Below are positions 1 through 64,000 of a stretch of DNA of 64,000 nucleotides, in pieces. The stretch is taken from the NCBI RefSeq assembly GCF_000384075.1, contig NZ_KB913025.1, positions 2,316,690 through 2,380,689 on the forward strand. The letters run 5' to 3'. Under the pieces are notes generated by a model. That model saw only the letters and a list, made by a program, of their open reading frames with translations. It made no database searches and was not told where the DNA came from. Source of the stretch: Methylovulum miyakonense HT12. Its GTDB lineage: Bacteria > Pseudomonadota > Gammaproteobacteria > Methylococcales > Methylomonadaceae. How positions within the stretch are numbered: the stretch's first letter is position 1; each line of letters begins with the position of its first letter. The translations under genes were made by a program, and so were the position numbers.

Positions 1-1
1 G

Positions 2-2500
2 GCAGGCGATGCCTTATCGACAAGCCATTACTTTAGTATCCCGCCGCAAAATTTGTCTTCGGCAATCTTGGCTTTATCCCAAGCCGCTAAGCTGAAGATA
101 TTTTTTGATGCCACTATTACCCGTGGCATCAATAGCCCTGGCCTTAACGGGCAGTATTCTTCCGAACAAGCGTTACGCAAATTGCTGGAAAAATCCGGCA
201 TCCGTTATAGCTTGACCGATTCCGGCTCGATAAAACTGCAAGCAGCGCCAGCCGTGCAGCCGATCAAAGCACCCGAAATAAAACCCGCGCCCCCGAAACC
301 GAAACTGAGTCCGGTCACTGCGCCGGATGTAGCTGTGCCGCCGACACTGGAAACCATGAAAGTTTCCGGAAAATTCGAGTATCAGGCGGATGATCCTTAC
401 AACACCGATTATGTTCTACCCAGCGCAACGGCGGGGACGAAAACCGATACACCGATTATGGAAACGCCACTGAACGTGCAGGTGATTTCCAAGCAGGTGT
501 TGAAAGACCAACAAGTCATTAGCCTTGACCAAGCCTTACGCAATGTCAGCGGCGTAACCATGAAGGCGCATGGTATCAGCTCGCTAAATAACGGCATTAA
601 TTTTGGCATTAATTACCCGACGCCAGTGATCCGGGGTTTCGCCTCGGAGACTTTTTTCCGCAATGGCTTCCGGTTACAAAGCGGTTCTGCAAACCGTCAG
701 TTTGCCAATGTCGAAAGCCTCGAAGTGCTAAAAGGCCCGGCGGCGATTTTATATGGTCAAGTTGAACCTGGCGGGATGATTAACATCGTCACCAAAAAGC
801 CGCAGGCCACGCCGTATTATTCCTTAACCCAACAATTCGGCTCTTATGATTTATACCGCACCAGCGTCGATGCCACCGGCCCAGTCAACAAGGATGAAAG
901 CCTACTGTACCGTACAAACATCTCCTATCAAAACAGCAATTCCTTCCGTGATTTTGTTTATACCGATGATGTGTTTGTTGCGCCCTCGCTGAAATGGATC
1001 GTCAGCCCGAAAACGTGGGTCAGCGTGGAAATGGAATATGATCGTAACAACAACGGTTTTGATGCGGGGTTCATCCCCATTTACAAACACAAAATCCTCA
1101 AAACCCCGTTTAGCTATAACTGGGGGGAATTGTCGCCCGTCAAACAGGAAACTTTTTTTGGCAATATCACCACCTCACACCAATTCAATGAGGATTGGTC
1201 GATCAAGCACCAGTTTTCCGCCAACCAAGCTACGGGGGATGCCGATTTTTATATTCCGTATCCGTCCCTGGATCAAAAGAATGTCCGCAGCACCCATGCC
1301 CTCTACCAAAATAGCAACGACACTTATTCGACCAACCTGGATCTGACCGGACATTTCGCCACTTTCGGGCTTAAGCATACATTGTTGCTAGGTGGTGATT
1401 ATTATCGCTTGGATAACCGTGTGAAAAGTGGCTCCTCCGGAAAATGGACGCGCCCAGGGAACAATTATTTTAATCCGGTGCATCACCCGTTTGTTCCACC
1501 CGAAATACAACCGTTTGAAATAAAAAGAAATATCCAATCAACAGATCAATTCGGTTTGTATGTGCAAGACCAAATCGAATTGCCTTATCACGTCTATGTG
1601 ATGGGAGGCATCCGTTATCAATACTTGCACCAGTCTTCACGGGTTAGGGAGTACCAAGTCCCTACCATCCGGTTGGTGTCTTCAGAAGATGCCGTAACCC
1701 CCAGAGTCGGCCTGCTATGGCAGCCGCAACATTGGTTAAGTTTGTATGGCAATTATGTGGAAAGTTTTGGCCCCAATACCGTTAACGTGCCGGGCTTGGT
1801 CAAATCAACCAAGAAACCGATTCCGGCCACTGGTGCGTCCCAATACGAAATTGGTACTAAAACCGAGTTCTTTGAGGGACGCTTTCGGGTCAGTTTGGCT
1901 TATTTTGATTTGACTAAGAACAATATCGCCGTGAAGTTACCTAGCTCAAATTTTAATGGCTTGGCTTCCTACATTTTAGTCAGTGAGGCGGAGAGTAAGG
2001 GTATTGAACTCGACATCCAAGGGGAAATCCTGCCGGGCTGGCAAGTTATCACCACTTTCGCTAACACCCACGTCAAGATTGGCAAAAGTGATGATTCAGG
2101 GCTATTAGGCAGACCGGGCCAGCAGCTATTTGGTATACCCGTTAACACCGCCTCGTTCTGGAGCACTTATAACTTCCAGCCAGGCTGGCTGAAAGGTTTT
2201 TCGATAGGTGCGGGCGTAACTTTCCAAGGCTCCCAATTTGCACTGATTGATGAAAATGATACGAAAAAACAAAACCAACGTTTTAAGGTGCCGGGCTACC
2301 AAACCGTCGGCCTGATGACTGCTTACAGCCGTGATGTCGGCGATGCCAAAGTCTCGCTGCAATTCAATATCGAGAATGTCTTGGATGAACGCTATTTCAC
2401 GGGGCTGACGGTGGAAACGTCGTATGGTGACAAAGGCCAAGGATACGGCGTATACGGTACGCCGCGAACCTTCATGGGACAGATCAGTGTTCAATATTGA
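2..2500 (+). CDS. TonB-dependent siderophore receptor with STN domain (5' partial)
   Basis: Outer-membrane receptor that takes up an iron chelate or similar ligand using TonB energy. The frame is open to the left edge and encodes YFSIPPQNLSSAILAL upstream of the first possible start (TTG at 53). This is a standard STN (secretin/TonB short N-terminal) signature, so the signal peptide and true start lie outside the window. Order after the STN domain: a Pro-rich linker, a plug domain (METPLNVQVISKQVL, then LDQALRNVSGV), and a long beta-barrel ending in an aromatic residue (ISVQY), as expected for BAM-dependent insertion. An STN domain normally contacts a FecR-type anti-sigma factor, and a fecI/fecR-like pair lies at 10.8-12.4 kb beyond the IS cluster. 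The ligand cannot be told from sequence. Family call secure. Confidence 0.93.
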   Translation, partial: AGDALSTSHYFSIPPQNLSSAILALSQAAKLKIFFDATITRGINSPGLNGQYSSEQALRKLLEKSGIRYSLTDSGSIKLQAAPAVQPIKAPEIKPAPPKPKLSPVTAPDVAVPPTLETMKVSGKFEYQADDPYNTDYVLPSATAGTKTDTPIMETPLNVQVISKQVLKDQQVISLDQALRNVSGVTMKAHGISSLNNGINFGINYPTPVIRGFASETFFRNGFRLQSGSANRQFANVESLEVLKGPAAILYGQVEPGGMINIVTKKPQATPYYSLTQQFGSYDLYRTSVDATGPVNKDESLLYRTNISYQNSNSFRDFVYTDDVFVAPSLKWIVSPKTWVSVEMEYDRNNNGFDAGFIPIYKHKILKTPFSYNWGELSPVKQETFFGNITTSHQFNEDWSIKHQFSANQATGDADFYIPYPSLDQKNVRSTHALYQNSNDTYSTNLDLTGHFATFGLKHTLLLGGDYYRLDNRVKSGSSGKWTRPGNNYFNPVHHPFVPPEIQPFEIKRNIQSTDQFGLYVQDQIELPYHVYVMGGIRYQYLHQSSRVREYQVPTIRLVSSEDAVTPRVGLLWQPQHWLSLYGNYVESFGPNTVNVPGLVKSTKKPIPATGASQYEIGTKTEFFEGRFRVSLAYFDLTKNNIAVKLPSSNFNGLASYILVSEAESKGIELDIQGEILPGWQVITTFANTHVKIGKSDDSGLLGRPGQQLFGIPVNTASFWSTYNFQPGWLKGFSIGAGVTFQGSQFALIDENDTKKQNQRFKVPGYQTVGLMTAYSRDVGDAKVSLQFNIENVLDERYFTGLTVETSYGDKGQGYGVYGTPRTFMGQISVQY

Positions 2501-2574
2501 CGGCGTAATTTTCCTCATTTGGCTGAAATTCAAACATCTGCTTAGTGCAGTGTATTTAATCCACGGAGTCCAAC

Positions 2575-3690
2575 ATGACCAAAACTGAAATGCCGCATCC
2601 AACGGGCGGCGACATACCCACCAAAAACATTTTTATCGCGTTGCTTTTTCCGCTGTTACTTGCCGTTAGTACCGTCCACGCCGCCTTGGAAAGCAAACTG
2701 GAAACGGCGACTTGTGATGCCATCAAAGGCTGGGCTTGGAATAGCGCTAGCCCAAGTAGCCGAATCCAAGTCGATATTTATGATGGCACTGCTAAGCTCA
2801 CCACGCTGACCGCGCAACTGTTGCGCACGGATTTAAAAAATGCCGGGAAAGGCGATGGCCAGTATGGCTTTGCCTATGTGCCACCAACCAGCATCCGTAA
2901 TGCGCTAACCCATAAATTGTCCGTCCGTTATAAAGGCACGGCAACCGAGCTGACCGGATCACCCATCAACACGGCCTTACCCTGTTATGGCAAAGTGAAT
3001 GATACGGGCTGGCAAAAGTGCAGCACGAATACAGGTAATGGCCTTAATTGCCCCTTGACCGATTATCCCCGACAAGATGGTGAATATGGGCGGGATAAAT
3101 TGGCAAGTAGCGGGCAGTTGCTCAAAATCGGCAAGGGCAGTGCGGGGTTTGACTACACCAAAATTGCCAACAACGGCAGCGTCTTGGCGGAAACCGCCGC
3201 TTTAGGTAAAGCCAGCACGGCTTGGGCGTGTACCCGTGACAATTTGAACGGCCTGCTCTGGGAAGTGAAAACAACCGATGGTGGCATACGCGACGTGCTG
3301 AACACTTATAGTTGGTATAACCCCAATTCGGCAACCAATGGCGGCTTTGTCGGTTATCAGGACAATGGTGATTGTACGGGCAGTATTGCTTGCGACACGC
3401 TCAACTATATCAAAGCGGTCAATGCCAGCAAGCTTTGTGGCAAAACGGATTGGCGCTTGCCGACGGTAGAAGAGCTTTTGTCACTGACCGACTACAGCCG
3501 CAACCCCACCATTAATCCCGTTTATTTCCCCAATACCAAACCTTATTGGTACGTCTCATCCACCATTGGCCCTGTGGATTCAGGCAAACCTAAAAAAGGC
3601 TTGTGGGGTGTTTATTCGACCAGCGGCTACGTCAACGATGACATCGCCGATCCTTATGGACTTAGGATCCGGTTAGTCAGTGGCAAGTAA
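2575..3690 (+). CDS. Secreted DUF1566 (Lcl C-terminal-like) protein, 371 aa
   Basis: Exported protein of unknown function. ATG at 2575 follows an ACGGAG ribosome site. A short polar stretch precedes a hydrophobic signal segment (IFIALLFPLLLAV) with likely cleavage after VHA. The N-terminal half contains a module with GWAWNSASPSSRIQVDIYDG. The C-terminal part has the DUF1566 hallmark TDWRLPTVEELLSL near residues 288-302, followed by the characteristic YWYVSST and a terminal RLVSGK, typical of the C-type-lectin-like fold of this family. It begins 75 bp after the TonB receptor and is followed by two related genes in the same direction, suggesting a surface-protein set expressed with the receptor. 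Substrate or partner unknown. Confidence 0.85.
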   Translation: MTKTEMPHPTGGDIPTKNIFIALLFPLLLAVSTVHAALESKLETATCDAIKGWAWNSASPSSRIQVDIYDGTAKLTTLTAQLLRTDLKNAGKGDGQYGFAYVPPTSIRNALTHKLSVRYKGTATELTGSPINTALPCYGKVNDTGWQKCSTNTGNGLNCPLTDYPRQDGEYGRDKLASSGQLLKIGKGSAGFDYTKIANNGSVLAETAALGKASTAWACTRDNLNGLLWEVKTTDGGIRDVLNTYSWYNPNSATNGGFVGYQDNGDCTGSIACDTLNYIKAVNASKLCGKTDWRLPTVEELLSLTDYSRNPTINPVYFPNTKPYWYVSSTIGPVDSGKPKKGLWGVYSTSGYVNDDIADPYGLRIRLVSGK

Positions 3691-3739
3691 ATGGATTAAA
3701 GACATTAGCCCAAATTTCACCATTTTAGGAATTTAGTTT

Positions 3740-4255
3740 ATGAAAAAACCTGTATTGATGACCCTAGCGGCATTATTAAGTTTGCAGACGGGCAACGGAT
3801 ACGCCCAAACCTGTAATGCCAGCAGCTATCAAACCACTCCAACCAGCCGCTTTGTGCTGAAAACTGACGGCACAGCTTTGGACAAGAAAACCGGCTTGCT
3901 TTGGAAGCGTTGTTTAGAAGGCTATAACTGGAACGGCAGTGGCTGTACGGGCTCAGCAAGCTTGGCCTTGTGGCAAAACGCCTTGAAGAAAGCCGCCGCC
4001 AGTACATTCTTAAGCAAAACCGATTGGCGCTTGCCCAACGCCAAAGAACTGGCCAGCATCGCCGAACGCGCCTGCGTCAATCCGCAAATGAATCTCAGCG
4101 TCTTTCCGAATATGCCCACTGTTTTTATTTGGACCGCCACACCCAGTGCGGCTAGCACTTCCTCTGCTTGGGCTGGCGGTAGTGGCTACCAAAATCATTG
4201 GGAATATCCTAAAAGCAAGGCTTACGGGGTATTGCTGGTAAGAAACGCCCCCTGA
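3740..4255 (+). CDS. Secreted DUF1566 protein, 171 aa
   Basis: Small exported relative of the upstream gene, consisting of little more than signal peptide and DUF1566 domain. The N-terminus (MKKPVLMTLAALLSLQTGNGYAQ) is a clear signal peptide. The mature part has TDWRLPNAKELASIAE, then FIWTATPSA and a final VLLVRNAP, matching the domain's start, middle and end. An AGGAAT-type ribosome site precedes the ATG. Four cysteines in the mature part could form disulfides. It lies 49 bp after the preceding DUF1566 gene, probably co-transcribed. Function unknown; a ligand-binding or adhesin role is inference from the fold. Confidence 0.82.
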   Translation: MKKPVLMTLAALLSLQTGNGYAQTCNASSYQTTPTSRFVLKTDGTALDKKTGLLWKRCLEGYNWNGSGCTGSASLALWQNALKKAAASTFLSKTDWRLPNAKELASIAERACVNPQMNLSVFPNMPTVFIWTATPSAASTSSAWAGGSGYQNHWEYPKSKAYGVLLVRNAP

Positions 4256-4314
4256 TAGGCCAATTTTAGCAAACCGACATAACAACTTTTTTAACAAACC
4301 ACGAGGAACAAACA

Positions 4315-5169
4315 ATGAAATTGAAGCTATCGAACCGCTACCTCACTTTGCCTTTCGCTGTTTCGGCAATCCTATCCGGCTCGGCAAACGCCGTCGAAGT
4401 CAAATCGGCCAATGCTGTTCTACAGGGCGGAAGCGATTCGTCTGTCAGTTGGTCAGCCCCAGCTACCCAGCCGTATCGTGTCTATGTGCGGGTTCCTGCC
4501 GACAGTACGGCGACAAACGCCCTCTATCACGTTTACCCAAATGGCTTACCCGCTGGTAACGATTGTTCGGGCACTGACGCTAACAACCCGTGTTTTGAAG
4601 TGCCAATTGATACGACTAAACATTTGGGTGAATGGGTACAGCTTACGACAGACAGTGATCCGGCAACACAATGGGATTTTACCCAAAACCCTTACGTTAA
4701 TGGCAGTGTTACGGTTAACGCCAGCAATCTCATTGCTACAGAAAAATTGGCGACAGGATCAGTATTATTTGAAAACCCACGGATCGGCGAAGCTTTCCAA
4801 GGAGGCATCATCATTGCCGTTAGTTCCAATGGGCAGCATGGCCTGATCGCCGCCAACCAAGATTTGCCAAGCAAATATACGTTTTATGACGCAAAACAGG
4901 CCGTGAAAATCAGCGCGAATTTCGATGCCGAAGGCCAAAAATACAGTGATTGGCGGGTTCCCAATATTCATGACTTGAATGTGGTATACCAGCATCAAGA
5001 CTTGGTCAAAGCGACGGGAACCTTCTATTGGTCATCCACCTCAGTCAATAAGACTTTAGCTTGGCTAGAAATTTTTAGGTATTCCCCTTATCCTGCATAT
5101 AGTGGTTTTTTGGCAAACGACGCATTTAAGACAGGTGCCTTAGCCGTGCGTCCAGTCCGGTCATTTTAG
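4315..5169 (+). CDS. Secreted DUF1566-like protein, 284 aa
   Basis: Third member of the local exported series. Signal peptide MKLKLSNRYLTLPFAVSAIL with likely cleavage after ANA. The N-terminal half (residues 25-150) resembles a beta-sandwich with repeated V/T-rich strands and no recognised domain. The C-terminal 130 residues have the DUF1566 pattern in divergent form: GGIIIAVSSNGQHG, YSDWRVPNIHDLNVVY, FYWSSTS and the terminal ALAVRPVRSF. An ACGAGGAA ribosome site precedes the ATG. The spacing of 59 bp from the previous gene and common direction argue for one transcript. Function unknown. Confidence 0.8.
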   Translation: MKLKLSNRYLTLPFAVSAILSGSANAVEVKSANAVLQGGSDSSVSWSAPATQPYRVYVRVPADSTATNALYHVYPNGLPAGNDCSGTDANNPCFEVPIDTTKHLGEWVQLTTDSDPATQWDFTQNPYVNGSVTVNASNLIATEKLATGSVLFENPRIGEAFQGGIIIAVSSNGQHGLIAANQDLPSKYTFYDAKQAVKISANFDAEGQKYSDWRVPNIHDLNVVYQHQDLVKATGTFYWSSTSVNKTLAWLEIFRYSPYPAYSGFLANDAFKTGALAVRPVRSF

Positions 5170-5353
5170 AAATACGTTAAGAAGTCGCTTCCTCCCTTAT
5201 TTGAAGCACAGGGTAAAGCTAAATTTTTAGCGGATTCTTCTTTATTCGGTTACAGTTAGCTATGCCGTTTAGGGTTAGCCATGACGTTGGTTGGCTTCAT
5301 AAGCGGCATAGCAATTTTGCCAAAACATTTTACTGTCCTGAGGAGGGCTAGCC

Positions 5354-6097
5354 GTGAAAAGAAAATTTTCCAAGAACTATCGTGTCTGTGCCGTAGTATC
5401 CTGTTTATTGTTGGCAAATCAATGGGTATCTGCCCATGATGCCATTAAAACAGGCCCTGTTTGGGAAGGCACGGGTGGGGATAATGCGATTGTTATTGGG
5501 CATGGCTGTGAAGCAAAAGAAAAACCCATACAAGCACAAAGTGTCGTTTTCCCTACCGTTAATCCCGAATTGATCGCCTCTGACGGGCATACCATCGCCA
5601 ATCTTAGCGACATCATTGGTGAGAGCTTATATGCCGGACAGGCGGATTTGATCCAAGATAAAAATATCTTCCAGCATCAGGACGAAAAGCATGATGCCTT
5701 AGGTAACACCATCGGCTTCTTTAGCACCAATGGCAATTTACAAACCAACCTGCAAGGCCGTGTGCCGTTTCAGTTTGCTACCCCTAATTTCACCAAAACC
5801 ACCTGCGCCACGGCCTTAAGGATAGAAGTCGCTGTTGCGGATGTTTGTATTTTGGCCGCTCCAACGATTCGTGCGGCAAAGGTGAATTTATGGATTCCAG
5901 ATAACGGTTCCCAGTATTCCCTATTAGGGAAAGCCCAAAACGTTGATGGTATTGGCGAACCTCCGGTTATCCATGTTAAACGCAATTTAGTCAAAAATCC
6001 GCCGGACGCTTCATGTGGTGCGGGTTTTACTGTAACAGTAAGGCCGTCAGCAGCCGATGTCGATGCTAATTTGGGTATACCTGGATGGCATTACTAA
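5354..6097 (+). CDS. Exported protein with predicted mature N-terminal His, possibly metal binding
   Basis: The GTG start at 5354 is supported by GAGGAGGG 10 bp upstream. Residues 1-27 form a signal peptide ending WVSA, so the mature protein would begin with His (HDAIKTGP). A short distance in comes GHGCEAKEKPIQAQSVVFPTV. A His at the very N-terminus followed by a GHGC turn is reminiscent of YcnI/DUF1775-type copper proteins, but the rest (two further Cys pairs, GIPGWHY at the C-terminus) does not let me assign it firmly. It sits 184 bp after the DUF1566 trio. A role in copper or iron handling is inference only. Confidence 0.65.
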   Translation: MKRKFSKNYRVCAVVSCLLLANQWVSAHDAIKTGPVWEGTGGDNAIVIGHGCEAKEKPIQAQSVVFPTVNPELIASDGHTIANLSDIIGESLYAGQADLIQDKNIFQHQDEKHDALGNTIGFFSTNGNLQTNLQGRVPFQFATPNFTKTTCATALRIEVAVADVCILAAPTIRAAKVNLWIPDNGSQYSLLGKAQNVDGIGEPPVIHVKRNLVKNPPDASCGAGFTVTVRPSAADVDANLGIPGWHY

Positions 6098-6293
6098 ATA
6101 GTTTTAGGCTTCTAACACATTTTAAATTCTGACGCTTAATTGGATGGCTGAAAAGGAATAGCGTTTACCTACCCAATTAAGCAATTCCAACTATTAAAAG
6201 CCAATTTTTATCCATTGAATGCTAGTACTCAGTCAGCATTGTTTTGTCAGGTAAATGAGGGGTAGCCCGTGATTACCTCCCCCCCTTTGAAAA

Positions 6294-7341
6294 GGCTATG
6301 TTTGCGTTAATAGTTGAATCTGAACTTTTGTACTCACCCTGGTCTCATTGGGACAGGGGGTGGAACAATGAAGACAAAAGCCTATTGCGAGTGGTTGGAA
6401 GGGGTGGGCCGCCTCACCCGAAAGCAACGGACAGCCGTGCTCGTCCAGCTGAATGCGGCGGAATCCCGTGAAGCCATCGTCAGTGAATTGGAGAGCGGAC
6501 ACCTGCGCCCGTGCCCGCATTGCCAGAGCGGGCGACTGGGCCGCTGGGGCAGGCAATCGGGGTTACAGCGGTTCCGCTGCCGGGACTGCGGAAAATGTTT
6601 TAATGCTTTAACGGGCACCCCGCTTGCGCGGTTGCGGCATAAAGAGCGCTGGTTCGATTATAGCCAAGCCTTGATTGAAGGGCTCACCGTCCGTAAAGCC
6701 GCCGAGCGTTGTGGCGTGGCTAAAACCACGAGCTTTCGCTGGCGGCACCGTTTTCTCACCGAGGTGGCCGGGCTGAAGGCGACTGGCTTGACCGGCATTG
6801 TCGAAGCGGACGAAACCTATTTTCCGTTGTCATTCAAAGGCTCACGACAGTTACCAAGGCCGCCGCACCGCCGTGGCCATGCGGCCCATCAACGCGGGAC
6901 GGGGGACGGTCAAGTGCCGGTATTGGTGCTACGTGACCGTCATGGTACCACCACCGACTTCAAACTGACGGCGGCCACGCAAGCCGAAGAGGCGCCCATT
7001 ATTGGCCGCGTCGTCGCAGCGGACGCCGTGCTATGCACCGATGGCGGCGCAAGTCTCAAAGGCGCGGCGCGTCAGGCGGGTATTGCGCATCGTGCATTGA
7101 ACCTATCGGCGGGGATTCGTGTGCTGGCCGGGGTTTACCACATCCAAAATGTCAATGCGTATGACAGCCGCCTCAAAACTTGGATGCGGCGGTTCCATGG
7201 GGTCGCCACCAAATACCTTGATAACTATCTGGGCTGGCGGCGCGGACTGGAGCGATGGGGCGAACAAATCACCCCCGGCGTCATCCTGCAAGCCGCTGTG
7301 GGGCGTTGCGTACCTTTCCAACTATTAACGCAAACATAGCC
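6294..7341 (+). mobile_element. IS1595-family insertion sequence A, complete, 1048 bp
   Basis: Terminal inverted repeats of 23 bp are identical: the left begins at 6294 with GGCTATGTTTGCG and the right ends at 7341 with its reverse complement. The element is flanked by a perfect 8-bp target duplication TTTGAAAA (6286-6293 and 7342-7349), the size expected for IS1595. It contains one intact transposase gene whose stop codon lies inside the right repeat. Intact ends, duplication and frame suggest a recent, possibly active insertion. Confidence 0.95.
6368..7339 (+). CDS. IS1595-family transposase (ISXO2-like DDE)
   Basis: Transposase of element A. The first ATG with a purine-rich leader (GGGGGTGGAACA) is at 6368, giving MKTKAYCEWLEGVG. 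An N-terminal zinc ribbon (CPHCQSGRLG ... FRCRDCGKCF) is followed by a helix-turn-helix-like stretch (RKAAERCGVAKTTSFRWRH), then the ISXO2-like catalytic domain beginning GIVEADETYF and continuing VLCTDGGASLKG, as expected for DDE/DDN enzymes of this family. The frame ends in the right inverted repeat (FQLLTQT). No internal stop. Confidence 0.92.
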   Translation: MKTKAYCEWLEGVGRLTRKQRTAVLVQLNAAESREAIVSELESGHLRPCPHCQSGRLGRWGRQSGLQRFRCRDCGKCFNALTGTPLARLRHKERWFDYSQALIEGLTVRKAAERCGVAKTTSFRWRHRFLTEVAGLKATGLTGIVEADETYFPLSFKGSRQLPRPPHRRGHAAHQRGTGDGQVPVLVLRDRHGTTTDFKLTAATQAEEAPIIGRVVAADAVLCTDGGASLKGAARQAGIAHRALNLSAGIRVLAGVYHIQNVNAYDSRLKTWMRRFHGVATKYLDNYLGWRRGLERWGEQITPGVILQAAVGRCVPFQLLTQT

Positions 7342-7432
7342 TTTGAAAAAGCACCCAAGGGCATAAAGCACTGCCATTAAGCTAAGATATAAATGTTAAT
7401 AATTAAAAAGTTAGAATTGTGTAGATACTCTC

Positions 7433-8489
7433 TTAAAACACAAGCCCATTTTGCAAAAAATCATAAAAATTATTATGAAGTTGCTTGAGCAGGTCGCGTG
7501 TAAAAACGAGTCCCGTCAAATTCTTTTTGGCTCTATATGGGTTCTGGGGTCTTTTTAACCAAAACAGCCAGTAACGAAGACAGCAAGCCTTCCCGCGTTT
7601 TCTGACATTATGGACAAACTCAAAAAAGCTCAGGTACAGTGGCAACTTGGCTTGTGAAATGCCGCGATGCGGGCGCAGCCAGGAGCGCAGCAGCGACCAG
7701 AAGCCTTCCAGGGTGTTCGAATGGACTTCGCAGAAGCCGTCACCATCTTCATCGCGGGCGTATTCACCCGCCGAATGGTTGACGGTCTTGTGCGGGTAGC
7801 CCCACGCTTCCAAGCGGCTATAGATGTTGTATTCGTCGGTATAGATTGGTGTGCCGGGCATAATGGTTTGTAAGATCAAGGGCTTGATGGTGGCCTGTTG
7901 GACGTTGTCGGGCATCCTGATGACAACTTCCCCGGTGCGCTGGATCATGCCGAAGACGGGCGGCTTTTCCGTCGCCAGGGTGCCGCGTCCCGGCGCCCCT
8001 TGCAGGCGGCGGCAACGGGGCTTCCGTCCGGATTGGGCGACCTTGTCAGGCTGGCCTTTGTGGCCTGCAACGATGTAGACTTCGTCGCATCCGGCCACCC
8101 CAGATAGGGTTATGGGCTCTTTTTTTAGCGATGCCCGTGCGCAGGTGTTCGGTCATATACTGTAGATCGTCCTTGTTCAAGTCCAGTTCTTGGGCGATCT
8201 GCCGGTTGGACAGGTCCGGCCCCATGAAATACAGGCATAGCACCCAGACCGACAGCGGCTGGCGATGCCCTGACAGCACGGTTTCGGTCAAGTCGTCGAA
8301 ACGTTTGCCGTAGGCTTTGCATTGGTAACGCTGGCAAAGGCGTTGCGGGCTGCCGAAGCCGCGCCGGATCGTGTCGCCGCTGTCGCAATGCGGGCAAGTG
8401 ACACCATCAGCCCAACGTAACTGGCGGATGGTGGCATAACACTGGGCTTCACTGACTAATTGTTTAATGGTGATGATTGAGTTTTCCAT
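7433..8489 (-). pseudogene. IS1595-family transposase, broken by frameshift
   Basis: Two overlapping minus-strand frames together make one transposase. The first (8489 to about 8100) has the zinc-binding region CPHCDSGDTIRRGFGSPQR and the sequence FDDLTETVLSGHRQPL. The second (about 8100 down to 7433) starts with the catalytic region VAGCDEVYIVAGHKGQ and continues VHSNTLEGFWSLLRSWL. They join near 8100 at a run reading CTGGGGTGG on the minus strand, where the frame shifts between HNPIWG and VAGCDE. A programmed shift at the G run is possible, but simple inactivation is likelier. The second frame runs through the IS end into flanking DNA. Confidence 0.78.
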
Positions 8490-8530
8490 CTGCCCATTTT
8501 ATCAAAAGACCTTGAAACCCATATAGAGCC
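7529..8530 (-). mobile_element. IS1595-family insertion sequence B, transposase frameshifted
   Basis: Ends are recognised by matching inverted repeats: GGCTCTATATGGGTT at 7529 and its complement ending at 8530, with imperfect homology continuing into GGTC. No convincing target duplication is visible (TTCTTTTT on the left, AATTAAAA on the right), so one flank has probably rearranged, perhaps when the IS4-family element arrived immediately to the right. The transposase runs on the minus strand and is interrupted. Confidence 0.8.
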
Positions 8531-8539
8531 AATTAAAAA

Positions 8540-9722
8540 ATGGGGTATGCTGTAAAATTCGGCGTAAAAATGACAGCAGAAACGGTATTTACCCGCATAA
8601 CGGCTCCCTTGCAAACGTTGCTTAAAAAAGAGGCGGACCAACTTCATGGCGACAGCTTAATGTATAAGCTATCGCTGTATTTTTTCACGATGAACCTGGT
8701 TTACGCCATCATCAACAAAACCGCCTCCATTAGCCTTTTGGTCACCGACATCAAAACCTCGCCCGATGCCCGGAAGCTGGGGCTGGTTGATGCCTCTAAG
8801 TCGATGTACTCGGAAGCCTTTGGCCGGTATGACCCGAAACTGTTCCGGCGGATTTTTTTGGCCTTGCTTGAGCAGCTGGATTTTTTGGAAATCCCGGAAA
8901 TCAAGTCGCTGGGGCGTTTTATCCTGGTGGACGGTTCGGTCTTCCCTGCGCTCAGGACGATGACCTGGGCCTCGTATCAATCAACAAGCAACGCGCTTAA
9001 AATGCACCTTGCCTTTGAACTGAACCGGATGGTTCCCGTGCAGTTTATCAGCACCGACGCCAACAGTAATGAAAAAGCGGCGCTGCTGGCTTTGCTTGAA
9101 GCCGGGGTCACCTACATTGCCGACAGGGGCTATGTCTCTTTTGATGTGTTCAGGAAAATTGTCAGTTTGCAGGCCTTTTTCATCATCCGTGTCAAAGCCA
9201 ACCTAAAAGTGTCGGTTTCAAAAAACCTGGACGTGGTTGTCCCGGCACATTGGCTCGCCTTTTTTTCGGACGTGTCGGATTCGCTCATCTGCTTTTCAAA
9301 TGACAAGCACCAGGCCACTTACCGCCTCGTCAGCTTTGTGATTGACGATGAGACTTATCGTATTGCCACCAACCGCCTGGATTTGACGACTGGCGAAATC
9401 ATCATGCTTTATGCGTACCGGTGGCGGCAGATCGAATTGTTTTTTCGCTGCATCAATCGGACGTTCAATGCCTTGCATCTGTGGTCGCAGAGCGGGCGCG
9501 GCGTGGAAATCCAGTTTTACCTTTATCTTATCGTTTACTTGCTGCTGATCCATTTCAAACAAGGCCTGAAGCAAGAGCAAAAGGCCATTGAGCCTGCCAA
9601 TAAAGCCGTACGCCAAGGCCAGGAAAAATACCCGTCGCGGACACCGGGGTGTGGAATTGTGACGCTTTTGGGTGAAAAACTCTCACAACTTTGGAAAATG
9701 AGCATCCACTGGATAAGAGGTA
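8540..9722 (+). pseudogene. IS4-family transposase, 5' portion, split by IS1595 element C
   Basis: DDE transposase of the IS4 type: FILVDGSVF (first Asp), TYIADRGYVSFDVF (second Asp) and YRWRQIELFFRCIN (Glu with the Y-R-E pattern). A likely start is the ATG at 8570 (MTAETVF); the first ATG in frame is 8540. The frame is interrupted after IHWIRG by element C. Joining 9722 to 10755, that is removing the element and one 8-bp duplication, restores an open frame of 416 codons ending at 10819. The outer ends of this IS could not be defined. Confidence 0.85.
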
Positions 9723-10746
9723 CCTGGGTATCCCCTTGACTGGAGTAAACACTATATGTTGTGGTGAGTTGGTTTTCGTCCACGGACATTTTTCTTGATA
9801 GTTTCGTAAGTCACGGCATCGGTCAACACTGCTTGTTGGAGTAATCGATAAAAAAGTTTTCCGCGGTGCCGTGAAGTTCGTCGATTGAATCGAAATGTAT
9901 ATTCATCGAGATAATACTCAAGATGCTCATGAGCAACCGCCCCCTGCAAAGTACCACCTAGCCATCGTTTCATCAGGCTGGCAACCAGATTACAAGCAGG
10001 CAACAGATTGTCCCCAACCTCAGCATCAGTTCGAACCACTTCGTGAATGTACCCACGATTGCCAATTTGGTTATAGCCAGCCCATCCATCCGTTCGAATC
10101 ACGCTCCCTGGTTCAACCGTATCCTGAATGGCTTTTTCTAAAGATTCTGCCGAAGCATCTTCTATTCGTTTCAGTCGTATGCGCCCCAATTTTTTTCCGT
10201 CAAGTTGCACAACCATAAGAATCAATACCTTACCACTGGCGCCACGTCCGCGTTTTCCGTCGTGTTTTACACCACCCACAAAGGTTTCGTCGATCTCAAC
10301 GTTCCCAGATAAACGATCACGGCCTTGCCTAACCATGGCGCGACGCAATTTGTGAAGCCATGTCCACGCAGTTTCATAGCTACCAATACCAAGCATACGT
10401 TGCAGTCCTTTGGCGCTCGCACCATATTTCTGCCCTGTGACCCACCAGATTACCCGAAACCAAACCATCAACGGCTTCTTTGTCCGTTCAAAAATTGTTC
10501 CTGCCGTCACTGATGCTTTGTAATCGCACGATCTACACCAATGAAGCCCGTGATCAATTAACCAAGCTTTTCGATGACCGCAACGCGGACAAACAAAACC
10601 ATCAGGCCATCTCAACTCACACAAATAATGCCAGCACGCTTCTTCGGTGGAGAAGCGTTCCTCAAATTCAGCCAACGTCTTCGGGTAGTCGTCCATGGAT
10701 GACAACACTACCGATAGTAGTCACTCCAGTCAAGGGGATACCCAGG
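9723..10746 (-). mobile_element. IS1595-family insertion sequence C, complete, nested in an IS4-family gene
   Basis: Perfect 24-bp terminal inverted repeats: 9723-9746 begins CCTGGGTATCCCC and 10723-10746 is its complement. Flanked by a perfect 8-bp duplication AAGAGGTA (9715-9722 and 10747-10754). Length 1024 bp with one intact minus-strand transposase. The insertion post-dates the IS4-family element it disrupts. Confidence 0.96.
9752..10696 (-). CDS. IS1595-family transposase (ISXO2-like)
   Basis: Transposase of element C. The ATG at 10696 gives MDDYPKTLAEFEERF. The N-terminal zinc ribbon (CPRCGHRKAW ... HWCRSCDYKAS) is followed by TAGTIFERTKKPL and GLQRMLGIGSYETAWTWLHK, then the catalytic core with NVEIDETFVGGV, SVIRTDGWAGYNQIG and a C-terminal YTFRFNRRTSRHRG. 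This is the classic arrangement and length (about 315 aa) of ISXO2-type transposases. No defects seen. Confidence 0.94.
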   Translation of the reverse strand: MDDYPKTLAEFEERFSTEEACWHYLCELRWPDGFVCPRCGHRKAWLIDHGLHWCRSCDYKASVTAGTIFERTKKPLMVWFRVIWWVTGQKYGASAKGLQRMLGIGSYETAWTWLHKLRRAMVRQGRDRLSGNVEIDETFVGGVKHDGKRGRGASGKVLILMVVQLDGKKLGRIRLKRIEDASAESLEKAIQDTVEPGSVIRTDGWAGYNQIGNRGYIHEVVRTDAEVGDNLLPACNLVASLMKRWLGGTLQGAVAHEHLEYYLDEYTFRFNRRTSRHRGKLFYRLLQQAVLTDAVTYETIKKNVRGRKPTHHNI

Positions 10747-10754
10747 AAGAGGTA

Positions 10755-10819
10755 TTCAAAATCTTTTGCTTGAGCCTTTAACCCCTGATGTTGCGGCGGT
10801 TATTAATGCCACTCAGTAA
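10755..10819 (+). pseudogene. IS4-family transposase, 3' remnant
   Basis: Continuation of the IS4 transposase frame after element C: once joined to 9722 it reads IQNLLLEPLTPDVAAVINATQ then stops at 10817-10819. The last 17 bp overlap the 3' end of the fecR-like gene on the other strand, so the IS4 right boundary must lie in or beside this stretch. Confidence 0.75.
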
Positions 10820-11780
10820 TCATGCCGAACGGTATTGCATCCCCCCCTAACCTTTCTACCTTAACCCCCATAGTCCTCTCCAAAGCCTCCAGCCAAGCGT
10901 CGATATGCTGAATATCAACGGCTATATTCACTTCTTTCTCGCCTAACTTATCGTCCAGCAAGCGGATTTGTCCGCGCCGATAGCGATTGATTTCGGCGAT
11001 GGCTTGTTTTAGCGGTACGAAATTCATCAGCAAACGCCCGTGCCGCCAGGCTTCGGCGCTATCTACGTCGGCAGTTTGCACGGTTCCTAAATCATCGGCA
11101 TGAAAAGCGATTTGTTGGCCTGCGCTTAAGGTTGCCGTGGTGTTGGGCGCGGCGGTGCGGATTTTGCCTTGCAGCAAGGTGATGTTGCCGCCGTTGCCGT
11201 CGTAACGGACGATGAAGCGCGTGCCTAAGGCTTCGGTGGTGGTGTGTCCGGCGCAGACGCGGAACGGGCGGGTGCGGTCGTGGGCGACTTCAAATTCCGC
11301 TTCGCCGCCTAACAGTTCGATGCGCCGCTCCTTGTCGCTTAGGCTGACGTTAACAGCAGTGTCGGTGTTGAGATGAATAACGCTGCCGTCCGCCAGTTGG
11401 ATGGATGTCTGCTCGCCGATATGGGTGCGGTAATCGGCGAGCGGGTGGTGGAGATAATCAGGGAATAGCCCTGCCAGCACCAGCAATACCAACGACGCGG
11501 CAACGGCAAGCCCCAGCGTCCTGCTGCGGGTTTGACGGCGACGTTGTTGCGTGGCGGCAAAGGCTAACCTGCGTTGGCGGTCGGCTTGCAAAGGGCTAGA
11601 CAATTGTTGCCAAAGCTGGACGGCTTCTTGATAAGCCTGTTCATGCGCCGCGCTTTGTTGCCGCCAGTGGTCAAATTCGGCGCGGGTAGCGTCGGACACG
11701 TCGCCGGAAGACAAGCGCACTTGCCATGTAACGGCGGCTTGGCTGAGGCGTTCGCGGAATTGTTGGGGTGTTTCGGTCAT
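10803..11780 (-). CDS. fecR: FecR-family anti-sigma/signal transducer
   Basis: Inner-membrane regulator that holds or activates a FecI-type sigma factor in response to a TonB receptor with an STN domain. The preferred start is the Met at 11780 (MTETPQQFRERL), matching normal FecR beginnings; an upstream in-frame Met at 11858 would overlap the sigma gene by 14 nt. Domains: N-terminal DUF4880-like segment with VTWQVRLSSGDVS and FDHWRQQSAAHEQAY, one transmembrane helix (LGLAVAASLVLLVLAGLF), then the periplasmic FecR domain (IQLADGSVIHLNTDTAV, EAEFEVAHDRTRPFRV) and a C-terminal STN-like part. Translated just after the sigma gene. The cognate receptor is probably the one at the left end, now separated by the IS cluster. 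Confidence 0.92.
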   Translation of the reverse strand: MTETPQQFRERLSQAAVTWQVRLSSGDVSDATRAEFDHWRQQSAAHEQAYQEAVQLWQQLSSPLQADRQRRLAFAATQQRRRQTRSRTLGLAVAASLVLLVLAGLFPDYLHHPLADYRTHIGEQTSIQLADGSVIHLNTDTAVNVSLSDKERRIELLGGEAEFEVAHDRTRPFRVCAGHTTTEALGTRFIVRYDGNGGNITLLQGKIRTAAPNTTATLSAGQQIAFHADDLGTVQTADVDSAEAWRHGRLLMNFVPLKQAIAEINRYRRGQIRLLDDKLGEKEVNIAVDIQHIDAWLEALERTMGVKVERLGGDAIPFGMITEWH

Positions 11781-11844
11781 TGGCGGCGTGGCGTGTGAGA
11801 AAGACTTATCACTATAACGAATCGGCGTGGCAGTCGCCAGACTG

Positions 11845-12354
11845 TCAATGTTTATCAAGTGATAGCCGGCAATGGTTTAAGGCGCGGGCGAGTTGTTTTT
11901 CCACCCAACTGGTGGAAATGCCCAGTTGCGCAGCAATATCGGCATGGCTTAAGCCTTCGATGCGGCTTAAGTACAAAATATCCGCGCACGCATCGGGCAA
12001 TTCCGCCAAAGCGGCTTGGATTTGGAAAAGTTGGTCTTGGGCTTGGGTGATGCGCTCCGGTTCGGCGCGGTGGTCGGCTTCGGTTTTATCATCGCCGTAT
12101 TGGGCAAGCAATTCGCCATGACGTTTTTGGCTGCGCAGATAATCAATCGACAGGTTCGAGGCGACGGTGAACAACCACGCACGGATTTCCGGCTCGCTAC
12201 GGGGTGGCGGCGTCAACAAGCACAAGCGCAAATACAAATCTTGCAACAAATCCGCCGTGGTGTCTTGGCAACGGATACGCTGGCTAACAAAGCGCTGGAT
12301 TTGCGGGCGGGTGTCTAAAAAAATCAGGTAAATATCGTCTTCGGTAAACGTCAT
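11845..12354 (-). CDS. fecI: ECF sigma factor, FecI type
   Basis: 169-residue sigma-70 family extracytoplasmic-function factor directing RNA polymerase to TonB-receptor genes. Region 2 is seen in TADLLQDLYLRLCL and RAWLFTVASNLSIDYLRSQKR; region 4 in LPDACADILYLSRIEGLSHADIAAQLGISTSWVEKQLARAL, whose helix-turn-helix reads the -35 element. Typical FecI length. Directly upstream of the FecR gene on the same strand. Its target promoter was not identified. Confidence 0.93.
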   Translation of the reverse strand: MTFTEDDIYLIFLDTRPQIQRFVSQRIRCQDTTADLLQDLYLRLCLLTPPPRSEPEIRAWLFTVASNLSIDYLRSQKRHGELLAQYGDDKTEADHRAEPERITQAQDQLFQIQAALAELPDACADILYLSRIEGLSHADIAAQLGISTSWVEKQLARALNHCRLSLDKH

Positions 12355-12810
12355 CTGCGGAGAGGGACAAGCGGGTAGCCATGTTGTGGCTATCTACAGG
12401 GCATGGATTGTGCCAATCTAAGCAGGAGTAGGGCAATGCGCGGCTAAACTGGGTTTTGCTGAGGATGTCTAAAGTTTTGTGTAGGAAGCGAAGAAAAAAC
12501 TGTGGGAAATGCCATTGCGGGATGCGGCATTTCACCTATTTGTGGCTATAAAACCACACAGCAAGATCAACCAAGCCTAACTCTTGTCCGCTATGCAAGG
12601 CGAAATCAGTCACCATTATTTAGCCAGTTTCACGCAATGATTATTTTAATGTTGCTTAATCAACAGGATGGGTATGGCAAAGCGGAGTAATCTGATTAGA
12701 AAATTAAGTTGTAAATGCGGCTGTTGCCTTATGGTTTATGGCAAATGACTGATAAATGTTGGTATGGCAAAAACGAGGAAGCGGCTAATGGTTAAAAAAT
12801 AAGAAGAAAG
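12355..12810. other. Intergenic region upstream of fecI, no gene seen
   Basis: About 450 bp between the fecI start and the terminator of the Cys-rich gene. Short open frames here lack ribosome sites and protein-like composition. It must contain the fecI promoter, but no convincing Fur box or -35/-10 pair could be picked by eye. Confidence 0.5.
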
Positions 12811-12835
12811 CCTGATAGCCTGAGCGGCTATCAGG
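12811..12835 (-). terminator. Rho-independent terminator of the Cys/His-rich gene
   Basis: Perfect 10-bp stem CCTGATAGCC / GGCTATCAGG with a 5-base loop. On the minus strand it is followed by CTTTCTTCTTATTTTTT, a T-rich tail, and it lies 27 bp after the stop codon of the minus-strand gene. Confidence 0.85.
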
Positions 12836-12861
12836 TGAGAGGAAGGAATATATTCTAGCTG

Positions 12862-13245
12862 TTAAACATCACAACGTTGGGTTGTGCCGCAGCAATCCGC
12901 CATATTGCCCGCATGTTTGGCACAATGTTCGGTGCTGCAGTCATGTGCTAAAGCGCCTGTGTGGGTAGCACAGCTTAAGCTGCTGCAATTTTTGGCAGCG
13001 ACGGCTAAATGCTTATCACAATGCTTACTGTCGCAAGTATGGGCTTTAGCGGCTTTGTCCGTTTCACAATGTTTGGCACAGGCTGCATCTTTTGCACCTG
13101 GGTGTTCAGCACAATGCTTAGCACAATCGTGGGTGGCATCGGTTTTGTGAATATCACAATGTTGGGGTTTTAAGTCGGCAGCCATTACGCCGCTTGAAAT
13201 CAGCGATAAAGACAAGGTAAACGTCATCAAAATTTTTTTAATGCT
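12862..13245 (-). CDS. Exported Cys/His-rich protein, probable metal binding
   Basis: The ATG at 13245 (MSIKKILMTFTL) is preceded by GGAGATGA, a good ribosome site; an earlier Met exists but has none. Signal peptide to about residue 23 (VMAA). The mature part of about 100 residues is almost entirely spaced Cys and His pairs in a degenerate repeat: CDIHK, CAKHCAEH, CAKHCETD, CDSKHCDKH, CSTEHCAKH, ending CCGTTQRC. Such composition points to binding soft metals (copper, zinc, cadmium) in the periplasm, though no named family is recognised. A long palindrome lies 59 bp upstream and a terminator downstream, so it is a monocistronic regulated unit. Confidence 0.75.
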   Translation of the reverse strand, partial: SIKKILMTFTLSLSLISSGVMAADLKPQHCDIHKTDATHDCAKHCAEHPGAKDAACAKHCETDKAAKAHTCDSKHCDKHLAVAAKNCSSLSCATHTGALAHDCSTEHCAKHAGNMADCCGTTQRCDV

Positions 13246-13303
13246 CATAACAGTCATCTCCGAAAGTAAATTGAGATAAAAGTCTAACAAGAAATTGAAA
13301 ATG

Positions 13304-13345
13304 ATCTTAATTAAACTATGTTATATAACATGGTTTAATTAAGAT
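13304..13345. promoter_or_regulatory. 42-bp palindrome upstream of the Cys/His-rich gene
   Basis: Almost perfect dyad (one mismatched pair) centred at 13324/13325 with core ATGTTATATAACAT and AT-rich arms. It lies 59 bp before the gene's start codon. Placement and symmetry fit an operator for a dimeric or tetrameric regulator (ArsR- or Fur-type metal sensors are candidates, by inference), or a transcribed hairpin in the leader. Confidence 0.6.
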
Positions 13346-13538
13346 TTATTTTGAAATAAGTTGTAGAGAATATGAAGGGAAAATTTAAGTATATATACGC
13401 CAGAGCATTTACTATTTTCCCGGTAAAGTGATAAAAATCATCACATAAACATTTTTTCTGAAGGTATCTGGCAACGAGTGCCAGTCAAAAATCCATAAAG
13501 TAGACATTGTTAGTGGTATTTTTTACTGAATTGATGAC

Positions 13539-13815
13539 TTATTTTTCTCCCATCATCGCATAACAAACGGGCGTCAACACCAAGCTCGCCGCCATACCAA
13601 ACAATAAGCCAGCAGACAGTGACAAAGTCATCGGAATTAGAAATTGCGCTTGCGGGCTGGTTTCCAGCAAAGTCGGCAGGAAGCCTGCGAAGTTAGTTAA
13701 GAACGCCAATAAAATCGGCCGAAAGCGCGAGGTGCAGGCCTCTATGATGAGTTCCGTTATCGGTTTGTCCGAGCCTTCGTGTTCGCGGATACTGTCCAGC
13801 AATACCAAGCTATCG
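13539..13815 (-). pseudogene. RND efflux transporter, C-terminal fragment
   Basis: Only the last 90 or so residues remain: DSLVLLDSIREHEG, then RFRPILLAFLTNFAGFLPTLLE, QAQFLIPMTLSLSAGLLFG and a natural end PVCYAMMGEK. These match the final transmembrane block of RND pumps, normally more than 1000 aa. The upstream part is replaced at about 13815 by an IS5-family remnant, so the gene is dead. It shows that a larger efflux operon was once here. Confidence 0.85.
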
Positions 13816-14347
13816 TGCACAGCGTCACCGTGACCCCGGCCAACACCGCCGACATCACCGAACTGCCCAACCTGCTGCGCGGGGACGACGAAGTGGTGTT
13901 CGGCGACGCTGGCTACACCAGCGACGAATACAAGCGCGGTGCCCGCCAACTAGGGATCCGCTGGTGTGTCAATGACTACCCACAAGGGGCACTAGAAACG
14001 CAAACCGAACAAGAATCTGTCATCGAAACAGAAAAAGCGCAACCGCAAGCAATCCTTGGTGTGGGCGCGGGTTGAACATATTTTCCGCATCATCAAATGC
14101 CAGTTCGGCTTCCGCAAGAACCGCTACCGGGGTTTGGCGAAGAACGCCTCGCAGGTCAGCCTGCTGGTCGGCCTCGCCAACTTATACCTGCTGCGCAGGC
14201 CCTTGATGGCCGTTTAGGGGTAAATCCGCCCAAAGTGGGTGGAAAACCAGACAAACCGCCTGAAATAGCACGTCAAATGGAGTGTTGATTTTAAAAAAGT
14301 GAAAATTATCGGCCAATCTGGGGATCGCCGATTTGTTCAGTGATTCC
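13814..14347 (+). mobile_element. IS5-family remnant, 3' half, same IS as the traB insertion
   Basis: The sequence from about 13814 closely matches the second half of the element at 47745-48957, including the transposase region HSVTVTPANTADITELPNLL, the later [24 protein letters not shown], and the right end TTGTTCAGTGATTCC at 14347 followed by TTAG. The left end and start of the transposase are missing, deleted together with the RND gene. The transposase frame is also shifted around 13980. It lies in the same orientation as the full copy 34 kb away, so the two are direct repeats. Confidence 0.88.
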
Positions 14348-14434
14348 TTAGGGATAAAAACCGCGTTGAAAACTTACCACCTTCAATTGCGATTATTACC
14401 CTTTTGAAAATAACTTACCTTAACCAAACCCTAA

Positions 14435-15275
14435 GAAGCTGTCTTGTAAAACGATTTCGATTAAAATCAAGCTTTTTGTTTAAAACTGAAAAATGGCATA
14501 CGACAGCGACTTAAGTGATAGGGAATGGGAGTTCATAAAAAAGACTTTGAAGCCCCCAGTAAGCGGGGAAATGGGCATAAACACAGCAAGAAATTGATTG
14601 TGGACGCCATTTTGTATGTTTTAAAAGGGGGAATTCAATGGCGATTGTTGCCGAAAGATTTCCCACCCTGGAAAACAGTGTATGATCATTTCAGCAAATG
14701 GAATAAATGGGGTGTCTGGGAAAAATGCTTGGATCGGCTGACGGTTTACCATCGCCAAAAAGCAGGGCGAAGCGCCCAACCTAGCTACGGCATCATTGAT
14801 GCACAAAGTTTGAAAACCCAGTATGCCAGCGAAGAAAGGGGCATTGATGGCGGCAAAAAAGTCAAAGGTCATAAGCGGCACATCGTGGTGGATATTCTCG
14901 GCAACCTGCTCCACGTCAGCGTCCATGCCGCCAACCTGAGCGACACCAAAAGTGCGTGTGATGTTTTGGAGGCGGCCGCCGGTAAGTATCCGTCCATCAA
15001 GGCTTTTTCTGGGGACGCTGGCTATCGAGGCAGTGCCGTTGAGTACACCGACAAAAAACTCGGCATGACCTTGCATATTTCAGAAAAGATCGAAGGGAAA
15101 TGGGCTGTTTTGCCCAAACGCTGGGTCGTCGAGCGGACTTTTTCCTGGCTTGGCGGCTTTCGCCGCTTATCAAAGGATTTCGAAATACTTCCCGCAACGG
15201 CTGAAAACATGATCCGAATTGCCATGTTAAAAATAACCCCTGCAAAATGCGTTTAATGTTTTACCAGACAGCTTC
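14435..15275 (+). mobile_element. IS5-family (IS427/IS1031-like) insertion sequence, 841 bp
   Basis: Terminal repeats GAAGCTGTCTTGTAAAAC at 14435 and the complement of GAAGCTGTCTGGTAAAAC ending at 15275. Flanked by TAA on both sides (14432-14434, 15276-15278), a 3-bp duplication expected for this IS5 subgroup. Carries one transposase region on the plus strand, with a frameshift near its start. Confidence 0.85.
14493..15256 (+). pseudogene. IS5-family transposase, frameshifted near the 5' end
   Basis: The true start is ATG 14493 (MAYDSDLSDREWEFIKKTLKPP), the usual beginning of this family. The frame then shifts near 14555 into SKRGNGHKHSKKLIVDAILYVLKGGIQW. The rest is intact: GIIDAQSLKTQ (first Asp), AFSGDAGYRG (second Asp) and RWVVERTFSWLGGFRRLSKDFE (Glu). 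A plain frame analysis starts at 14525 with a spurious leader. Some members of this subgroup use programmed frameshifting, so activity cannot be excluded. Confidence 0.85.
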
Positions 15276-15506
15276 TAAAACTGCCTTTCTTCCAAGTCAA
15301 TATTAACGCTGGTATCTAGGATTTTTTTAACGCCGATTCAAGGTGTACTTCAAAAAAAGCACTAAACGGTCGTTTTTCGGGCATACAAAAATAGCGGCTA
15401 TTGATTAGACTCGCATCATTGCCAATGATGCGGGGTTGCCATGCTGATCAGAATCTTACCAAATCGCTATCAACCATCAAACCAATATCTAGCCGGAGAT
15501 GGGGGA

Positions 15507-16136
15507 ATGCATTGTCTGCGGCAGACCACTAAAGCCGTTGTTTCTGCGCTGCTCTGTTTGGAGCTCAGCATTTCCAGCACGTCATGCTTGGCGCTGGAGA
15601 AACAGGCTGCACCCAAAAAATGGCCTGTGGTGGTTCGCCAAACGAAAATCAACGGGTTCAACAGCCGCTTGCAAAATACAGTGTGGTGGCAAATCGCCAA
15701 CCGCCATCAACTGGATCCCTACGTGTTATACGCGGTTGCCCTGGTTGAATCCGCCAAACGCAATGATCCAAACCATATCACCCCATGGCCATGGGCGATC
15801 AATAAATCCGGTAAGGCCATCATTCCCGCTTCGCAACAGGAAGCCCGCAGCATTTTAACTAAGGCCCTTGCCGAGGGCAGCCGGAATATTGACGTCGGGC
15901 TGATGCAAATCAATTTCCGCTGGCATGGTCACCGGGTCGACAAACCGGAACATCTGCTTAACCCCGTTACTAATCTACAAATCGGTGCCTTGCTGTTGTC
16001 AGAAGCCATTCAGTCGGCACCCAATAATCTGGTATTAGGGATAGGCCACTATCACAGTTGGCAAAATGTTTCTGCCGCCGTCGCTTATGGCCGGAAGGTA
16101 CTGGCCGTTGCCGACCAAATTCGGGCTGTGCTCTGA
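15507..16136 (+). CDS. Lytic transglycosylase (VirB1/Slt-like)
   Basis: Periplasmic muramidase that opens peptidoglycan, probably for the mating channel. The start at 15507 (MHCLRQTTKA) follows GGAGATGGGGGA; an earlier in-frame ATG at 15441 has a weaker leader. Signal segment VVSALLCLELSISS. The SLT fold is recognised from ALVESAKRN with catalytic Glu81 and the later NIDVGLMQINFRWHG and GIGHYHSW. The stop is 13 bp before the flhD-like gene, so the three genes form a unit. In SXT/R391 and IncC elements a similar transglycosylase gene sits beside the setCD/acaCD activators. Confidence 0.88.
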   Translation: MHCLRQTTKAVVSALLCLELSISSTSCLALEKQAAPKKWPVVVRQTKINGFNSRLQNTVWWQIANRHQLDPYVLYAVALVESAKRNDPNHITPWPWAINKSGKAIIPASQQEARSILTKALAEGSRNIDVGLMQINFRWHGHRVDKPEHLLNPVTNLQIGALLLSEAIQSAPNNLVLGIGHYHSWQNVSAAVAYGRKVLAVADQIRAVL

Positions 16137-16149
16137 TCGGGGTGCCCTG

Positions 16150-16464
16150 ATGGATGACAATATCTACCACCTGAATCTCGACTATCTGATCCTCGCGCAT
16201 GAGCTGATCCAATCTGGGCGGCAACAACAGGCGATGGTGAGCCTCGGCTTAACGCCGGAGGCTGTCAGCATTTTGGCTGAAATGCCGGTTGGCCAACTTA
16301 AAGCCCTGGCACGCAGTGATGTGCTCAGTTTTGCGCCCCGGTTCCCGGTCAGTGCCTGGCGGACATTCTTACACAATGAAGCCGTGGTTGGCGGCGCGAT
16401 TGAACAACGCACCCGCCAGTTGAGGCTGGTTCTGGGCAAATCAGGGGTCAAGTATGATAGCTGA
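16150..16464 (+). CDS. FlhD-like transcriptional activator subunit (SetD/AcaD-like)
   Basis: 104-residue protein starting MDDNIYHLNLDYLILAHELIQSG. The segment HLNLDYLILAHELI, then AMVSLGLTPEAVSILAEMPVGQLKAL, lines up with the N-terminal half of FlhD (DINLSYLLLAQRLI, then a short LGI and LAALTLPQMVKLA). FlhD-type proteins pair with FlhC to activate transcription. The start at 16150 is chosen because it follows the transglycosylase stop and begins the homology. The next gene encodes an FlhC-like partner and overlaps it by 11 bp. In SXT and IncC elements the same pairing (SetCD, AcaCD) switches on transfer. Confidence 0.85.
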   Translation: MDDNIYHLNLDYLILAHELIQSGRQQQAMVSLGLTPEAVSILAEMPVGQLKALARSDVLSFAPRFPVSAWRTFLHNEAVVGGAIEQRTRQLRLVLGKSGVKYDS

Positions 16465-17059
16465 AGGCGTGTCCTATGAAGAGCGGTTGCGAAATTACCA
16501 GTTGGCGACCGAGTTGCTCAAACGCAAACTCAGAACCTCGTATGTCAGCCAACTGATCAAAAGCATCAGCCTGTCCGAAATTCGTGATATGCACCGGGCT
16601 ATCCACCAAGGCGAAAGCCCTAGCTCAGGGTTGCTGCCTGCCATCGAAGCGATTCCTCAAGTGCGGGAGTCCATGCTTTACATGTCATTATTTGCCTCCC
16701 TGTACCGCCATGCCAGCCAAGCCGACATCAAAACCGAAATGGATGTGCCTGCCATTATTGTTGCCTGGGATTTTTTTTGCGGCACTTTTCCTAACCACAT
16801 CCGTGAACGCCGGCCTTACGGAAAAGTGCGTCCCGCCAATTTCAGCGAAGCCTGGGTTGTTGCACAAGCGCTTAAAATTGGCTTGGCTGATCTGCATTAT
16901 TGCAGGGGCTGCCACGGCGACACGCTGATCATTTACCACAGCAAGTTTCCGCCAAGCTGCCAGATATGTGTGCTGGACAGCCTACATAAAAAACACAGTG
17001 TCCATAACTGTGATCTAACTCAAAAACTTAGGTTACAGGGGCTTGGCAACTGCATTTGA
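16454..17059 (+). CDS. FlhC-like transcriptional activator subunit (SetC/AcaC-like)
   Basis: 201-residue partner of the preceding protein. The FlhC zinc site is plain: Cys150-x2-Cys153 (HYCRGCHGD) and Cys169-x2-Cys172 (PPSCQICVL). The N-terminal helices (YEERLRNYQLATELLKRKL, ISLSEIRDMHR) agree with FlhC. Together the pair would form a heteromeric activator binding upstream of transfer operons. No flagellar genes are nearby, and the neighbours are a transglycosylase and tra genes, so a conjugation-control role like SetCD/AcaCD is the natural reading. Binding sites were not identified by eye. Confidence 0.88.
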   Translation: MIAEGVSYEERLRNYQLATELLKRKLRTSYVSQLIKSISLSEIRDMHRAIHQGESPSSGLLPAIEAIPQVRESMLYMSLFASLYRHASQADIKTEMDVPAIIVAWDFFCGTFPNHIRERRPYGKVRPANFSEAWVVAQALKIGLADLHYCRGCHGDTLIIYHSKFPPSCQICVLDSLHKKHSVHNCDLTQKLRLQGLGNCI

Positions 17060-17102
17060 TCGACGTACTATTGGCATTATTGAGTTCGATTGGAGATCAC
17101 TA

Positions 17103-17717
17103 ATGGCCTCAACCTCATCCCCTTCAAGCCGCCACGCCCCATCCAGCCGCCCTCGGCGGCTTACACCGATAGCATCCCGCTTTGCCGGCCGACATAGCAC
17201 TGTCAATTGCCAAGCCTGCAACCGGTCTATGGTGCCTCGGGTGGTCACTTATTATGGCCAACCTCTACGATCTGTTTGTCCTTTTTGTGGCGCTACCTTC
17301 ATGAAGTTCAGCAGTGGTTTACAGCGATTACTGCGGCATTTTCAAACCCGTAGTTTGTCGTTTTCAGCTTTTAAATGGCTGACACTGGCTGCACTATGTT
17401 TTGGTTTACTTGGGGCTGTCAGTGACTGGGTCAAGCTGCCAGTAAACATTAGTTTATACGCGGCATTTGGAACCATCGGTTTTGGGCTGATGGCATTGGC
17501 TGAATTGTTTGTGCAATGCGTGGAACGCATGGCTGCAAAACAGTGCCATGAGAGTAATTATTATTGGGCTGGATTCACCGCAATAGCAATAATATCTGCC
17601 AACCAAAACCATGATCTGGTCAATTACCTGTTGCTATTTTCCTTAGCTCTTCTGGTACGAGGGTTAATTGTAGGCAGTGTGCGGGCACTCAGTGGAAGCA
17701 AGTCGTATCGGGCTTAA
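17103..17717 (+). CDS. Membrane protein with zinc-ribbon-like N-terminus, unknown function
   Basis: ATG 17103 follows TTGGAGATCACTA. The first 30 residues are Ser/Pro/Arg rich. A CxxC ... CxxC pair follows (NCQACNRSM ... SVCPFCGATF), looking like a zinc ribbon. Four hydrophobic segments come after (WLTLAALCFGLLGAV, AAFGTIGFGLMALAELF, AGFTAIAIIS, LLLFSLALLVRGLIV). The gene ends 4 bp from the end of the convergent traG, so it belongs to the regulator block rather than the traG operon. Entry exclusion is a conceivable role because SXT places eex beside traG, but there is no sequence support. Confidence 0.7.
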   Translation: MASTSSPSSRHAPSSRPRRLTPIASRFAGRHSTVNCQACNRSMVPRVVTYYGQPLRSVCPFCGATFMKFSSGLQRLLRHFQTRSLSFSAFKWLTLAALCFGLLGAVSDWVKLPVNISLYAAFGTIGFGLMALAELFVQCVERMAAKQCHESNYYWAGFTAIAIISANQNHDLVNYLLLFSLALLVRGLIVGSVRALSGSKSYRA

Positions 17718-17720
17718 TGA

Positions 17721-20700
17721 TTAATTTTTAATCAGCCCGCGAGCCCGATTGAAATTACCAACCTGTTCTATCAGATCGTTCCTATTTTGCCCAGCCGCGC
17801 TACGCAACAACTTAGCGATGTTGTTGCCATCCGTTTCACCTTCTTCAGCGAACAATTGTTGTTTAGCATCACCCATACCACCATTCATATCACCACCGAT
17901 AGCAAATCCAGCAAATGCTTCAAACATAGCCGCACGGTAGTAGGCTTGCTGGCTAGGCGTTAGTTTATTGGCCACTTCACCCACGCGCAGATCCGCCCAA
18001 GCTTTTGTTGCCTCGGTGAAACCTGGATAAGACTGAGATGCTGCAAATTTAAGTGCCTCCCAAAAATCTTCTCCTTTTGTGCGGGCTTCTTGAAAACTAC
18101 CGGTAAATTGTTTAACAACTTCGCTTCCAGCCGCACCAGCCGCCTCAATATCCTTAGCCGTATTATAAATACTGCCTCCCAGAGTATTGTAAGACCATTC
18201 AGCCGCAGAAGGGGTGCTGTTGGCGGCGGATGCAATCGCCGACCTAAAATGTTCGGCCTTGATTTGCCCCATCTCGGCAAAGCCTTCTTGTGATTCTTGG
18301 GCTAAATTGCTCAAGTTCTGCTCATGATGTGCGGCAATGGTTCTTTCACCCGCCGCTATTTGGCCATGCGTTGAACTGATTTTGCCCTGCGCCCTCTGGG
18401 TGGCTGATTCTGTTTCATGACGCGGATCAGCAAGCCTTGCCTGTTCGACCATCGACCGGACAGTGCCGATTTCCGGCGACTGGGTTTTAAGCCCCTCGTT
18501 GTTACCCGGGTTCCAGTTGGCATCCGCTTTGGGGGCATCAAACGCATCGCCCAATAACTGGTAACCCGCCATTTCCGCACTCCGTGACTGTTGGCTATCC
18601 AGGGACCGATAGCTGGGTGAGGAAAACCCCGTCAACAAGGACATGCCCGCCGCCGCATAGGCCAGCTGGCCATCCGCTATCCAACCCGCCGCTTTCCACT
18701 GAGAAGCCAGACGTTGGGCATCGCCGCGAAGCCCATACTGATCCAGCGTGTGATCCAGCCGTTCCATCAATTGGCTGTCACCCGCCAGTTTCATACCCGT
18801 TTCTGCGGCACCAAAGCTGGCTTGGGCACCGAAACGTTGCTGTGCCGAGACGGTTTGCTGGTAGCTTTCCGACGCCGAGATGGCATCAGTGGCGCTGTGT
18901 TGTAACGAAGACAGGGATTGGTGTTGTAAACCCATCGAAGCCACGTTACGGGTGCCGGATTGGGCATCCATCGCCAGGCTCTTTGCCAACCCCGCCTGAT
19001 AGCCCTGGCTGTCATTAACAGTTTGGGTAATGTCCGTGGCTATCGAATCGGCCTTATCCTGCCCGACTTTAAAATCATTTTGTAACCGCCCTGAAATCGC
19101 CGCACCCAAACGGTCATCCGCGAACTTGGCGCCGGCATTGGCGCTGCCGGCCACCAAGGCCGAAAAATGATCGGCAGAAATGCCGGTGTCGCTATGCTTC
19201 TTGGCAAAGGCTTCACCGAACTGCCGGTTATAAGCATCGGTATGGCTGCTACTGCTGGCGATCTGCTGGCCCAACGACCGGCTGTCAAAGGCATCGCTGG
19301 TGATGCTGCTGGATTTGGCGGCGCTTGACGACACGTTGTCCATGAAACTGCGGGTCGCTTGTTCGGAGGCGCTATAGGCGGAAGCGACCGCTGCACTCAT
19401 ATCCCGCCCCGCTGAAAAGGTGGGCAGGACTTTGTCGCTGCCGGTTTGGGTGACGCCCGACAACGGGCTGTACTGATGCTGGGCTTGGGCGTTCAAGACC
19501 GGCGCCGGACTGGTCACATCGGGTGTGGCGATTCTCTCGTTGACGTAATCACTGCCGTCCATCCGTCCCAGAAAATGCGTGGCGGTGACCGCACCCCGGT
19601 AAGTCAGCATCAAGGTGATGGCCGGTGTCGACGCGGCCAACATGCCGCCCATTGACAGCCATTGCTGCAATTCCATATCCAACTGGTAAATGCCCATCAT
19701 CGACGGCAGGTTGTAGTTGGCGGAAGCCAACGCAGCCATTTTGCCGGCGGCGGACATGTTGATGAACAAGTTGATCACCGCCAGAATCGGCATCCACAGC
19801 TGTATCCATAACAGCATGGAGAAGTAACCGATGTTCATGCGTAAGCCGACACTACCGAACAGCACCACAAACGCCATGATAGGGGCAATCGCATAACTCA
19901 AGCCTTCGATAAACGCCATCATCGGCCGGACAATCTTGGCGAACAAGGTCTGTTCCGCCGCCCATTGGGTATTGCGTTGCTGGATGGCCTGTTCGACCAT
20001 CGCCGCTTTGCTCCAGTGCATGGCATCCTCATGACGGCCAACCACACCTTTTTCAAACATCGGCAGGATGGCCGACATCAACATGTAATCGGCGGCGTTA
20101 ATCACACCCGGCCCCGCCAGGGCGTCAAACGCCTCCTGGATTTTCGGGATGGTGTCGGCGGCGGCCTGTACTCCCAAGGTCTGCTGTAACAGGTTTTCCA
20201 GGGCGGCACTGAAATCGCCATTCGCCACGACGCCCAAGCTTGTCCAGGCATTGGTACACGTTTGGGTTTGCGGCTGCCCACCGACAAAGATTTCGGTCAT
20301 GTAAATGTCGGAATCAAAGCGGATCGCATTGAGGGGGTTGGTATCGCGCAGGATGGCGTCGACCGATTTCAGGTTCAGATCCACGCCGGTCAAGGTACAT
20401 TCCTTGACGTAATTGGCAAAGGAGGTTTCCATATCGCTGCCGGCCTTGGGCGTATTGGCCGCCCCTAAGCTGACGCGGGACAACAGGTTCTTACGCACCG
20501 CCGTCAAGGTTTGTAGGCTATCGGCAAAGCCGTGGCCGGTCATCGACGGCATCGCAAACGCCTGTTCAAACAAGCGGGTGGTGCGGTAACCCATATTGGA
20601 CATGACGCTGCCTACAACTGCTGGGCCTAAAGGGACATGGTCGACCGCCACCACGCTGCCGGTATAGGCGTCTTCAATAAAGACCTTGACCAATGGCGCA

Positions 20701-20918
20701 TACAGCATCAGCCACAACACATAAGCCAAAAACAAATCCTGATAACGGATGCCCCGGCCATCCCATTGCATCAACGCCCGCAACATGATGATCATCACGC
20801 CAATCAAACCACCCACGCCCGCCGCCATCCGGTAATCCCCGGTACCGGAAACCATCGCGACCGCATTGAGCACCGCTTGCAAATAGGCCGAGTCACCGAC
20901 GGAGAAGATTTCGAACAT
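17721..20918 (-). CDS. traG: TraG, F-type mating-pair stabilisation protein
   Basis: 1065-residue inner-membrane protein of F-type systems; its N-terminal part works in pilus assembly and its long periplasmic tail in mating-pair stabilisation. The N-terminus MFEIFSVGDSAYLQAVLNAVAM is typical. Membrane segments: VGGLIGVMIIMLRAL, FLAYVLWLMLYAPL, a cluster around residues 340-440 (AIAPIMAFVVLFGSVGL, LLWIQLWMPILAVINLFI), then about 550 residues of Ser/Ala/Gln-rich helical tail. Last gene of a reverse block traF-traH-traG, with about 85 bp between traH and traG. Length and context fit SXT/IncC TraG. Confidence 0.93.
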   Translation of the reverse strand: MFEIFSVGDSAYLQAVLNAVAMVSGTGDYRMAAGVGGLIGVMIIMLRALMQWDGRGIRYQDLFLAYVLWLMLYAPLVKVFIEDAYTGSVVAVDHVPLGPAVVGSVMSNMGYRTTRLFEQAFAMPSMTGHGFADSLQTLTAVRKNLLSRVSLGAANTPKAGSDMETSFANYVKECTLTGVDLNLKSVDAILRDTNPLNAIRFDSDIYMTEIFVGGQPQTQTCTNAWTSLGVVANGDFSAALENLLQQTLGVQAAADTIPKIQEAFDALAGPGVINAADYMLMSAILPMFEKGVVGRHEDAMHWSKAAMVEQAIQQRNTQWAAEQTLFAKIVRPMMAFIEGLSYAIAPIMAFVVLFGSVGLRMNIGYFSMLLWIQLWMPILAVINLFINMSAAGKMAALASANYNLPSMMGIYQLDMELQQWLSMGGMLAASTPAITLMLTYRGAVTATHFLGRMDGSDYVNERIATPDVTSPAPVLNAQAQHQYSPLSGVTQTGSDKVLPTFSAGRDMSAAVASAYSASEQATRSFMDNVSSSAAKSSSITSDAFDSRSLGQQIASSSSHTDAYNRQFGEAFAKKHSDTGISADHFSALVAGSANAGAKFADDRLGAAISGRLQNDFKVGQDKADSIATDITQTVNDSQGYQAGLAKSLAMDAQSGTRNVASMGLQHQSLSSLQHSATDAISASESYQQTVSAQQRFGAQASFGAAETGMKLAGDSQLMERLDHTLDQYGLRGDAQRLASQWKAAGWIADGQLAYAAAGMSLLTGFSSPSYRSLDSQQSRSAEMAGYQLLGDAFDAPKADANWNPGNNEGLKTQSPEIGTVRSMVEQARLADPRHETESATQRAQGKISSTHGQIAAGERTIAAHHEQNLSNLAQESQEGFAEMGQIKAEHFRSAIASAANSTPSAAEWSYNTLGGSIYNTAKDIEAAGAAGSEVVKQFTGSFQEARTKGEDFWEALKFAASQSYPGFTEATKAWADLRVGEVANKLTPSQQAYYRAAMFEAFAGFAIGGDMNGGMGDAKQQLFAEEGETDGNNIAKLLRSAAGQNRNDLIEQVGNFNRARGLIKN

Positions 20919-21002
20919 GGGACTCCTAAGGTAAACAGGTTACAACCGTTAAACAGTGGCCTTCAACAGCAACAATAATAACCACCCCTTGAAAACGCAT
21001 CA

Positions 21003-22466
21003 TTAGGGGCTTGGCCAAGCCGGTGCTGAAGCGGGTAACTGGGCAACCGTGCCGTATTGATGCGGTTTGACGGTATTCATCAGCTGCTGATAAAACGCCA
21101 TCAAGGTTTGCGGATTGCCATAACGGCCAGCGATGGTGACGTACTCGTCCTGAATCTGTTCACGGGCGCCTTTCAGGGCTTCCATCAGCAACTTGGCATA
21201 GGCGTGGTCGTTCATCTGCGCGGCGGCCTGCACCGCACCGAGCAAATCGTTGACGATCAATTGCGCCAATTCCAAGGCAATCACCGGGGCGGCTTCTTCC
21301 GCCCAGAGCTTGGCGATACCGGCATCCTCACGGGCCAGGTTATGGATCATGCCGCCGATGGCGTCCGGTACGGTTTGCATGAAGGCCTGTTCGGTGGCGG
21401 TGATTTGGCCTTGGTTGGTCGAGAACTTCACGATCAGGCCATCACCGTTTTTGGCCGAACCGAGCAGGATGTCCATCACCCGTTGCTTAAGGCCGACCAG
21501 CTTGATCGCTTTCACCACCGGTTTGAGGCATTGGTCAGCCTCATGGCCATCCGAGCACTCATACACATTGACGGTCTGATAAGAGTTACCGGCATCGTTG
21601 CCGTATAGCAAATCCTTGATGCGCAGGATCGGCGGTGGCGCACTGATGGGATTGTTTTCGCCTTTGCCGTCAGGGGCGGCTTGCGGCGCATCGACGATGA
21701 CTGTGCCGGAAACACTCATCGCCGCTTCGAGCAGGCCATTGCCACCAAAGCGGAACCACGCCCCCGCGTTTTGCTTCACCAACGCCCGCCAGACCAGGTT
21801 GCCCTGGATTTTTTGGGTCATGTCAGTCGGCGCATTCTGTTTGACTTGCTGTACCGGATCGCCCAAGGTACTGGTGTTCGTCCAACTGGAAAACACATCG
21901 CTGATGCCCTGGGTAAATGAGGCATTTGACAGGTTGGCTTTGCTCTGCAGGTCAAAAGCCTTGACAGTGTCGTTGACCAGTCCTTGCGATAACCGGCAGG
22001 AATTGCTGAACAGCTGGTTCATCTCCTGGATCTTCTTTTGCAGGTCGGTCATCACCGACGCACACCAGGGGCACATCGCCCCAATGGCCAGTTGAAAGGC
22101 ATAACCCGAGGCATTCCCGGCGACATTGCGCAGCAATTGCACGAACTGGTTGAAGTTGATAAAACTGAAGCTGCCCGCGAACAGATCAATGCCGCCACAG
22201 CCGGCGCTAAACGACGGTGGCACAAATGACACCAGGTTGGTGTTAGAAATGCCGTTGCGTTCCACCAGACTGCCGCCCGTGATCATGCCCCGGCGTTGCC
22301 CCAGATGCGCGGTTGGCGCGGTGAAGTTGGTCATGGTGCCAAACATGCCATCCATTTCCTGTTGTAAATCGGCATAGGCGGGTGACAGGCTTGCTGCCAG
22401 TAGCAGGACAATCATGGCCGTGTTTACCACCGCCATAGCGAAGAGCCTGAATGAGCGTTGGTTCAT
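21003..22466 (-). CDS. traH: TraH, pilus assembly protein
   Basis: 487 aa, exported. Signal segment FRLFAMAVVNTAMIVLLLAASLSPAYA. TraH hallmarks: near the N-terminus GGSLVERNGISNTNLVSFVPPSFSAGCGGIDLFAGSFSFI in pieces (VPPSFSAGCGGIDLF is diagnostic), then AIGAMCPWCASVM and NSCRLSQGLVND. TraH acts in the periplasm with TraF and TraU/W/N in pilus formation and stabilisation, and its conserved Cys residues suggest disulfide formation. The start overlaps the traF stop by 4 bp, showing translational coupling. Confidence 0.94.
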   Translation of the reverse strand: MNQRSFRLFAMAVVNTAMIVLLLAASLSPAYADLQQEMDGMFGTMTNFTAPTAHLGQRRGMITGGSLVERNGISNTNLVSFVPPSFSAGCGGIDLFAGSFSFINFNQFVQLLRNVAGNASGYAFQLAIGAMCPWCASVMTDLQKKIQEMNQLFSNSCRLSQGLVNDTVKAFDLQSKANLSNASFTQGISDVFSSWTNTSTLGDPVQQVKQNAPTDMTQKIQGNLVWRALVKQNAGAWFRFGGNGLLEAAMSVSGTVIVDAPQAAPDGKGENNPISAPPPILRIKDLLYGNDAGNSYQTVNVYECSDGHEADQCLKPVVKAIKLVGLKQRVMDILLGSAKNGDGLIVKFSTNQGQITATEQAFMQTVPDAIGGMIHNLAREDAGIAKLWAEEAAPVIALELAQLIVNDLLGAVQAAAQMNDHAYAKLLMEALKGAREQIQDEYVTIAGRYGNPQTLMAFYQQLMNTVKPHQYGTVAQLPASAPAWPSP

Positions 22467-23455
22467 GGCATCCCTCCGACTTGGGCACTGTGTTGTAAGG
22501 CTTGGATCAATGCCAGAGGGTCTTGTGCCGTTGCTGAATTAATACTGCCAGTGGCTGGCAACAACATCGGCGTGGAGCGGATGCCTTGGGTAGTCTGATA
22601 CTGTGAGGCATCCAGCCAGCCCGATTCCTTGGCGGCGAGCAAAATCCGACTGGTCAGCTCTTCCAGCGACAGCACGCCTTGTGACAAAGGCACGATTTGC
22701 TTCGGTGGTTTCATCAGGAACAGCGCTGGGGTCTGCTCAACCCCTAACAAAGCCGCTTGGCCTTGGTCGGTCTTGAAACTGCTAAACAGCCCGTTCGGCA
22801 TCGGTAGGCCATCCAACGACACCGGATAGATATTAAATCCGTAAGCGTTTGCCAACATGTCCAGGATCGGTGCCTGGACATGGCAATAGCGGCAATCGGA
22901 GCGGAAGAAAAACAAAATCCCCGCAAGCCCGGCAATGTCTTTCAAGGCCTTATCCGCCATCATACTGGCCTGACGGTTGGCTTCATTGACCGCATAGGTC
23001 GCCACCGGACGGCGGACAGTTTCATCCAACCGCGGGTCGGACATCACCACATAACGGGCGGCGTGGGTGAAGCGTTCGGCCTTGTCCATCATCGCCCGTT
23101 GCAGGTAATAAAACGCCGCGACGTTTTCATGGGTAGGCTCGTCAATGGCCTTGTTGAGATAGATTTCCAAGTTTTTGCGCAGCCAGGCGGAGCTCAGCGG
23201 TGCGGGTTCGGCAGGCACCACCGTGGGCGGCTTTGGCTGAGCTTTGACGCTATCAGCGGGTGGCACCGACTTGGGTTTCGGTGCTTCCGATGGCTTTTTC
23301 ACCACCGGTTCCGGTTGGACTTCGTACCAGAACCAGCCCCGCTGCTTGTCCGTGAAATACGAAACAGCTGGCGCATCAGTATCCGCACTCCAAGCAACAA
23401 CAGCCTGGAGCCACAGGGTCAACAAGACAGCGAAGAAGGCGCAGTATCGGTTCAT
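22463..23455 (-). CDS. traF: TraF, thioredoxin-like pilus assembly protein
   Basis: About 330 aa. The start at 23455 (MNRYCAFFAVLLTLW) gives a normal signal peptide; 23473 is an alternative. After the signal comes FTDKQRGWFWYEVQPEP, the TraF signature, a Pro/Lys-rich spacer, and a thioredoxin-fold domain with FFRSDCRYCHVQAPIL (Cys188 and Cys191). Unlike F-plasmid TraF, which lacks the CxxC, this protein keeps a potentially redox-active motif, as in many non-F relatives. First gene of the reverse traF-H-G block, divergent from mobI across the probable oriT. Confidence 0.93.
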   Translation of the reverse strand: MNRYCAFFAVLLTLWLQAVVAWSADTDAPAVSYFTDKQRGWFWYEVQPEPVVKKPSEAPKPKSVPPADSVKAQPKPPTVVPAEPAPLSSAWLRKNLEIYLNKAIDEPTHENVAAFYYLQRAMMDKAERFTHAARYVVMSDPRLDETVRRPVATYAVNEANRQASMMADKALKDIAGLAGILFFFRSDCRYCHVQAPILDMLANAYGFNIYPVSLDGLPMPNGLFSSFKTDQGQAALLGVEQTPALFLMKPPKQIVPLSQGVLSLEELTSRILLAAKESGWLDASQYQTTQGIRSTPMLLPATGSINSATAQDPLALIQALQHSAQVGGMP

Positions 23456-23560
23456 AGCGGCATTCTGTCCCAAGGCAAGCCTAGCCTGGTGGCAAAAAAT
23501 GGGCGAAACCGTGATTTTTTGTAGCGGGTGGTTTGACGCGGATTCATAGAATGCCGGTTA

Positions 23561-23582
23561 GTCCCAGCGTGCGCCCTGGGAC
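23561..23582. repeat. Strong inverted repeat between traF and mobI
   Basis: GTCCCAG and CTGGGAC arms of 7 bp around an 8-base loop. Neither side is followed by a T run, so it is not an obvious terminator. It sits at the traF-proximal edge of the region proposed as oriT and may be part of it. Confidence 0.6.
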
Positions 23583-23904
23583 GACAGCGCTTAATTACAA
23601 ATAGGAATTGTCAGCCCGAATCCCTATGGATTAGGGATGTGCATGTCACAAATGCGGATGCGGTCAAAGGGAAATTCCCTAAATAGGGATTCGGGGTGTT
23701 GATGGTGCTTAGGGATGGCGGGTGAAAAATTCCTTTATGTTTATCCCCCTAAACCCCTAATGCAATAGGGATTTAGGCCTCGAAAACCGAATAGGTAAGT
23801 TGCCGATATTGATCTGGCTGACGGATTAAAACGCCATTTTCAACGATAAAATCGTATAGGTATCGGGCACCCCAATCCCTATAGATAAGTATTAGGGATT
23901 GTCC
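23583..23904 (+). other. Probable oriT / mobI leader with repeated ATCCCTA boxes
   Basis: 322 bp without genes, divergently flanked by traF and mobI. It contains at least eight copies of ATCCCTA or its complement TAGGGAT. Paired boxes are 23620-23638 (5-base gap), 23676-23689 (TCCCTA and TAGGGA, 2-base gap) and 23875-23899 (11-base gap); singles lie at 23710 and 23766. The last TAGGGAT overlaps the ribosome site of mobI. In SXT and IncC the oriT is the intergenic region upstream of mobI, so position plus symmetry make this the best oriT candidate. The boxes may equally be operators. Confidence 0.6.
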
Positions 23905-24366
23905 ATGAAAAACGAATCAACGGAAAACTTGCCATGCACCTTGACGGAAGCGGATATGTTGTCCTGGGTCGAGGCGAAAGTAGACCAGCTCCATGCCGAA
24001 GCCAGGGTCTTGGTTGACGATTATTGGCGGCGGCTCAAGGGCGGACAGAAACAGCAGGCGTCAAACGGTAAAGTCCGGATCGGGGTGCGTATCCGCCGCC
24101 GCGAGGCCAGCCTCTCGTTCAGCATCGAATGGTTCCGTATGGCGATGATCCGTCAGAACGGCCAGGCCAAACCCATCGCCCAGTACCTCAAAAAAGGGGC
24201 GGGCTACCGCTATCCATTGGGGAATTTCCTGAAAGGCGAACCCCAATGGGAGGCCGAGTTGGTGGAAGAACTGGAAACGGAATTTGCCGACATCCGAAAA
24301 CAGCTCGGTTTGCTGGGGAAGATCCGCGATGCCGTGCAGGATTACCGTAAGAGTCTCCAGTCGTGA
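23905..24366 (+). CDS. mobI: MobI-like conjugative transfer protein
   Basis: 153 aa, soluble, highly charged, starting MKNESTENLPCTLTEADM (ATG 23905, with AGGGAT as ribosome site; TTG 23899 is an alternative). The middle contains VRIGVRIRRREASLSFSIEW, then QYLKKGAGYRYPLGNF, then EWxxELVEELETEFADIRKQ, a pattern I associate with the MobI family of SXT/IncC elements, which is required with TraI for processing oriT. Its position just after a repeat-rich spacer opposite traF supports this. Recognition is from memory of the family and is less secure than the tra calls. Confidence 0.72.
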   Translation: MKNESTENLPCTLTEADMLSWVEAKVDQLHAEARVLVDDYWRRLKGGQKQQASNGKVRIGVRIRRREASLSFSIEWFRMAMIRQNGQAKPIAQYLKKGAGYRYPLGNFLKGEPQWEAELVEELETEFADIRKQLGLLGKIRDAVQDYRKSLQS

Positions 24367-24453
24367 GGTTTTTTGTGTCAGTCTTTGTTTCCTCTAACGC
24401 TTGTACAGCCAATGTTCAGATCACAACCCTAGGCGGATTATCCGGCAATCAAT

Positions 24454-24524
24454 AAAATCCACTATAATGGATTTTAATAAATGACTACCTATCATAACCA
24501 ATAAAATCTATTAATATAGATTTT
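24454..24524. promoter_or_regulatory. Two palindromic operators upstream of hipBA
   Basis: Two 22-bp palindromes, 24454-24475 (AAAATCCA ... TGGATTTT) and 24503-24524 (AAAATCTA ... TAGATTTT), whose centres are 49 bp apart. They lie 50-120 bp before hipB. HipB-type antitoxins bind such paired palindromes to repress their own operon, so these are likely autoregulatory sites; the promoter would lie between or over them. Confidence 0.78.
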
Positions 24525-24574
24525 AATTGACACGCCAAGGCATTACCTCTATAAATCCAGTATTGGAGAATTAT

Positions 24575-24874
24575 ATGAAGCGTGTCATCCCTACCGCCTT
24601 TCCTGCCGACCCTTGCCTTGATAACCCGGCCACCTTGGGTGCGGCGATCCGTGCCGCGCGAACCCAAGCGGGCATGCGCCAGGTCGATGCCGCCTTAAGC
24701 ATTGGCGTTGCCTTGCAGACTTTGATTGATATTGAAACGGGCCAACCGGGTGTCAGTATCGGCAAAATCCTGCAAGTGGCGCAAGGCTTGGGGGTGTCGT
24801 TGTTCGTCCTGCCGCCGTCACAACGCGATAATGCCCGACGGCGTTTGGCTGACCTGACCCAGCCGCCGCTATGA
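24575..24874 (+). CDS. hipB: HipB-like antitoxin / repressor
   Basis: 99 aa. ATG 24575 follows TTGGAGAATTAT. A Cro/C1-type helix-turn-helix is present: LGAAIRAARTQAGMRQVDAALSIGVALQTLIDIETG, followed by PGVSIGKILQVAQGLGVSLFVL, the classic HipB/XRE layout. It neutralises and co-represses with HipA. The stop overlaps the hipA start (ATGA), and two palindromes precede it. Confidence 0.9.
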   Translation: MKRVIPTAFPADPCLDNPATLGAAIRAARTQAGMRQVDAALSIGVALQTLIDIETGQPGVSIGKILQVAQGLGVSLFVLPPSQRDNARRRLADLTQPPL

Positions 24875-26208
24875 AGCTGGACGTGAAAGCCAACGGGGAG
24901 TTGCTCGGCTGGCTCAGTCTGGATAGCGGCAGCGGCCTGTTTGCTTTTGACTATGCACCGGACTGGCTGGCAAAAGACAACCGCTTCCCGTTAAGCCCGG
25001 CCTTGCCCCTGGATGCCGGAGTAATCACACCCGTACAACACAGCGCTACTGTCCGGCAGTTTTTCCAGAACCTGTTGCCGGAAGGCCAGGCATTGGACGA
25101 TGCGGCACAAGCCAACAAAGTGTCGAAATCCAACCTGATGGGTTTGCTGATCGCCTTGGGTCAAGAAACCGCCGGGGCGTTGTCGCTCAGTTTGGCTGAT
25201 CCGCCATCATTTTCTCACGGGGAAACCACGAAACGCTTGCTCAGCCGGGATGAATTATCCCGCCGCATCCGCTCACGCCCGCAAGAGGCGTTCACTGTTT
25301 GGGACGGCAAAGTCCGGCTGTCGATTGCCGGCCACCAGGATAAAATTGCCGTGCTGGAAGAAAACCGGCACTGGTATCTGGTCGATGGCGAAGGCTTGGC
25401 TTCCACCCATATCCTCAAACCCGAACCGCTACGCACCCGCCTGCAAGGCATGACCAGCAATGAACTGGCCTGTATGCGCCTGGCTCAGGCCGTGGGTTTG
25501 CCAACGGCGGACATCCGCTTGGAATGGCTACCCGAACCCGTGGTATTGATCCGCCGCTTTGACCGGATCATCAAGGCTGACAGCGTGCAGCGGCTACACT
25601 GCATTGATGGTTGCCAAGCCTTGGGTTTGGGCGTCAGCATGAAATATGAACGCCCTTATGGCGATAGCCGGGATGTGCAACATCTGCGTGATGGTGCGTC
25701 TTTACCCAAGCTGTTTGCCTTGTTGGCTGGGGCCAGCTCAAAACCAGCCGTCGACCGTTTGGCCTTGTTGCGTTGGGCGATCTTTCAGGTGTTGATCGGT
25801 AACACCGATGCCCATGGCAAAAACCTGTCGTTCTTCATGGACGCGGGTGGCTTGAGCTTGGCACCGGCTTATGATCTGGTGTGTTGCCTGCTTTATGCCG
25901 GGGATGGCATTTCCGATACCTTGGCGATGGCCATTGGCGACAATTTTAACCCCACCACGTTGACAGCCTATGACTGGGCGTTGATGGCCTACGAATGCCA
26001 GCTCAATCCCAAACTGGTCAGTCGCGAATTAAAACAACTGGCAGACAAGATTTGCAGCGTCTGGCCGGGAGTACGGGATGGACTGTTGGAACTGGGTGCC
26101 GATCCGTCAGTATTGGAAGGGATAGGAGGTATTTTCTTACAGCAATGTGGCAAAGCCCAAAAGCTTGCGGCTGAAATCCCTAAGGTTTCTCATGACGTGC
26201 TGAAGTGA
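24871..26208 (+). CDS. hipA: HipA-like serine/threonine kinase toxin
   Basis: 445 aa, full HipA length. N-terminal subdomain LDVKANGELLGWLSLD and FFQNLLPEG; ATP-binding region with SIAGHQDKIAVL (HipA SLAGAQ-KxAL-like) and ILKPEP; catalytic loop IGNTDAHGKNLSF (residues about 309-321, Asp about 313) and the metal-binding LAPAYDLVCCL. All key residues of the kinase appear present, so the toxin is probably active. In the family the target is a glutamyl- or other aminoacyl-tRNA synthetase. Here the module may stabilise the plasmid. Confidence 0.92.
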   Translation: MKLDVKANGELLGWLSLDSGSGLFAFDYAPDWLAKDNRFPLSPALPLDAGVITPVQHSATVRQFFQNLLPEGQALDDAAQANKVSKSNLMGLLIALGQETAGALSLSLADPPSFSHGETTKRLLSRDELSRRIRSRPQEAFTVWDGKVRLSIAGHQDKIAVLEENRHWYLVDGEGLASTHILKPEPLRTRLQGMTSNELACMRLAQAVGLPTADIRLEWLPEPVVLIRRFDRIIKADSVQRLHCIDGCQALGLGVSMKYERPYGDSRDVQHLRDGASLPKLFALLAGASSKPAVDRLALLRWAIFQVLIGNTDAHGKNLSFFMDAGGLSLAPAYDLVCCLLYAGDGISDTLAMAIGDNFNPTTLTAYDWALMAYECQLNPKLVSRELKQLADKICSVWPGVRDGLLELGADPSVLEGIGGIFLQQCGKAQKLAAEIPKVSHDVLK

Positions 26209-26606
26209 AAAATAGGTTTCGCGAGTTTAGACAGAGGTTTTTTATGCTGATGGCATACTGAACTAACGTTCCGTTCAGCTTGCATATTCCGCTAAGATGC
26301 TGAAATGCAAAATAACCAAAGCAGCCTATGGAAATTAGCAAACGTGGGATAGCCTAATGCTTCAGAACGGCCAACTGCAGACGTTCGCTGTTTACAATAA
26401 TGGGTTTTAGCGACTTCCATGAGCGGACAGTCATATGAATTTTGTCCTTAATTAAAAATTTAAGCATGGCCAAAGGAGCGGCACTCCCTAACAAAACGAC
26501 TTTAGGAAGGCTAGCACCTAACTAAGCCCTGTTCGGATTAATAATAAGTTTAAAATTTATTAAAACACTTTCAGCTTTGGTTTCGCTAAGTAAATCATTT
26601 ATCAGA
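26209..26606. other. Gene-free spacer after hipA
   Basis: About 400 bp. Base composition becomes more AT-rich toward the protease cluster. A minus-strand frame here (26522-26806) lies mostly inside the subtilase gene in another frame and is not protein-like. No repeat or terminator was recognised. Confidence 0.5.
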
Positions 26607-28907
26607 TTATATGTAGAACCAAGGTAATTGAATTTGTGTGACCATAGATATTGGAAATGTTTTCTCCCCCTTAAGTAAGGATTCCAGCTTAATTTCACCT
26701 TCAGGTTTACATTGAAGAGTGTAAGCTCTCCGAAGTCTAGTGTTGGGATTTTTCTGCTTCGGAAAAATGCGTAGTTCACGTTCTCCATTAGGTTTGGGAT
26801 CGCCAAGTCTTATCGCCTGAATAGCCGTTCCGGATAAAGGTACTGTACACAAATTCAAGTTGTTCAGTGGTTGAGTCAATTTCCCTACATATGTCCGACG
26901 TATAAGAGTACCATTTTGATCAGCTTCTTTAACTTCAATGGCGTAATTCCGAACGGCAGCAACTTTAACAAGGTCAATCACCCCAGTTCCGGCCTTTTCG
27001 GTTTGGCTTGTCGGATCGTATAATGGCCATGTTGCTGCCCCGAGACGGTCTCTTATATCGGCAATCTTATTAATGCCAAAAGACCACAGAATACCAGCCG
27101 CTAAAGCGGCATAGGGGGATGCAAATGAAGTAGCTGGTTCTATTGATGAAGCATCTCTTCCTAAGATGTCTATGGCATACGTTGCTTCGCCTGGAGCGTA
27201 AAATTTAACAGTGCGATCCCCATAAGCGGAGTAACTTGATCTTATGAGTTCTCTTGTTGCTGCGCCAACGACTAATGTGCGTAATGCGGTTCGCTTATCG
27301 CCGACTATTTCAATATCACCTAGAGAAGCTGGAAAAGTTGAGGTTTCATCAAGATCAATAGGGCTATTTCCAGATGGAAGAACTATCAATTTTTCGCGAT
27401 CACCCAATGTTTCTTTCATAATTGACACAAATGTATTAGAACCGCTACTGATTGGAATGTAACTAAAGTTTATTATATTTACTCTTGTATCTAAATACTC
27501 GTATGCTTTCACAATATCACCATCAGCCGGATTAGTATTTGAAGACGGTGAACACATGTCAAGCATCCTGAAAAAAACAATCCGTGGTAAGAGGTGATTG
27601 GTATCTATATTAACTTTACGCGCTCCCATTCCTGAAGCAATAGACGATACAATAGAGCCATGACTAGCCTGCATTAGCGATTCAACATTCCAAGATGAAT
27701 ATAAGTTTTGGTCTTTACAGAGACTAATATCGCCAGTTGGTTGTAGTTCATTTCCACGTACAATACCGGCACCTAAAAAGTCATCAATAAATCCGTTTTC
27801 ATCTTCATCTCTCTCGGTTGGCTCCGGTTCCGAAGCAGGCGGCTCTTGTTCAATTTTTTCATCAAAGGCTGTCGGCAAAATAGGCGCTCCTTTTGCATCA
27901 GCTAAACCGTTATCTGCTACACCAATTACGGTGGTATGGATATGTCTGCTTTCATTATTCAGAATTGCTACGAGAAGATCCACATCGTAAGGCCATTGCT
28001 CTAGTGCTACTGGAACATTCTGCTTAACCAAAGGTATTGTGGCCGTTTCGCCTTGAATTTGAATATTTGCCCGGTAGTGAATATCATGATCAGCAAAAAC
28101 CTCATTATTCTCCCATGATTCGGTTGATACAGATGCGGACGGCATTTTAATAGAGTTTAAATAATCAAATACTTCTTCAGAATGATTAAAATTAGTTTGC
28201 GTATCAATTCTTGGTTCAATAACCTCGAGTTTAGATTCCGAATTTCCAGCATTAGATGCAGGTGTATTGTCAAGGACATACACGCCATGCTTTAATAAAC
28301 ATGCTTCTTCATTTTCTTTTATACAATCAATTGCTTCAGCAATTTTAGATATTAAATCATCTCTGTTGGTAACACTTTCTGGTATCGTAGATATATCAGT
28401 CCACAAAGGCATTTCAGGTAATTTGACAATATCACCTATCTGCAAATCAGTGGCTTTTTGATCTGAATTTAACAATACTTTCTTGACTGCATCTGGCTTA
28501 AGACCTCTGCTAACAACAATTCCTTCCAAAGTATTTCCTTTTTTTACTTTGATTTTCGAGTTGTTCTTTATTTGTATACAAGGTGCAAAACTTATTTTTG
28601 TGCCTGCGCCATTTGGTAGTGGCTCTGATGATACTAAATTTGGTAAATGATAACCTCCGCAACGTTTTGTGAGATATTCTTGAGCTGTTTCGCCAGAGGC
28701 AATAATACCCTCAACTGGTTTTGAAATTCGTGCAAGAACAGCGTTCACTTGTGCGGCCCACTTTGGATTGACACGTAATGTAAATTTAGTTGAAAGCGGG
28801 TTAATTGAATGATTTTTTCCTGTTGATTCTTTGGAAGAGCTTAATTGCGATGTCGATGAAATTATAATCACTAATACGATTCGCAAACATATCGAATTTA
28901 CCAACAT
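26607..28907 (-). CDS. Secreted subtilisin-like (S8) protease with LysM-like domain, 766 aa
   Basis: Begins MLVNSICLRIVLVIIISST, an export signal. Residues 118-163 look like a LysM fold (KVKKGNTLEGIVVSRGLKPD ... LQIGDIVKLPE), suggesting attachment to peptidoglycan. The S8 catalytic domain is complete: Asp332 (VIGVADNGLAD), His416 (ASHGSIVSSIASG), the oxyanion Asn514 (PSGNSP) and Ser594 (ATSFASP). An acidic stretch (PEPTERDEDENGF) sits between Asp and His, as in calcium-binding insertions. The final 150 residues are unassigned. First Met precedes a weak ribosome site. AT-rich relative to the tra genes. Follows the trypsin-like gene by 14 bp on the same strand, so the two are co-transcribed. 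Confidence 0.85.
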   Translation of the reverse strand: MLVNSICLRIVLVIIISSTSQLSSSKESTGKNHSINPLSTKFTLRVNPKWAAQVNAVLARISKPVEGIIASGETAQEYLTKRCGGYHLPNLVSSEPLPNGAGTKISFAPCIQIKNNSKIKVKKGNTLEGIVVSRGLKPDAVKKVLLNSDQKATDLQIGDIVKLPEMPLWTDISTIPESVTNRDDLISKIAEAIDCIKENEEACLLKHGVYVLDNTPASNAGNSESKLEVIEPRIDTQTNFNHSEEVFDYLNSIKMPSASVSTESWENNEVFADHDIHYRANIQIQGETATIPLVKQNVPVALEQWPYDVDLLVAILNNESRHIHTTVIGVADNGLADAKGAPILPTAFDEKIEQEPPASEPEPTERDEDENGFIDDFLGAGIVRGNELQPTGDISLCKDQNLYSSWNVESLMQASHGSIVSSIASGMGARKVNIDTNHLLPRIVFFRMLDMCSPSSNTNPADGDIVKAYEYLDTRVNIINFSYIPISSGSNTFVSIMKETLGDREKLIVLPSGNSPIDLDETSTFPASLGDIEIVGDKRTALRTLVVGAATRELIRSSYSAYGDRTVKFYAPGEATYAIDILGRDASSIEPATSFASPYAALAAGILWSFGINKIADIRDRLGAATWPLYDPTSQTEKAGTGVIDLVKVAAVRNYAIEVKEADQNGTLIRRTYVGKLTQPLNNLNLCTVPLSGTAIQAIRLGDPKPNGERELRIFPKQKNPNTRLRRAYTLQCKPEGEIKLESLLKGEKTFPISMVTQIQLPWFYI

Positions 28908-28921
28908 AAATTATTACCTTT

Positions 28922-29968
28922 TCAGAATCGGCAATTTTGGATTCGCGTGAAGTGCCGCGAGTTTATACCACAAGCTGCTACTTTTTGATCTTCAATCCAC
29001 TTTTCTGCCCATGTAAGAAAATCCGGCCCTCCAATTGCGGAGACTAATGACGATCCGTAAATTTTTGTGGAAGCATTCTTGTAAAAGACACGGGAATTAA
29101 CCCCTACAATCATTCGTTGAGCAAATCCGCTCGCACTTGCCCTACGAACAAATGCTGGCCCACCACTATCGCCCGGACAAAGATTGGCCTTATCGGGATC
29201 GTCAATGGTAAAGAAATTATTATTTTCTATGTCACTGTAGAATTTGATGTAATCTTTGCCATATTTTAAACGAAGCTTCGTGGCAGATTTTGATGTTTCA
29301 TCAATAATCGTTTCGCCGATACGGTATTTTCCATCGGTTTGTTTATTTTCAACTATGTCACTGACACAACCATAACCGGTTAATATTAATGTTTTATTGA
29401 CAAAACGGCTCATTTCAGAAGTGTCAATCGTTTCGTATTTAAAACCTACAGGTTCTTTAAAAGGTTTATCAATTTTACATAAGGCGAAATCTGCTGAGAC
29501 ATCGCTTTTGTCTTGGTAGCGGTGATGCTGTTTGCATGAAGTATTATAATTTGTTCCTTGATAAGTAAAACTGACTGTTCGATCATCCGGAACGCAATGC
29601 GCTGCCGTGAGAATAACCATTGGGCCGATTAGTGCTGCGGTGCAAGCGGCCGTTCCTTCTGGTGTCTTGAACGTTGCATAGAGCGAAGCCGGCCAATCGT
29701 TGGAAACGGCTTCACGTCCACCACGAAGTTGCGGCATGAATCCTGTCGGTGTTTGCTTAAGGTCAAGTACTGCCTTATAAACGACACCACTATCAGGTCG
29801 ATAGTTAGGGGCTACAATAACATTCTGGTTGCTTGATTGCGATACTACCCCAGTAGTCAGTGCTATCATCCTTGATTCCGAAAATTCAGTGGTCGTCGTT
29901 GTAGACGAGCTACAGGCTTGAAAAATAAAAAAACAGAACAGGATTATGAAAGAAATAAATTTGTTCAT
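28922..29968 (-). CDS. Trypsin-like (S1) serine protease lipoprotein
   Basis: 348 aa. N-terminus MNKFISFIILFCFFIFQACSSS is a lipoprotein signal with Cys19 as lipid site, followed by a Thr-rich spacer. Chymotrypsin-fold domain with intact triad: His124 (LTAAHC), Asp160 (SADFALC) and Ser268 (CPGDSGGP). The preceding PQLRGGREAVSNDWPASL resembles the zymogen activation/IVGG region, so proteolytic maturation is possible. Membrane-anchored in the periplasm or outer membrane. It lies between a lipoprotein gene and an S8 protease gene on the same strand; a proteolytic cascade is conceivable but is inference. Confidence 0.88.
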   Translation of the reverse strand: MNKFISFIILFCFFIFQACSSSTTTTTEFSESRMIALTTGVVSQSSNQNVIVAPNYRPDSGVVYKAVLDLKQTPTGFMPQLRGGREAVSNDWPASLYATFKTPEGTAACTAALIGPMVILTAAHCVPDDRTVSFTYQGTNYNTSCKQHHRYQDKSDVSADFALCKIDKPFKEPVGFKYETIDTSEMSRFVNKTLILTGYGCVSDIVENKQTDGKYRIGETIIDETSKSATKLRLKYGKDYIKFYSDIENNNFFTIDDPDKANLCPGDSGGPAFVRRASASGFAQRMIVGVNSRVFYKNASTKIYGSSLVSAIGGPDFLTWAEKWIEDQKVAACGINSRHFTRIQNCRF

Positions 29969-30041
29969 ATTGGTCTACCGCTTTACTTTAAAAAAGACAT
30001 GAGTGGTATTTTTTCGATTTGACAATCAGTTCGAAAAATTT

Positions 30042-30064
30042 AATCATTCCCTCATGGAATGATT
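30042..30064 (-). terminator. Hairpin between the lipoprotein and S1 protease genes
   Basis: 9-bp stem AATCATTCC / GGAATGATT with a 5-base loop. On the minus strand it is followed by AAATTTTTCG. It lies 17 bp after the lipoprotein gene stop, so it may terminate or attenuate transcription before the protease genes. Confidence 0.6.
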
Positions 30065-30080
30065 CTATGTATCATTAAAT

Positions 30081-31202
30081 TTATTTCTTTTCCTCAATTA
30101 TATCTTGCAGTTTTTGTCCGCCCTTTGATACCCACTCTTCACTCGTTTCAATAATCTTGATCGCTTCTGAAGTATCTCTTTCGGTAACTTTGACAGTCAC
30201 TTTAAAATTTCCTGCTGGAGTACCGACATATCTCTCTACTGCGTCCGAAATTGGCGGTGCGAGCATCCAACCTGAATCATTCTGAAGATTGTCAGAATCC
30301 AGTTTTTTTGCATCGCTCAAATCGTAACCAGATATATTAGTTTTAAACGAAGCGATAGTTTTCGGTCCATTAAATTCTTTCCCTTTATCTGTCCAGTAAG
30401 CTTCCATATTAAAATCAAGCTCTACATCAACTGTATTATTAGAGATATTGAACAATTTCATTAATAATGTTGGTGGAAAAAACCAAGTACCCAATTGGTT
30501 GCTCAACACCTTTGCCTTTGCATAAGGCATTTCAAAATATAGAGGTTTAACTTGAAAAAATCGTCCATCTGATGAATGCATTAGCCCGTATTGGGTAAGT
30601 GCTGCTGTGTTTGATCCTGTAATTTCACGTTTTAGTTCGAACCCTATGTAATTAGGCTTTAATGTGAAACCTTCTGCCGTTTGCTCTCCTTTCTCCCCTC
30701 CTGTAAGAATGCAATTTACTTTTTGTCGTGTAGCGGGAGTGACAGACTGCCAATATTTGTCATCAATGAGCCTGCCGGTATATTGAGCGGTATATAATGT
30801 TTTTTCTTCTTCGAATTTTTTCTTGACAAAATCGGTAGCCAAACCGACAGCCGCGCTTGCTAGAAGTGCAAGCGGCGCAGCAACATCAACAGTCGGTCCA
30901 GAAGGTTTAGGAGGTTTGCATTCATCCACAGTTTTCGTTTGTAAGAATATAGCGTCACACGATAGTTTTGCATCTTTATGATATGTCTTTTTATAATTAT
31001 CAATAAAACTGCACATTTTATCTAATTTAGTTGATGAATCGCATATAGCGGGCAAACTATTGCATTTTAGTGGCGTTAAAGATACTTTTTCTCCTGTTTT
31101 CTTATTTGAACTGGTATGTGCAGGAAGAAAAATAGTACAACCACTAGCTAATGCAGATAGAAAGGTGATAAACAGAAAACGGTTAAAATTGATTGTTGTC
31201 AT
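30081..31202 (-). CDS. Lipoprotein of unknown function, 373 aa
   Basis: The start at 31202 (MTTINFNRFLFITF) has GGAG 10 bp upstream; an earlier Met at 31214 does not. Lipobox ALASGC, then a Thr/Ser/Lys spacer. The N-terminal part holds several Cys (CNSLPAICDSS, MCSFI, LSCDAIFL, ECKPPKPSGP), then a hydrophobic Ala/Leu stretch (AAPLALLASAAVGLA). The rest is beta-rich with GFELKREITGSNTA and VKVTERDTSEAIKIIE. No family recognised. First gene of an AT-rich minus-strand set with two secreted serine proteases; possible substrate, inhibitor or anchor of them. Confidence 0.7.
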   Translation of the reverse strand: MTTINFNRFLFITFLSALASGCTIFLPAHTSSNKKTGEKVSLTPLKCNSLPAICDSSTKLDKMCSFIDNYKKTYHKDAKLSCDAIFLQTKTVDECKPPKPSGPTVDVAAPLALLASAAVGLATDFVKKKFEEEKTLYTAQYTGRLIDDKYWQSVTPATRQKVNCILTGGEKGEQTAEGFTLKPNYIGFELKREITGSNTAALTQYGLMHSSDGRFFQVKPLYFEMPYAKAKVLSNQLGTWFFPPTLLMKLFNISNNTVDVELDFNMEAYWTDKGKEFNGPKTIASFKTNISGYDLSDAKKLDSDNLQNDSGWMLAPPISDAVERYVGTPAGNFKVTVKVTERDTSEAIKIIETSEEWVSKGGQKLQDIIEEKK

Positions 31203-31819
31203 GAACCACTCCAAGATTATTTTTTTAATTGCTTAGCTACTAATTATGGCCATCAAATCTCAAAAAAATATACATCCTTGAATGTCAATGATAGGTCTGT
31301 AAGAAAATCTGACTTTTGCAATGGCACATTAGGACTATTGAAACTGATGACCAATTGAAATAATAACTTAAATTGTTTTTTTACAACATATAATTTTGCT
31401 ATAACTTTGAGATGATTTAGATGATAAGTTAATACTGTCCAAAAAATCGAAAAATGGATTTGTTTATGGACTTCATGGTGTTTTGGGAATTTGGTATTCG
31501 CTGACAGTCTGTAATTGCAGCGGTTGGCTATGGAAACAAGCGCAAGTAAGATTCCTAGCGGGCTGAAGGTTGTAAATTGTTTAGGCAACGAGCATTTACT
31601 ATTCACATAGCGATTATTAAAAGCTATGCCTGGGGGTCTGCTTACCCACAAGATTATCCAAGATAATATGTATTCATTCACAGTCAGGTTTGGGTCGATT
31701 ACTGACGATCAGCTTCCTTTTAAATGGATAATTTCCAGCGACTGCTTTCGATTAACTTCTGGGGTTCCTGCCACAATTTTTGATGGCAAGTTTGACTGAA
31801 ATACCCACGATCAAAGCCT
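31203..31819. other. AT-rich spacer before the replication origin
   Basis: About 600 bp. The only long frame (31253-31681, minus) lacks a ribosome site and reads like random AT-rich sequence, so it is not annotated. The promoter of the lipoprotein gene should lie near 31210-31300. Nothing else recognised. Confidence 0.5.
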
Positions 31820-32140
31820 ATCCAGATTATTCACAATCTCGTCATCCCTATGTTAAGATTAAAAAAAGATTATATATAGATTAGCAGGCGGTTTTTTGCC
31901 GTTATTAAAATCGCTGTAAGCCACGCTAATCATGATCTACAGAGATCTTAATAAATCACCCTGGGGTCGGTCGAATGCCGTGTCAAATGTCAGCCGAATG
32001 CCGTGCTTTTTGTCAGTCGAATGCCGTGGGGTGTCAGCCCAATGCCGTTACTTCGTCAGTCGAATGCCGTGTCAGCGTCGGTCGGATGCCGTGTCTTAGT
32101 GGTATAGGCGTACCTAAAATTGCGTCAGCCGAATGCCGTT
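31820..32140. other. oriV: Plasmid replication origin (oriV) with iterons, DnaA box and AT-rich region
   Basis: Seven 16-bp iterons, consensus GTCAGYCGAATGCCGT, start at 31966, 31989, 32012, 32033, 32055, 32077 and 32124. The first six repeat every 21-23 bp (two helical turns); the last gap of 47 is about twice that. A perfect DnaA box TTATTCACA lies at 31827-31835, and an A/T-only-like run at about 31856-31885 could melt. The block lies 5 bp beyond the 3' end of the TrfA-type initiator. The 22-bp phasing recalls RK2 oriV, where TrfA binds its iterons. Strong evidence of an autonomous replicon. Confidence 0.92.
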
Positions 32141-32144
32141 ATTT

Positions 32145-32999
32145 TTAACCGGATTGTTTGTTGTCCAGATGGCGTTGCTGGCTGGGGGTGGGGGGCTTTT
32201 TGATCTTTACGATGTCTCCGTCGATCACAAAATGTTCGACTATACCGATAGCAGCCAGCGTGTCCAGCGCTTTACGAAGCCTAAGTTTAAAATCACGCAA
32301 GTTTTGGGTGACGCTGCCGCTCAGACGATAGATGGTGCTGATCTTCAGCGGATAAGGCGCTGCATGGGAAGATAAAAAACCGTGCAGCCACAACGCCAAG
32401 GGTTGTTTGCGCAATTTTTGCCGCTGGGCAAATTCAATGTGCGTATAACCCTCCTCAAACAACCGTAGCATCGACTCGGTAAGCTCGACCACATAACGCT
32501 GGGTGGCTTCGTCGCGGTAATACCGAAGAAAGCCTTTTTCACCAAAGCTATCCCGGCCATGAAACGTCATTTCGACAAAAGCACCACCCAATCGCGCCAT
32601 GACTTCCTTGAGCCATTCGTGTTGGCTTTTGCCGGTACCTTTGCCGAGTGCGGTCAGCAGGGCGTAGGCACTGAAGGTGACACTGAAACCCGGCAACTGT
32701 TGTCTGGACAGATGCACGATGTGCAGCCAGACATCCAGATCCGACTGGTTCAGTTGTACACCCAAATACCGGACTTCGATACCGTCCACCGAAGCCAATA
32801 ATGTGCGTTTTTTGTAGGCGATGCGTTCATTGCCCTGGATGCCGGCAAATAAAGCGCTACGCAGACAGGCGTTTGGCGTGCCACGCATGGTTGCTGGCCA
32901 ATTGGGGATCGCGGCCAGCGGTTCGACAACGCGTGATTGCGTTTTTTTGCGTTTGACTAATTGTTCGAATCTGTCGGTGAGATTACTGATCAACGCCAT
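32145..32999 (-). CDS. trfA: TrfA-family plasmid replication initiator
   Basis: 284 aa. Family features in order: PNACLRSALFAGIQG (TrfA RSALF), EVRYLGVQLNQSDLDVW, LPGFSVTFSAYALL, the winged-helix region LALWLHGFLSSHAAPYPLKISTIYRLSGS, and the C-terminal GIVEHFVIDGDIVKIKK. It binds iterons and opens the origin with DnaA. Its recognition repeats lie directly beyond its 3' end. Transcribed away from traI with start codons head to head, so the promoters of trfA and traI must be embedded in each other's coding ends. Confidence 0.93.
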   Translation of the reverse strand: MALISNLTDRFEQLVKRKKTQSRVVEPLAAIPNWPATMRGTPNACLRSALFAGIQGNERIAYKKRTLLASVDGIEVRYLGVQLNQSDLDVWLHIVHLSRQQLPGFSVTFSAYALLTALGKGTGKSQHEWLKEVMARLGGAFVEMTFHGRDSFGEKGFLRYYRDEATQRYVVELTESMLRLFEEGYTHIEFAQRQKLRKQPLALWLHGFLSSHAAPYPLKISTIYRLSGSVTQNLRDFKLRLRKALDTLAAIGIVEHFVIDGDIVKIKKPPTPSQQRHLDNKQSG

Positions 33000-35286
33000 C
33001 GAGCACGCCTTATCCTTGCCGGATGACCTCTACCACACCATCGCCGCACCGGTCATTGAACGCTATGCCGCCTTCAGCCATCTGTTGCCGGCATCGGAGT
33101 CGCATCATCATCGCGGTGCGGGCGGTTTGTTCCGGCATGGACTGGAAGTCGCCCACTGGGCCACCCAAGCGGCGCAAGGCTGTTTGTTTGCCACCCATGC
33201 GACACCGCGCGAACGTAAAGAGCAAGAACTGCGCTGGCGTTTGGCGGTGTGTTTTGCCGGATTGCTGCATGACATCGGCAAACCCGTTTCAGATATGGCG
33301 GTTGTGGACAGGCACGGTGAATATACCTGGAACCCTTGTGATGAAAACCTGACTGATTGGGCAAACCAAAACGGCATCGACCGTTATTTCTTGCGCTGGC
33401 GGGAAAACCGCCACAAACGCCATGAACAGTTCTCGGCGTTGGTGATCGAACGTGTACTGACCCGGGCATCCCGATCTTACATACTGGCTCCAGGCCCCGA
33501 CATCATGCAGGCCATGCTGGAAACGATCCATGGCCTGGATCGTGGCGCAAAATTGTCTGAACTGGTCATGGCGGCGGATTGTAAAAGCGTCGAACGTGAC
33601 CTGAAAGCCCATCACCATAGCGCCGATCCGGCCATGGGGATGCCGGTGGAAAAATACCTGTTCGATGCCATGCGGCGTTTGATCAAATCCGGGCATTGGC
33701 TGGCCAATGATAAAGGCGCTCGCCTCTGGCGCTTCAAGGAAGGCCTTCATATTGTCTGGCGCACCGGCGCCCAGGACATTGTTGAGCTACTTGCGAAAGA
33801 CAAAGTCCCCGGCATCCCACGGGATGAAGACACTTTGGCCGATATCCTGATCGAGCGGGGCTTGGCCATCCCGAAAATCTTGCCCGATGGCCGGCAATAC
33901 CGCTATTGGCGGATGCAGCCACAAGGCTTGGAGGTGACCTTGTACATGCTACGTTTGGCATCCACGGAATTGGTGTTTAGTAACGAACCGCCCGTTATCG
34001 TTGAGGGGGTTGAAGCTTCTGATGAGGCTGAGACAACTATTATCGCTACGTCGGGGCAAGACGCTACAAGACTGGAATCCCAACCGGATGGGCAGATTGA
34101 CCATGCTATTACCGACCCTATTTTTGCAACACCACCCGATAAGGAAAACCGTCAGGATAATCCCAACCAATCGGCTATTCGCCAATCGGTTGACACTGCG
34201 TTGCTTCCGGCAGGCCTGGACGAACCGGAAACAAGTGCAGATACTGAAGCTCCCCGACAGGATAAGCTGTCCGCCGAAATCATTGGCACAGCCAAAAAAT
34301 CCAAAAGGCTAAGCAGTCCGTCCCAGCTTGAGGAAAAGAGCGTACTACCCATCAACAACCCCCAGCCCGAAGCCGATCCCATCGACATCGCCCGCAACCG
34401 GCTACAAGCCCAAGGTCTGGTGGGAGAGTGGCTCATTCAGATTAGCCATGAACTTAACACCGGACGGTTAAGACTGGGAACCGACGTCTTGGAGTCCCAA
34501 GGCAAGTGCTTGCTGGCGTTTCCGGGCATCGCCCAACAGCTGGCTATTGAACCCAATCTCTTCATCAAAACCTTGGAGGAAAAAGGTTGGCTGGTCACCG
34601 ACATTCTTTCGCCAATGCGCAAGGTGCAGGTGATCCATCAGGTGCGTGGTGTGCTCTTGGCAACGGAACCCAGTGGGTTTTTGAAACAATTGTTTACGGT
34701 TTCCAACTTGCCTGTAACCCCGGCACTACCCGAGCAGTTACCCAAACTGGCTAAACCAACTACCGCCAAGGGCAATAAAAAAACCTCGCCGAGCAAGCCT
34801 GAAAAATCCGGCAAAACGCAGGATCGTACCCAAACGGCTGTGACGGCAACTGAAAAAGTTGATCCGACCGGGACACTGCCAGCCAAACCAATCTCGGCTA
34901 AATCAGCACCCAGCAAAACCCAGGCTATTACCCAAGCCAAACCTCAGCCTGTAGCTAAGTCAGACATGACGGAAAACCCCGTTAAGCAATATGCCGCAGT
35001 GGAAGCCTTATCATCTAAACCTACTACCGGTCAGCATTCAAACCTCAACACGCCATCGGGTAGCCAAGCGGTCATGGCATTAATCGACCAACTACGAAAA
35101 GCCAAAGCTTCCTCCTCATCAGCAGTTGCAACAGACTATGCTTGGTGTAACGTGGAAGAGTCCGACATAGCCCAGTGCTTGCAACAGCATCCCAGCCTCA
35201 AGCGCAGCGCCTTGTTACGGGAGATGGCCAGCCACCCAAATTGCCGCATGGATGAGGGTGGTTTCAAGGTCAGAATCCAGCCATGA
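32977..35286 (+). CDS. traI: TraI, MOB-H relaxase with HD domain
   Basis: Nicks oriT and leads the transferred strand. The N-terminal third carries the MOB-H/TraI_2 core: VIERYAAFSHLLPASESHHHRGAGG, GLFRHGLEVAHWA, then LLHDIGKPVSDM and RWRENRHKRHEQFSAL, strikingly like SXT/R391 TraI; these His/Asp residues are the metal-binding HD sites. The middle is a long Pro/Thr/Lys-rich linker; the C-terminus (WCNVEESDIAQCLQQHPSL) is conserved in relatives. The start is uncertain: the frame opens at 32821, but that part is antisense to trfA. GTG 32977 gives VRLLINAIEHAL, about 769 aa, with no strong ribosome site. Shorter than SXT TraI at the N-terminus. The stop overlaps traD. Confidence 0.93.
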   Translation: MRLLINAIEHALSLPDDLYHTIAAPVIERYAAFSHLLPASESHHHRGAGGLFRHGLEVAHWATQAAQGCLFATHATPRERKEQELRWRLAVCFAGLLHDIGKPVSDMAVVDRHGEYTWNPCDENLTDWANQNGIDRYFLRWRENRHKRHEQFSALVIERVLTRASRSYILAPGPDIMQAMLETIHGLDRGAKLSELVMAADCKSVERDLKAHHHSADPAMGMPVEKYLFDAMRRLIKSGHWLANDKGARLWRFKEGLHIVWRTGAQDIVELLAKDKVPGIPRDEDTLADILIERGLAIPKILPDGRQYRYWRMQPQGLEVTLYMLRLASTELVFSNEPPVIVEGVEASDEAETTIIATSGQDATRLESQPDGQIDHAITDPIFATPPDKENRQDNPNQSAIRQSVDTALLPAGLDEPETSADTEAPRQDKLSAEIIGTAKKSKRLSSPSQLEEKSVLPINNPQPEADPIDIARNRLQAQGLVGEWLIQISHELNTGRLRLGTDVLESQGKCLLAFPGIAQQLAIEPNLFIKTLEEKGWLVTDILSPMRKVQVIHQVRGVLLATEPSGFLKQLFTVSNLPVTPALPEQLPKLAKPTTAKGNKKTSPSKPEKSGKTQDRTQTAVTATEKVDPTGTLPAKPISAKSAPSKTQAITQAKPQPVAKSDMTENPVKQYAAVEALSSKPTTGQHSNLNTPSGSQAVMALIDQLRKAKASSSSAVATDYAWCNVEESDIAQCLQQHPSLKRSALLREMASHPNCRMDEGGFKVRIQP

Positions 35287-37109
35287 AGTCCGATTACGAT
35301 TACCAGTTTCCCTGGCGGCCGATATTTGAAGTAATCGCAATTGCCGGATGGCTTGTGGGCGCCGCCTTAGCCTATTTGACCAGCCAATCGTCAGGCTTGC
35401 CGCGGGAACCCTTCGACTGGCTGATGATTGCCTGCGGCGTGATGGTGTTATGGCGGTTGCCGCCTGCACTTAGCCTTTGGGTTCGGAAAAGACGGCTGCG
35501 GCAATTCCGGTTCCAGTATCTGGAGGCCGACAAGCTCAAACAATTCGTGCAACGCCACCCGGAGGAACTATGGTTTGGCTGGGGTTTTGATTGGGTGCAA
35601 AAACATGCGCAACTGGCTTATGAAATCCTCAAACGCGATGTCTCCTTGCTGATCCCGACCGACCATCAGCGTATGGGCTCCGCCTGGATCCATGGCCTGG
35701 AAATTTCGGAAAGTGATGTCCGGCAACCGATCCAACATACTGCCGGGCATACCCTGATTGTCGGCACCACCGGGGCGGGCAAGACGCGGGCGTTTGATGT
35801 GCTGGTCACCCAGGCGGTGCTGCGCGGTGAGGCGGTGATCATCATCGACCCCAAAGGCGACAAGGATCTGATGGCGTCGGCCAAGCGGGCGTGTCACTTG
35901 GCACAGCGTCCTGACCGATTTGTTTATTTCCATCCGGCTTTTCCCGAAGACAGCGTGCGCTTGGATCCTTTGCACAATTTTAACCGTCCGTCGGAGATTG
36001 CCAGCCGCATCACCGCCATTTCACCGGGTGAAACCACCAATGACCCGTTCAAAGCCTTTGGCCAGAAATCCCTGGATAACGTCATCCAGGGGCTGATGGT
36101 GATTGAGGAACGGCCGACCTTGGCTAAGCTGCGCCGCTATCTGGAAGGTGGGCCATCGACCTTGGTCGTCCAGGCTTTGGAGCGTTATTACGATAACTGC
36201 CTGGGTCATTGGCGGCAAGATGCTAGGCCCTATTTGAAGACCGCCAAAGACATCGATGCCAAAGCCGCTGGCTTGGTGCGCTTTTATCGGGACGTGGTGC
36301 AACAGCAAGCCCCCAATCTCGATCTGGAAGGCTTGTTATCGCTGTTCGAACACGACCGCACCCATTTCAGCAAGATGGTCGCTTCCTTGATTCCGATCAT
36401 GAACATGCTGACGTCTGGCCCCTTGGGGCCTTTGCTGTCACCCAATCCGCTTGATCTGGATGACCATCGCCCGATCACCAATACTGGCCATATCATCGAA
36501 AAAGCCCAAGTGGCATATATCGGCTTGGATTCGTTGTCGGATGGTCTGGTCGGCAGCGCCATCGGTTCGATCTTGCTGGCCGATCTTGCCGCAGTGGCGG
36601 GGGATCGCTATAACTACGGCGTTTCGGACAGGCCGGTGAATGTGTTTGTCGATGAAGCCGCCGAGGTGATCAACGATCCCTTTATCCAGGTATTGAACAA
36701 AGGTCGTGGCGCCAAGATGCGCTTGTTTATTGCCACCCAGACTTTCGCCGATTTTGCCGCCCGCACCGGTTCCCAGGATAAAGCCCGGCAAGTGCTCGGT
36801 AACGTCAACAACCTGATCGCCCTGCGCATCATGGACAGCGAGACCCAGCAGTACATCACGGACAACCTGCCGAAAACCCGGCTGAAATACATCATGCGCA
36901 CCCAGGGTGTCGCGACCAGTGCCACTAATCCCAGCGTGTTTTCCGGCAACGTCGGTGAACGCCTGATGGAAGAGGAAGGCGATTTGTTTGCGCCGCAGTT
37001 ATTGGGGCAACTGCCTGACCTGCATTACATCGCCAAATTGTCCGGCGGGCGCATTGTCAAAGGCCGCTTGCCCATATTGCGTTCAGCAACTGATACGGCG
37101 AAGAGGTGA
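35283..37109 (+). CDS. traD: TraD, type IV coupling protein
   Basis: 608 aa. Inner-membrane ATPase linking relaxosome to channel. Two N-terminal membrane helices (IFEVIAIAGWLVGAALAYL, WLMIACGVMVLWRLPPAL); Walker A VGTTGAGKTRAFDV near residues 158-171; VIIIDPKGDKDL; Walker B VFVDEAAEV; and RLFIATQTFADFAAR with the arginine region typical of TraD/TraG-like couplers of MOB-H elements. The start overlaps traI by 4 bp (ATGA). No defects. Confidence 0.95.
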   Translation: MKSDYDYQFPWRPIFEVIAIAGWLVGAALAYLTSQSSGLPREPFDWLMIACGVMVLWRLPPALSLWVRKRRLRQFRFQYLEADKLKQFVQRHPEELWFGWGFDWVQKHAQLAYEILKRDVSLLIPTDHQRMGSAWIHGLEISESDVRQPIQHTAGHTLIVGTTGAGKTRAFDVLVTQAVLRGEAVIIIDPKGDKDLMASAKRACHLAQRPDRFVYFHPAFPEDSVRLDPLHNFNRPSEIASRITAISPGETTNDPFKAFGQKSLDNVIQGLMVIEERPTLAKLRRYLEGGPSTLVVQALERYYDNCLGHWRQDARPYLKTAKDIDAKAAGLVRFYRDVVQQQAPNLDLEGLLSLFEHDRTHFSKMVASLIPIMNMLTSGPLGPLLSPNPLDLDDHRPITNTGHIIEKAQVAYIGLDSLSDGLVGSAIGSILLADLAAVAGDRYNYGVSDRPVNVFVDEAAEVINDPFIQVLNKGRGAKMRLFIATQTFADFAARTGSQDKARQVLGNVNNLIALRIMDSETQQYITDNLPKTRLKYIMRTQGVATSATNPSVFSGNVGERLMEEEGDLFAPQLLGQLPDLHYIAKLSGGRIVKGRLPILRSATDTAKR

Positions 37110-37111
37110 CC

Positions 37112-37744
37112 ATGCAACGAAATTTGCTATTCAGCCTGTTGGTTTGGTTGTTGGAAATCATCCTGGTGGCGGGGTTTGTGTCGGATGACTGGGCGAGAGA
37201 CGTTCAGGCTTTGGAAGATAATAGCCTCATCGCTTATTTCGGTGTCGAAAAAGAGGCGGAAATCCGCCAGACCAGCCAACAATGGTTTGACCGGTTATTC
37301 GTCAACACTGGCATCAGGGAGAGTGTCTACCGCTACTTCATTCCGACCGAGCGCGAGCGGCAACTATCAAAAGGCTTTGAAGACGTCGGCCGCCATGATT
37401 TGTTTCCCTTTATCCAAAGCCGGTTGGATGTGCTTTGGGACACTGTCTACCAAATGATCAAACGCTTTATCGTGGCGTGGGTTTGGTGGCCCTTTTTGGC
37501 GGTTACCCTGGTGCCTTTTGCAATCGATGGACTGATCCGGCGCAAAGTCAGCCAGACCAACTTTGATTACCCCAGCCCGATGGCGCATCGCTACAGCCTG
37601 TACGTCATGTTGGGTGCAGTGTATTTGCTGTTGATGGGCTTGACGCTGCCGTTTCCGGTGCCGCCGCAAGCGATCCCGGTGAGTGTGTTTATCGTAGCTT
37701 TGGCCTTGAACGTGTTGTTGGCGAATACCCAGAAGCGGGTTTGA
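37112..37744 (+). CDS. DUF4400 conjugative membrane protein (SXT orfJ-like)
   Basis: About 210 aa, starting MQRNLLFSLLVWLLEIIL at ATG 37112, 3 bp after the traD stop; a GTG at 37106 is alternative. Hydrophobic helices at the N-terminus, VAWVWWPFLAVTLVPFAIDGLI in the middle, and two at the C-terminus, with the signature DGLIRRKVSQTNFDYPSPMAHRYS. This family follows traD in SXT/R391 and many related elements. Exact role unknown, probably in the coupling complex. It marks the left border of the cargo that follows. Confidence 0.87.
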   Translation: MQRNLLFSLLVWLLEIILVAGFVSDDWARDVQALEDNSLIAYFGVEKEAEIRQTSQQWFDRLFVNTGIRESVYRYFIPTERERQLSKGFEDVGRHDLFPFIQSRLDVLWDTVYQMIKRFIVAWVWWPFLAVTLVPFAIDGLIRRKVSQTNFDYPSPMAHRYSLYVMLGAVYLLLMGLTLPFPVPPQAIPVSVFIVALALNVLLANTQKRV

Positions 37745-37855
37745 ATACGCTCCCTCTGCATCAGCACCGCATTTGATGGGTACTGATGCATAAAAGCCCT
37801 TCCTATAGCCCATTATTTCTCATATTATGAGTTATAGAAACAGGGGCTATAACTC

Positions 37856-38965
37856 ATGAAGTGGAACTGGCAACAAACAGATTGGCCGCATTTTAGCTAC
37901 GACCCGACCAAAATTGACGACAGCGAAAAACGGTTGCTGCTCGGTGCCGGGCTGTTGTTCGGCGCCTTCAAGCATTTGGGTGATGAAGACAAGCAGCAAC
38001 TGACCATCGAACTCATCAGCAACGAAGCCTTAAAAACCTCGGAAATTGAAGGCGAATACCTGGATCGTGACAGCCTGCAATCCTCTATTCAACGTCAATT
38101 CGGCTTGGTCACGGATAACCGCAAGGTCTCCGCCGCCGAACAAGGCATTGCTGAGGTTATGGTGGATTTATACCGGGGTTTTGATGCGCCCCTGTCCCAT
38201 ACCCTGCTGTTCGAGTGGCACAACATGCTGACTAACGGTCGGCGTGATTTAAACGACATTGGCCAATACCGCACACATACTGACCCTATGCAAATCGTCT
38301 CCGGCGCCATCTATGCCCCGAAAGTGCATTTTGAAGCGCCGCCCTCATCACAAATGATGGCGGAAATGGAGCGGTTCATTGCTTGGTTTAACGACACGGC
38401 GCCGACCGGAAAAAGTCCGCTGCCCGCTTTGCTGCGTGCGGGCATTGCCCACCTCTATTTTGTCAGCATCCACCCTTTCGAAGATGGCAATGGCCGGATT
38501 GGCCGGGCGCTTGCCGAAAAAGCCCTTGCCCAATGCGTGGGGCAACCGACGCTGATGGCCATTGCCTACACCATTGAACGCAATAAAAAAGCCTATTACA
38601 CAGCCCTTGAACAAGCCAACAGGCGCAATGAGATAACGCCTTGGCTAATTTATTTCGCGGACATGGTGTTAGCTGCCCAAGGTTACACGGCAACGTGGAT
38701 TGAATTTCTGATCAGTAAAGCCAAACTCTATGACCGCTTGCGCGGGCAACTGAACCCACGCCAGGAAAAAGTGCTGGCCAGACTATTCCGCGAAGGCCCG
38801 GAGGGTTTCATCGGCGGCTTGAGTGCGGAAAAATACATCGGCATTACCGGTGCGCCTAGAGCGACGGCTACCCGTGATTTGCAGGATTTGGTGGCGAAAG
38901 GGGCTTTGCTTCGGCAAGGTGAACGGAAACATACGCGTTATTTGCTTAATCTCGAAAACAACTGA
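37856..38965 (+). CDS. Fic-family adenylyltransferase with N-terminal DUF4172 and inhibitory motif
   Basis: 369 aa. N-terminal WNWQQTDWPHFSYDP is the DUF4172 start. TSEIEGE at residues 61-67 fits the (S/T)xxxE(G/N) inhibitory helix that blocks ATP placement, so the enzyme is self-inhibited until released. The Fic motif HPFEDGNGRIGR (206-217) is complete. The C-terminal part ends with a winged helix (GITGAPRATATRDLQDLVAKGALLRQG). It AMPylates a protein hydroxyl; the target is unknown. ATG 37856 follows CAGGGGCTATAACTC. Lies alone between DUF4400 and the AT-rich operon; its GC content resembles the backbone, so it is a separate acquisition. Confidence 0.92.
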   Translation: MKWNWQQTDWPHFSYDPTKIDDSEKRLLLGAGLLFGAFKHLGDEDKQQLTIELISNEALKTSEIEGEYLDRDSLQSSIQRQFGLVTDNRKVSAAEQGIAEVMVDLYRGFDAPLSHTLLFEWHNMLTNGRRDLNDIGQYRTHTDPMQIVSGAIYAPKVHFEAPPSSQMMAEMERFIAWFNDTAPTGKSPLPALLRAGIAHLYFVSIHPFEDGNGRIGRALAEKALAQCVGQPTLMAIAYTIERNKKAYYTALEQANRRNEITPWLIYFADMVLAAQGYTATWIEFLISKAKLYDRLRGQLNPRQEKVLARLFREGPEGFIGGLSAEKYIGITGAPRATATRDLQDLVAKGALLRQGERKHTRYLLNLENN

Positions 38966-39434
38966 ACTGGATGTTTCATTGCATAGCAATGTCGTTATGT
39001 CCGCAGTTACGGCTCGGTTTTCATCTATAATGAATTCGTGACTGGTTCAGTCTTATGACCGTAGCAAGCTGCTATTGCAAAATTAAGTATTAAAACGATT
39101 AATTAACCAGACAATAAACACTTTTTGAACTTTCCGAGAGAGGTCTCGTTATCGCTGCCTCAATCTGAGGGGTTGCTAGCGCGAATCCACGGTTTTACAA
39201 TCCTACAGCAGTCCGAGCAATTATAAGGTGAATCGAGTATGCTACGCCGTCCACAAGGGTTCTTTGGCTAAACAAGGGTGTGACCGCATAAACCTCCAAG
39301 ACGGCATTACAGCATAAGGGATATTCCAAAACTTGATTCGGTTTTGCTGCTTTGCCCAAGTTTACCGTTATTCTTGTTGTCATCAAATTAAAGGCAAATT
39401 TATTTTGGCTCTGTCAGAAAGATAGGAAATATTT
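38966..39434. other. Spacer between Fic gene and ABC/Asn-synthetase operon
   Basis: About 470 bp in which composition drops sharply in GC toward the operon. Short open frames lack ribosome sites. It should hold the operon's promoter. No inverted repeat or mobile-element end was recognised, so the left boundary of the insert is undefined. Confidence 0.5.
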
Positions 39435-40454
39435 ATGAAATATAAGCTAATTGCTATTTTGTTAACTGGGGTTTTAATTGGTTTTGCTACATGTTTCTAT
39501 TGGAAAAAACTCAACCTAGGGTTATCGGGTTTTTCTGTAGCAACCAAGCAGATAGAAAATGATAAAGGAATAATAAAAATTACTTTTGCACAGTGGGGTA
39601 AGGAAAAGTATTTGATTTATTTGCCTATATATATCGCTCAAGAGAAAGGATTGTTTGCTAAACATGGCCTTGACGTTTCGCTAATTTTTAGTGGGAACGA
39701 TGACCAAGTATTTGCAACTGTTATTAGAGGTGATGCTCAATTTGGTGTTGGAGATCCAATATTTACTGCGATTAGCCGTCAGCGCGGATTAGATGGCGTT
39801 GTAGTTGCCTCAATTGTTGATCATGTAGCTTTATGGGGAGTAGCGAAATCAAATGCTAAAAAATACGATATTCCAAAGGATTTTGTAAATACTGCGGTAG
39901 GCACATTCCCCCGTCCATCGACAACATATACCTTAATGAAAGAAATGATTGAAAAAAATAAGGTTTCTGAGGCAAAAATTGTTGAAACACCTATTGGAAA
40001 TGAACTTGCGCTTTTGGAAGCAGGGCAAGCCGATGTTGTAATGATGCTTGAGCCAGCAGCCTCTATTGCCGAATCACGAGGGTATCATGTTGTTACAAGC
40101 TTTCCTAAACTATGGGGATCATTTGCATTTACTGGACTTTCTACAACAGAGTCATGGATAAAAGACCACAATTCAGCATTATTAGCGGTAAGACAAGCAT
40201 TAGAAGAAGCTCTTAATTTACTTCATGATGATACTGACGGGGCAGTCGAAGTAGCGAAAGCATTATTTCCAACTTTAGATGCAAAAGTAGTAGATTCAGC
40301 AGTCAGACGCATGGTGGTTGATGGTACTGTGCCGCAACATATAGATATTTTGCCTGAATCTTGGTCAAAAGCAGTTTCGGTGAGGCAATCAGTGGGTGAT
40401 CTCCAAATCGGAAATAATTGCGAAGTTTGTATTTTTAAGGACAGTTCAAAATGA
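39435..40454 (+). CDS. ABC-type solute-binding protein (NMT1/THI5, SsuA/TauA-like), 339 aa
   Basis: N-terminal hydrophobic anchor (LIAILLTGVLIGFATCFYW), then a periplasmic binding domain of the nitrate/sulfonate/thiamine-precursor class: IKITFAQWGKEKYLIYLPIYIAQEKGLFAKHGLDVSL in pieces, GDAQFGVGDPIFTAI, TAVGTFPRPSTTYTLM, ELALLEAGQADVVMMLEP and GSFAFTGLSTTESWI. The ligand pocket cannot be assigned. First gene of a five-gene unit; its stop overlaps the next start (ATGA). AT-rich codon use, unlike the tra genes. Confidence 0.88.
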   Translation: MKYKLIAILLTGVLIGFATCFYWKKLNLGLSGFSVATKQIENDKGIIKITFAQWGKEKYLIYLPIYIAQEKGLFAKHGLDVSLIFSGNDDQVFATVIRGDAQFGVGDPIFTAISRQRGLDGVVVASIVDHVALWGVAKSNAKKYDIPKDFVNTAVGTFPRPSTTYTLMKEMIEKNKVSEAKIVETPIGNELALLEAGQADVVMMLEPAASIAESRGYHVVTSFPKLWGSFAFTGLSTTESWIKDHNSALLAVRQALEEALNLLHDDTDGAVEVAKALFPTLDAKVVDSAVRRMVVDGTVPQHIDILPESWSKAVSVRQSVGDLQIGNNCEVCIFKDSSK

Positions 40455-41794
40455 ATTATTTAGGTGAGATTTCAATTATTTGTACCATAATATTATTTAT
40501 TGGTCTTTATTGTATTAATGATTTAAATAAAAAAATTGAAGAATTAAAAAAGGTTATAAATAATTCTGGATTTCTTGATCTATTAGCAACAGTAATAACT
40601 TGTATATTTACCGCATTTTCATTCAAATATCCTGAATTTTCATATATTGGAATAGCCTTCACTCTTTCATTATGGGTTATTATAAAATTATCTAATATTA
40701 CCGTAAGTATTAATGACAAAATAGGCTTATCTGAAAAAAAAATATCTAAAGAATTAAACGCATTATTGCCTATGAATATCAACATAACATCGACTATAAA
40801 TATTGCGATATTTGATAGATTGGTTATTTATATGCCAATTTTTTTTGCAGACACCCAATCATATTTTAAACAAGAAGGCTTGTCTGTTAACTTTATTCCA
40901 TTTGGAAATGATTCACTGGTTGTTGATGCGGTAAAAAACGGCAGTGCTGATATTGGCGTTTGTGATCCTACTGTAGCAATGGAGGCACAAGAAAAAGACT
41001 TAAAAATTATCATGCCTGTTTGTTTAGAAGTAGCAGCGAGCATGTGGACAACTTCCGTACAAAAATTGCAGGATAAAATTAATAAGCATGAATCTATAAC
41101 AATAGCAACATATCCAAAACCAAGTACATCTTATGTTTTAGCGCATAAATATAAAAAGACTTTGGAAGATGGTGGTTATTCCCCCAATCTAATTATTCTA
41201 GAAGAATTTAAATACAATGATGCTATGTTTAGCTCTTTTCCAAACCTTTTAAAGTCATTTGTACAATATGATCTAGTTTTACTATGGGAGCCATATACAA
41301 AAGTTTTGGAAGTAAAAGGTATAGGTAAAGTTGAAAAATGGAATGACTTTGAAACAAAGAAATCTAATTTTATTGAACAAAATAAAGATAATCCAAATGA
41401 GCATTTAGTAATGTATTCGGCGATTATATGTTTAGTAAAAAATAACGCTGATTCAATGCTTGCATCCAAGATTTATAAAGCGGTAAGTAGAGCAACTATT
41501 GCGATACATTCTGCAAAGGGTAAGGAAGATTATAAAAGATGCTTTAATAAACATATAAAACGAACTGGAAATTGGCTTAATAATTATATTAATGATGATT
41601 CAATTGAAAATTTGCATACAGAAATTGTAAATAGCAATGTCTTACCCTATGTTGACTTTGACCATATTGAGCCATGGGGACATCAATTATTTAATAATGT
41701 TGATTTGAGATTGGGTATTGAAGATGGGGGCACTACTTGCAAACTTGCAAATTTTGATTCACACGAGAAATGTAAATCATTATTTTTAAATTAA
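40451..41794 (+). CDS. Membrane-anchored second solute-binding protein, 447 aa
   Basis: The first 85 residues contain three hydrophobic segments (ISIICTIILFIGLYCI, LLATVITCIFTAFSF, IGIAFTLSLWVIIKL). The rest is another NMT1/THI5-like domain: NINIAIFDRLVIYMPIFFADTQSYFKQEGLSVNF in pieces, NGSADIGVCDPTVAM, IATYPKPSTSYVLA, FVQYDLVLLWEPYT. Three transmembrane helices would put the domain outside if the N-terminus is inside. A binding protein fused to its own membrane region is unusual; a sensor or second-affinity role is possible. Translationally coupled to the first gene. Function inferred only. Confidence 0.78.
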   Translation: MNYLGEISIICTIILFIGLYCINDLNKKIEELKKVINNSGFLDLLATVITCIFTAFSFKYPEFSYIGIAFTLSLWVIIKLSNITVSINDKIGLSEKKISKELNALLPMNINITSTINIAIFDRLVIYMPIFFADTQSYFKQEGLSVNFIPFGNDSLVVDAVKNGSADIGVCDPTVAMEAQEKDLKIIMPVCLEVAASMWTTSVQKLQDKINKHESITIATYPKPSTSYVLAHKYKKTLEDGGYSPNLIILEEFKYNDAMFSSFPNLLKSFVQYDLVLLWEPYTKVLEVKGIGKVEKWNDFETKKSNFIEQNKDNPNEHLVMYSAIICLVKNNADSMLASKIYKAVSRATIAIHSAKGKEDYKRCFNKHIKRTGNWLNNYINDDSIENLHTEIVNSNVLPYVDFDHIEPWGHQLFNNVDLRLGIEDGGTTCKLANFDSHEKCKSLFLN

Positions 41795-41806
41795 TTTTAA
41801 GTGAAA

Positions 41807-43393
41807 ATGTGTGGAATTGCAGGCATTATCAGTAAGCCAAATAACGCTGATATTAATATTTCAAAATTAGTTAATGAAATGTTAGAACTAATTTCTCATA
41901 GAGGACGTGGGGAATTAGGAATTAAAACAGGTAATAATTACTCATTAGGATGCTATCGCCTCCCTGTTCTCACTAATGGGGGAGAACAACCTGTTTCAAA
42001 TGAATTGAAAAGCATTTTTGCTGTTTTAAATGGGGAAATATATAACTATAACGAGTTAATTGATAGTTTAAAATTAAAACATACCATAAAAGGTGATTGC
42101 GATACTGTTATATTGCCGCATCTTTATGAAGAAGGCGAATTATCACTACGCAAATTATCTGGTATGTATGCTTTGTGCGTACACGATACTGTCTCAAATG
42201 AAACAGTACTCATGCGTGATTTAATTGGAATTAAGCCTCTTTACATATTTGAGAATAACTTTTTTATTGCTTTTGCATCAGAAAAGAAAGCATTTTCCTA
42301 TTTAAATCATGGCAAAGTATCAGAGGTTATGCCGGGGGAGTTGCTTCGCCTTAAACATGGGCTAATAACATCACGAGCCAATATTGTTAAGCCTTGGAAT
42401 AAAAGCTTAGTGAAAGGAAATTATCAAAGTGTTGATTATACCGGACTAAGGGATGAAATTACCAATTCACTTATACAGCAACTACCAAGCGAATGGCCTG
42501 TCGCAGTACTCTGTAGTGGTGGAATCGACAGTGTGATTCTCACTTATTTGGCAAAGAAATATCATAAGCATAACGTTCAAGCATATGTAATTGGTAATGA
42601 AAACTCAGCGGATGTCAAAGCGGCAAGATTAGCCTGCCACCATCTCGATGTAAACTTAAAGGAAATTCGAATTTCCATGGAAGAAATTATTAAAGTGCTT
42701 CCTGAAGTGATTTATCATGTCGAATCATTTGAATCAAACCTAATACGAAATAGTATTCTTAGTTATTTAGTGTTCCGTGAAATTCGTAAGGATGGTTTTC
42801 GAGTTGCAATTTGCGGAGAAGGAGCAGATGAATTATTTGCTGGCTATGGAGATTTTAGATTACTAAGTTCGATTATAGAAAAGCAAAAGTTTATGAAATT
42901 GCTTTTAGATGATTTATTTAAAACACAGCTTCAGAGGGTTGATAGAACATCTATGGCCTTCAATGTGGAAACTCGTGTCCCTTTTTTAGATGATAACGTT
43001 ATCGAATATGCTTGTAATATCCCTATTGAAAAAAAATGTGGGAAAGATTTTGGTAGGTGGCTAAGTAAACTACCACTCCGTCATGCTTTTGCAAATACCC
43101 AGATCCCAACAGAAATTTTATTAAGACAAAAAGAGACTTTTTCTTCAGGAGCAGGGCTAGGAGATTTATCTATGGTTGGTGGTCCGATAGAGAAAATTGC
43201 GCAAAGTCGTATATCAAGTAATGAGTTTATTTCTATGCAAAGCAAATATCCGGTCATTGATATTAAAACATACGAACAAGCTTTATATCTATCAGAGTAT
43301 CTTAAGTATTTCTTTGTGCCTGAGGATTATCGGCCTCCTGTTGTAGCTACTGTCGAGTTATCATGCTTGAGTGGGTTTGAAACTGAAAAATGA
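41807..43393 (+). CDS. Asparagine-synthetase-like glutamine amidotransferase, 528 aa
   Basis: The ATG at 41807 makes Cys2 the N-terminal nucleophile (MCGIAGIISK), the class II glutaminase that releases ammonia from glutamine. GRGELGIKT and LNGEIYNYNEL belong to that domain. The synthetase domain has the PP-loop CSGGIDSVI (about residues 235-243), which activates a carboxylate with ATP, and ICGEGADELFAGYG, and RTSMAFNVETRVPFLDD. All AsnB hallmarks are present, so it probably amidates a carboxylate. Being embedded in an importer operon argues that the acceptor is not simply aspartate, but this is inference. Stop overlaps the next start. Confidence 0.9.
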   Translation: MCGIAGIISKPNNADINISKLVNEMLELISHRGRGELGIKTGNNYSLGCYRLPVLTNGGEQPVSNELKSIFAVLNGEIYNYNELIDSLKLKHTIKGDCDTVILPHLYEEGELSLRKLSGMYALCVHDTVSNETVLMRDLIGIKPLYIFENNFFIAFASEKKAFSYLNHGKVSEVMPGELLRLKHGLITSRANIVKPWNKSLVKGNYQSVDYTGLRDEITNSLIQQLPSEWPVAVLCSGGIDSVILTYLAKKYHKHNVQAYVIGNENSADVKAARLACHHLDVNLKEIRISMEEIIKVLPEVIYHVESFESNLIRNSILSYLVFREIRKDGFRVAICGEGADELFAGYGDFRLLSSIIEKQKFMKLLLDDLFKTQLQRVDRTSMAFNVETRVPFLDDNVIEYACNIPIEKKCGKDFGRWLSKLPLRHAFANTQIPTEILLRQKETFSSGAGLGDLSMVGGPIEKIAQSRISSNEFISMQSKYPVIDIKTYEQALYLSEYLKYFFVPEDYRPPVVATVELSCLSGFETEK

Positions 43394-44151
43394 TAACTGT
43401 AACGAACTTATCCTATACATTTCCTGTTCAAAATGGAGTGAGCTTTGTTTTATCAGATATTTCGTTTTCTGTTAATGAAAATGAAATATTAGTGCTTTTA
43501 GGGTCTAGTGGCTGCGGTAAGACTACATTATTGAGGTTATTGAGTGGTCACCTCACGCCAGATATTGGGAATATTTTAATTGATGGATTTGCACCTGAGA
43601 TGAAGAGAGGTATGTTAGGTATTTTGTACCAAGACCCACGACTAATCCCCTGGTTAAATATTAAAGAAAATATATGCTTGCCAAATAAAATCCAATCATT
43701 AAATAATAATTCTGTAATAAATTTCGATAATTTAGTTGATGTACTTCGGTTGAGAAATCATTTAACAGCTTATCCGGCGCAACTTTCTGGAGGGCTGCGA
43801 GAGAGGACGGCTATCGCTAGAGCCTTAATTAATGCGCCAAATGTGTTAATGTTGGATGAGCCTTTAGATAGTACCGATTATATGCACAGACTTGAGGTGG
43901 AGGACTATATTTTTAATTATGTTCGCAAATGTAAAGCTTGTTGCGTGATTGTGACGCATGACCTTGAAATGGCATTGGCACTAGGCGATGAGATTCTGTT
44001 AATGCCAGCAATTGAAAATCATATCAAATCTGAAAAATTTAGTATCTCCCCCACATTAAAGGCGTTATTACCATCTCAAGCTAGAGTTTCACCAGAAATG
44101 TCAACGTCGTTATCTAGTTTATTGAAAAAATACAAGAGGTTATACCGATGA
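43390..44151 (+). CDS. ABC transporter ATPase (SsuB/TauB/NrtD-like)
   Basis: 253 aa. Walker A GSSGCGKTT (38-46), Q-loop Gln81 (YQDPRLIPWLN, where RLIPW is typical of nitrate/sulfonate importers), signature LSGGLRERTAIARAL (132-146), Walker B VLMLDEPLD (152-160), and the switch His in VTHDLEMAL. The complete enzyme should power import together with the permease encoded next. Starts and ends overlap its neighbours by 4 bp (ATGA). Confidence 0.93.
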   Translation: MITVTNLSYTFPVQNGVSFVLSDISFSVNENEILVLLGSSGCGKTTLLRLLSGHLTPDIGNILIDGFAPEMKRGMLGILYQDPRLIPWLNIKENICLPNKIQSLNNNSVINFDNLVDVLRLRNHLTAYPAQLSGGLRERTAIARALINAPNVLMLDEPLDSTDYMHRLEVEDYIFNYVRKCKACCVIVTHDLEMALALGDEILLMPAIENHIKSEKFSISPTLKALLPSQARVSPEMSTSLSSLLKKYKRLYR

Positions 44152-44903
44152 TGAATCGAAATAAGGTATTTTGTTTGCAAATTCTTATGTTTGTTCTCGT
44201 ACTTTTCTTTTGGCAAATTATTGGTGCGAGCTCGGAAAAAGCACGTTTTTTTTATTCAACACCCTACGAGATTTTTTTGACATTAACTAAGGATTTTGTT
44301 GAGTATACATTCTGGTGGAACGTAACAATCACTCTTTCGGAACTTGTCGTTGGTTTTGTTTGTGGAAATGTCCTTGGTATATTTTTGGGGTTAGTCCTTT
44401 GGCTATTTCCTTTATTGGGAACCATTGCACGGCCATATGTTGTGGCATTAGGAAGTGTGCCAGTATTTGCAATTACTCCTTTATTGATTTTATGGTTTGG
44501 CATTGGTTTTACGAGTAAAGTAGTAATCGTTATATTGTCTACCTTCTTTGTAGCATTATTTTACGCCTACACTACAGCTCTTGAAATTGGGCAAGAGTAT
44601 GAGGAGTTAATCAAGGGATTTGGTGGTAAACGATATGATCTTTTTCAACATGTAGTTTTTGCAGGAACGCTCTATAGATCATTTTCTGTGTTAAAAATTA
44701 ATATTGGTTTCGCACTTGTAGGTGTTTATGTCGCCGAATGGATAAGTTCACGGGAAGGGATTGGTCAATATATCTTGAAGGCAGTCTCTTTATATGATGT
44801 TTCAAGAGTGTTTGTCGGTTTGATAATTTTTATCGCAATAGCATTGATTTTTAATCTTGGACTTACTTTTGTTGAACGCAAACTATCTAAATATAATTTT
44901 TAG
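44148..44903 (+). CDS. ABC transporter permease (SsuC/TauC-like)
   Basis: 251 aa with about six hydrophobic helices (QILMFVLVLFFWQIIGA, LVVGFVCGNVLGIFLGLVLWLF, VALGSVPVFAITPLLILWFGIG and others). The conserved cytoplasmic loop ELIKGFGGKRYDLFQHVVFAG is the EAA-type contact with the ATPase. It forms the membrane channel for the operon's binding proteins. Last gene of the five; a spacer of about 235 bp follows before traL. Confidence 0.92.
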   Translation: MMNRNKVFCLQILMFVLVLFFWQIIGASSEKARFFYSTPYEIFLTLTKDFVEYTFWWNVTITLSELVVGFVCGNVLGIFLGLVLWLFPLLGTIARPYVVALGSVPVFAITPLLILWFGIGFTSKVVIVILSTFFVALFYAYTTALEIGQEYEELIKGFGGKRYDLFQHVVFAGTLYRSFSVLKINIGFALVGVYVAEWISSREGIGQYILKAVSLYDVSRVFVGLIIFIAIALIFNLGLTFVERKLSKYNF

Positions 44904-45139
44904 AATGTAGATATTGCATTACAAGTTAAGTACCGCGACGGAAGGGGCGATAGCGACTTATCTATTTCAAATTAAGCCATCCAAATCAAGTCTAAATAGT
45001 GAACCATAGGGGGAATTTTGGTTTCACACCACATAAACCGCTCTACTCTATAACAAAAAATCTGCAATAACTGAATTTATTGCATCCCGTGAGGTTCTTT
45101 GAATCTTCAAAATATTGATCATCCCTACCGGAGATCAGT

Positions 45140-45421
45140 ATGGAAGCCATAGCCATCCCCAAATCCATTGACGACCCGATCCACATTTTGCTGTGGAGTG
45201 CCGATGAGATCGTGCCATTTATGGTGTGCATGCTCACCGGCATGTTGATCGATCATTTCATTCCCGCCTTGGCGATTGGGGTCATTGTCGTTAAGTGCTA
45301 CCGACGCTTTCGTGACAACCGTCCGGATGGTTATACCTTGCACGCGGTCTATTGGCTGGGTTTGCTGCCCAGCAAAGCAATCACCATTCCCAATCCCTTT
45401 ATCCGACGGTTTTATCCGTGA
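45140..45421 (+). CDS. traL: TraL, pilus assembly membrane protein
   Basis: 93 aa: AIPKSIDDPIHILLWSADEIVPFM is the TraL start (short cytoplasmic N-terminus with DDP and WxxDE), then two hydrophobic segments (MLTGMLIDHFIPALAIGVIVV, LHAVYWLGLLPSKAI). First gene of the main transfer operon. GGAGATCAGT precedes ATG 45140. Its upstream 235 bp should contain the operon's activator-dependent promoter; none was picked by eye. The stop overlaps the traE GTG. Confidence 0.92.
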   Translation: MEAIAIPKSIDDPIHILLWSADEIVPFMVCMLTGMLIDHFIPALAIGVIVVKCYRRFRDNRPDGYTLHAVYWLGLLPSKAITIPNPFIRRFYP

Positions 45422-46029
45422 GGCTGTCGGAGTTTCTGCGCACTTGGGAAGGCCATGAGGCCGAGAACCGGTTCAGCCGGATCATTATCCTGGGCTTGCT
45501 GGTGGTGTGCGTGATCATCTCGCTGGCCGCCTGGCGCACCGAGCGTAGCATTATCCTGGTGCCGCCGACATTGACGAAGGAAGTCGAAGTCACCCGGACG
45601 GCCGCCTCCAGCGAGTTCAAAGAGTCCTGGGGCTTGTTTCTGGCCGAGTTGTTGGGTAACACTACGCCCGCCAACGCCGATTTCCTGAAAACCGCCATCG
45701 AGCCGTTATTGGCGCCCGAAATCTACCGCACCGTGCTGGATGCGATGACCGACCAGATCAAGGCCATCAAGATGGATCGGGTCGCGATCAGCTTTACGCC
45801 CCGGCATGTCGATTACGAAGCCGAAACCAACAAAGTGTTTGTCAGCGGCGAACTCAACAGCCAAGGCCCCAGTTCCCAAGCCGACATCAAACCCCGCACT
45901 TACGAATTCATCATCGCCATCAAAAACTACCGCCCGCGCCTGGAGTTTATTGATGTCTATCCTGACGAACCTCGGACACTGGATCGCCTGAAATCCGCGC
46001 CGCCACAACAGGGAGCCTCCCAGCCATGA
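45418..46029 (+). CDS. traE: TraE, type IV secretion inner-membrane protein
   Basis: 203 aa, VirB8-like. GTG 45418 overlaps the traL stop (GTGA); longer frames begin inside traL and are unlikely. One N-terminal helix (IIILGLLVVCVIISLAAW), then a periplasmic domain with ILVPPTLTKEVEVTRT, and SFTPRHVDYEAETNKVFVSGEL, characteristic of F-type TraE. Coupled to traK by a 4-bp overlap. Confidence 0.93.
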   Translation: MRLSEFLRTWEGHEAENRFSRIIILGLLVVCVIISLAAWRTERSIILVPPTLTKEVEVTRTAASSEFKESWGLFLAELLGNTTPANADFLKTAIEPLLAPEIYRTVLDAMTDQIKAIKMDRVAISFTPRHVDYEAETNKVFVSGELNSQGPSSQADIKPRTYEFIIAIKNYRPRLEFIDVYPDEPRTLDRLKSAPPQQGASQP

Positions 46030-46994
46030 GAAAATCCTGCCGACCCTTCGTATTTCTGCTGATCATTAGTACGCCCTTGTCCGCCGAGGAATTACCGGCA
46101 AACGGCGGCTTATCTACCATGTCCCCAACAGCCACTAACACCCAGGAAACCCTGCCATTACCGGAATCGCCTAATCCGGCAACTTCACCATCGACAATGC
46201 AAGTCGAATTGCCACCCGTTGATGCCAGTGTCCTGAAAGCCGCCAACCAGCCAGCCACGTCAGTCGCCCCACAATATCTTCAGGTCAGACCCGGCATCAA
46301 CGAACTGATGCCGATTGCGCTCGGGCATTTGAACCGGCTGGTGACACCGTTCGACAATCCGGTGGTGACCACGACCAGCCAAGCAACCACCCGTACCCAA
46401 GGCAAGATCGTTTATGTCGCCGCCGCCGATGAAACCCCGGTCACTTTGTACATCACGCCCGGCGACAACCAGGACATCGCCTTGTCGCTGACGCTGATCC
46501 CCAAACGTATTCCCGCCCGTGAAATTCATCTGAGCCTGGATAAGGACACCTATCAAGTGCTGGCCAAGCTGCAACAACAGGCCACTGCTGCGTCCGGCAA
46601 GCCCACGGATAGAGAACAGGAGTACATCACCACGCTGAAAAAACTGTTCCGCGATTTGGGGCTGCAAAAAACACCCGCCGGCTTTTCCTTGCGCGATCCC
46701 GGCCAAGCGGAAAGCATCCACTGCCAACAAGACCGGGTTCAGATCCGCACCGGCCAAGTCCTGGAAGGCCAGGACATGCTGATTTTAGTTGGGGTTGCCG
46801 GTAACACTGGCTTATCGCCCGTTGAATTCGATGAACGTGCCTGCGCCACCACGCAAGACGAGGTGCTGGCCGTTGCCGCCTGGCCGAAAGTGGTATGGCC
46901 GAAGGAAGCCACCGAGCTGTATGTTGTCGTCAGGCGGCCAGCCGATGAAACCATCACGCTCAGGCCGTCCTTGCTGGACAGGAGCCTGCCCTGA
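46026..46994 (+). CDS. traK: TraK, secretin-like outer-membrane channel protein
   Basis: 322 aa, exported (FVFLLIISTPLSAEE). VirB9-like role: forms part of the outer-membrane core with TraB and TraV. Family marks: QYLQVRPGINELMPIALGHLNRLVTPFDNPVVTT in pieces, KIVYVAAADETPVTLYI, LSLTLIPKRIPAREI. A Pro/Ser/Thr-rich segment (residues 25-75) lies between signal and core. The stop overlaps the traB start by one base. Confidence 0.93.
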   Translation: MRKSCRPFVFLLIISTPLSAEELPANGGLSTMSPTATNTQETLPLPESPNPATSPSTMQVELPPVDASVLKAANQPATSVAPQYLQVRPGINELMPIALGHLNRLVTPFDNPVVTTTSQATTRTQGKIVYVAAADETPVTLYITPGDNQDIALSLTLIPKRIPAREIHLSLDKDTYQVLAKLQQQATAASGKPTDREQEYITTLKKLFRDLGLQKTPAGFSLRDPGQAESIHCQQDRVQIRTGQVLEGQDMLILVGVAGNTGLSPVEFDERACATTQDEVLAVAAWPKVVWPKEATELYVVVRRPADETITLRPSLLDRSLP

Positions 46995-47755
46995 TGGCCA
47001 GTGTCGATGGCTGGTGGTCTGTACTCAGCCCGACCGCCAAACGGACAGTGGCCGTTGGCAGTATCGGTACGGTGCTGGTCGTCGCTATCATCGCCTTGGC
47101 TTCGGTTTCCCCGGAAGTGGCCAAAACCTCCAGCAAACAGGCGGTCATCCAGCACATCCTCACCGACAGCGACCCCCGCTCCTTAGGCATCGACGGTATC
47201 TCCGCCCAGCTTCGCGACTTGTTGCAAAAAAATGAAGAGCAAAGCCGTCGTCTGGCCGCGCTGGAAGAACAGCAAAAGCGCGAGCAACAATCCGATGACG
47301 CGCGTTTCCAACAATGGACGGCTTCCGAGCGGGAAGCCTACGATAACAAAATAAAAGCGGTGTCCGGTGAGCTGGAATCGCTCAAAAACAAACCGGCGTC
47401 TTCCCCGTTATTGCCCCCGGATAATGCCCCGACAGCGGCTTCGGGATCACCCTCGGTCAGTTCTACTGGGCGCCGCCCCGGCAACCTCCGTAAAACACCG
47501 GACACCAATGACCTGGCCAGTGTCTTCGACCAAGCCGCCGTAACCAGCCCGGCTCTGGGTAATCCGGGTATTTCCGGTGGCTATTCTGCCCAGAACCCCC
47601 AGCCACCAGCTGCCTTGCAGATTCGCGTCATCAAGGCGGATAAACCACCGGCCGCCCAGGATGTTAAACCCTCATCCGGGCGGTCCGCCCAACCTAGCGA
47701 GGTGTTCATCCCCGCAGGCAGTATTTTGACCGGCGTGCTGTTAAGGAAACGCTGA
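46994..47755 (+). pseudogene. traB: TraB, 5' portion (disrupted by IS5-family insertion)
   Basis: VirB10-like core protein spanning inner and outer membranes. This piece has an N-terminal helix (TVAVGSIGTVLVVAIIALASV), a coiled coil (QLRDLLQKNEEQSRRLAALEEQQKREQQ), a Pro/Ser-rich spacer and the start of the beta-barrel domain EVFIPAGSILTGVLL. There the frame runs into an IS and stops (RKR). Removing 47745-48961 joins GVLL directly to NGLDAPTGKKAM and gives one 452-codon frame including stop, so the break is a simple insertion. Confidence 0.95.
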
Positions 47756-47812
47756 ACAAATCCCCTAAAATGAGATAATAGCGCCATCCCTCCTCCTGAC
47801 AGATAGCCGCCC

Positions 47813-48827
47813 ATGCGCCAGACCAGTTTCGCCGACCTCGACTACGACCACAAAAAACGCCAGACCCGCCGGGAGCTGTTCCTCGCGGAGATGGAAAAGG
47901 CCGTGCCATGGGCGTTGCTGCTGGAACAGTTGGCCCCGCATTACCCCACGTCAGGCCGCCGTGGCCGCCAGCCGATGCCCCTGCTGGCGATGCTGCGCAT
48001 CCATTGCATGCAGCAATGGTTCAGCTTCTCCGACCGCCAAATGGAGGACGCGCTCTACGAAATCGAGAGCGTGCGCCGCTTCGCGGGCTTTGCCGGTGCC
48101 ACTGATGCCTTGCCGGACGAGACCACCATCCTGAACTTTCGGCATTTCCTTGAAGAAAACAAGCTCACCGCCGTGCTGCTGGAAACCATCAACAACCACC
48201 TCAAGGCCAACGGCCTGCTGGTGTCCAAAGGCACGATGGTGGACGCGACCCTCATCCATGCCCCCAGTTCCACCAAGAACAAGGACAAAGCCCGTGACCC
48301 CGACATGCACTCCACCCAAAAGGGCAAGCAGTGGTATTTTGGGATGAAAATCCACATCGGCGCAGACGTCAACTCCGGCGCGGTGCACAGCGTCACCGTG
48401 ACCTCGGCCAACACCGCCGACATCAGCGAGTTGCCCAACCTGCTGCGCGAAGACGACCAAGCGGTGTTCGGCGATGCCGGCTACAACAGCGACGAATACA
48501 AGCGCGGCGCCCGCCACTTAGGTGTCCGCTGGTGCGTCAACGACAAGCGCAAGCCGAACAAGAGCTTGTCATCGAAACAGAAAAAGCGCAACCGCAAGCA
48601 ATCGGCGGTGCGGGCGCGGGTCGAGCGTACTGGGCAAAATTATGACCGCTGGTGTACATCAATCGGCGGTGCGGGCGCGGGTCGAGCATATTTTCCGCAT
48701 CATCAAGTGCCAGTTCGGCTTCCGCAAGACCCGCTACCGGGGCTTGGCGAAGAACGCCTCGCAGGTCAACCTGCTGGTCGGCCTAGCCAACCTGTACCTG
48801 CTCAGGAGGCCATTGGTCGCCGCCTAG
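47813..48827 (+). pseudogene. IS5-family transposase, frameshifted by a 61-bp duplication
   Basis: Starts MRQTSFADLDYDHKKRQTRREL. The IS5 core is intact up to KGTMVDATLIHAPSS (Asp), HIGADVNSGAVHSVTVTSANTAD and VFGDAGYNSDEYKRGAR (second Asp). After [14 protein letters not shown] a duplicated segment shifts the frame, so the essential C-terminus with the catalytic Glu region ([26 protein letters not shown]) continues in another frame to the stop at 48825-48827. The original-frame product instead runs on to 48862 with an unrelated tail. Probably inactive. Confidence 0.88.
48599..48687 (+). repeat. 28-bp direct repeats creating a 61-bp insertion in the transposase
   Basis: Copies at 48599-48626 and 48660-48687 (beginning CAATCGGCGGTGCGGG) are identical and offset by 61 bp. 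The intervening 33 bp (GTACTGGGCAAAATTATGAC and on) has no counterpart in the related copy at 14 kb. As 61 is not a multiple of three, the frame is lost. Confidence 0.9.
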
Positions 48828-48957
48828 GGGCAAATCCGCCCAAAGTGGGCTGGAAACCGTGAAGCTGTTTAAAACGGCACGTCAAATGGCATACGGATTT
48901 TAAAAAAGGTGAAAACCATCGGCCAATCTGGGAATCGGCGATTTGTTCAGCTATTCC

Positions 48958-49566
48958 TTAAATGGCCTGGATGCGCCGACCGGCAAGAAAGCCATGAAGG
49001 AACCGATGCCGGTGCTGTTCCGGATTAAAAAAGAAGCCATCCTGCCCAACCGCTTCCACGCCGATGTCCGTGAATGTTTTCTGCTGGCTGCCGGCTTTGG
49101 CGACCTCAGTGCCGAACGCGCTTATTTTCGCGGCGAGACCTTTTCCTGTGTCCGCCAAGATGGTGGCGTCATTGAAGTGCCGATGAACGCTTATGCCACT
49201 GGTGAGGATGGTAAGAACGGCGTCCGGGGTCGGGTCGTCTCCAAGCAGGGCGCGTTGCTGGCGCAGGCGATGATGGCGGGTTTCCTGCGCGGATTTTCCG
49301 ATGCTTTTGGCCGCACCCAGATTCCGGTGTTGATGACCGGCGGCGCCGGAGCCCTGTCCGGCACGACACCCTTCCAAAGCGCCTTTTCCTCCCAGTCCAT
49401 GGAAGGCGGTGCGTTGAAAGGCGCGGGTTATGCCATGGAGCGGCTGGCGAACTTTTACATGGATATGGCCGAAGAGATTTATCCGGTGATCGAAGTCGAC
49501 GCCACCCGGCAGGTCAACTTCATCGTGCAAAAAGGCACTGCACTCAAACTGAAAACCCAGAGTTAA
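48958..49566 (+). pseudogene. traB: TraB, 3' portion
   Basis: Carries the rest of the VirB10-like beta-barrel: NGLDAPTGKKAMKEPMPVLFRIKKEAILPNRF in pieces, then ECFLLAAGFGDLSAERAYFRGETFSCV and GVRGRVVSKQGALLAQAMMAGFLRGFSDAF, which ends with the helix and C-terminal strand typical of TraB (FYMDMAEEIYPVIEVDATRQVNFIVQKG). No start codon of its own with a ribosome site, so it is unlikely to be translated separately. Confidence 0.93.
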
Positions 49567-49658
49567 TACAAAAAATGGCCGTTTGCGCAATTTATTGCCC
49601 GTGCTGGCGTTGCCATAATCCGTAAGCTGTTGGTAACACTTTCACCTCGGTCAGCACC

Positions 49659-50480
49659 ATGAAATGTCCCCGTCCTATCCCCAGCCGCTTAGCCCTACTG
49701 CCACTGCTTTGCTCTTTGGTGGACGTGCGAGCCGATGATGCGCCGCTGCTTTCCCCAGCCAACATCGCCGCGAGTTTACTGTCGGTCAATATCGACGGCA
49801 TGCAGGATTTGCCGATCACCGGCCTCAAAATGGTCAAGACCGGTGACAAGGTGGTGTTTATGTCCGGCAATGGCCGCTTTGCCTTTTATGGCGGCAAATT
49901 GCTCGATGTCTGGACGCAGCAGGAAATCAAGGATCTTCCCGACATAGACCGCATCGCCAAACGCATTGACCTGTCCCGGATGAAACTCAATATCGACGAC
50001 TTGGGGGCTGTCACTGTCGGTCACGGCAAAGACATCGTGCTGGTCTTCATTGACCCGCGCTGCCCGTATTGCGCCAAAGTCATGAAAGACCTGCAAGCCT
50101 TGCAGGCCCGTTATACCTTTAAGCTGGTCATGGTGCCGATCCTGGGTCAGGAATCGCAAACGCTTGTCGTGCAACTGTCCTGCCAGCTGGCTTCGGGCGA
50201 TCAAATCATTCATGATACTGTGCGCCAACGCTTATTGACCCAGGATTATACGGGTCTTCCCACTGATAACCCCGCGCACTGCAACAAAGCGCCGCTGCAA
50301 AAGGCTATTGTCACCGCCAAGCTGTTTGGCCTGCCCGGTGTGCCGTTCCTGATTGCTCCGGATGGCCGCACCCACAGCGGTGCGCCGGAAGCCCTTGCCG
50401 ATTGGCTGGACAACAAACCAGCTGTTCTATCAGCGCAACCCAAAAAAGATAACGAAGTTAAAACGGAGAAAAAACCGTGA
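49659..50480 (+). CDS. dsbC: DsbC-like periplasmic disulfide isomerase of the transfer operon
   Basis: 273 aa, exported (LALLPLLCSLVDVRA). N-terminal dimerisation region ITGLKMVKTGDKVVFMSGNGRFAFYGG resembles DsbC, and the thioredoxin domain has LVFIDPRCPYCAKVM (Cys135-Pro-Tyr-Cys138). It would fold the Cys-rich TraN, TraU, TraH and TraV. Here it lies between traB and traV, whereas in SXT it is elsewhere in the operon. The stop overlaps the traV GTG start. Confidence 0.92.
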   Translation: MKCPRPIPSRLALLPLLCSLVDVRADDAPLLSPANIAASLLSVNIDGMQDLPITGLKMVKTGDKVVFMSGNGRFAFYGGKLLDVWTQQEIKDLPDIDRIAKRIDLSRMKLNIDDLGAVTVGHGKDIVLVFIDPRCPYCAKVMKDLQALQARYTFKLVMVPILGQESQTLVVQLSCQLASGDQIIHDTVRQRLLTQDYTGLPTDNPAHCNKAPLQKAIVTAKLFGLPGVPFLIAPDGRTHSGAPEALADWLDNKPAVLSAQPKKDNEVKTEKKP

Positions 50481-51013
50481 AATCTGACCCTCGCCTATTG
50501 ATTCGGCTATCTCTCGTGGGATTGACCACTCTGCTCAGTAGTGGTTGCGCAACGCACTATGGCTGCAAGGGCATGCCCGACGACCCGCAATGCCTCTCGA
50601 CCACCGAAGCGTATCAAGTGACGGATAAAGCCTTGCCAGCACCGGGTAAAGTGGAATCCATAGCGGCAACTACCCATCAATCCATTGTACCCGCCGCTAT
50701 GCCGCCCCCTATCAGGCAGCCTGTGCCCAAAATCGACGACCCCACGCCGATCCGGACTCCGGCTCAAGTCATGCGGATCTGGATCGCGCCCTGGGAAGAT
50801 AGCGACGGCGACCTGATGGTCTCCAACTACGTCTATACCGAACTGGAACCCCGGCGCTGGATGATCGGTAAAAGCGCACCGGTGCTGAACCCGTCACTGG
50901 TGCCGCTGCAAATCGAGCAACGCCCATCCGGTAAACACGGGGATAGGGATGCCTCGGAGCCGGAGTTTCGCCGTTTTCCGCCAGGTAAAACCGACGCAGG
51001 GGACAACAACTGA
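50477..51013 (+). CDS. traV: TraV, outer-membrane core lipoprotein
   Basis: 178 aa. GTG 50477 overlaps the dsbC stop. Lipobox LLSSGC; just after it CATHYGCKGMPDDPQCLST, the TraV Cys pair pattern with GMP. The C-terminal region PAQVMRIWIAPWEDSDGDLMVSNYVYTELEPRRW matches TraV (VirB7-like with a conserved W-I-APWED). It forms the outer ring with TraK and TraB. Confidence 0.93.
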   Translation: MKSDPRLLIRLSLVGLTTLLSSGCATHYGCKGMPDDPQCLSTTEAYQVTDKALPAPGKVESIAATTHQSIVPAAMPPPIRQPVPKIDDPTPIRTPAQVMRIWIAPWEDSDGDLMVSNYVYTELEPRRWMIGKSAPVLNPSLVPLQIEQRPSGKHGDRDASEPEFRRFPPGKTDAGDNN

Positions 51014-51142
51014 CGACTTAAACCTACCGCCAACACCTTATCGGGATTGGTGAGCCTACGCGGGAAACCGTAATAGAGCCGGACGTGATGTCCGAGACAG
51101 GACGGGCAACCGTCTTTCCGTTGATCCATGAGGTCATCTGTT

Positions 51143-51442
51143 ATGAGATTGTCACATCGAACTGGGGCGTTAGTGGCCCTGGTTGCTGTATTGTTGGTGA
51201 TGCTAGCGCCCGATGCCATGGCCGGCACGGGTGGCACCGAGTTCAAAAACGTCTGGACGCTGCTTACCGGCTGGATCGAAGGCTTGCTTGGCCGAATTAT
51301 CGCCATCGTTTTTGTCGTGGTGGGACTGGTTGCAGGCGTGGTGCGGGGCAGCATTATGGGCTTTGTCCTGGGTATCGCCAGTGGCGTCGGTTTGTTCGCC
51401 GCACCGACGATCATCACCAATATCGTCACCGCCACGCTGTGA
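51143..51442 (+). CDS. traA: TraA, F-type pilin precursor
   Basis: 99 aa. The start at 51143 (MRLSHRTGALVALVAVL) is favoured by GAGGT nine bases upstream; ATG 51128 is the alternative. A signal peptide ends PDAMA, leaving a mature pilin GTGGTEFKNVWTLLTGWIEG with two long hydrophobic helices (RIIAIVFVVVGLVAGVV, GFVLGIASGVGLFAAP). It is polymerised into the conjugative pilus. Confidence 0.88.
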   Translation: MRLSHRTGALVALVAVLLVMLAPDAMAGTGGTEFKNVWTLLTGWIEGLLGRIIAIVFVVVGLVAGVVRGSIMGFVLGIASGVGLFAAPTIITNIVTATL

Positions 51443-51449
51443 GCCCGTC

Positions 51450-51725
51450 ATGAGCGAAGCTACCGGACTCCATCTGGATACTGAGAAGGCGGCGGGCAAC
51501 CGTCCAGCTTCCTGTCGGGTTCCATCCCGAAGAACAAACGGCGTGGCCGTCCAGGTCGTGGCCAGCGATGGACAGTTGCTTAACCCCTGCCATCCGGCAC
51601 GCGCTCGTGAACTGATCCGCAAGCAACGGGCTATCTGCATTGGCCGCCAGCCTTATACGATACGCTTGCTGCCACCTCACAGCGATGACGCGGAAACGGT
51701 TCCTAGTCAGCAGGATTACTCATGA
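51450..51725 (+). CDS. Small protein with RRXRR/PLMP-like domain (IscB N-terminus-like)
   Basis: 91 aa. The ATG at 51450 starts MSEATGLHLDTEKAAGN and lies 7 bp after traA; the reading frame extends further upstream only over traA. Residues 32-75 read VQVVASDGQLLNPCHPARAR, continuing ELIRKQRAICIGRQPYTIRLL, very like the RRXRR/PLMP domain at the N-terminus of IscB (which has a PLMPCHPARARKLL pattern). No RuvC or HNH part follows. Overlaps traC by 4 bp, so it is a fixed member of the operon. Possibly nucleic-acid binding. Function unknown. Confidence 0.75.
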   Translation: MSEATGLHLDTEKAAGNRPASCRVPSRRTNGVAVQVVASDGQLLNPCHPARARELIRKQRAICIGRQPYTIRLLPPHSDDAETVPSQQDYS

Positions 51726-54136
51726 AATCCGCCCGTGCCCCTACCGCCGATACCCTGTTTTCCGCCCTTGCTTACGATCCCGAACAGCATGTGTTCCTGC
51801 TTGCGGACGCCAGTGTCGGCTTTGGCTTTATCTGCCGACCCTTGACCGGCGCCGATACCAGCGTTTCGGCTCGGGTCAACGTCTTGCTGAACCAGGATTG
51901 GCCGACCGGTACTTTGCTGCAAGTCAGCCTGTGGACATCGCCGGATATTGAAGAAGCCCTGGCAGTGATGCAAACCCGCCGTCTGAAACAGCAAAAGCCC
52001 ACCTATAAAGCCATGACCCAGGCCAGCATCGCGTTTTTGCGGCAAGGCACCAGCAAAGCGCCGGAAGCGATTTCAGGGGCGCGGCTTAGGCGTAGCCAGG
52101 TGGTTGTCACCGTCAAACTGCCTATGGCGCAGCCACGCCCTGGCGACAATGACCTGCGCCGTGCCACTGAATTGCAGATGGCGACCCGACAATCGTTGGC
52201 GACCATTGGCCTGAATCCGGCCATTCTCGATGCCGACCAGTATGTGCGCCTGCTCAATACGCTATTGAACTGGAGCCCGGATGCTGGTTGGAAAGACCGC
52301 GTCGTCCCCGAATGCGATCCGACACGGCTGATCCGCGACCAGTTATTGGATTATGACAATGCGATCCAGACTGACGAGAAAGGCCTGTGGCTAAGCCAAA
52401 AGCGCATCAAAACCATGTCCGCCAAACGCACCCCCGATTATTTTTATTTTGGTAGCGCCAAAAGCTACCTGGGCGACATTTTGTCCGGCACCCGTGGCAT
52501 CCGCCAGAACGCCTTGATTAGCCTGACCCTGCATTACCCGGATGCCGAATCCACCCGTGCCCGTCAGGAAGGCACCCGGCAGTTCATCACCAACCAGGTC
52601 AACACCCCGATTGCCCGCTTCCTACCGGTCTTGGTGCAACGCAAACACCATTTTGATGTGCTGTTCGACGCCTACGGCGATGGCGATAGGCCGATACGCA
52701 GTTATTTCGGCGTGGTGCTGTTCTGCGACGGCCAGGAGGAAGCCGCCGCCATCTCCAATGCCCGTGTCTACTTCCGGGAACTGGGTTTTCAATTGTTGGA
52801 AGACAAGTATTTTTGTTTGCCGTTTTTCCTCAATTGCCTGCCGTTCGGTGCCGATCGCGCGGCGATCAGCGATCTGAAACGTTACCGCACCCTGGCCACC
52901 CGCCATGCGATTCCCTTGCTACCGCTGTTCGGGGATTGGGCCGGTACTGGCACACCGACGTTGAATTTTGTTTCGCGGAATGGCGAACACATGGCGGTGT
53001 CCTTGTTCGACACCACCGGCAACTACAATCTGTGCATTGCCGCCGAATCCGGCAAAGGCAAGTCGTTTCTGACCAACGAGATCATCGTCAGCTATCTCAC
53101 CGAAGGCGCACAAATCTGGGCGATTGATGTCGGCCGCTCTTATGAAAATCTCTGTGAAGTGCTGGAAGGTGATTTTGTCAAATTTACCCATAGTTCGGGC
53201 ATTTGCATGAACCCCTTTGAAATCGTCCAGAACTTTGAGGAAGAAGCCGACATGCTGGCCGGTTTGGTCAGCCAAATGGCGGCTCCCACGGAAAAGCTCA
53301 GCGATTTTCAAACCGCCGGTCTTAAACGCATCCTGAAAAGCCTGTGGACAGGCAAAGCCCAAGCCATGTCGGTCGATGACATTGCCGGGGAATTAGGCGC
53401 CGAGGACGATCAGCGCCTGAAAGATGTCGGCGAGCAACTGTTTCCGTTTACCACCCGCGGTGAATATGGCCGCTATTTCAACGGCCATAACAATGCCCGC
53501 TTCAGCAATGATTTTACGGTATTGGAATTGGAGGAGCTGAAAGGCCGCAAACATTTGCAACAGGTGGTGTTGCTGCAACTGATCTACCAAATCCAGCAGG
53601 AGATGTATCTGGGCGAACGCAACCGCCCCAAGATCGTGATTATCGACGAAGCCTGGGACTTGCTCACCGAAGGCGATGTCGCCAAATTCATGGAGCATGG
53701 CTACCGGCGTTTCCGAAAATACGGCGGCGCGGCGGTCACCATCACTCAGTCGGTAAATGACTTGTACCGCAATGCCGCTGGTCGGGCGATTGTCGAGAAC
53801 TCGGCGAATATGTATCTGCTCGGCCAGAAAGCCGAAGTCATCGAAGGCATGAAACAGGATCGGCGGCTGCCCTTGTCGGACGGCGGTTATGAATTGCTCA
53901 AAACCGTCCATACCTTGCCGGGGGCGTATTCCGAAATCTTTTTCATCACCGAAATGGGCTCCGGGATAGGCCGCTTGATAGTCGACCCCTTCAAACGGAT
54001 TTTATTCTCCACCAAGCCGGACGATGTCCAGGCTTTAAAGCAACTCAGGCGGCAAGGCTTGAGTTTAGGCGATGCCATCCAGAAACTGCTGGCCAACCGC
54101 CAACTTAAAGCACGGGAGGTGAAGGATGGCCGGTAA
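51722..54136 (+). CDS. traC: TraC, VirB4-like pilus assembly ATPase
   Basis: 804 aa. N-terminal domain begins DTLFSALAYDPEQHVFLLADASVGFGFICRPLTGAD, the TraC signature, then a central RQFITNQVNTPIARFLPVLVQRKHHF. The ATPase domain has Walker A AAESGKGKSFLTNEI near residues 440-454, Walker B KIVIIDEAWDLLTEG near 637, and the conserved EGMKQDRRLPLSDGGYELLKTV C-terminal region. It energises pilus assembly and DNA transfer with TraD. Start ATG overlaps the previous stop. Confidence 0.95.
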   Translation: MKSARAPTADTLFSALAYDPEQHVFLLADASVGFGFICRPLTGADTSVSARVNVLLNQDWPTGTLLQVSLWTSPDIEEALAVMQTRRLKQQKPTYKAMTQASIAFLRQGTSKAPEAISGARLRRSQVVVTVKLPMAQPRPGDNDLRRATELQMATRQSLATIGLNPAILDADQYVRLLNTLLNWSPDAGWKDRVVPECDPTRLIRDQLLDYDNAIQTDEKGLWLSQKRIKTMSAKRTPDYFYFGSAKSYLGDILSGTRGIRQNALISLTLHYPDAESTRARQEGTRQFITNQVNTPIARFLPVLVQRKHHFDVLFDAYGDGDRPIRSYFGVVLFCDGQEEAAAISNARVYFRELGFQLLEDKYFCLPFFLNCLPFGADRAAISDLKRYRTLATRHAIPLLPLFGDWAGTGTPTLNFVSRNGEHMAVSLFDTTGNYNLCIAAESGKGKSFLTNEIIVSYLTEGAQIWAIDVGRSYENLCEVLEGDFVKFTHSSGICMNPFEIVQNFEEEADMLAGLVSQMAAPTEKLSDFQTAGLKRILKSLWTGKAQAMSVDDIAGELGAEDDQRLKDVGEQLFPFTTRGEYGRYFNGHNNARFSNDFTVLELEELKGRKHLQQVVLLQLIYQIQQEMYLGERNRPKIVIIDEAWDLLTEGDVAKFMEHGYRRFRKYGGAAVTITQSVNDLYRNAAGRAIVENSANMYLLGQKAEVIEGMKQDRRLPLSDGGYELLKTVHTLPGAYSEIFFITEMGSGIGRLIVDPFKRILFSTKPDDVQALKQLRRQGLSLGDAIQKLLANRQLKAREVKDGR

Positions 54137-54443
54137 GCCCCAGGGGTTGGCTATGGGCTTGGCGGCTCTGGTGTTGGGCATGGCCGGCGGCTCGTTGGCC
54201 GCTTACCTGATGTTGAAAACACCTCTAGCACGCTTGAACCTGACCACGCCCGTCTTTGTGCTGGATCGTGCCCGGCTGATCCAAAGCTTGCCGCCGGATG
54301 CCACTCAGGAGCAAATGAGCCAAACGGTTGAAGCTTGGACAAATCTGGGCAGGAAATTAAGTGCCGCCGGCTATCTGGTGATTGATTCCAGCGCCGTGGT
54401 CGCGGCACCGGCCGATGTCTATGTCAGACCTGAAGGAAACTGA
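54126..54443 (+). CDS. trbI: TrbI-like pilus-related inner-membrane protein
   Basis: 105 aa. One N-terminal helix (GLAMGLAALVLGMAGGSLAAYLM), then TTPVFVLDRARLIQSLPPDATQEQM and a C-terminal half VIDSSAVVAAPADVYV typical of F-type TrbI, which influences pilus retraction and phage entry in F. Overlaps traC by 11 bp. Confidence 0.82.
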   Translation: MAGKPQGLAMGLAALVLGMAGGSLAAYLMLKTPLARLNLTTPVFVLDRARLIQSLPPDATQEQMSQTVEAWTNLGRKLSAAGYLVIDSSAVVAAPADVYVRPEGN

Positions 54444-54447
54444 GGCC

Positions 54448-54978
54448 ATGATGCAAACTGCCACACTTCAAAAAAATAAGCCGAAAACCTCGCCCGTGCG
54501 GTTTTTGCTAAGGGCTACGCCAATTTTAATCGGGGTGTTGGCCATTGAATACACCATTGGCCAACGCTTTCTGATCGGCGGCGATGACCAGGTTGACCGC
54601 TGCTTGCCGGGCAAAAGTATTTATATCATCGACACCGCCAATAAGGACATCTGGCGGGGTGACCTGATCGCCTTTCGTGCCGAACGCATGGCACCGTATT
54701 TTAAGGACGGCCAAATCGTTGTCAAAATCGCCGCCGGAGTTACCGGTGACCACGTCAAGGAGGACAGCCAGCAAACCACGGTCAACGATTCGGTGATTAT
54801 TGAAGGGCTACCGTTGATCGGGAAACTGAAGCTACCGTCATCTGCATTCAAGCGTGATGAAACCATCCCTCCGGCATCCTATTGGGTGACCGGCAAAACC
54901 CCGAACAGTTTTGATTCGCGGTATTGGGGGTATGTCTATGACCATCAAGTCATTGGCCGGGCTTATGCGGTTTTTTAA
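54448..54978 (+). CDS. S26-family signal-peptidase-like protein (TrhF-like) with Cys at the nucleophile position
   Basis: 176 aa from ATG 54448 (MMQTATLQKNKP), preceded by TGAGGCC. One membrane helix (RATPILIGVLAIEYTIG). Then DQVDRCLPGKSIYIID, where the S26 nucleophile SMxP/SLP region carries Cys52 in place of Ser; VVKIAAGVTGDHV holds the general-base Lys93; and SYWVTGKTPNSFDSRYWGYV is the later conserved block. Relatives in SXT/IncC-type elements process pilin or TraN-like substrates. The Cys may be functional or a family trait. Overlaps traW. Confidence 0.85.
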   Translation: MMQTATLQKNKPKTSPVRFLLRATPILIGVLAIEYTIGQRFLIGGDDQVDRCLPGKSIYIIDTANKDIWRGDLIAFRAERMAPYFKDGQIVVKIAAGVTGDHVKEDSQQTTVNDSVIIEGLPLIGKLKLPSSAFKRDETIPPASYWVTGKTPNSFDSRYWGYVYDHQVIGRAYAVF

Positions 54979-56221
54979 CAGTAGCCAACGTTTCAGATAC
55001 CGGAGGGTGTGGAATCGAAGCTGCTTATTTGTACTCTTGCTGTCGATGTCGATGTTGCTGTCAATCCTGATTGGGCATAGTGCCGCCCACGCCGAAGAAG
55101 ACTGGCTGACCCGCTCACAGACTATCCTGAATGACCTCGAAGGGCAGCCACGGCCTTCCTGGTTGGACAGCAATCCCCATCACCCCGATGCCCAGCGGCA
55201 AGCACTGGACATTATCAACGGCTCAAAACTGATTGCCTTGAAGGCAATGTCGCATCCGTCTAAGCCAACCTCTGAGGTTCAGCCTGAAAAACCGTTGCGA
55301 GTCGTGTTTATTTCCTTCTCGCTGGGCGAATCGGTGCTGAAAGGGATTTTTGAAGAAGCTTCAGGCCAAGATGACGTATTACTGGTTTTGCGCGGTCCTA
55401 AACCGAAGCAAAAGCTGACAGGGTTGTTCGCCGAGCTGAAAGCGCTGTTGAAGGACATTGAACCCTTGCCCAATATCGTCATCGACCCGACCCGTTTTCA
55501 GAAATGGGGCGTGGCAACCGTGCCTGAAATCGTGGTGGAAGACCAAGGCAAGGCCAGGCTTCGTGTCAAGGGCGTGACCAGCCTGGGGTGGTTAAAGTCG
55601 CGTCAGGCTGCCGGTCGGCAAGGCGATTTGGGGCAGTTCGGCGAAGTTTATCAGATTGCCGAAATAGATTTGCTTGAAGCCATCAAACACCGACTGGCGG
55701 CCATGGATTGGCCACGGAAACAACAGCAGGCCATCGCCCGCTTTTGGGGACAGCGCCGGTTCGAGGTGTTGCCCGTTGCCCAAGAAGATCGTGACCGCGA
55801 GGTTGACCTGACCGTCACGGCTCCGCGTGATCTGATAACACCCAATGGCCAGCTGATCATCCGTGCCGGACAAACCGTCAATCCCCTGGATAAGTTGGCG
55901 TTTGGCCTGTGCCTGATAATTTTCGATGCCACCGAGCAAACCCAGATCGCCATCGCCCGCCAGTTGTCCTGCCGCGACAAGAACGCGCGGGTGCTGTATT
56001 TGGTAACGCAGCTCTCCCGTCAGGACGGTTGGGACGGATTGAAAACCCTGGAGAATTCTCTGCAATCGCCGGTGTATCTGTTGACCCCGGATGTCCGCCA
56101 GCGTTTTCAGTTGCAACAGGTGCCAGCCTTGGTCGAACAGTCCGGTAACCGGGTGGTGGTACGGGAAAGGAAAGTGGCTATGCCGGCGGCGAACCATCAA
56201 CCTACGGCGGCTGGAGGATAG
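54965..56221 (+). CDS. traW: TraW with N-terminal TrbC-like domain
   Basis: About 418 aa from MRFFNSSQRFRYRR at 54965; ATGs at 54932 and 54938 and a TTG at 54911 are alternatives. Signal helix LFVLLLSMSMLLSILIG. Residues about 95-220 resemble F-type TrbC (LRVVFISFSLGESVLKGIFEEA, FQKWGVATVPEIVV); the C-terminal half is TraW (DWPRKQQQAIARFWGQRRFEVLP, LITPNGQLIIRAGQTVNPLDKL). This TrbC-TraW fusion is as in SXT. Periplasmic, acting with TraU and TraN in pilus assembly and retraction. Confidence 0.9.
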   Translation: MRFFNSSQRFRYRRVWNRSCLFVLLLSMSMLLSILIGHSAAHAEEDWLTRSQTILNDLEGQPRPSWLDSNPHHPDAQRQALDIINGSKLIALKAMSHPSKPTSEVQPEKPLRVVFISFSLGESVLKGIFEEASGQDDVLLVLRGPKPKQKLTGLFAELKALLKDIEPLPNIVIDPTRFQKWGVATVPEIVVEDQGKARLRVKGVTSLGWLKSRQAAGRQGDLGQFGEVYQIAEIDLLEAIKHRLAAMDWPRKQQQAIARFWGQRRFEVLPVAQEDRDREVDLTVTAPRDLITPNGQLIIRAGQTVNPLDKLAFGLCLIIFDATEQTQIAIARQLSCRDKNARVLYLVTQLSRQDGWDGLKTLENSLQSPVYLLTPDVRQRFQLQQVPALVEQSGNRVVVRERKVAMPAANHQPTAAGG

Positions 56222-56223
56222 GG

Positions 56224-57255
56224 TTGAAACGGTCGATTGCCTCTTGGCTGTTGTGCGTATTACTGGGTCTGGCTGCAAATTGTCATGCCGATACCACCAG
56301 CAAAGCCACCGACCCACTGTGTGCCGATGCCGAACTGTGGTCGGGGAAACTGATCAGCGATATTTGCTGGAGCTGTTTGTTTCCGATCCGAGCCGCCGGT
56401 GCGTCGCTGGGTGGCGGTCATGTGCCGAGCATCGCCACCGACCAGAAATTCTGTTTTTGCACCGATTCGCTGGGGCTACCGCAATTGGGCATGACGCTGG
56501 GTTTGTGGAACCCGTCACGGCTGATAGAAATCGTCAGGAATCCCTGGTGCTCACCGGCATTAGGCGGGCACACCTTTAGCGCCTCCAAAGTTCGTTTGGT
56601 CGCCACCACCGGCAAGGCCGATTTTGATGCCAGCGAGATGTCGTTCTTTAATTACCATTATTTTGCCTTTCCGCTGACCATTTTGCTGGACTTGTTCTGG
56701 GATGACCGTTGCAACGCCGACGGCTACCGGGATTTTGACCTATTGTATGTCTCGGAACTGGATCCCACCTGGAACAGCGATTTGCTGGCGTTTTTCACCA
56801 GCCCGGAAACGGCCTTGTTTGCTAACCCGGTGGCGGTGGCCGCGTGTTTAGCCGATGCAATGGCCGCAGCGACTGGCCATCCGCTGGATGCCTTGTTCTG
56901 GTGTGCCGGTGCCTGGGGGCATTTGTATCCCTTGTCCGGCATTTCACCGACCAGTTACGGCACCGATCCGCGTATCTCCAGTTTGCTGGCCACCCGCGCG
57001 ACCGCCGCCCTGCATCGCCGGGGCTTGGCCTGGAAAACGGCGGGGAACGAGGCTTTGTGCGGGGGGATGATTTACCCCTTCATCCCCAAGTCGCAATACC
57101 GGCTCAGCATGTTCTATCCGGTCGCGGAAACCGAGTCCAATCACGCCATTGGCGAGACCACTTTTACCTGGGGGGCAGGACGTACTTATCCTGGCCCTGG
57201 TGAAGACCATGTCTATGTCCAATGGTCCTGGACTGACTGTTGTGCCGGTCTGTAG
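56224..57255 (+). CDS. traU: TraU, mating-channel periplasmic protein
   Basis: 343 aa from a TTG at 56224 (MKRSIASWLLCVLLGL...), which is the only start giving a signal peptide and lies 2 bp after the traW stop. TraU marks: WSGKLISDICWSCLFPIRAAG, FCFCTDSLGLPQLGMTLGLWNPSRLIEIVR in pieces, and LFWCAGAWGHLYPLSGI. Ten or more Cys need the operon's DsbC. Required for DNA transfer more than pilus formation in F. The TTG start may keep its level low. Confidence 0.94.
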   Translation: MKRSIASWLLCVLLGLAANCHADTTSKATDPLCADAELWSGKLISDICWSCLFPIRAAGASLGGGHVPSIATDQKFCFCTDSLGLPQLGMTLGLWNPSRLIEIVRNPWCSPALGGHTFSASKVRLVATTGKADFDASEMSFFNYHYFAFPLTILLDLFWDDRCNADGYRDFDLLYVSELDPTWNSDLLAFFTSPETALFANPVAVAACLADAMAAATGHPLDALFWCAGAWGHLYPLSGISPTSYGTDPRISSLLATRATAALHRRGLAWKTAGNEALCGGMIYPFIPKSQYRLSMFYPVAETESNHAIGETTFTWGAGRTYPGPGEDHVYVQWSWTDCCAGL

Positions 57256-60039
57256 ATGGGCGTTAGGATGTTTTTTGATGGTCATAGCGGGTTAACCCGC
57301 TCGCTGGCTTTAGTCTTAAGTGTCACGATGGCCTGGACACCGTTCGCTGTGGTTTGGGCGGATGCCCTACAAACTGCGGGACGCCAAGGCCAGCAAACCG
57401 GACAACAGCTTGTCGGCGGCTTTCAGTTTCCTGCTGACACCGGCAGCGGCAGCATGACCCTGAATCCTGGCACGGCGCAGGAAAGCACGGTCACTATCGG
57501 CACGCTGTTTCCGGATGCGGGTAGTGGTAACTCAGCTGACATCTCCCGACTGTACGGGAATGATACCGGCACGGTTGCCGCGGGTCTTGATGCCCAAACT
57601 ACCTTAAACACTGAAAGCAGCGCTACGGGCAATGCTTATCGCACGCTAATCAACAATGCCCACCACTCCCATCCAGATTTACAGCATGATGCGCTCTGGA
57701 AGACAGGCGATCAGGTGCTTGCCAACTTCACCCCGTGGGCACAGTCGTTCTCGGACTGCACGACCACCACGACCCAAACCGAGACTGGCCATACTGTCCA
57801 AGTACCTGACTATCAACTGTGCCTGCGCCAACCGGACGTGCCACAGAATTGCACCGCGACCCATACGGTCAAAGTCGAACCGCTGCTCCGCTATGTCTCG
57901 GGTACGGGCGGACTGTCCAGTTGCGGGCCGGGGTGTCTGGATCTGTATGTCGGCAAAGTGGGTGATAACTACTGGTCGGCCGACTGTGCGGTGTTCACTT
58001 GGGAGGTCGCTTATCAGATGCTGCATCCTGAAGCCATTGTCAGCGCCACTCTGGAAGATGTCGAGTTCGACGACCATGCCCAGGTGTATTATGGCGGCCA
58101 ACTGATTTATACCGGCTCGACCGGTTGGGAAGGATCGTGCGAACTGAAAAATAGCTGGGTGGATCATCCTAATCAGGATGTCACCTCGGCGTTCAACAGC
58201 ACTGGCAACAAAATTTTCAAACAGGACACGAAAGTCGGCGGCAATGGTGAAGGCTATTCGCGTATCCGTGTCCGTTATGATGTCTCGAAACTGATTAGCC
58301 AAAACCAGTGGAGCTGGAGCGGGCCGAACTGCCAAAACCTTGCCAATGCCATCACCGACGGCATTTGCCAAGCGGGCAGCCAGCTCAGTTGCAGCAACGA
58401 TCCGGCCAATGCGGCGGGCTGTTATGTAGATACGGTGTCACAGGTCATGGTCTGTGCGAACAACCTGGCTCCCGCACCGGTAGCGGGTTCGGCGGGTATC
58501 CGCAACACCTGTATGGCCATCACGGCGGCGGGCCAGTGCGATCTCAACAGCACCGGGCAATGCTGGACGGACAGCGCGGGGACGCATTGCCTGACAGCCC
58601 CGACTACAGGAATGCCGACCACCACTTGCAGGGCTTTGGAAAGCCAGGGCTGCGCGTTCATTAAAAGCCAATGCCTGGACACCTTGGCGTCGGGCACTTG
58701 CTGGGACAGTGTCGATACCTACGACTGTGGCCAGCCTGTCACGATACCCGGCATTCAAAGCCATACCCAACAGCAATGTTCCGGCCCTATCCGCTGTATG
58801 GGTGAGGATTGCATCACCGTGAGGCGCACCCAAAGCCAGGAGTTCACCAAGGCGGTGGCGTTACTGAATAGCGCCCAACAAATGGCGATGGATTTGAGTT
58901 GCGAGGATGCCAATGCCGAACTGCACCAGAAAGACCCCAACTCCTGCCAGGTGTTCAAAGGCAAAGATGCCAACTGTAAAATCGTCGGCGGCTTGGTGAC
59001 GCTGGTTGATTGCTGCCAAACACCCTCCGGCAGCATGGGGCTGGGGCAATATATCGACTTGTTGTTGGCCACCAGCCAACTGGATAATACCGTGATGCGC
59101 ATGGACGCCACATCCGCGGTGCGCGGTGCTTGGGAAACACTGCGCCTGCCGTTTACAGCGGCGGGCGATGCCTGGAATAGTGTGCAGGCTAATTTTGCCT
59201 CGGGGGTGAATAATTTGGTAGGATCTGATCTGATGAGCGTCACCGACGTCGCCGAACAAGGCTTGCTGGATTCGCTGAAAGGCGAATTGTTGAAGTCGGT
59301 GGCCGAATGGATCGGCAGCACCTTTGGCGAGGCCGCCGGCAATGCGCTGTTCAGTGCTGGCGGGGAGGCGGCGTTTGATTCGCTGGGCAACCTGACGCCG
59401 GCCGCTGAATCGGGTGGTGTCCAACTGGGCGGCGGCGCGGCGTTTGCCGGGCAAATGCTCAGCACCCTGATGATGGCTTACACCATCGTCATGATCGTGG
59501 TCATGATTATCCAAATCGTTTGGTCGTGCGAGGTGCCGGAATATGAACTGGCCGCCAAGAAACAACTGAAAGTCTGCAAGGCATTAGGCGTTTATTGCGA
59601 CACTAAAGATCCGCTCACCGGGCTGTGCCTGATCCGCAAGGAAAGCTATTGCTGCTACAACTCGCCGCTCGCCCGTATCTTAAACGAACAAATCAAGCCG
59701 CAATTGGGGATGGATTTTGGTTCACCCCAAAACCCGGTGTGTTCGGGCGTCAAAGTCAAGGACTTGGACAAAGTCGATTGGAGCCAAGTCAATCTGGATG
59801 AATGGCTGGCCATACTGGCACAAACCCATCATTTACCGACCGCCAGCAACGCCGCTTCAATGCTCAACCTGGATCAGCTGACGGGATCAGGCAGCCGACT
59901 GAACCCGCAAAAATATGGCGCAGCCACCGGCAATCGGCAGGATACCTTGAGCCGCAGCCAAGGCCGTATGGGCGATCTGGATGTACCCACCGTCAAACGG
60001 CAATCGGAACTGGAGGGCTGGGGCATGGGGCCGCAGTGA
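57256..60039 (+). CDS. traN: TraN, outer-membrane mating-pair stabilisation adhesin
   Basis: 927 aa, Cys-rich (over 40 Cys), with start MGVRMFFDGHSGLTRSLALVLSV (the ATG at 57268 is alternative). Conserved TraN parts: GNAYRTLINNAHHSHPDL, a middle Cys-rich variable region likely exposed for recipient recognition, and a C-terminal CEVPEYELAAKKQLKVCKALGVYCDTKDPLTG, ending with QYGAATGN-like and MGDLDVPT. A hydrophobic segment (MLSTLMMAYTIVMIVVMIIQIVW) is near residue 740. Immediately follows traU with no gap. Confidence 0.93.
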   Translation: MGVRMFFDGHSGLTRSLALVLSVTMAWTPFAVVWADALQTAGRQGQQTGQQLVGGFQFPADTGSGSMTLNPGTAQESTVTIGTLFPDAGSGNSADISRLYGNDTGTVAAGLDAQTTLNTESSATGNAYRTLINNAHHSHPDLQHDALWKTGDQVLANFTPWAQSFSDCTTTTTQTETGHTVQVPDYQLCLRQPDVPQNCTATHTVKVEPLLRYVSGTGGLSSCGPGCLDLYVGKVGDNYWSADCAVFTWEVAYQMLHPEAIVSATLEDVEFDDHAQVYYGGQLIYTGSTGWEGSCELKNSWVDHPNQDVTSAFNSTGNKIFKQDTKVGGNGEGYSRIRVRYDVSKLISQNQWSWSGPNCQNLANAITDGICQAGSQLSCSNDPANAAGCYVDTVSQVMVCANNLAPAPVAGSAGIRNTCMAITAAGQCDLNSTGQCWTDSAGTHCLTAPTTGMPTTTCRALESQGCAFIKSQCLDTLASGTCWDSVDTYDCGQPVTIPGIQSHTQQQCSGPIRCMGEDCITVRRTQSQEFTKAVALLNSAQQMAMDLSCEDANAELHQKDPNSCQVFKGKDANCKIVGGLVTLVDCCQTPSGSMGLGQYIDLLLATSQLDNTVMRMDATSAVRGAWETLRLPFTAAGDAWNSVQANFASGVNNLVGSDLMSVTDVAEQGLLDSLKGELLKSVAEWIGSTFGEAAGNALFSAGGEAAFDSLGNLTPAAESGGVQLGGGAAFAGQMLSTLMMAYTIVMIVVMIIQIVWSCEVPEYELAAKKQLKVCKALGVYCDTKDPLTGLCLIRKESYCCYNSPLARILNEQIKPQLGMDFGSPQNPVCSGVKVKDLDKVDWSQVNLDEWLAILAQTHHLPTASNAASMLNLDQLTGSGSRLNPQKYGAATGNRQDTLSRSQGRMGDLDVPTVKRQSELEGWGMGPQ

Positions 60040-60056
60040 CACGGCCCCGAAAACCA

Positions 60057-60332
60057 TCAAGAATTAACGGTATCTTTTAAATTTTTACCCGCTTTAAAAG
60101 ACGGTACTTTCGCTGCGGCAATCGTGATCGCCGCTCCGCTTTGTGGGTTACGGCCTTGACGCTCCGCCCTTTCCTTGACTTCAAAGGTACCAAAGCCTAC
60201 CAAGGTAATGGAGTCCCCGGCTTTTAAAGTGGTTTCTATAGTTTTCGTCAAACCTTCCAAAGCACGTCCGGCGTCGGCTTTGGTCAGATTGGCATGTTGG
60301 GCAATGGCGTCGATGAGTTCGGATTTGTTCAT
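60057..60332 (-). CDS. HU-type DNA-binding protein
   Basis: 91 aa from ATG 60332 ([22 protein letters not shown]), the exact HU start; a longer frame upstream is not real. Contains [21 protein letters not shown], the DNA-bending arm with the conserved RNPQSG, and [15 protein letters not shown]. It lies at the end of traN on the opposite strand. Plasmid HU proteins may assist origin or oriT architecture or reduce host effects. Confidence 0.95.
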
Positions 60333-60539
60333 GGGTGTATCCTGAATTGTTGTGGAATAAGTGGTGAGCCAGTATTTATAGCTTAATTTCCCCAAAGGCC
60401 AATAAAAAAATCTCCATATCAGCCTAATTCAGGCAAATCTTCAGAGCAGCAGCCAGAAATTGATATAAAGTCATAAATTTAAGTTAATATTTATGCTTAG
60501 TGGTAAGTTGACGCATCAATTTTCTCAGGAGATAAAACC

Positions 60540-60737
60540 ATGTATGCCCATAGAACCATTCAGCATCTTAACGGCCTGCACGTTCAACTGGAACTTCCTT
60601 CCGAATTTGCGGATTGCCAGGAAGCCGAAATCATCGTGTTACCGATAATGTCCACCCAAAACAGCCCCGAAACCTGGGCGGCTCGCGTGTTAGCCGTCGC
60701 GGGGTCGCTCAGTGACGATTTTCCAGACGATATCTGA
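60540..60737 (+). CDS. Small antitoxin-like protein, 65 aa, no partner seen
   Basis: ATG 60540 follows CAGGAGATAAAACC, a strong ribosome site. The sequence MYAHRTIQHLNGLHVQLELPSEFADCQEAEIIVLPI resembles AbrB/VapB-like N-terminal beta hairpins of antitoxins, with a C-terminal tail DDFPDDI. No toxin gene of the PIN or RelE kind adjoins it; the next gene is mcrC on the other strand. Family uncertain. Confidence 0.55.
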   Translation: MYAHRTIQHLNGLHVQLELPSEFADCQEAEIIVLPIMSTQNSPETWAARVLAVAGSLSDDFPDDI

Positions 60738-60844
60738 TTTAGGTCAAGACGTACCCAGAGCTTCGTTAGAATGAGCCGTTATTTATTGGGCACCAATATC
60801 TCTGGTCAAGGTCAAAGTTAGTTTTCCTGACAGTTTTTACTCTG

Positions 60845-62008
60845 TCAATTTGTATCAAAAGGGAAAGTGTCTGTTATCCCAGCGTCTTTAAAGCGCTTTG
60901 GCAATTTCAGCAATTGCGATCTTATATCGGCTGCTGATGCAGTCAAATCTACAGTAGCAAAACATATACGATGTCCCTGAATCATAACCGTTTCATCTAC
61001 CATTTTTCCAACTGAGGGATGTAGGAGCAAGCCGCTAGCATTATCGTCCAGAGAATCACCGCTGCCAACTTGTGATCGAAGGTAGGCGTAAATCTGATAA
61101 ATGTACCCACTGCGCAATGTTTCTTCCCGATACTGTCCTCTGGTTACAATAGATGTGAACTTGGTATCTATAACAATCCTCTGTCCTGATGGAACATGAT
61201 CAAGAACTACATCAGTACGCATCGTTGGTAGAATCTTGTCAATACCCGAAGTCTTCTGCTCGATTTGCCAGCTTATCGTTTTACCACTCTGCACACGCCA
61301 TCCTTCAGGACTCAGCACCACTTTGTAAAATCCGCCAACAGCTTTTTCGAAAAGTCGACGCACCCACATCACCTCTCGATCCGGTAATGAAAGCACATTT
61401 GTTCCTGTCGCTTCGGTAGGCAACGATAGGTCAAAAGCCAGCTTGGCAGCAGCAACCATGAATTGGTCGTCTGTATCGTGGCGACCAAACCTGTCTGAAC
61501 TCATCTCGGTACGCGTGGGTGGTTTACCTGATACGCCCATCGCTTTCATGCCATTAGCCAGAGATCGGCAGCGATGGGCAATTTTGGGTCGTTTTACAAC
61601 TTTGGCGATTTTTTCCAGAGCAGACCGAACAAAACGGTTGCGGGGTGTATCAATCGTCAATTCATCGAATCGACAAGCGACAAGTCCATGCGCTAGCAAC
61701 TGGCGGCGCTCAGTAGTCAATATATCGATTTTCCCACGAATTCGGTTGAGCACGGCATCACGGGATCGGTACCCAAAACTAAGTTGACGATGTTGCCGAG
61801 TTTCCACAGCATGAGCGAGAATTTCAGCAACAAGATCGGGAAGATCATCAGGGCTGTCTTCCAAACCAATATTACCGATGTTACGAGTACTAAAAAGATC
61901 CGACGCGTAAAGCATCATAAGCCAAAGATTGCGCACTGGAATACGTCCGATGTATCCCTCTGTATCCAACTCTGGTTTATTCATTTGTTCTGATGCCAAC
62001 ACTGTCAC
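60845..62008 (-). CDS. mcrC: McrC, nuclease subunit of McrBC-type modification-dependent restriction
   Basis: 387 aa. GTG 62008 overlaps the mcrB stop (GTGA); the ATG at 61984 is alternative. Begins with IGRIPVRNLWLMMLYASDLF (McrC N-terminal hallmark), SFGYRSRDAVLNRIRGKID, DTPRNRFVRSALEKI, and the PD-(D/E)xK nuclease site MRTDVVLDHVPSG ... RIVIDTKFTSI. It cuts DNA after translocation by the McrB AAA motor. Confidence 0.92.
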   Translation of the reverse strand: MTVLASEQMNKPELDTEGYIGRIPVRNLWLMMLYASDLFSTRNIGNIGLEDSPDDLPDLVAEILAHAVETRQHRQLSFGYRSRDAVLNRIRGKIDILTTERRQLLAHGLVACRFDELTIDTPRNRFVRSALEKIAKVVKRPKIAHRCRSLANGMKAMGVSGKPPTRTEMSSDRFGRHDTDDQFMVAAAKLAFDLSLPTEATGTNVLSLPDREVMWVRRLFEKAVGGFYKVVLSPEGWRVQSGKTISWQIEQKTSGIDKILPTMRTDVVLDHVPSGQRIVIDTKFTSIVTRGQYREETLRSGYIYQIYAYLRSQVGSGDSLDDNASGLLLHPSVGKMVDETVMIQGHRICFATVDLTASAADIRSQLLKLPKRFKDAGITDTFPFDTN

Positions 62009-63453
62009 CAATTTTCCAACAACAATTCACACGCCTTTTTCGCATCATTGGGTGCATCAAACCAGTATTCGTCAAGTAAAGGGCCTATTTCGGTTTCCAC
62101 CACCTGCTTAAACCACTTTTTAGTGTCTCGCTCTTGTTTTTCATCGGAAGGCGTCACATAACTGTGGCCGACCTGAAATTGTTTGCCCAAGCGGGGATCA
62201 GCAATAATCTGCTTATTCAACTCGTTGATCCTACGTTCAATGTCGACTACCAAGGTCGAATCGATGTTGCACTTATTGACCACCCAATCTTGCCAGGTTT
62301 TACCCAATTTGGGTTCCAGTCCGACAAATGCGAATCGACGGCGTAGCGCCAGATCAACCAAGGCCAATGATCGATCAGCGATGTTCATTGTCCCGATCAC
62401 ATAAAGATTCTCTGGCACATGAACCCGCCGCTCGCCATTTTCATCTGGGTAGCAAAGCTCCAGAGCTTCATTGGGATTGCGTTTACCAGACTCCAATAAA
62501 GTAAGAAGTTCACCGAAAATCTGCGCCGGGTTACCCCTGTTAATCTCCTCAATCACCACGACGAACTTTGACGATGGATTCTTCAATGCCGCTTTAATGG
62601 CTTCCATAAAAACGCCATCAGCCAACGATAATTTGCCCTCGCCTGTGGGACGCCAACCCCTTACGAAGTCTTCATAGGATAAGTTCGGGTGAAACTGCAC
62701 AGCACGGATTTTGCTCTCATCCTTCTGCCCAATCAATGCAAAGGCCAGACGTTTTGCCAACCATGTTTTACCGGTTCCAGGCGGGCCTTGAAGGATTAGA
62801 TTCTTTTTGTCACTCAGACGGTCAAGCAGACGACTGATTTCTTCAGGCTTAAGAAAGCAGCCGTCTTTCAGAATATCCTCAACGGTATATACCTCGTTTG
62901 AGAGACTGTTATCATTTTTAACTTCTTGGTTTTCGTCAGCATCTTCAGGCACGCTACTAATTTCTGTTGGCGAACTGATTTTTTTCTGCCAATTAGGCTC
63001 ATTACAGAAGCGATTTATGTCTTGAACCTGGTTGTCGAAAGCGAAGGCAATCAAACTATCCGCCTTCCATTCTCCAGGAAGTACACGCCAGATTGTTGGC
63101 TGGTAGGTATAAAAGTACCATTCGCGAATAGGCTCCACTTTCGTCCAGTTGACTCGTACTCGTTTGCCATCGTTCAGATTCTCTATGATTGTCCCAATAG
63201 CCTTGATAGCCATCACCGATACAGTGTGTTCTTTGTTGTCGAACGGTAAACCATGTTTGCGCGTGTAGGCTGCTTTAATTGCGATACGCTCGCCTGGTCG
63301 CATCGATCGCACCACATCAAGGTACTGATCATCGTAACCATTCTCCCAAATACCTTCATCGAGGAAACGCTGCGTCTGATCCTCAGTACCTCCATAACTG
63401 GCACCAACAAACCAGTAGGACGGTGTTGCGGTAGTATTTGTATCTTCATTCAT
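62005..63453 (-). CDS. mcrB: McrB-like AAA+ GTPase with N-terminal EVE/ASCH-like domain
   Basis: 482 aa from ATG 63453. The first 150 residues start SYWFVGASYGGTEDQTQRFLDEGIWENGY and include MRPGERIAIKAAYTRK and WTKVEPIREWYFYTYQPTIWRV, an EVE/PUA-like fold that in related systems reads modified bases. The AAA+ motor follows: Walker A GPPGTGKT (223-230), Walker B FVVVIEE (297-303), McrB NRGN (305-308), and GTMNIADRSLALVDLALRRRF. The modification recognised is unknown. Operon with mcrC, downstream. A plasmid-borne defence against modified DNA. Confidence 0.92.
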   Translation of the reverse strand: MNEDTNTTATPSYWFVGASYGGTEDQTQRFLDEGIWENGYDDQYLDVVRSMRPGERIAIKAAYTRKHGLPFDNKEHTVSVMAIKAIGTIIENLNDGKRVRVNWTKVEPIREWYFYTYQPTIWRVLPGEWKADSLIAFAFDNQVQDINRFCNEPNWQKKISSPTEISSVPEDADENQEVKNDNSLSNEVYTVEDILKDGCFLKPEEISRLLDRLSDKKNLILQGPPGTGKTWLAKRLAFALIGQKDESKIRAVQFHPNLSYEDFVRGWRPTGEGKLSLADGVFMEAIKAALKNPSSKFVVVIEEINRGNPAQIFGELLTLLESGKRNPNEALELCYPDENGERRVHVPENLYVIGTMNIADRSLALVDLALRRRFAFVGLEPKLGKTWQDWVVNKCNIDSTLVVDIERRINELNKQIIADPRLGKQFQVGHSYVTPSDEKQERDTKKWFKQVVETEIGPLLDEYWFDAPNDAKKACELLLENW

Positions 63454-63495
63454 AATGCAGTTCTCAAATAGGTAAGGGATAATTGACTCTTAGAT

Positions 63496-64000
63496 TCAAG
63501 CGACCAACCTCGCTAGTTGGGGATCGTTCCGAAACAGCACGCACCATTTTGCGACGGCAGAAAGCTCGGCATCGTGGCGGGTCATGGATTTAATTTCCTG
63601 CAAGCAGTCGCACACCTTTTGTTTTGCTGCCGGATTAACGCCATTACATCGTGCTTTTGCAGTTTTGTACTGTTCAATGGTTCTGGACATCTTTTGCCAA
63701 ACCTTTTTGCGTTCTTCGGTTAATGCCAGATGTTCGTTGAGCTTTAAACGCTTGATCGTTTCATCAACCCGGCTTCCATCCCACGCCGATACGCCCGGCG
63801 CAGCAATTGCTTTGCCTTCCTCGTCAAAAGCTAGCAGATTAACATCGTCAATGTCGATAGGGTCAAGCAAATAATGGCTTTCAGATTCTTCGCAACGCAA
63901 GTCGTAGGTTGAATGCTGAGAACCTGTATTTAACGGAAACCAACCGCCTTTCTTGCGATTGCCGACATTGCCGCAGGCGCGGAAATTCATATAATCAAAA
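63496..64000 (-). CDS. Unrecognised protein, 5' end beyond the window, upstream of mcrB
   Basis: The frame stays open to the window edge (FDYMNFRACGNV), so the Met at 63990 is probably internal. Contains SHYLLDPIDIDDVNLLAFDEEGKAI, then charged helical sequence (LALTEERKKVWQKMSRTIEQYKTAK). Ends 42 bp before mcrB on the same strand, so it is probably an operon partner of the McrBC unit. HNH or other family membership cannot be told from this C-terminal part. Confidence 0.6.
   Translation of the reverse strand, partial: FDYMNFRACGNVGNRKKGGWFPLNTGSQHSTYDLRCEESESHYLLDPIDIDDVNLLAFDEEGKAIAAPGVSAWDGSRVDETIKRLKLNEHLALTEERKKVWQKMSRTIEQYKTAKARCNGVNPAAKQKVCDCLQEIKSMTRHDAELSAVAKWCVLFRNDPQLARLVA

Follow-up and report, generated by a model that had tools for sequence, protein, structure and literature searches.

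Five AT-rich genes that abut one another occupy positions 39435-44903 of the window (the whole stretch of 64,000 nucleotides of Methylovulum miyakonense HT12 DNA analysed here). All five are open reading frames, as an initial annotation made from the letters had described. The genes and the features flanking them are as follows.

37106..38965, + strand: left flank, a TIGR03747-like gene (traJ/s043-like by position) and a gene for a Fic protein (DUF4172 and Fic), from profile matches
39435..40454, + strand: gene 1, SBP1, NMT1-family solute-binding protein of 339 aa, exported or anchored as judged from an N-terminal hydrophobic segment at 5-23 (Pfam NMT1 2e-24)
40451..41794, + strand: gene 2, SBP2, three N-terminal membrane helices and an NMT1-type domain, probably cytosolic (Pfam NMT1 1.7e-8, partial)
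41807..43393, + strand: gene 3, AsnB-like glutamine amidotransferase/synthetase, 528 aa from ATG 41807 (Asn_synthase and GATase_7)
43390..44151, + strand: gene 4, ABC ATPase of 253 aa (ABC_tran 5.9e-30; Walker A GSSGCGKTT, LSGG and Walker B LMLDEP, from the alignment)
44148..44903, + strand: gene 5, ABC permease of the TauC/SsuC family, 251 aa (BPD_transp_1 1e-19; 39% identical to the permease of L031, a Bacteroidales locus described below)
45140..45421, + strand: right flank, a small traL-like ORF opening a traLEKB-type block (traL label by position and block homology; order compared with traL-traE-traK of Methylomonas pUP202)

The proposal that the genes form one unit was supported by ATGA overlaps at 40451, 43390 and 44148, and no terminator-like sites were found inside the five-gene unit. 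For the AsnB gene, ATG 41807 was preferred over GTG 41801, which makes the catalytic Cys residue 2 (MCGIAG) and therefore leaves a gap of 12 bp after gene 2. The three membrane helices previously read in the second binding protein were reproduced by computation at residues 4-22, 40-58 and 63-81. The operon has a GC content of 0.29-0.38 and a GC3 of 0.20-0.32, compared with 0.53-0.56 and 0.58-0.68 for traI, traD, fic and traC, and horizontal acquisition, which had been suggested from this drop against the tra genes, was supported. The five-gene unit occurs only once in the host genome, and a gene 2 query of 201 genomes of the host family did not find a second copy of the operon.

The surroundings belong to a mobile element. 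To the left of the operon lie a MobH TraI relaxase and an SXT-subfamily TraD, both above their profile cut-offs, as well as the gene at the traJ position, which matches TIGR03747 only below cut-off; the traL block lies to the right. Since hotspot 1 of SXT/R391 elements is located between traJ (s043) and traL (PMC2791158), the operon appears to occupy the classical cargo position of SXT/R391-type elements, just before traL. On the basis of the selected genes compared, the backbone of the element is not a close relative of SXT. SXT/R391-type ICEs are defined by 52 syntenic core genes that are about 97% identical to SXT. The closest tra DNA in the plasmid collection was found in a Methylomonas plasmid, in which traL comes after other genes.

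Related cassettes in other bacteria

A profile built from SBP1 relatives was used to scan 84,980 species and gave the Bacteroidales locus L031, whose SBP1 is 51% identical to that of the window. In a second scan, a sub-clade profile was compared with 369 genomes from the class to which the host belongs and 296 from the phylum of L031, which gave three more loci (L119, L121 and L124). Thus, four loci besides the window, in Gammaproteobacteria and Bacteroidota, contain SBP1, the ATPase and the permease together with a leaderless partner protein. Their gene orders are given below.

L031: SBP1, 673-residue rSAM-NMT1-TM protein, SerRS-like protein, ATPase, permease, each gene abutting the next
L119: AsnB, SBP1, 438 aa protein, ATPase, permease
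L121: SBP1, AsnB, ATPase, permease, 477 aa protein
L124: SBP1, leaderless 452 aa NMT1 protein, ATPase, permease, with neither AsnB nor ligase

In addition, in a second genome of the genus of L121 (G899), SBP1 lies at the end of a contig. At the thresholds used, an SBP1 of this clade was present in 4 of the 369 and 2 of the 296 genomes; the system is rare. The recurrence of related cassettes in unrelated bacteria shows that this is a real gene system. It bears out the earlier proposal that the linkage of the five genes is not due to chance, the set having been recovered in other phyla by profile search, and the earlier candidate was judged worth naming as a system. Gene orders vary between loci, so these are not copies of a single block. 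The enzyme slot holds AsnB in the window, L119 and L121, radical-SAM and SerRS-like domains in L031, and no enzyme in L124. Amidation is therefore not part of an invariant core; the core consists of the importer and the probable inner binding protein, and the ligase is frequent but exchangeable.

Other searches were negative. No close copies were found in plasmids by DNA search or by a protein search with gene 2, and viral contigs searched with SBP1 and gene 2 contained no close copy; importer genes were not found beside the AsnB matches in viral contigs. An exact-peptide scan with gene 2 across 84,980 species gave no match. AsnB at E < 1e-90 matched only the host among 398 genomes of the phylum, a threshold too strict to be informative. 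A literature search for this gene set in open-licence PMC papers gave nothing relevant.

In the SBP1 tree, the five system SBP1s cluster with the SBP1s of four plain importers (L032-L035) in a single clade (100/98); binding proteins whose operons mostly hold an amidase fall outside it. The SBP1s of L032-L035 are nested in this clade and neither SBP2 nor AsnB was detected at their loci, save for a leaderless NMT1 protein at L034; thus, the importer exists in a plain form too. Amide chemistry recurs around the SBP1 family, as the nearest outer clades mostly adjoin amidases. The amidase-linked NMT1 importers (binding protein, ATPase, permease and amidase or formamidase) are the nearest outer relatives of the window SBP1, ATPase and permease, whereas SBP2 or AsnB was not seen beside them, and no amidase or formamidase occurs in the window unit or its flanks. 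On the other hand, the initial assignment to an SsuABC/TauABC-type importer was too specific: SBP1 scored 24.3 bits against the cut-off of 163.5 for TIGR01728 (SsuA family), so that the resemblance is at fold level only, and the permease was below the cut-offs of the TauC/SsuC equivalogs (73.7 versus 342 and 68.3 versus 347).

The AsnB-like enzyme and the second binding protein

The window AsnB passes the asparagine synthetase profile TIGR01536 (300.7 versus a cut-off of 267.1 bits). It had been described as having an intact catalytic Cys2 and PP-loop, and indeed all catalytic residues checked are kept: Cys1, SGGxDS, E348, D351, R387 and K449 in E. coli numbering, with the motifs Cys2, SGGIDS at 237 and GEGADE at 337. 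All three system AsnBs retain the catalytic residues of both glutaminase and synthetase. What the window enzyme does not share with glutamine-hydrolysing asparagine synthetase is the Asp-pocket residue D384. This position corresponds to human Asp-400, which lines the amino-group pocket in a model of the human enzyme (PMC6748925); it is Gln in all three system AsnBs and in none of 16 comparison enzymes, which carry Asp, Glu or Asn there. The system enzymes differ at T321-T322 as well, with N-L in the window and L119 and N-H in L121. Together, these substitutions tip the balance towards an acceptor other than plain aspartate. In the AsnB tree, the system enzymes group with plasmid-borne enzymes of Streptomyces and Tistrella, apart from housekeeping AsnB (100/99), and the grouping of the three system AsnBs among themselves is weak (68/77). 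The Streptomyces and Tistrella enzymes differ from them in having Asp at D384 and I-D or V-D at T321-T322, and no importer operon was present in the short stretches seen. The host genome has no other close asnB, its remaining AsnB-related matches being distant and partial. At L031, the enzyme has a SerRS-type class II core related to type-2 SerRS and would represent another ATP-dependent amino acid activator. The import of a carboxylate followed by its amidation, as first suggested, is possible.

Profile comparison relates the SBP2 domain to SBP1, with hhalign probabilities of 98.6%, 97.2% and 98.6% for the window, L031 and L124, respectively. For the L119 partner such homology is likely (61%, E 8e-5), and the 477 aa and 261 aa proteins of L121 had no significant match to NMT1. 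The domain of gene 2 is most likely cytosolic, because its relatives are either fused to a radical-SAM domain (L031) or devoid of an export signal (L124, in which the membrane helices are C-terminal); the L119 and L034 proteins have neither signal nor helix. The charge pattern of gene 2, with a Lys-rich loop after helix 1 and after helix 3, would fit an N-terminus on the outside and a domain on the inside.

Structure prediction of the binding pockets had been proposed, and the SBP2 domain was modelled from a 35-row alignment (pLDDT 75). The model matches known binding-protein folds, including CmpA, SsuA, TauA and THI5. It matches NrtC residues 274-603 (8wm7) with Z 20.6 over 289 residues at 3.7 A and the CmpC CRD (9uak) with Z 20.2; it should be noted that CmpA, a periplasmic binding protein, scores level with the CRDs. 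The NrtC domain is reported to be needed for uptake inhibition (PMC6603209), and the CmpC domain to exert a ligand-dependent block or release of the ATPases (PMC13249358). By analogy, SBP2 could represent this regulatory domain as a separate protein. The cyanobacterial NrtABCD/CmpABCD systems belong to the same SBP superfamily as the window importer, and their CRD is a second SBP-like domain on the cytosolic side, where SBP2 probably lies too (the folds match with Z near 20 across roughly 285 residues). However, the CRD forms part of one of two different ATPases, whereas the window has one ATPase (253 aa) and SBP2 as a separate protein; SBP2 or its relatives carry their own membrane helices or fusions, AsnB is added, and nitrate or bicarbonate is not indicated. 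Stand-alone intracellular copies of binding proteins have hardly been described, the known case being the transport-gating domain fused to NrtC/CmpC, and our literature search for such copies returned only passing mentions.

A Cys-Asp-Pro motif is present in all three confirmed SBP2s (those of L031, L124 and the window, where the Cys is Cys171), at a place where SBP1 has Gly/Ala-Asp-Pro; the leaderless protein of L034 has Gly at the Cys171 position. The THI5/NMT1 pyrimidine synthases and ThiY share fold and Pfam family with SBP2. Cys171 aligns to Lys62 of THI5, which is the PLP-binding residue (PMC10848271), and the Cys probably faces the ligand for this reason. Both Lys62 and His66 of THI5 are replaced in SBP2, and there are no thiamin genes near the operon.

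Possible functions of the cassette

Our preferred reading, to which we give somewhat less than an even chance, is a mobile cassette for the importer-coupled modification of one small molecule, not plain aspartate itself, in which SBP2 senses or receives the ligand inside the cell. As their families suggest, SBP1 would capture the ligand before it reaches the cytoplasm, into which the ATPase and permease would then carry it. SBP2, a paralogue of SBP1 that probably sits at the inner face of the membrane, as its relatives suggest, would bind that ligand or a similar one inside the cell and might then either gate the importer, in the manner of the SBP-like regulatory domain of NrtC/CmpC, or hand the ligand on. 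The AsnB-like enzyme (SerRS-like in one relative) would use ATP and glutamine to convert a carboxylate that its altered pocket suggests is not ordinary aspartate; most simply, the substrate would be the imported molecule or a derivative of it.

Several alternatives should be weighed against this preferred reading. Most system loci are found in mobile or defence neighbourhoods: L119 abuts the defence genes HmaA and HmaB; L031 lies on a Bacteroidales element next to a type I methyltransferase and genes read from their sequence as AbiE-like; L124 is beside an integrase and candidate PDC genes; and the window element has a SoFic-like Fic gene beside the operon as well as McrBC. Such neighbours, along with the patchy and rare distribution, would suit a role in mobile-element defence or in competition between bacteria. 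A metabolite would then be detected or gathered by the importer together with intracellular SBP2, and what the enzyme makes would be toxic or protective. However, mobile-element cargo clusters by default, an effector-like gene is absent, and comparison of the components with PADLOC 2.0 families gave nothing above generic ATPase, QueC or radical-SAM similarity. Thus, we consider this role unlikely, while still deserving attention.

It is quite unlikely that the operon encodes a conventional importer of nutrients, regulated by an SBP domain inside the cell, with AsnB only supplying asparagine or assimilating nitrogen. The importer family is nutritional, the SBP1 relatives adjoin amidases, NrtC/CmpC offer a precedent and the host lacks another close asnB, all of which would agree with nutrition; the placement of the enzyme with the Streptomyces and Tistrella plasmid enzymes rather than housekeeping AsnB (100/99), the D384Q substitution and the SerRS-like replacement at L031, which does not fit nitrogen assimilation, argue against it. 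An enzymatic SBP2, which would use Cys171 for catalysis on a type II binding-protein fold in the manner of THI5 or of DszB/MqnA, appears improbable: DszB and the MqnA/D enzymes do have the fold of the SBP2 model and the Cys of the C-D-P motif is invariant at the Lys62 position, but that Cys is known from three confirmed SBP2 sequences only, gives way to Gly in the L034 protein, and is not accompanied by the Lys62 and His66 of THI5. Finally, four clade members without AsnB are all that would speak for a stray asnB having come to lie beside an importer by chance, a possibility that the same combination in differing gene orders in three bacterial families (window, L119 and L121) and the recurrence of the gene set at other loci rule out almost completely.

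Returning to importer-coupled modification, the cassette is a new variant among SBP-dependent importers. A broader proposal, which we put forward as doubtful, is that it represents a new class of mobile gene systems, built on an ABC importer whose binding protein has a second, free-standing copy in the cytosol. Importer and copy would regulate or supply an exchangeable ATP-dependent ligase (AsnB-like, or SerRS-like with radical SAM), and the system would serve defence, competition or signalling rather than nutrition. With outer and inner binding proteins and a swappable ligase, the cassette may provide a compact model for gating from the inside and for the hand-over of ligands to enzymes, and its recurrence beside defence genes points to a possible link between small-molecule uptake and the biology of mobile elements.

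Additional blocks in the window

Outside the five-gene operon, the window contained the following features:
26607-31681, minus strand: second AT-rich block (36-42% GC)
60845-63453: McrBC-like restriction pair, close to the right-hand edge of the tra region

The AT-rich block comprised genes for a subtilase-like and a trypsin-like protease, together with two genes that had no Pfam match.

Further proteins in related loci

In the related locus L031, the stretch L031:7923-10896 encoded a fusion protein that combined radical-SAM and NMT1-type binding domains with C-terminal membrane helices, and after it a SerRS-like class II core; both were carried by a Bacteroidales mobile element. In L119, the C-terminal part of SBP1 (the NMT1-family solute-binding protein; L119:8850-10313) comprised a membrane helix plus a tail of ~95 residues. 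This tail is probably cytosolic, and it is possible that the protein represents a receptor form of binding protein. Two proteins of the L121 system had no Pfam match:
L121:641-2074: 477 aa, with only faint motifs like those of SBP2, the second binding protein
L121:5170-5955: 261 aa

Importers of the SBP1 clade and the wider family

Among plain importers of the SBP1 clade, the SBP-ATPase-permease operon of L034 (feature at L034:5546-7897) was divergent from a gene for a leaderless NMT1 protein that kept Gly-Asp-Pro, and ExeA-like and exopolysaccharide genes were located nearby. In L032, a CmcI-type methyltransferase gene (L032:9324-10133) immediately followed the importer. NMT1-type ABC importers also formed a large family (L037-L110), and the fact that amidase-signature enzymes were immediately adjacent in most of these loci suggests that they are uncharacterised amide uptake systems.
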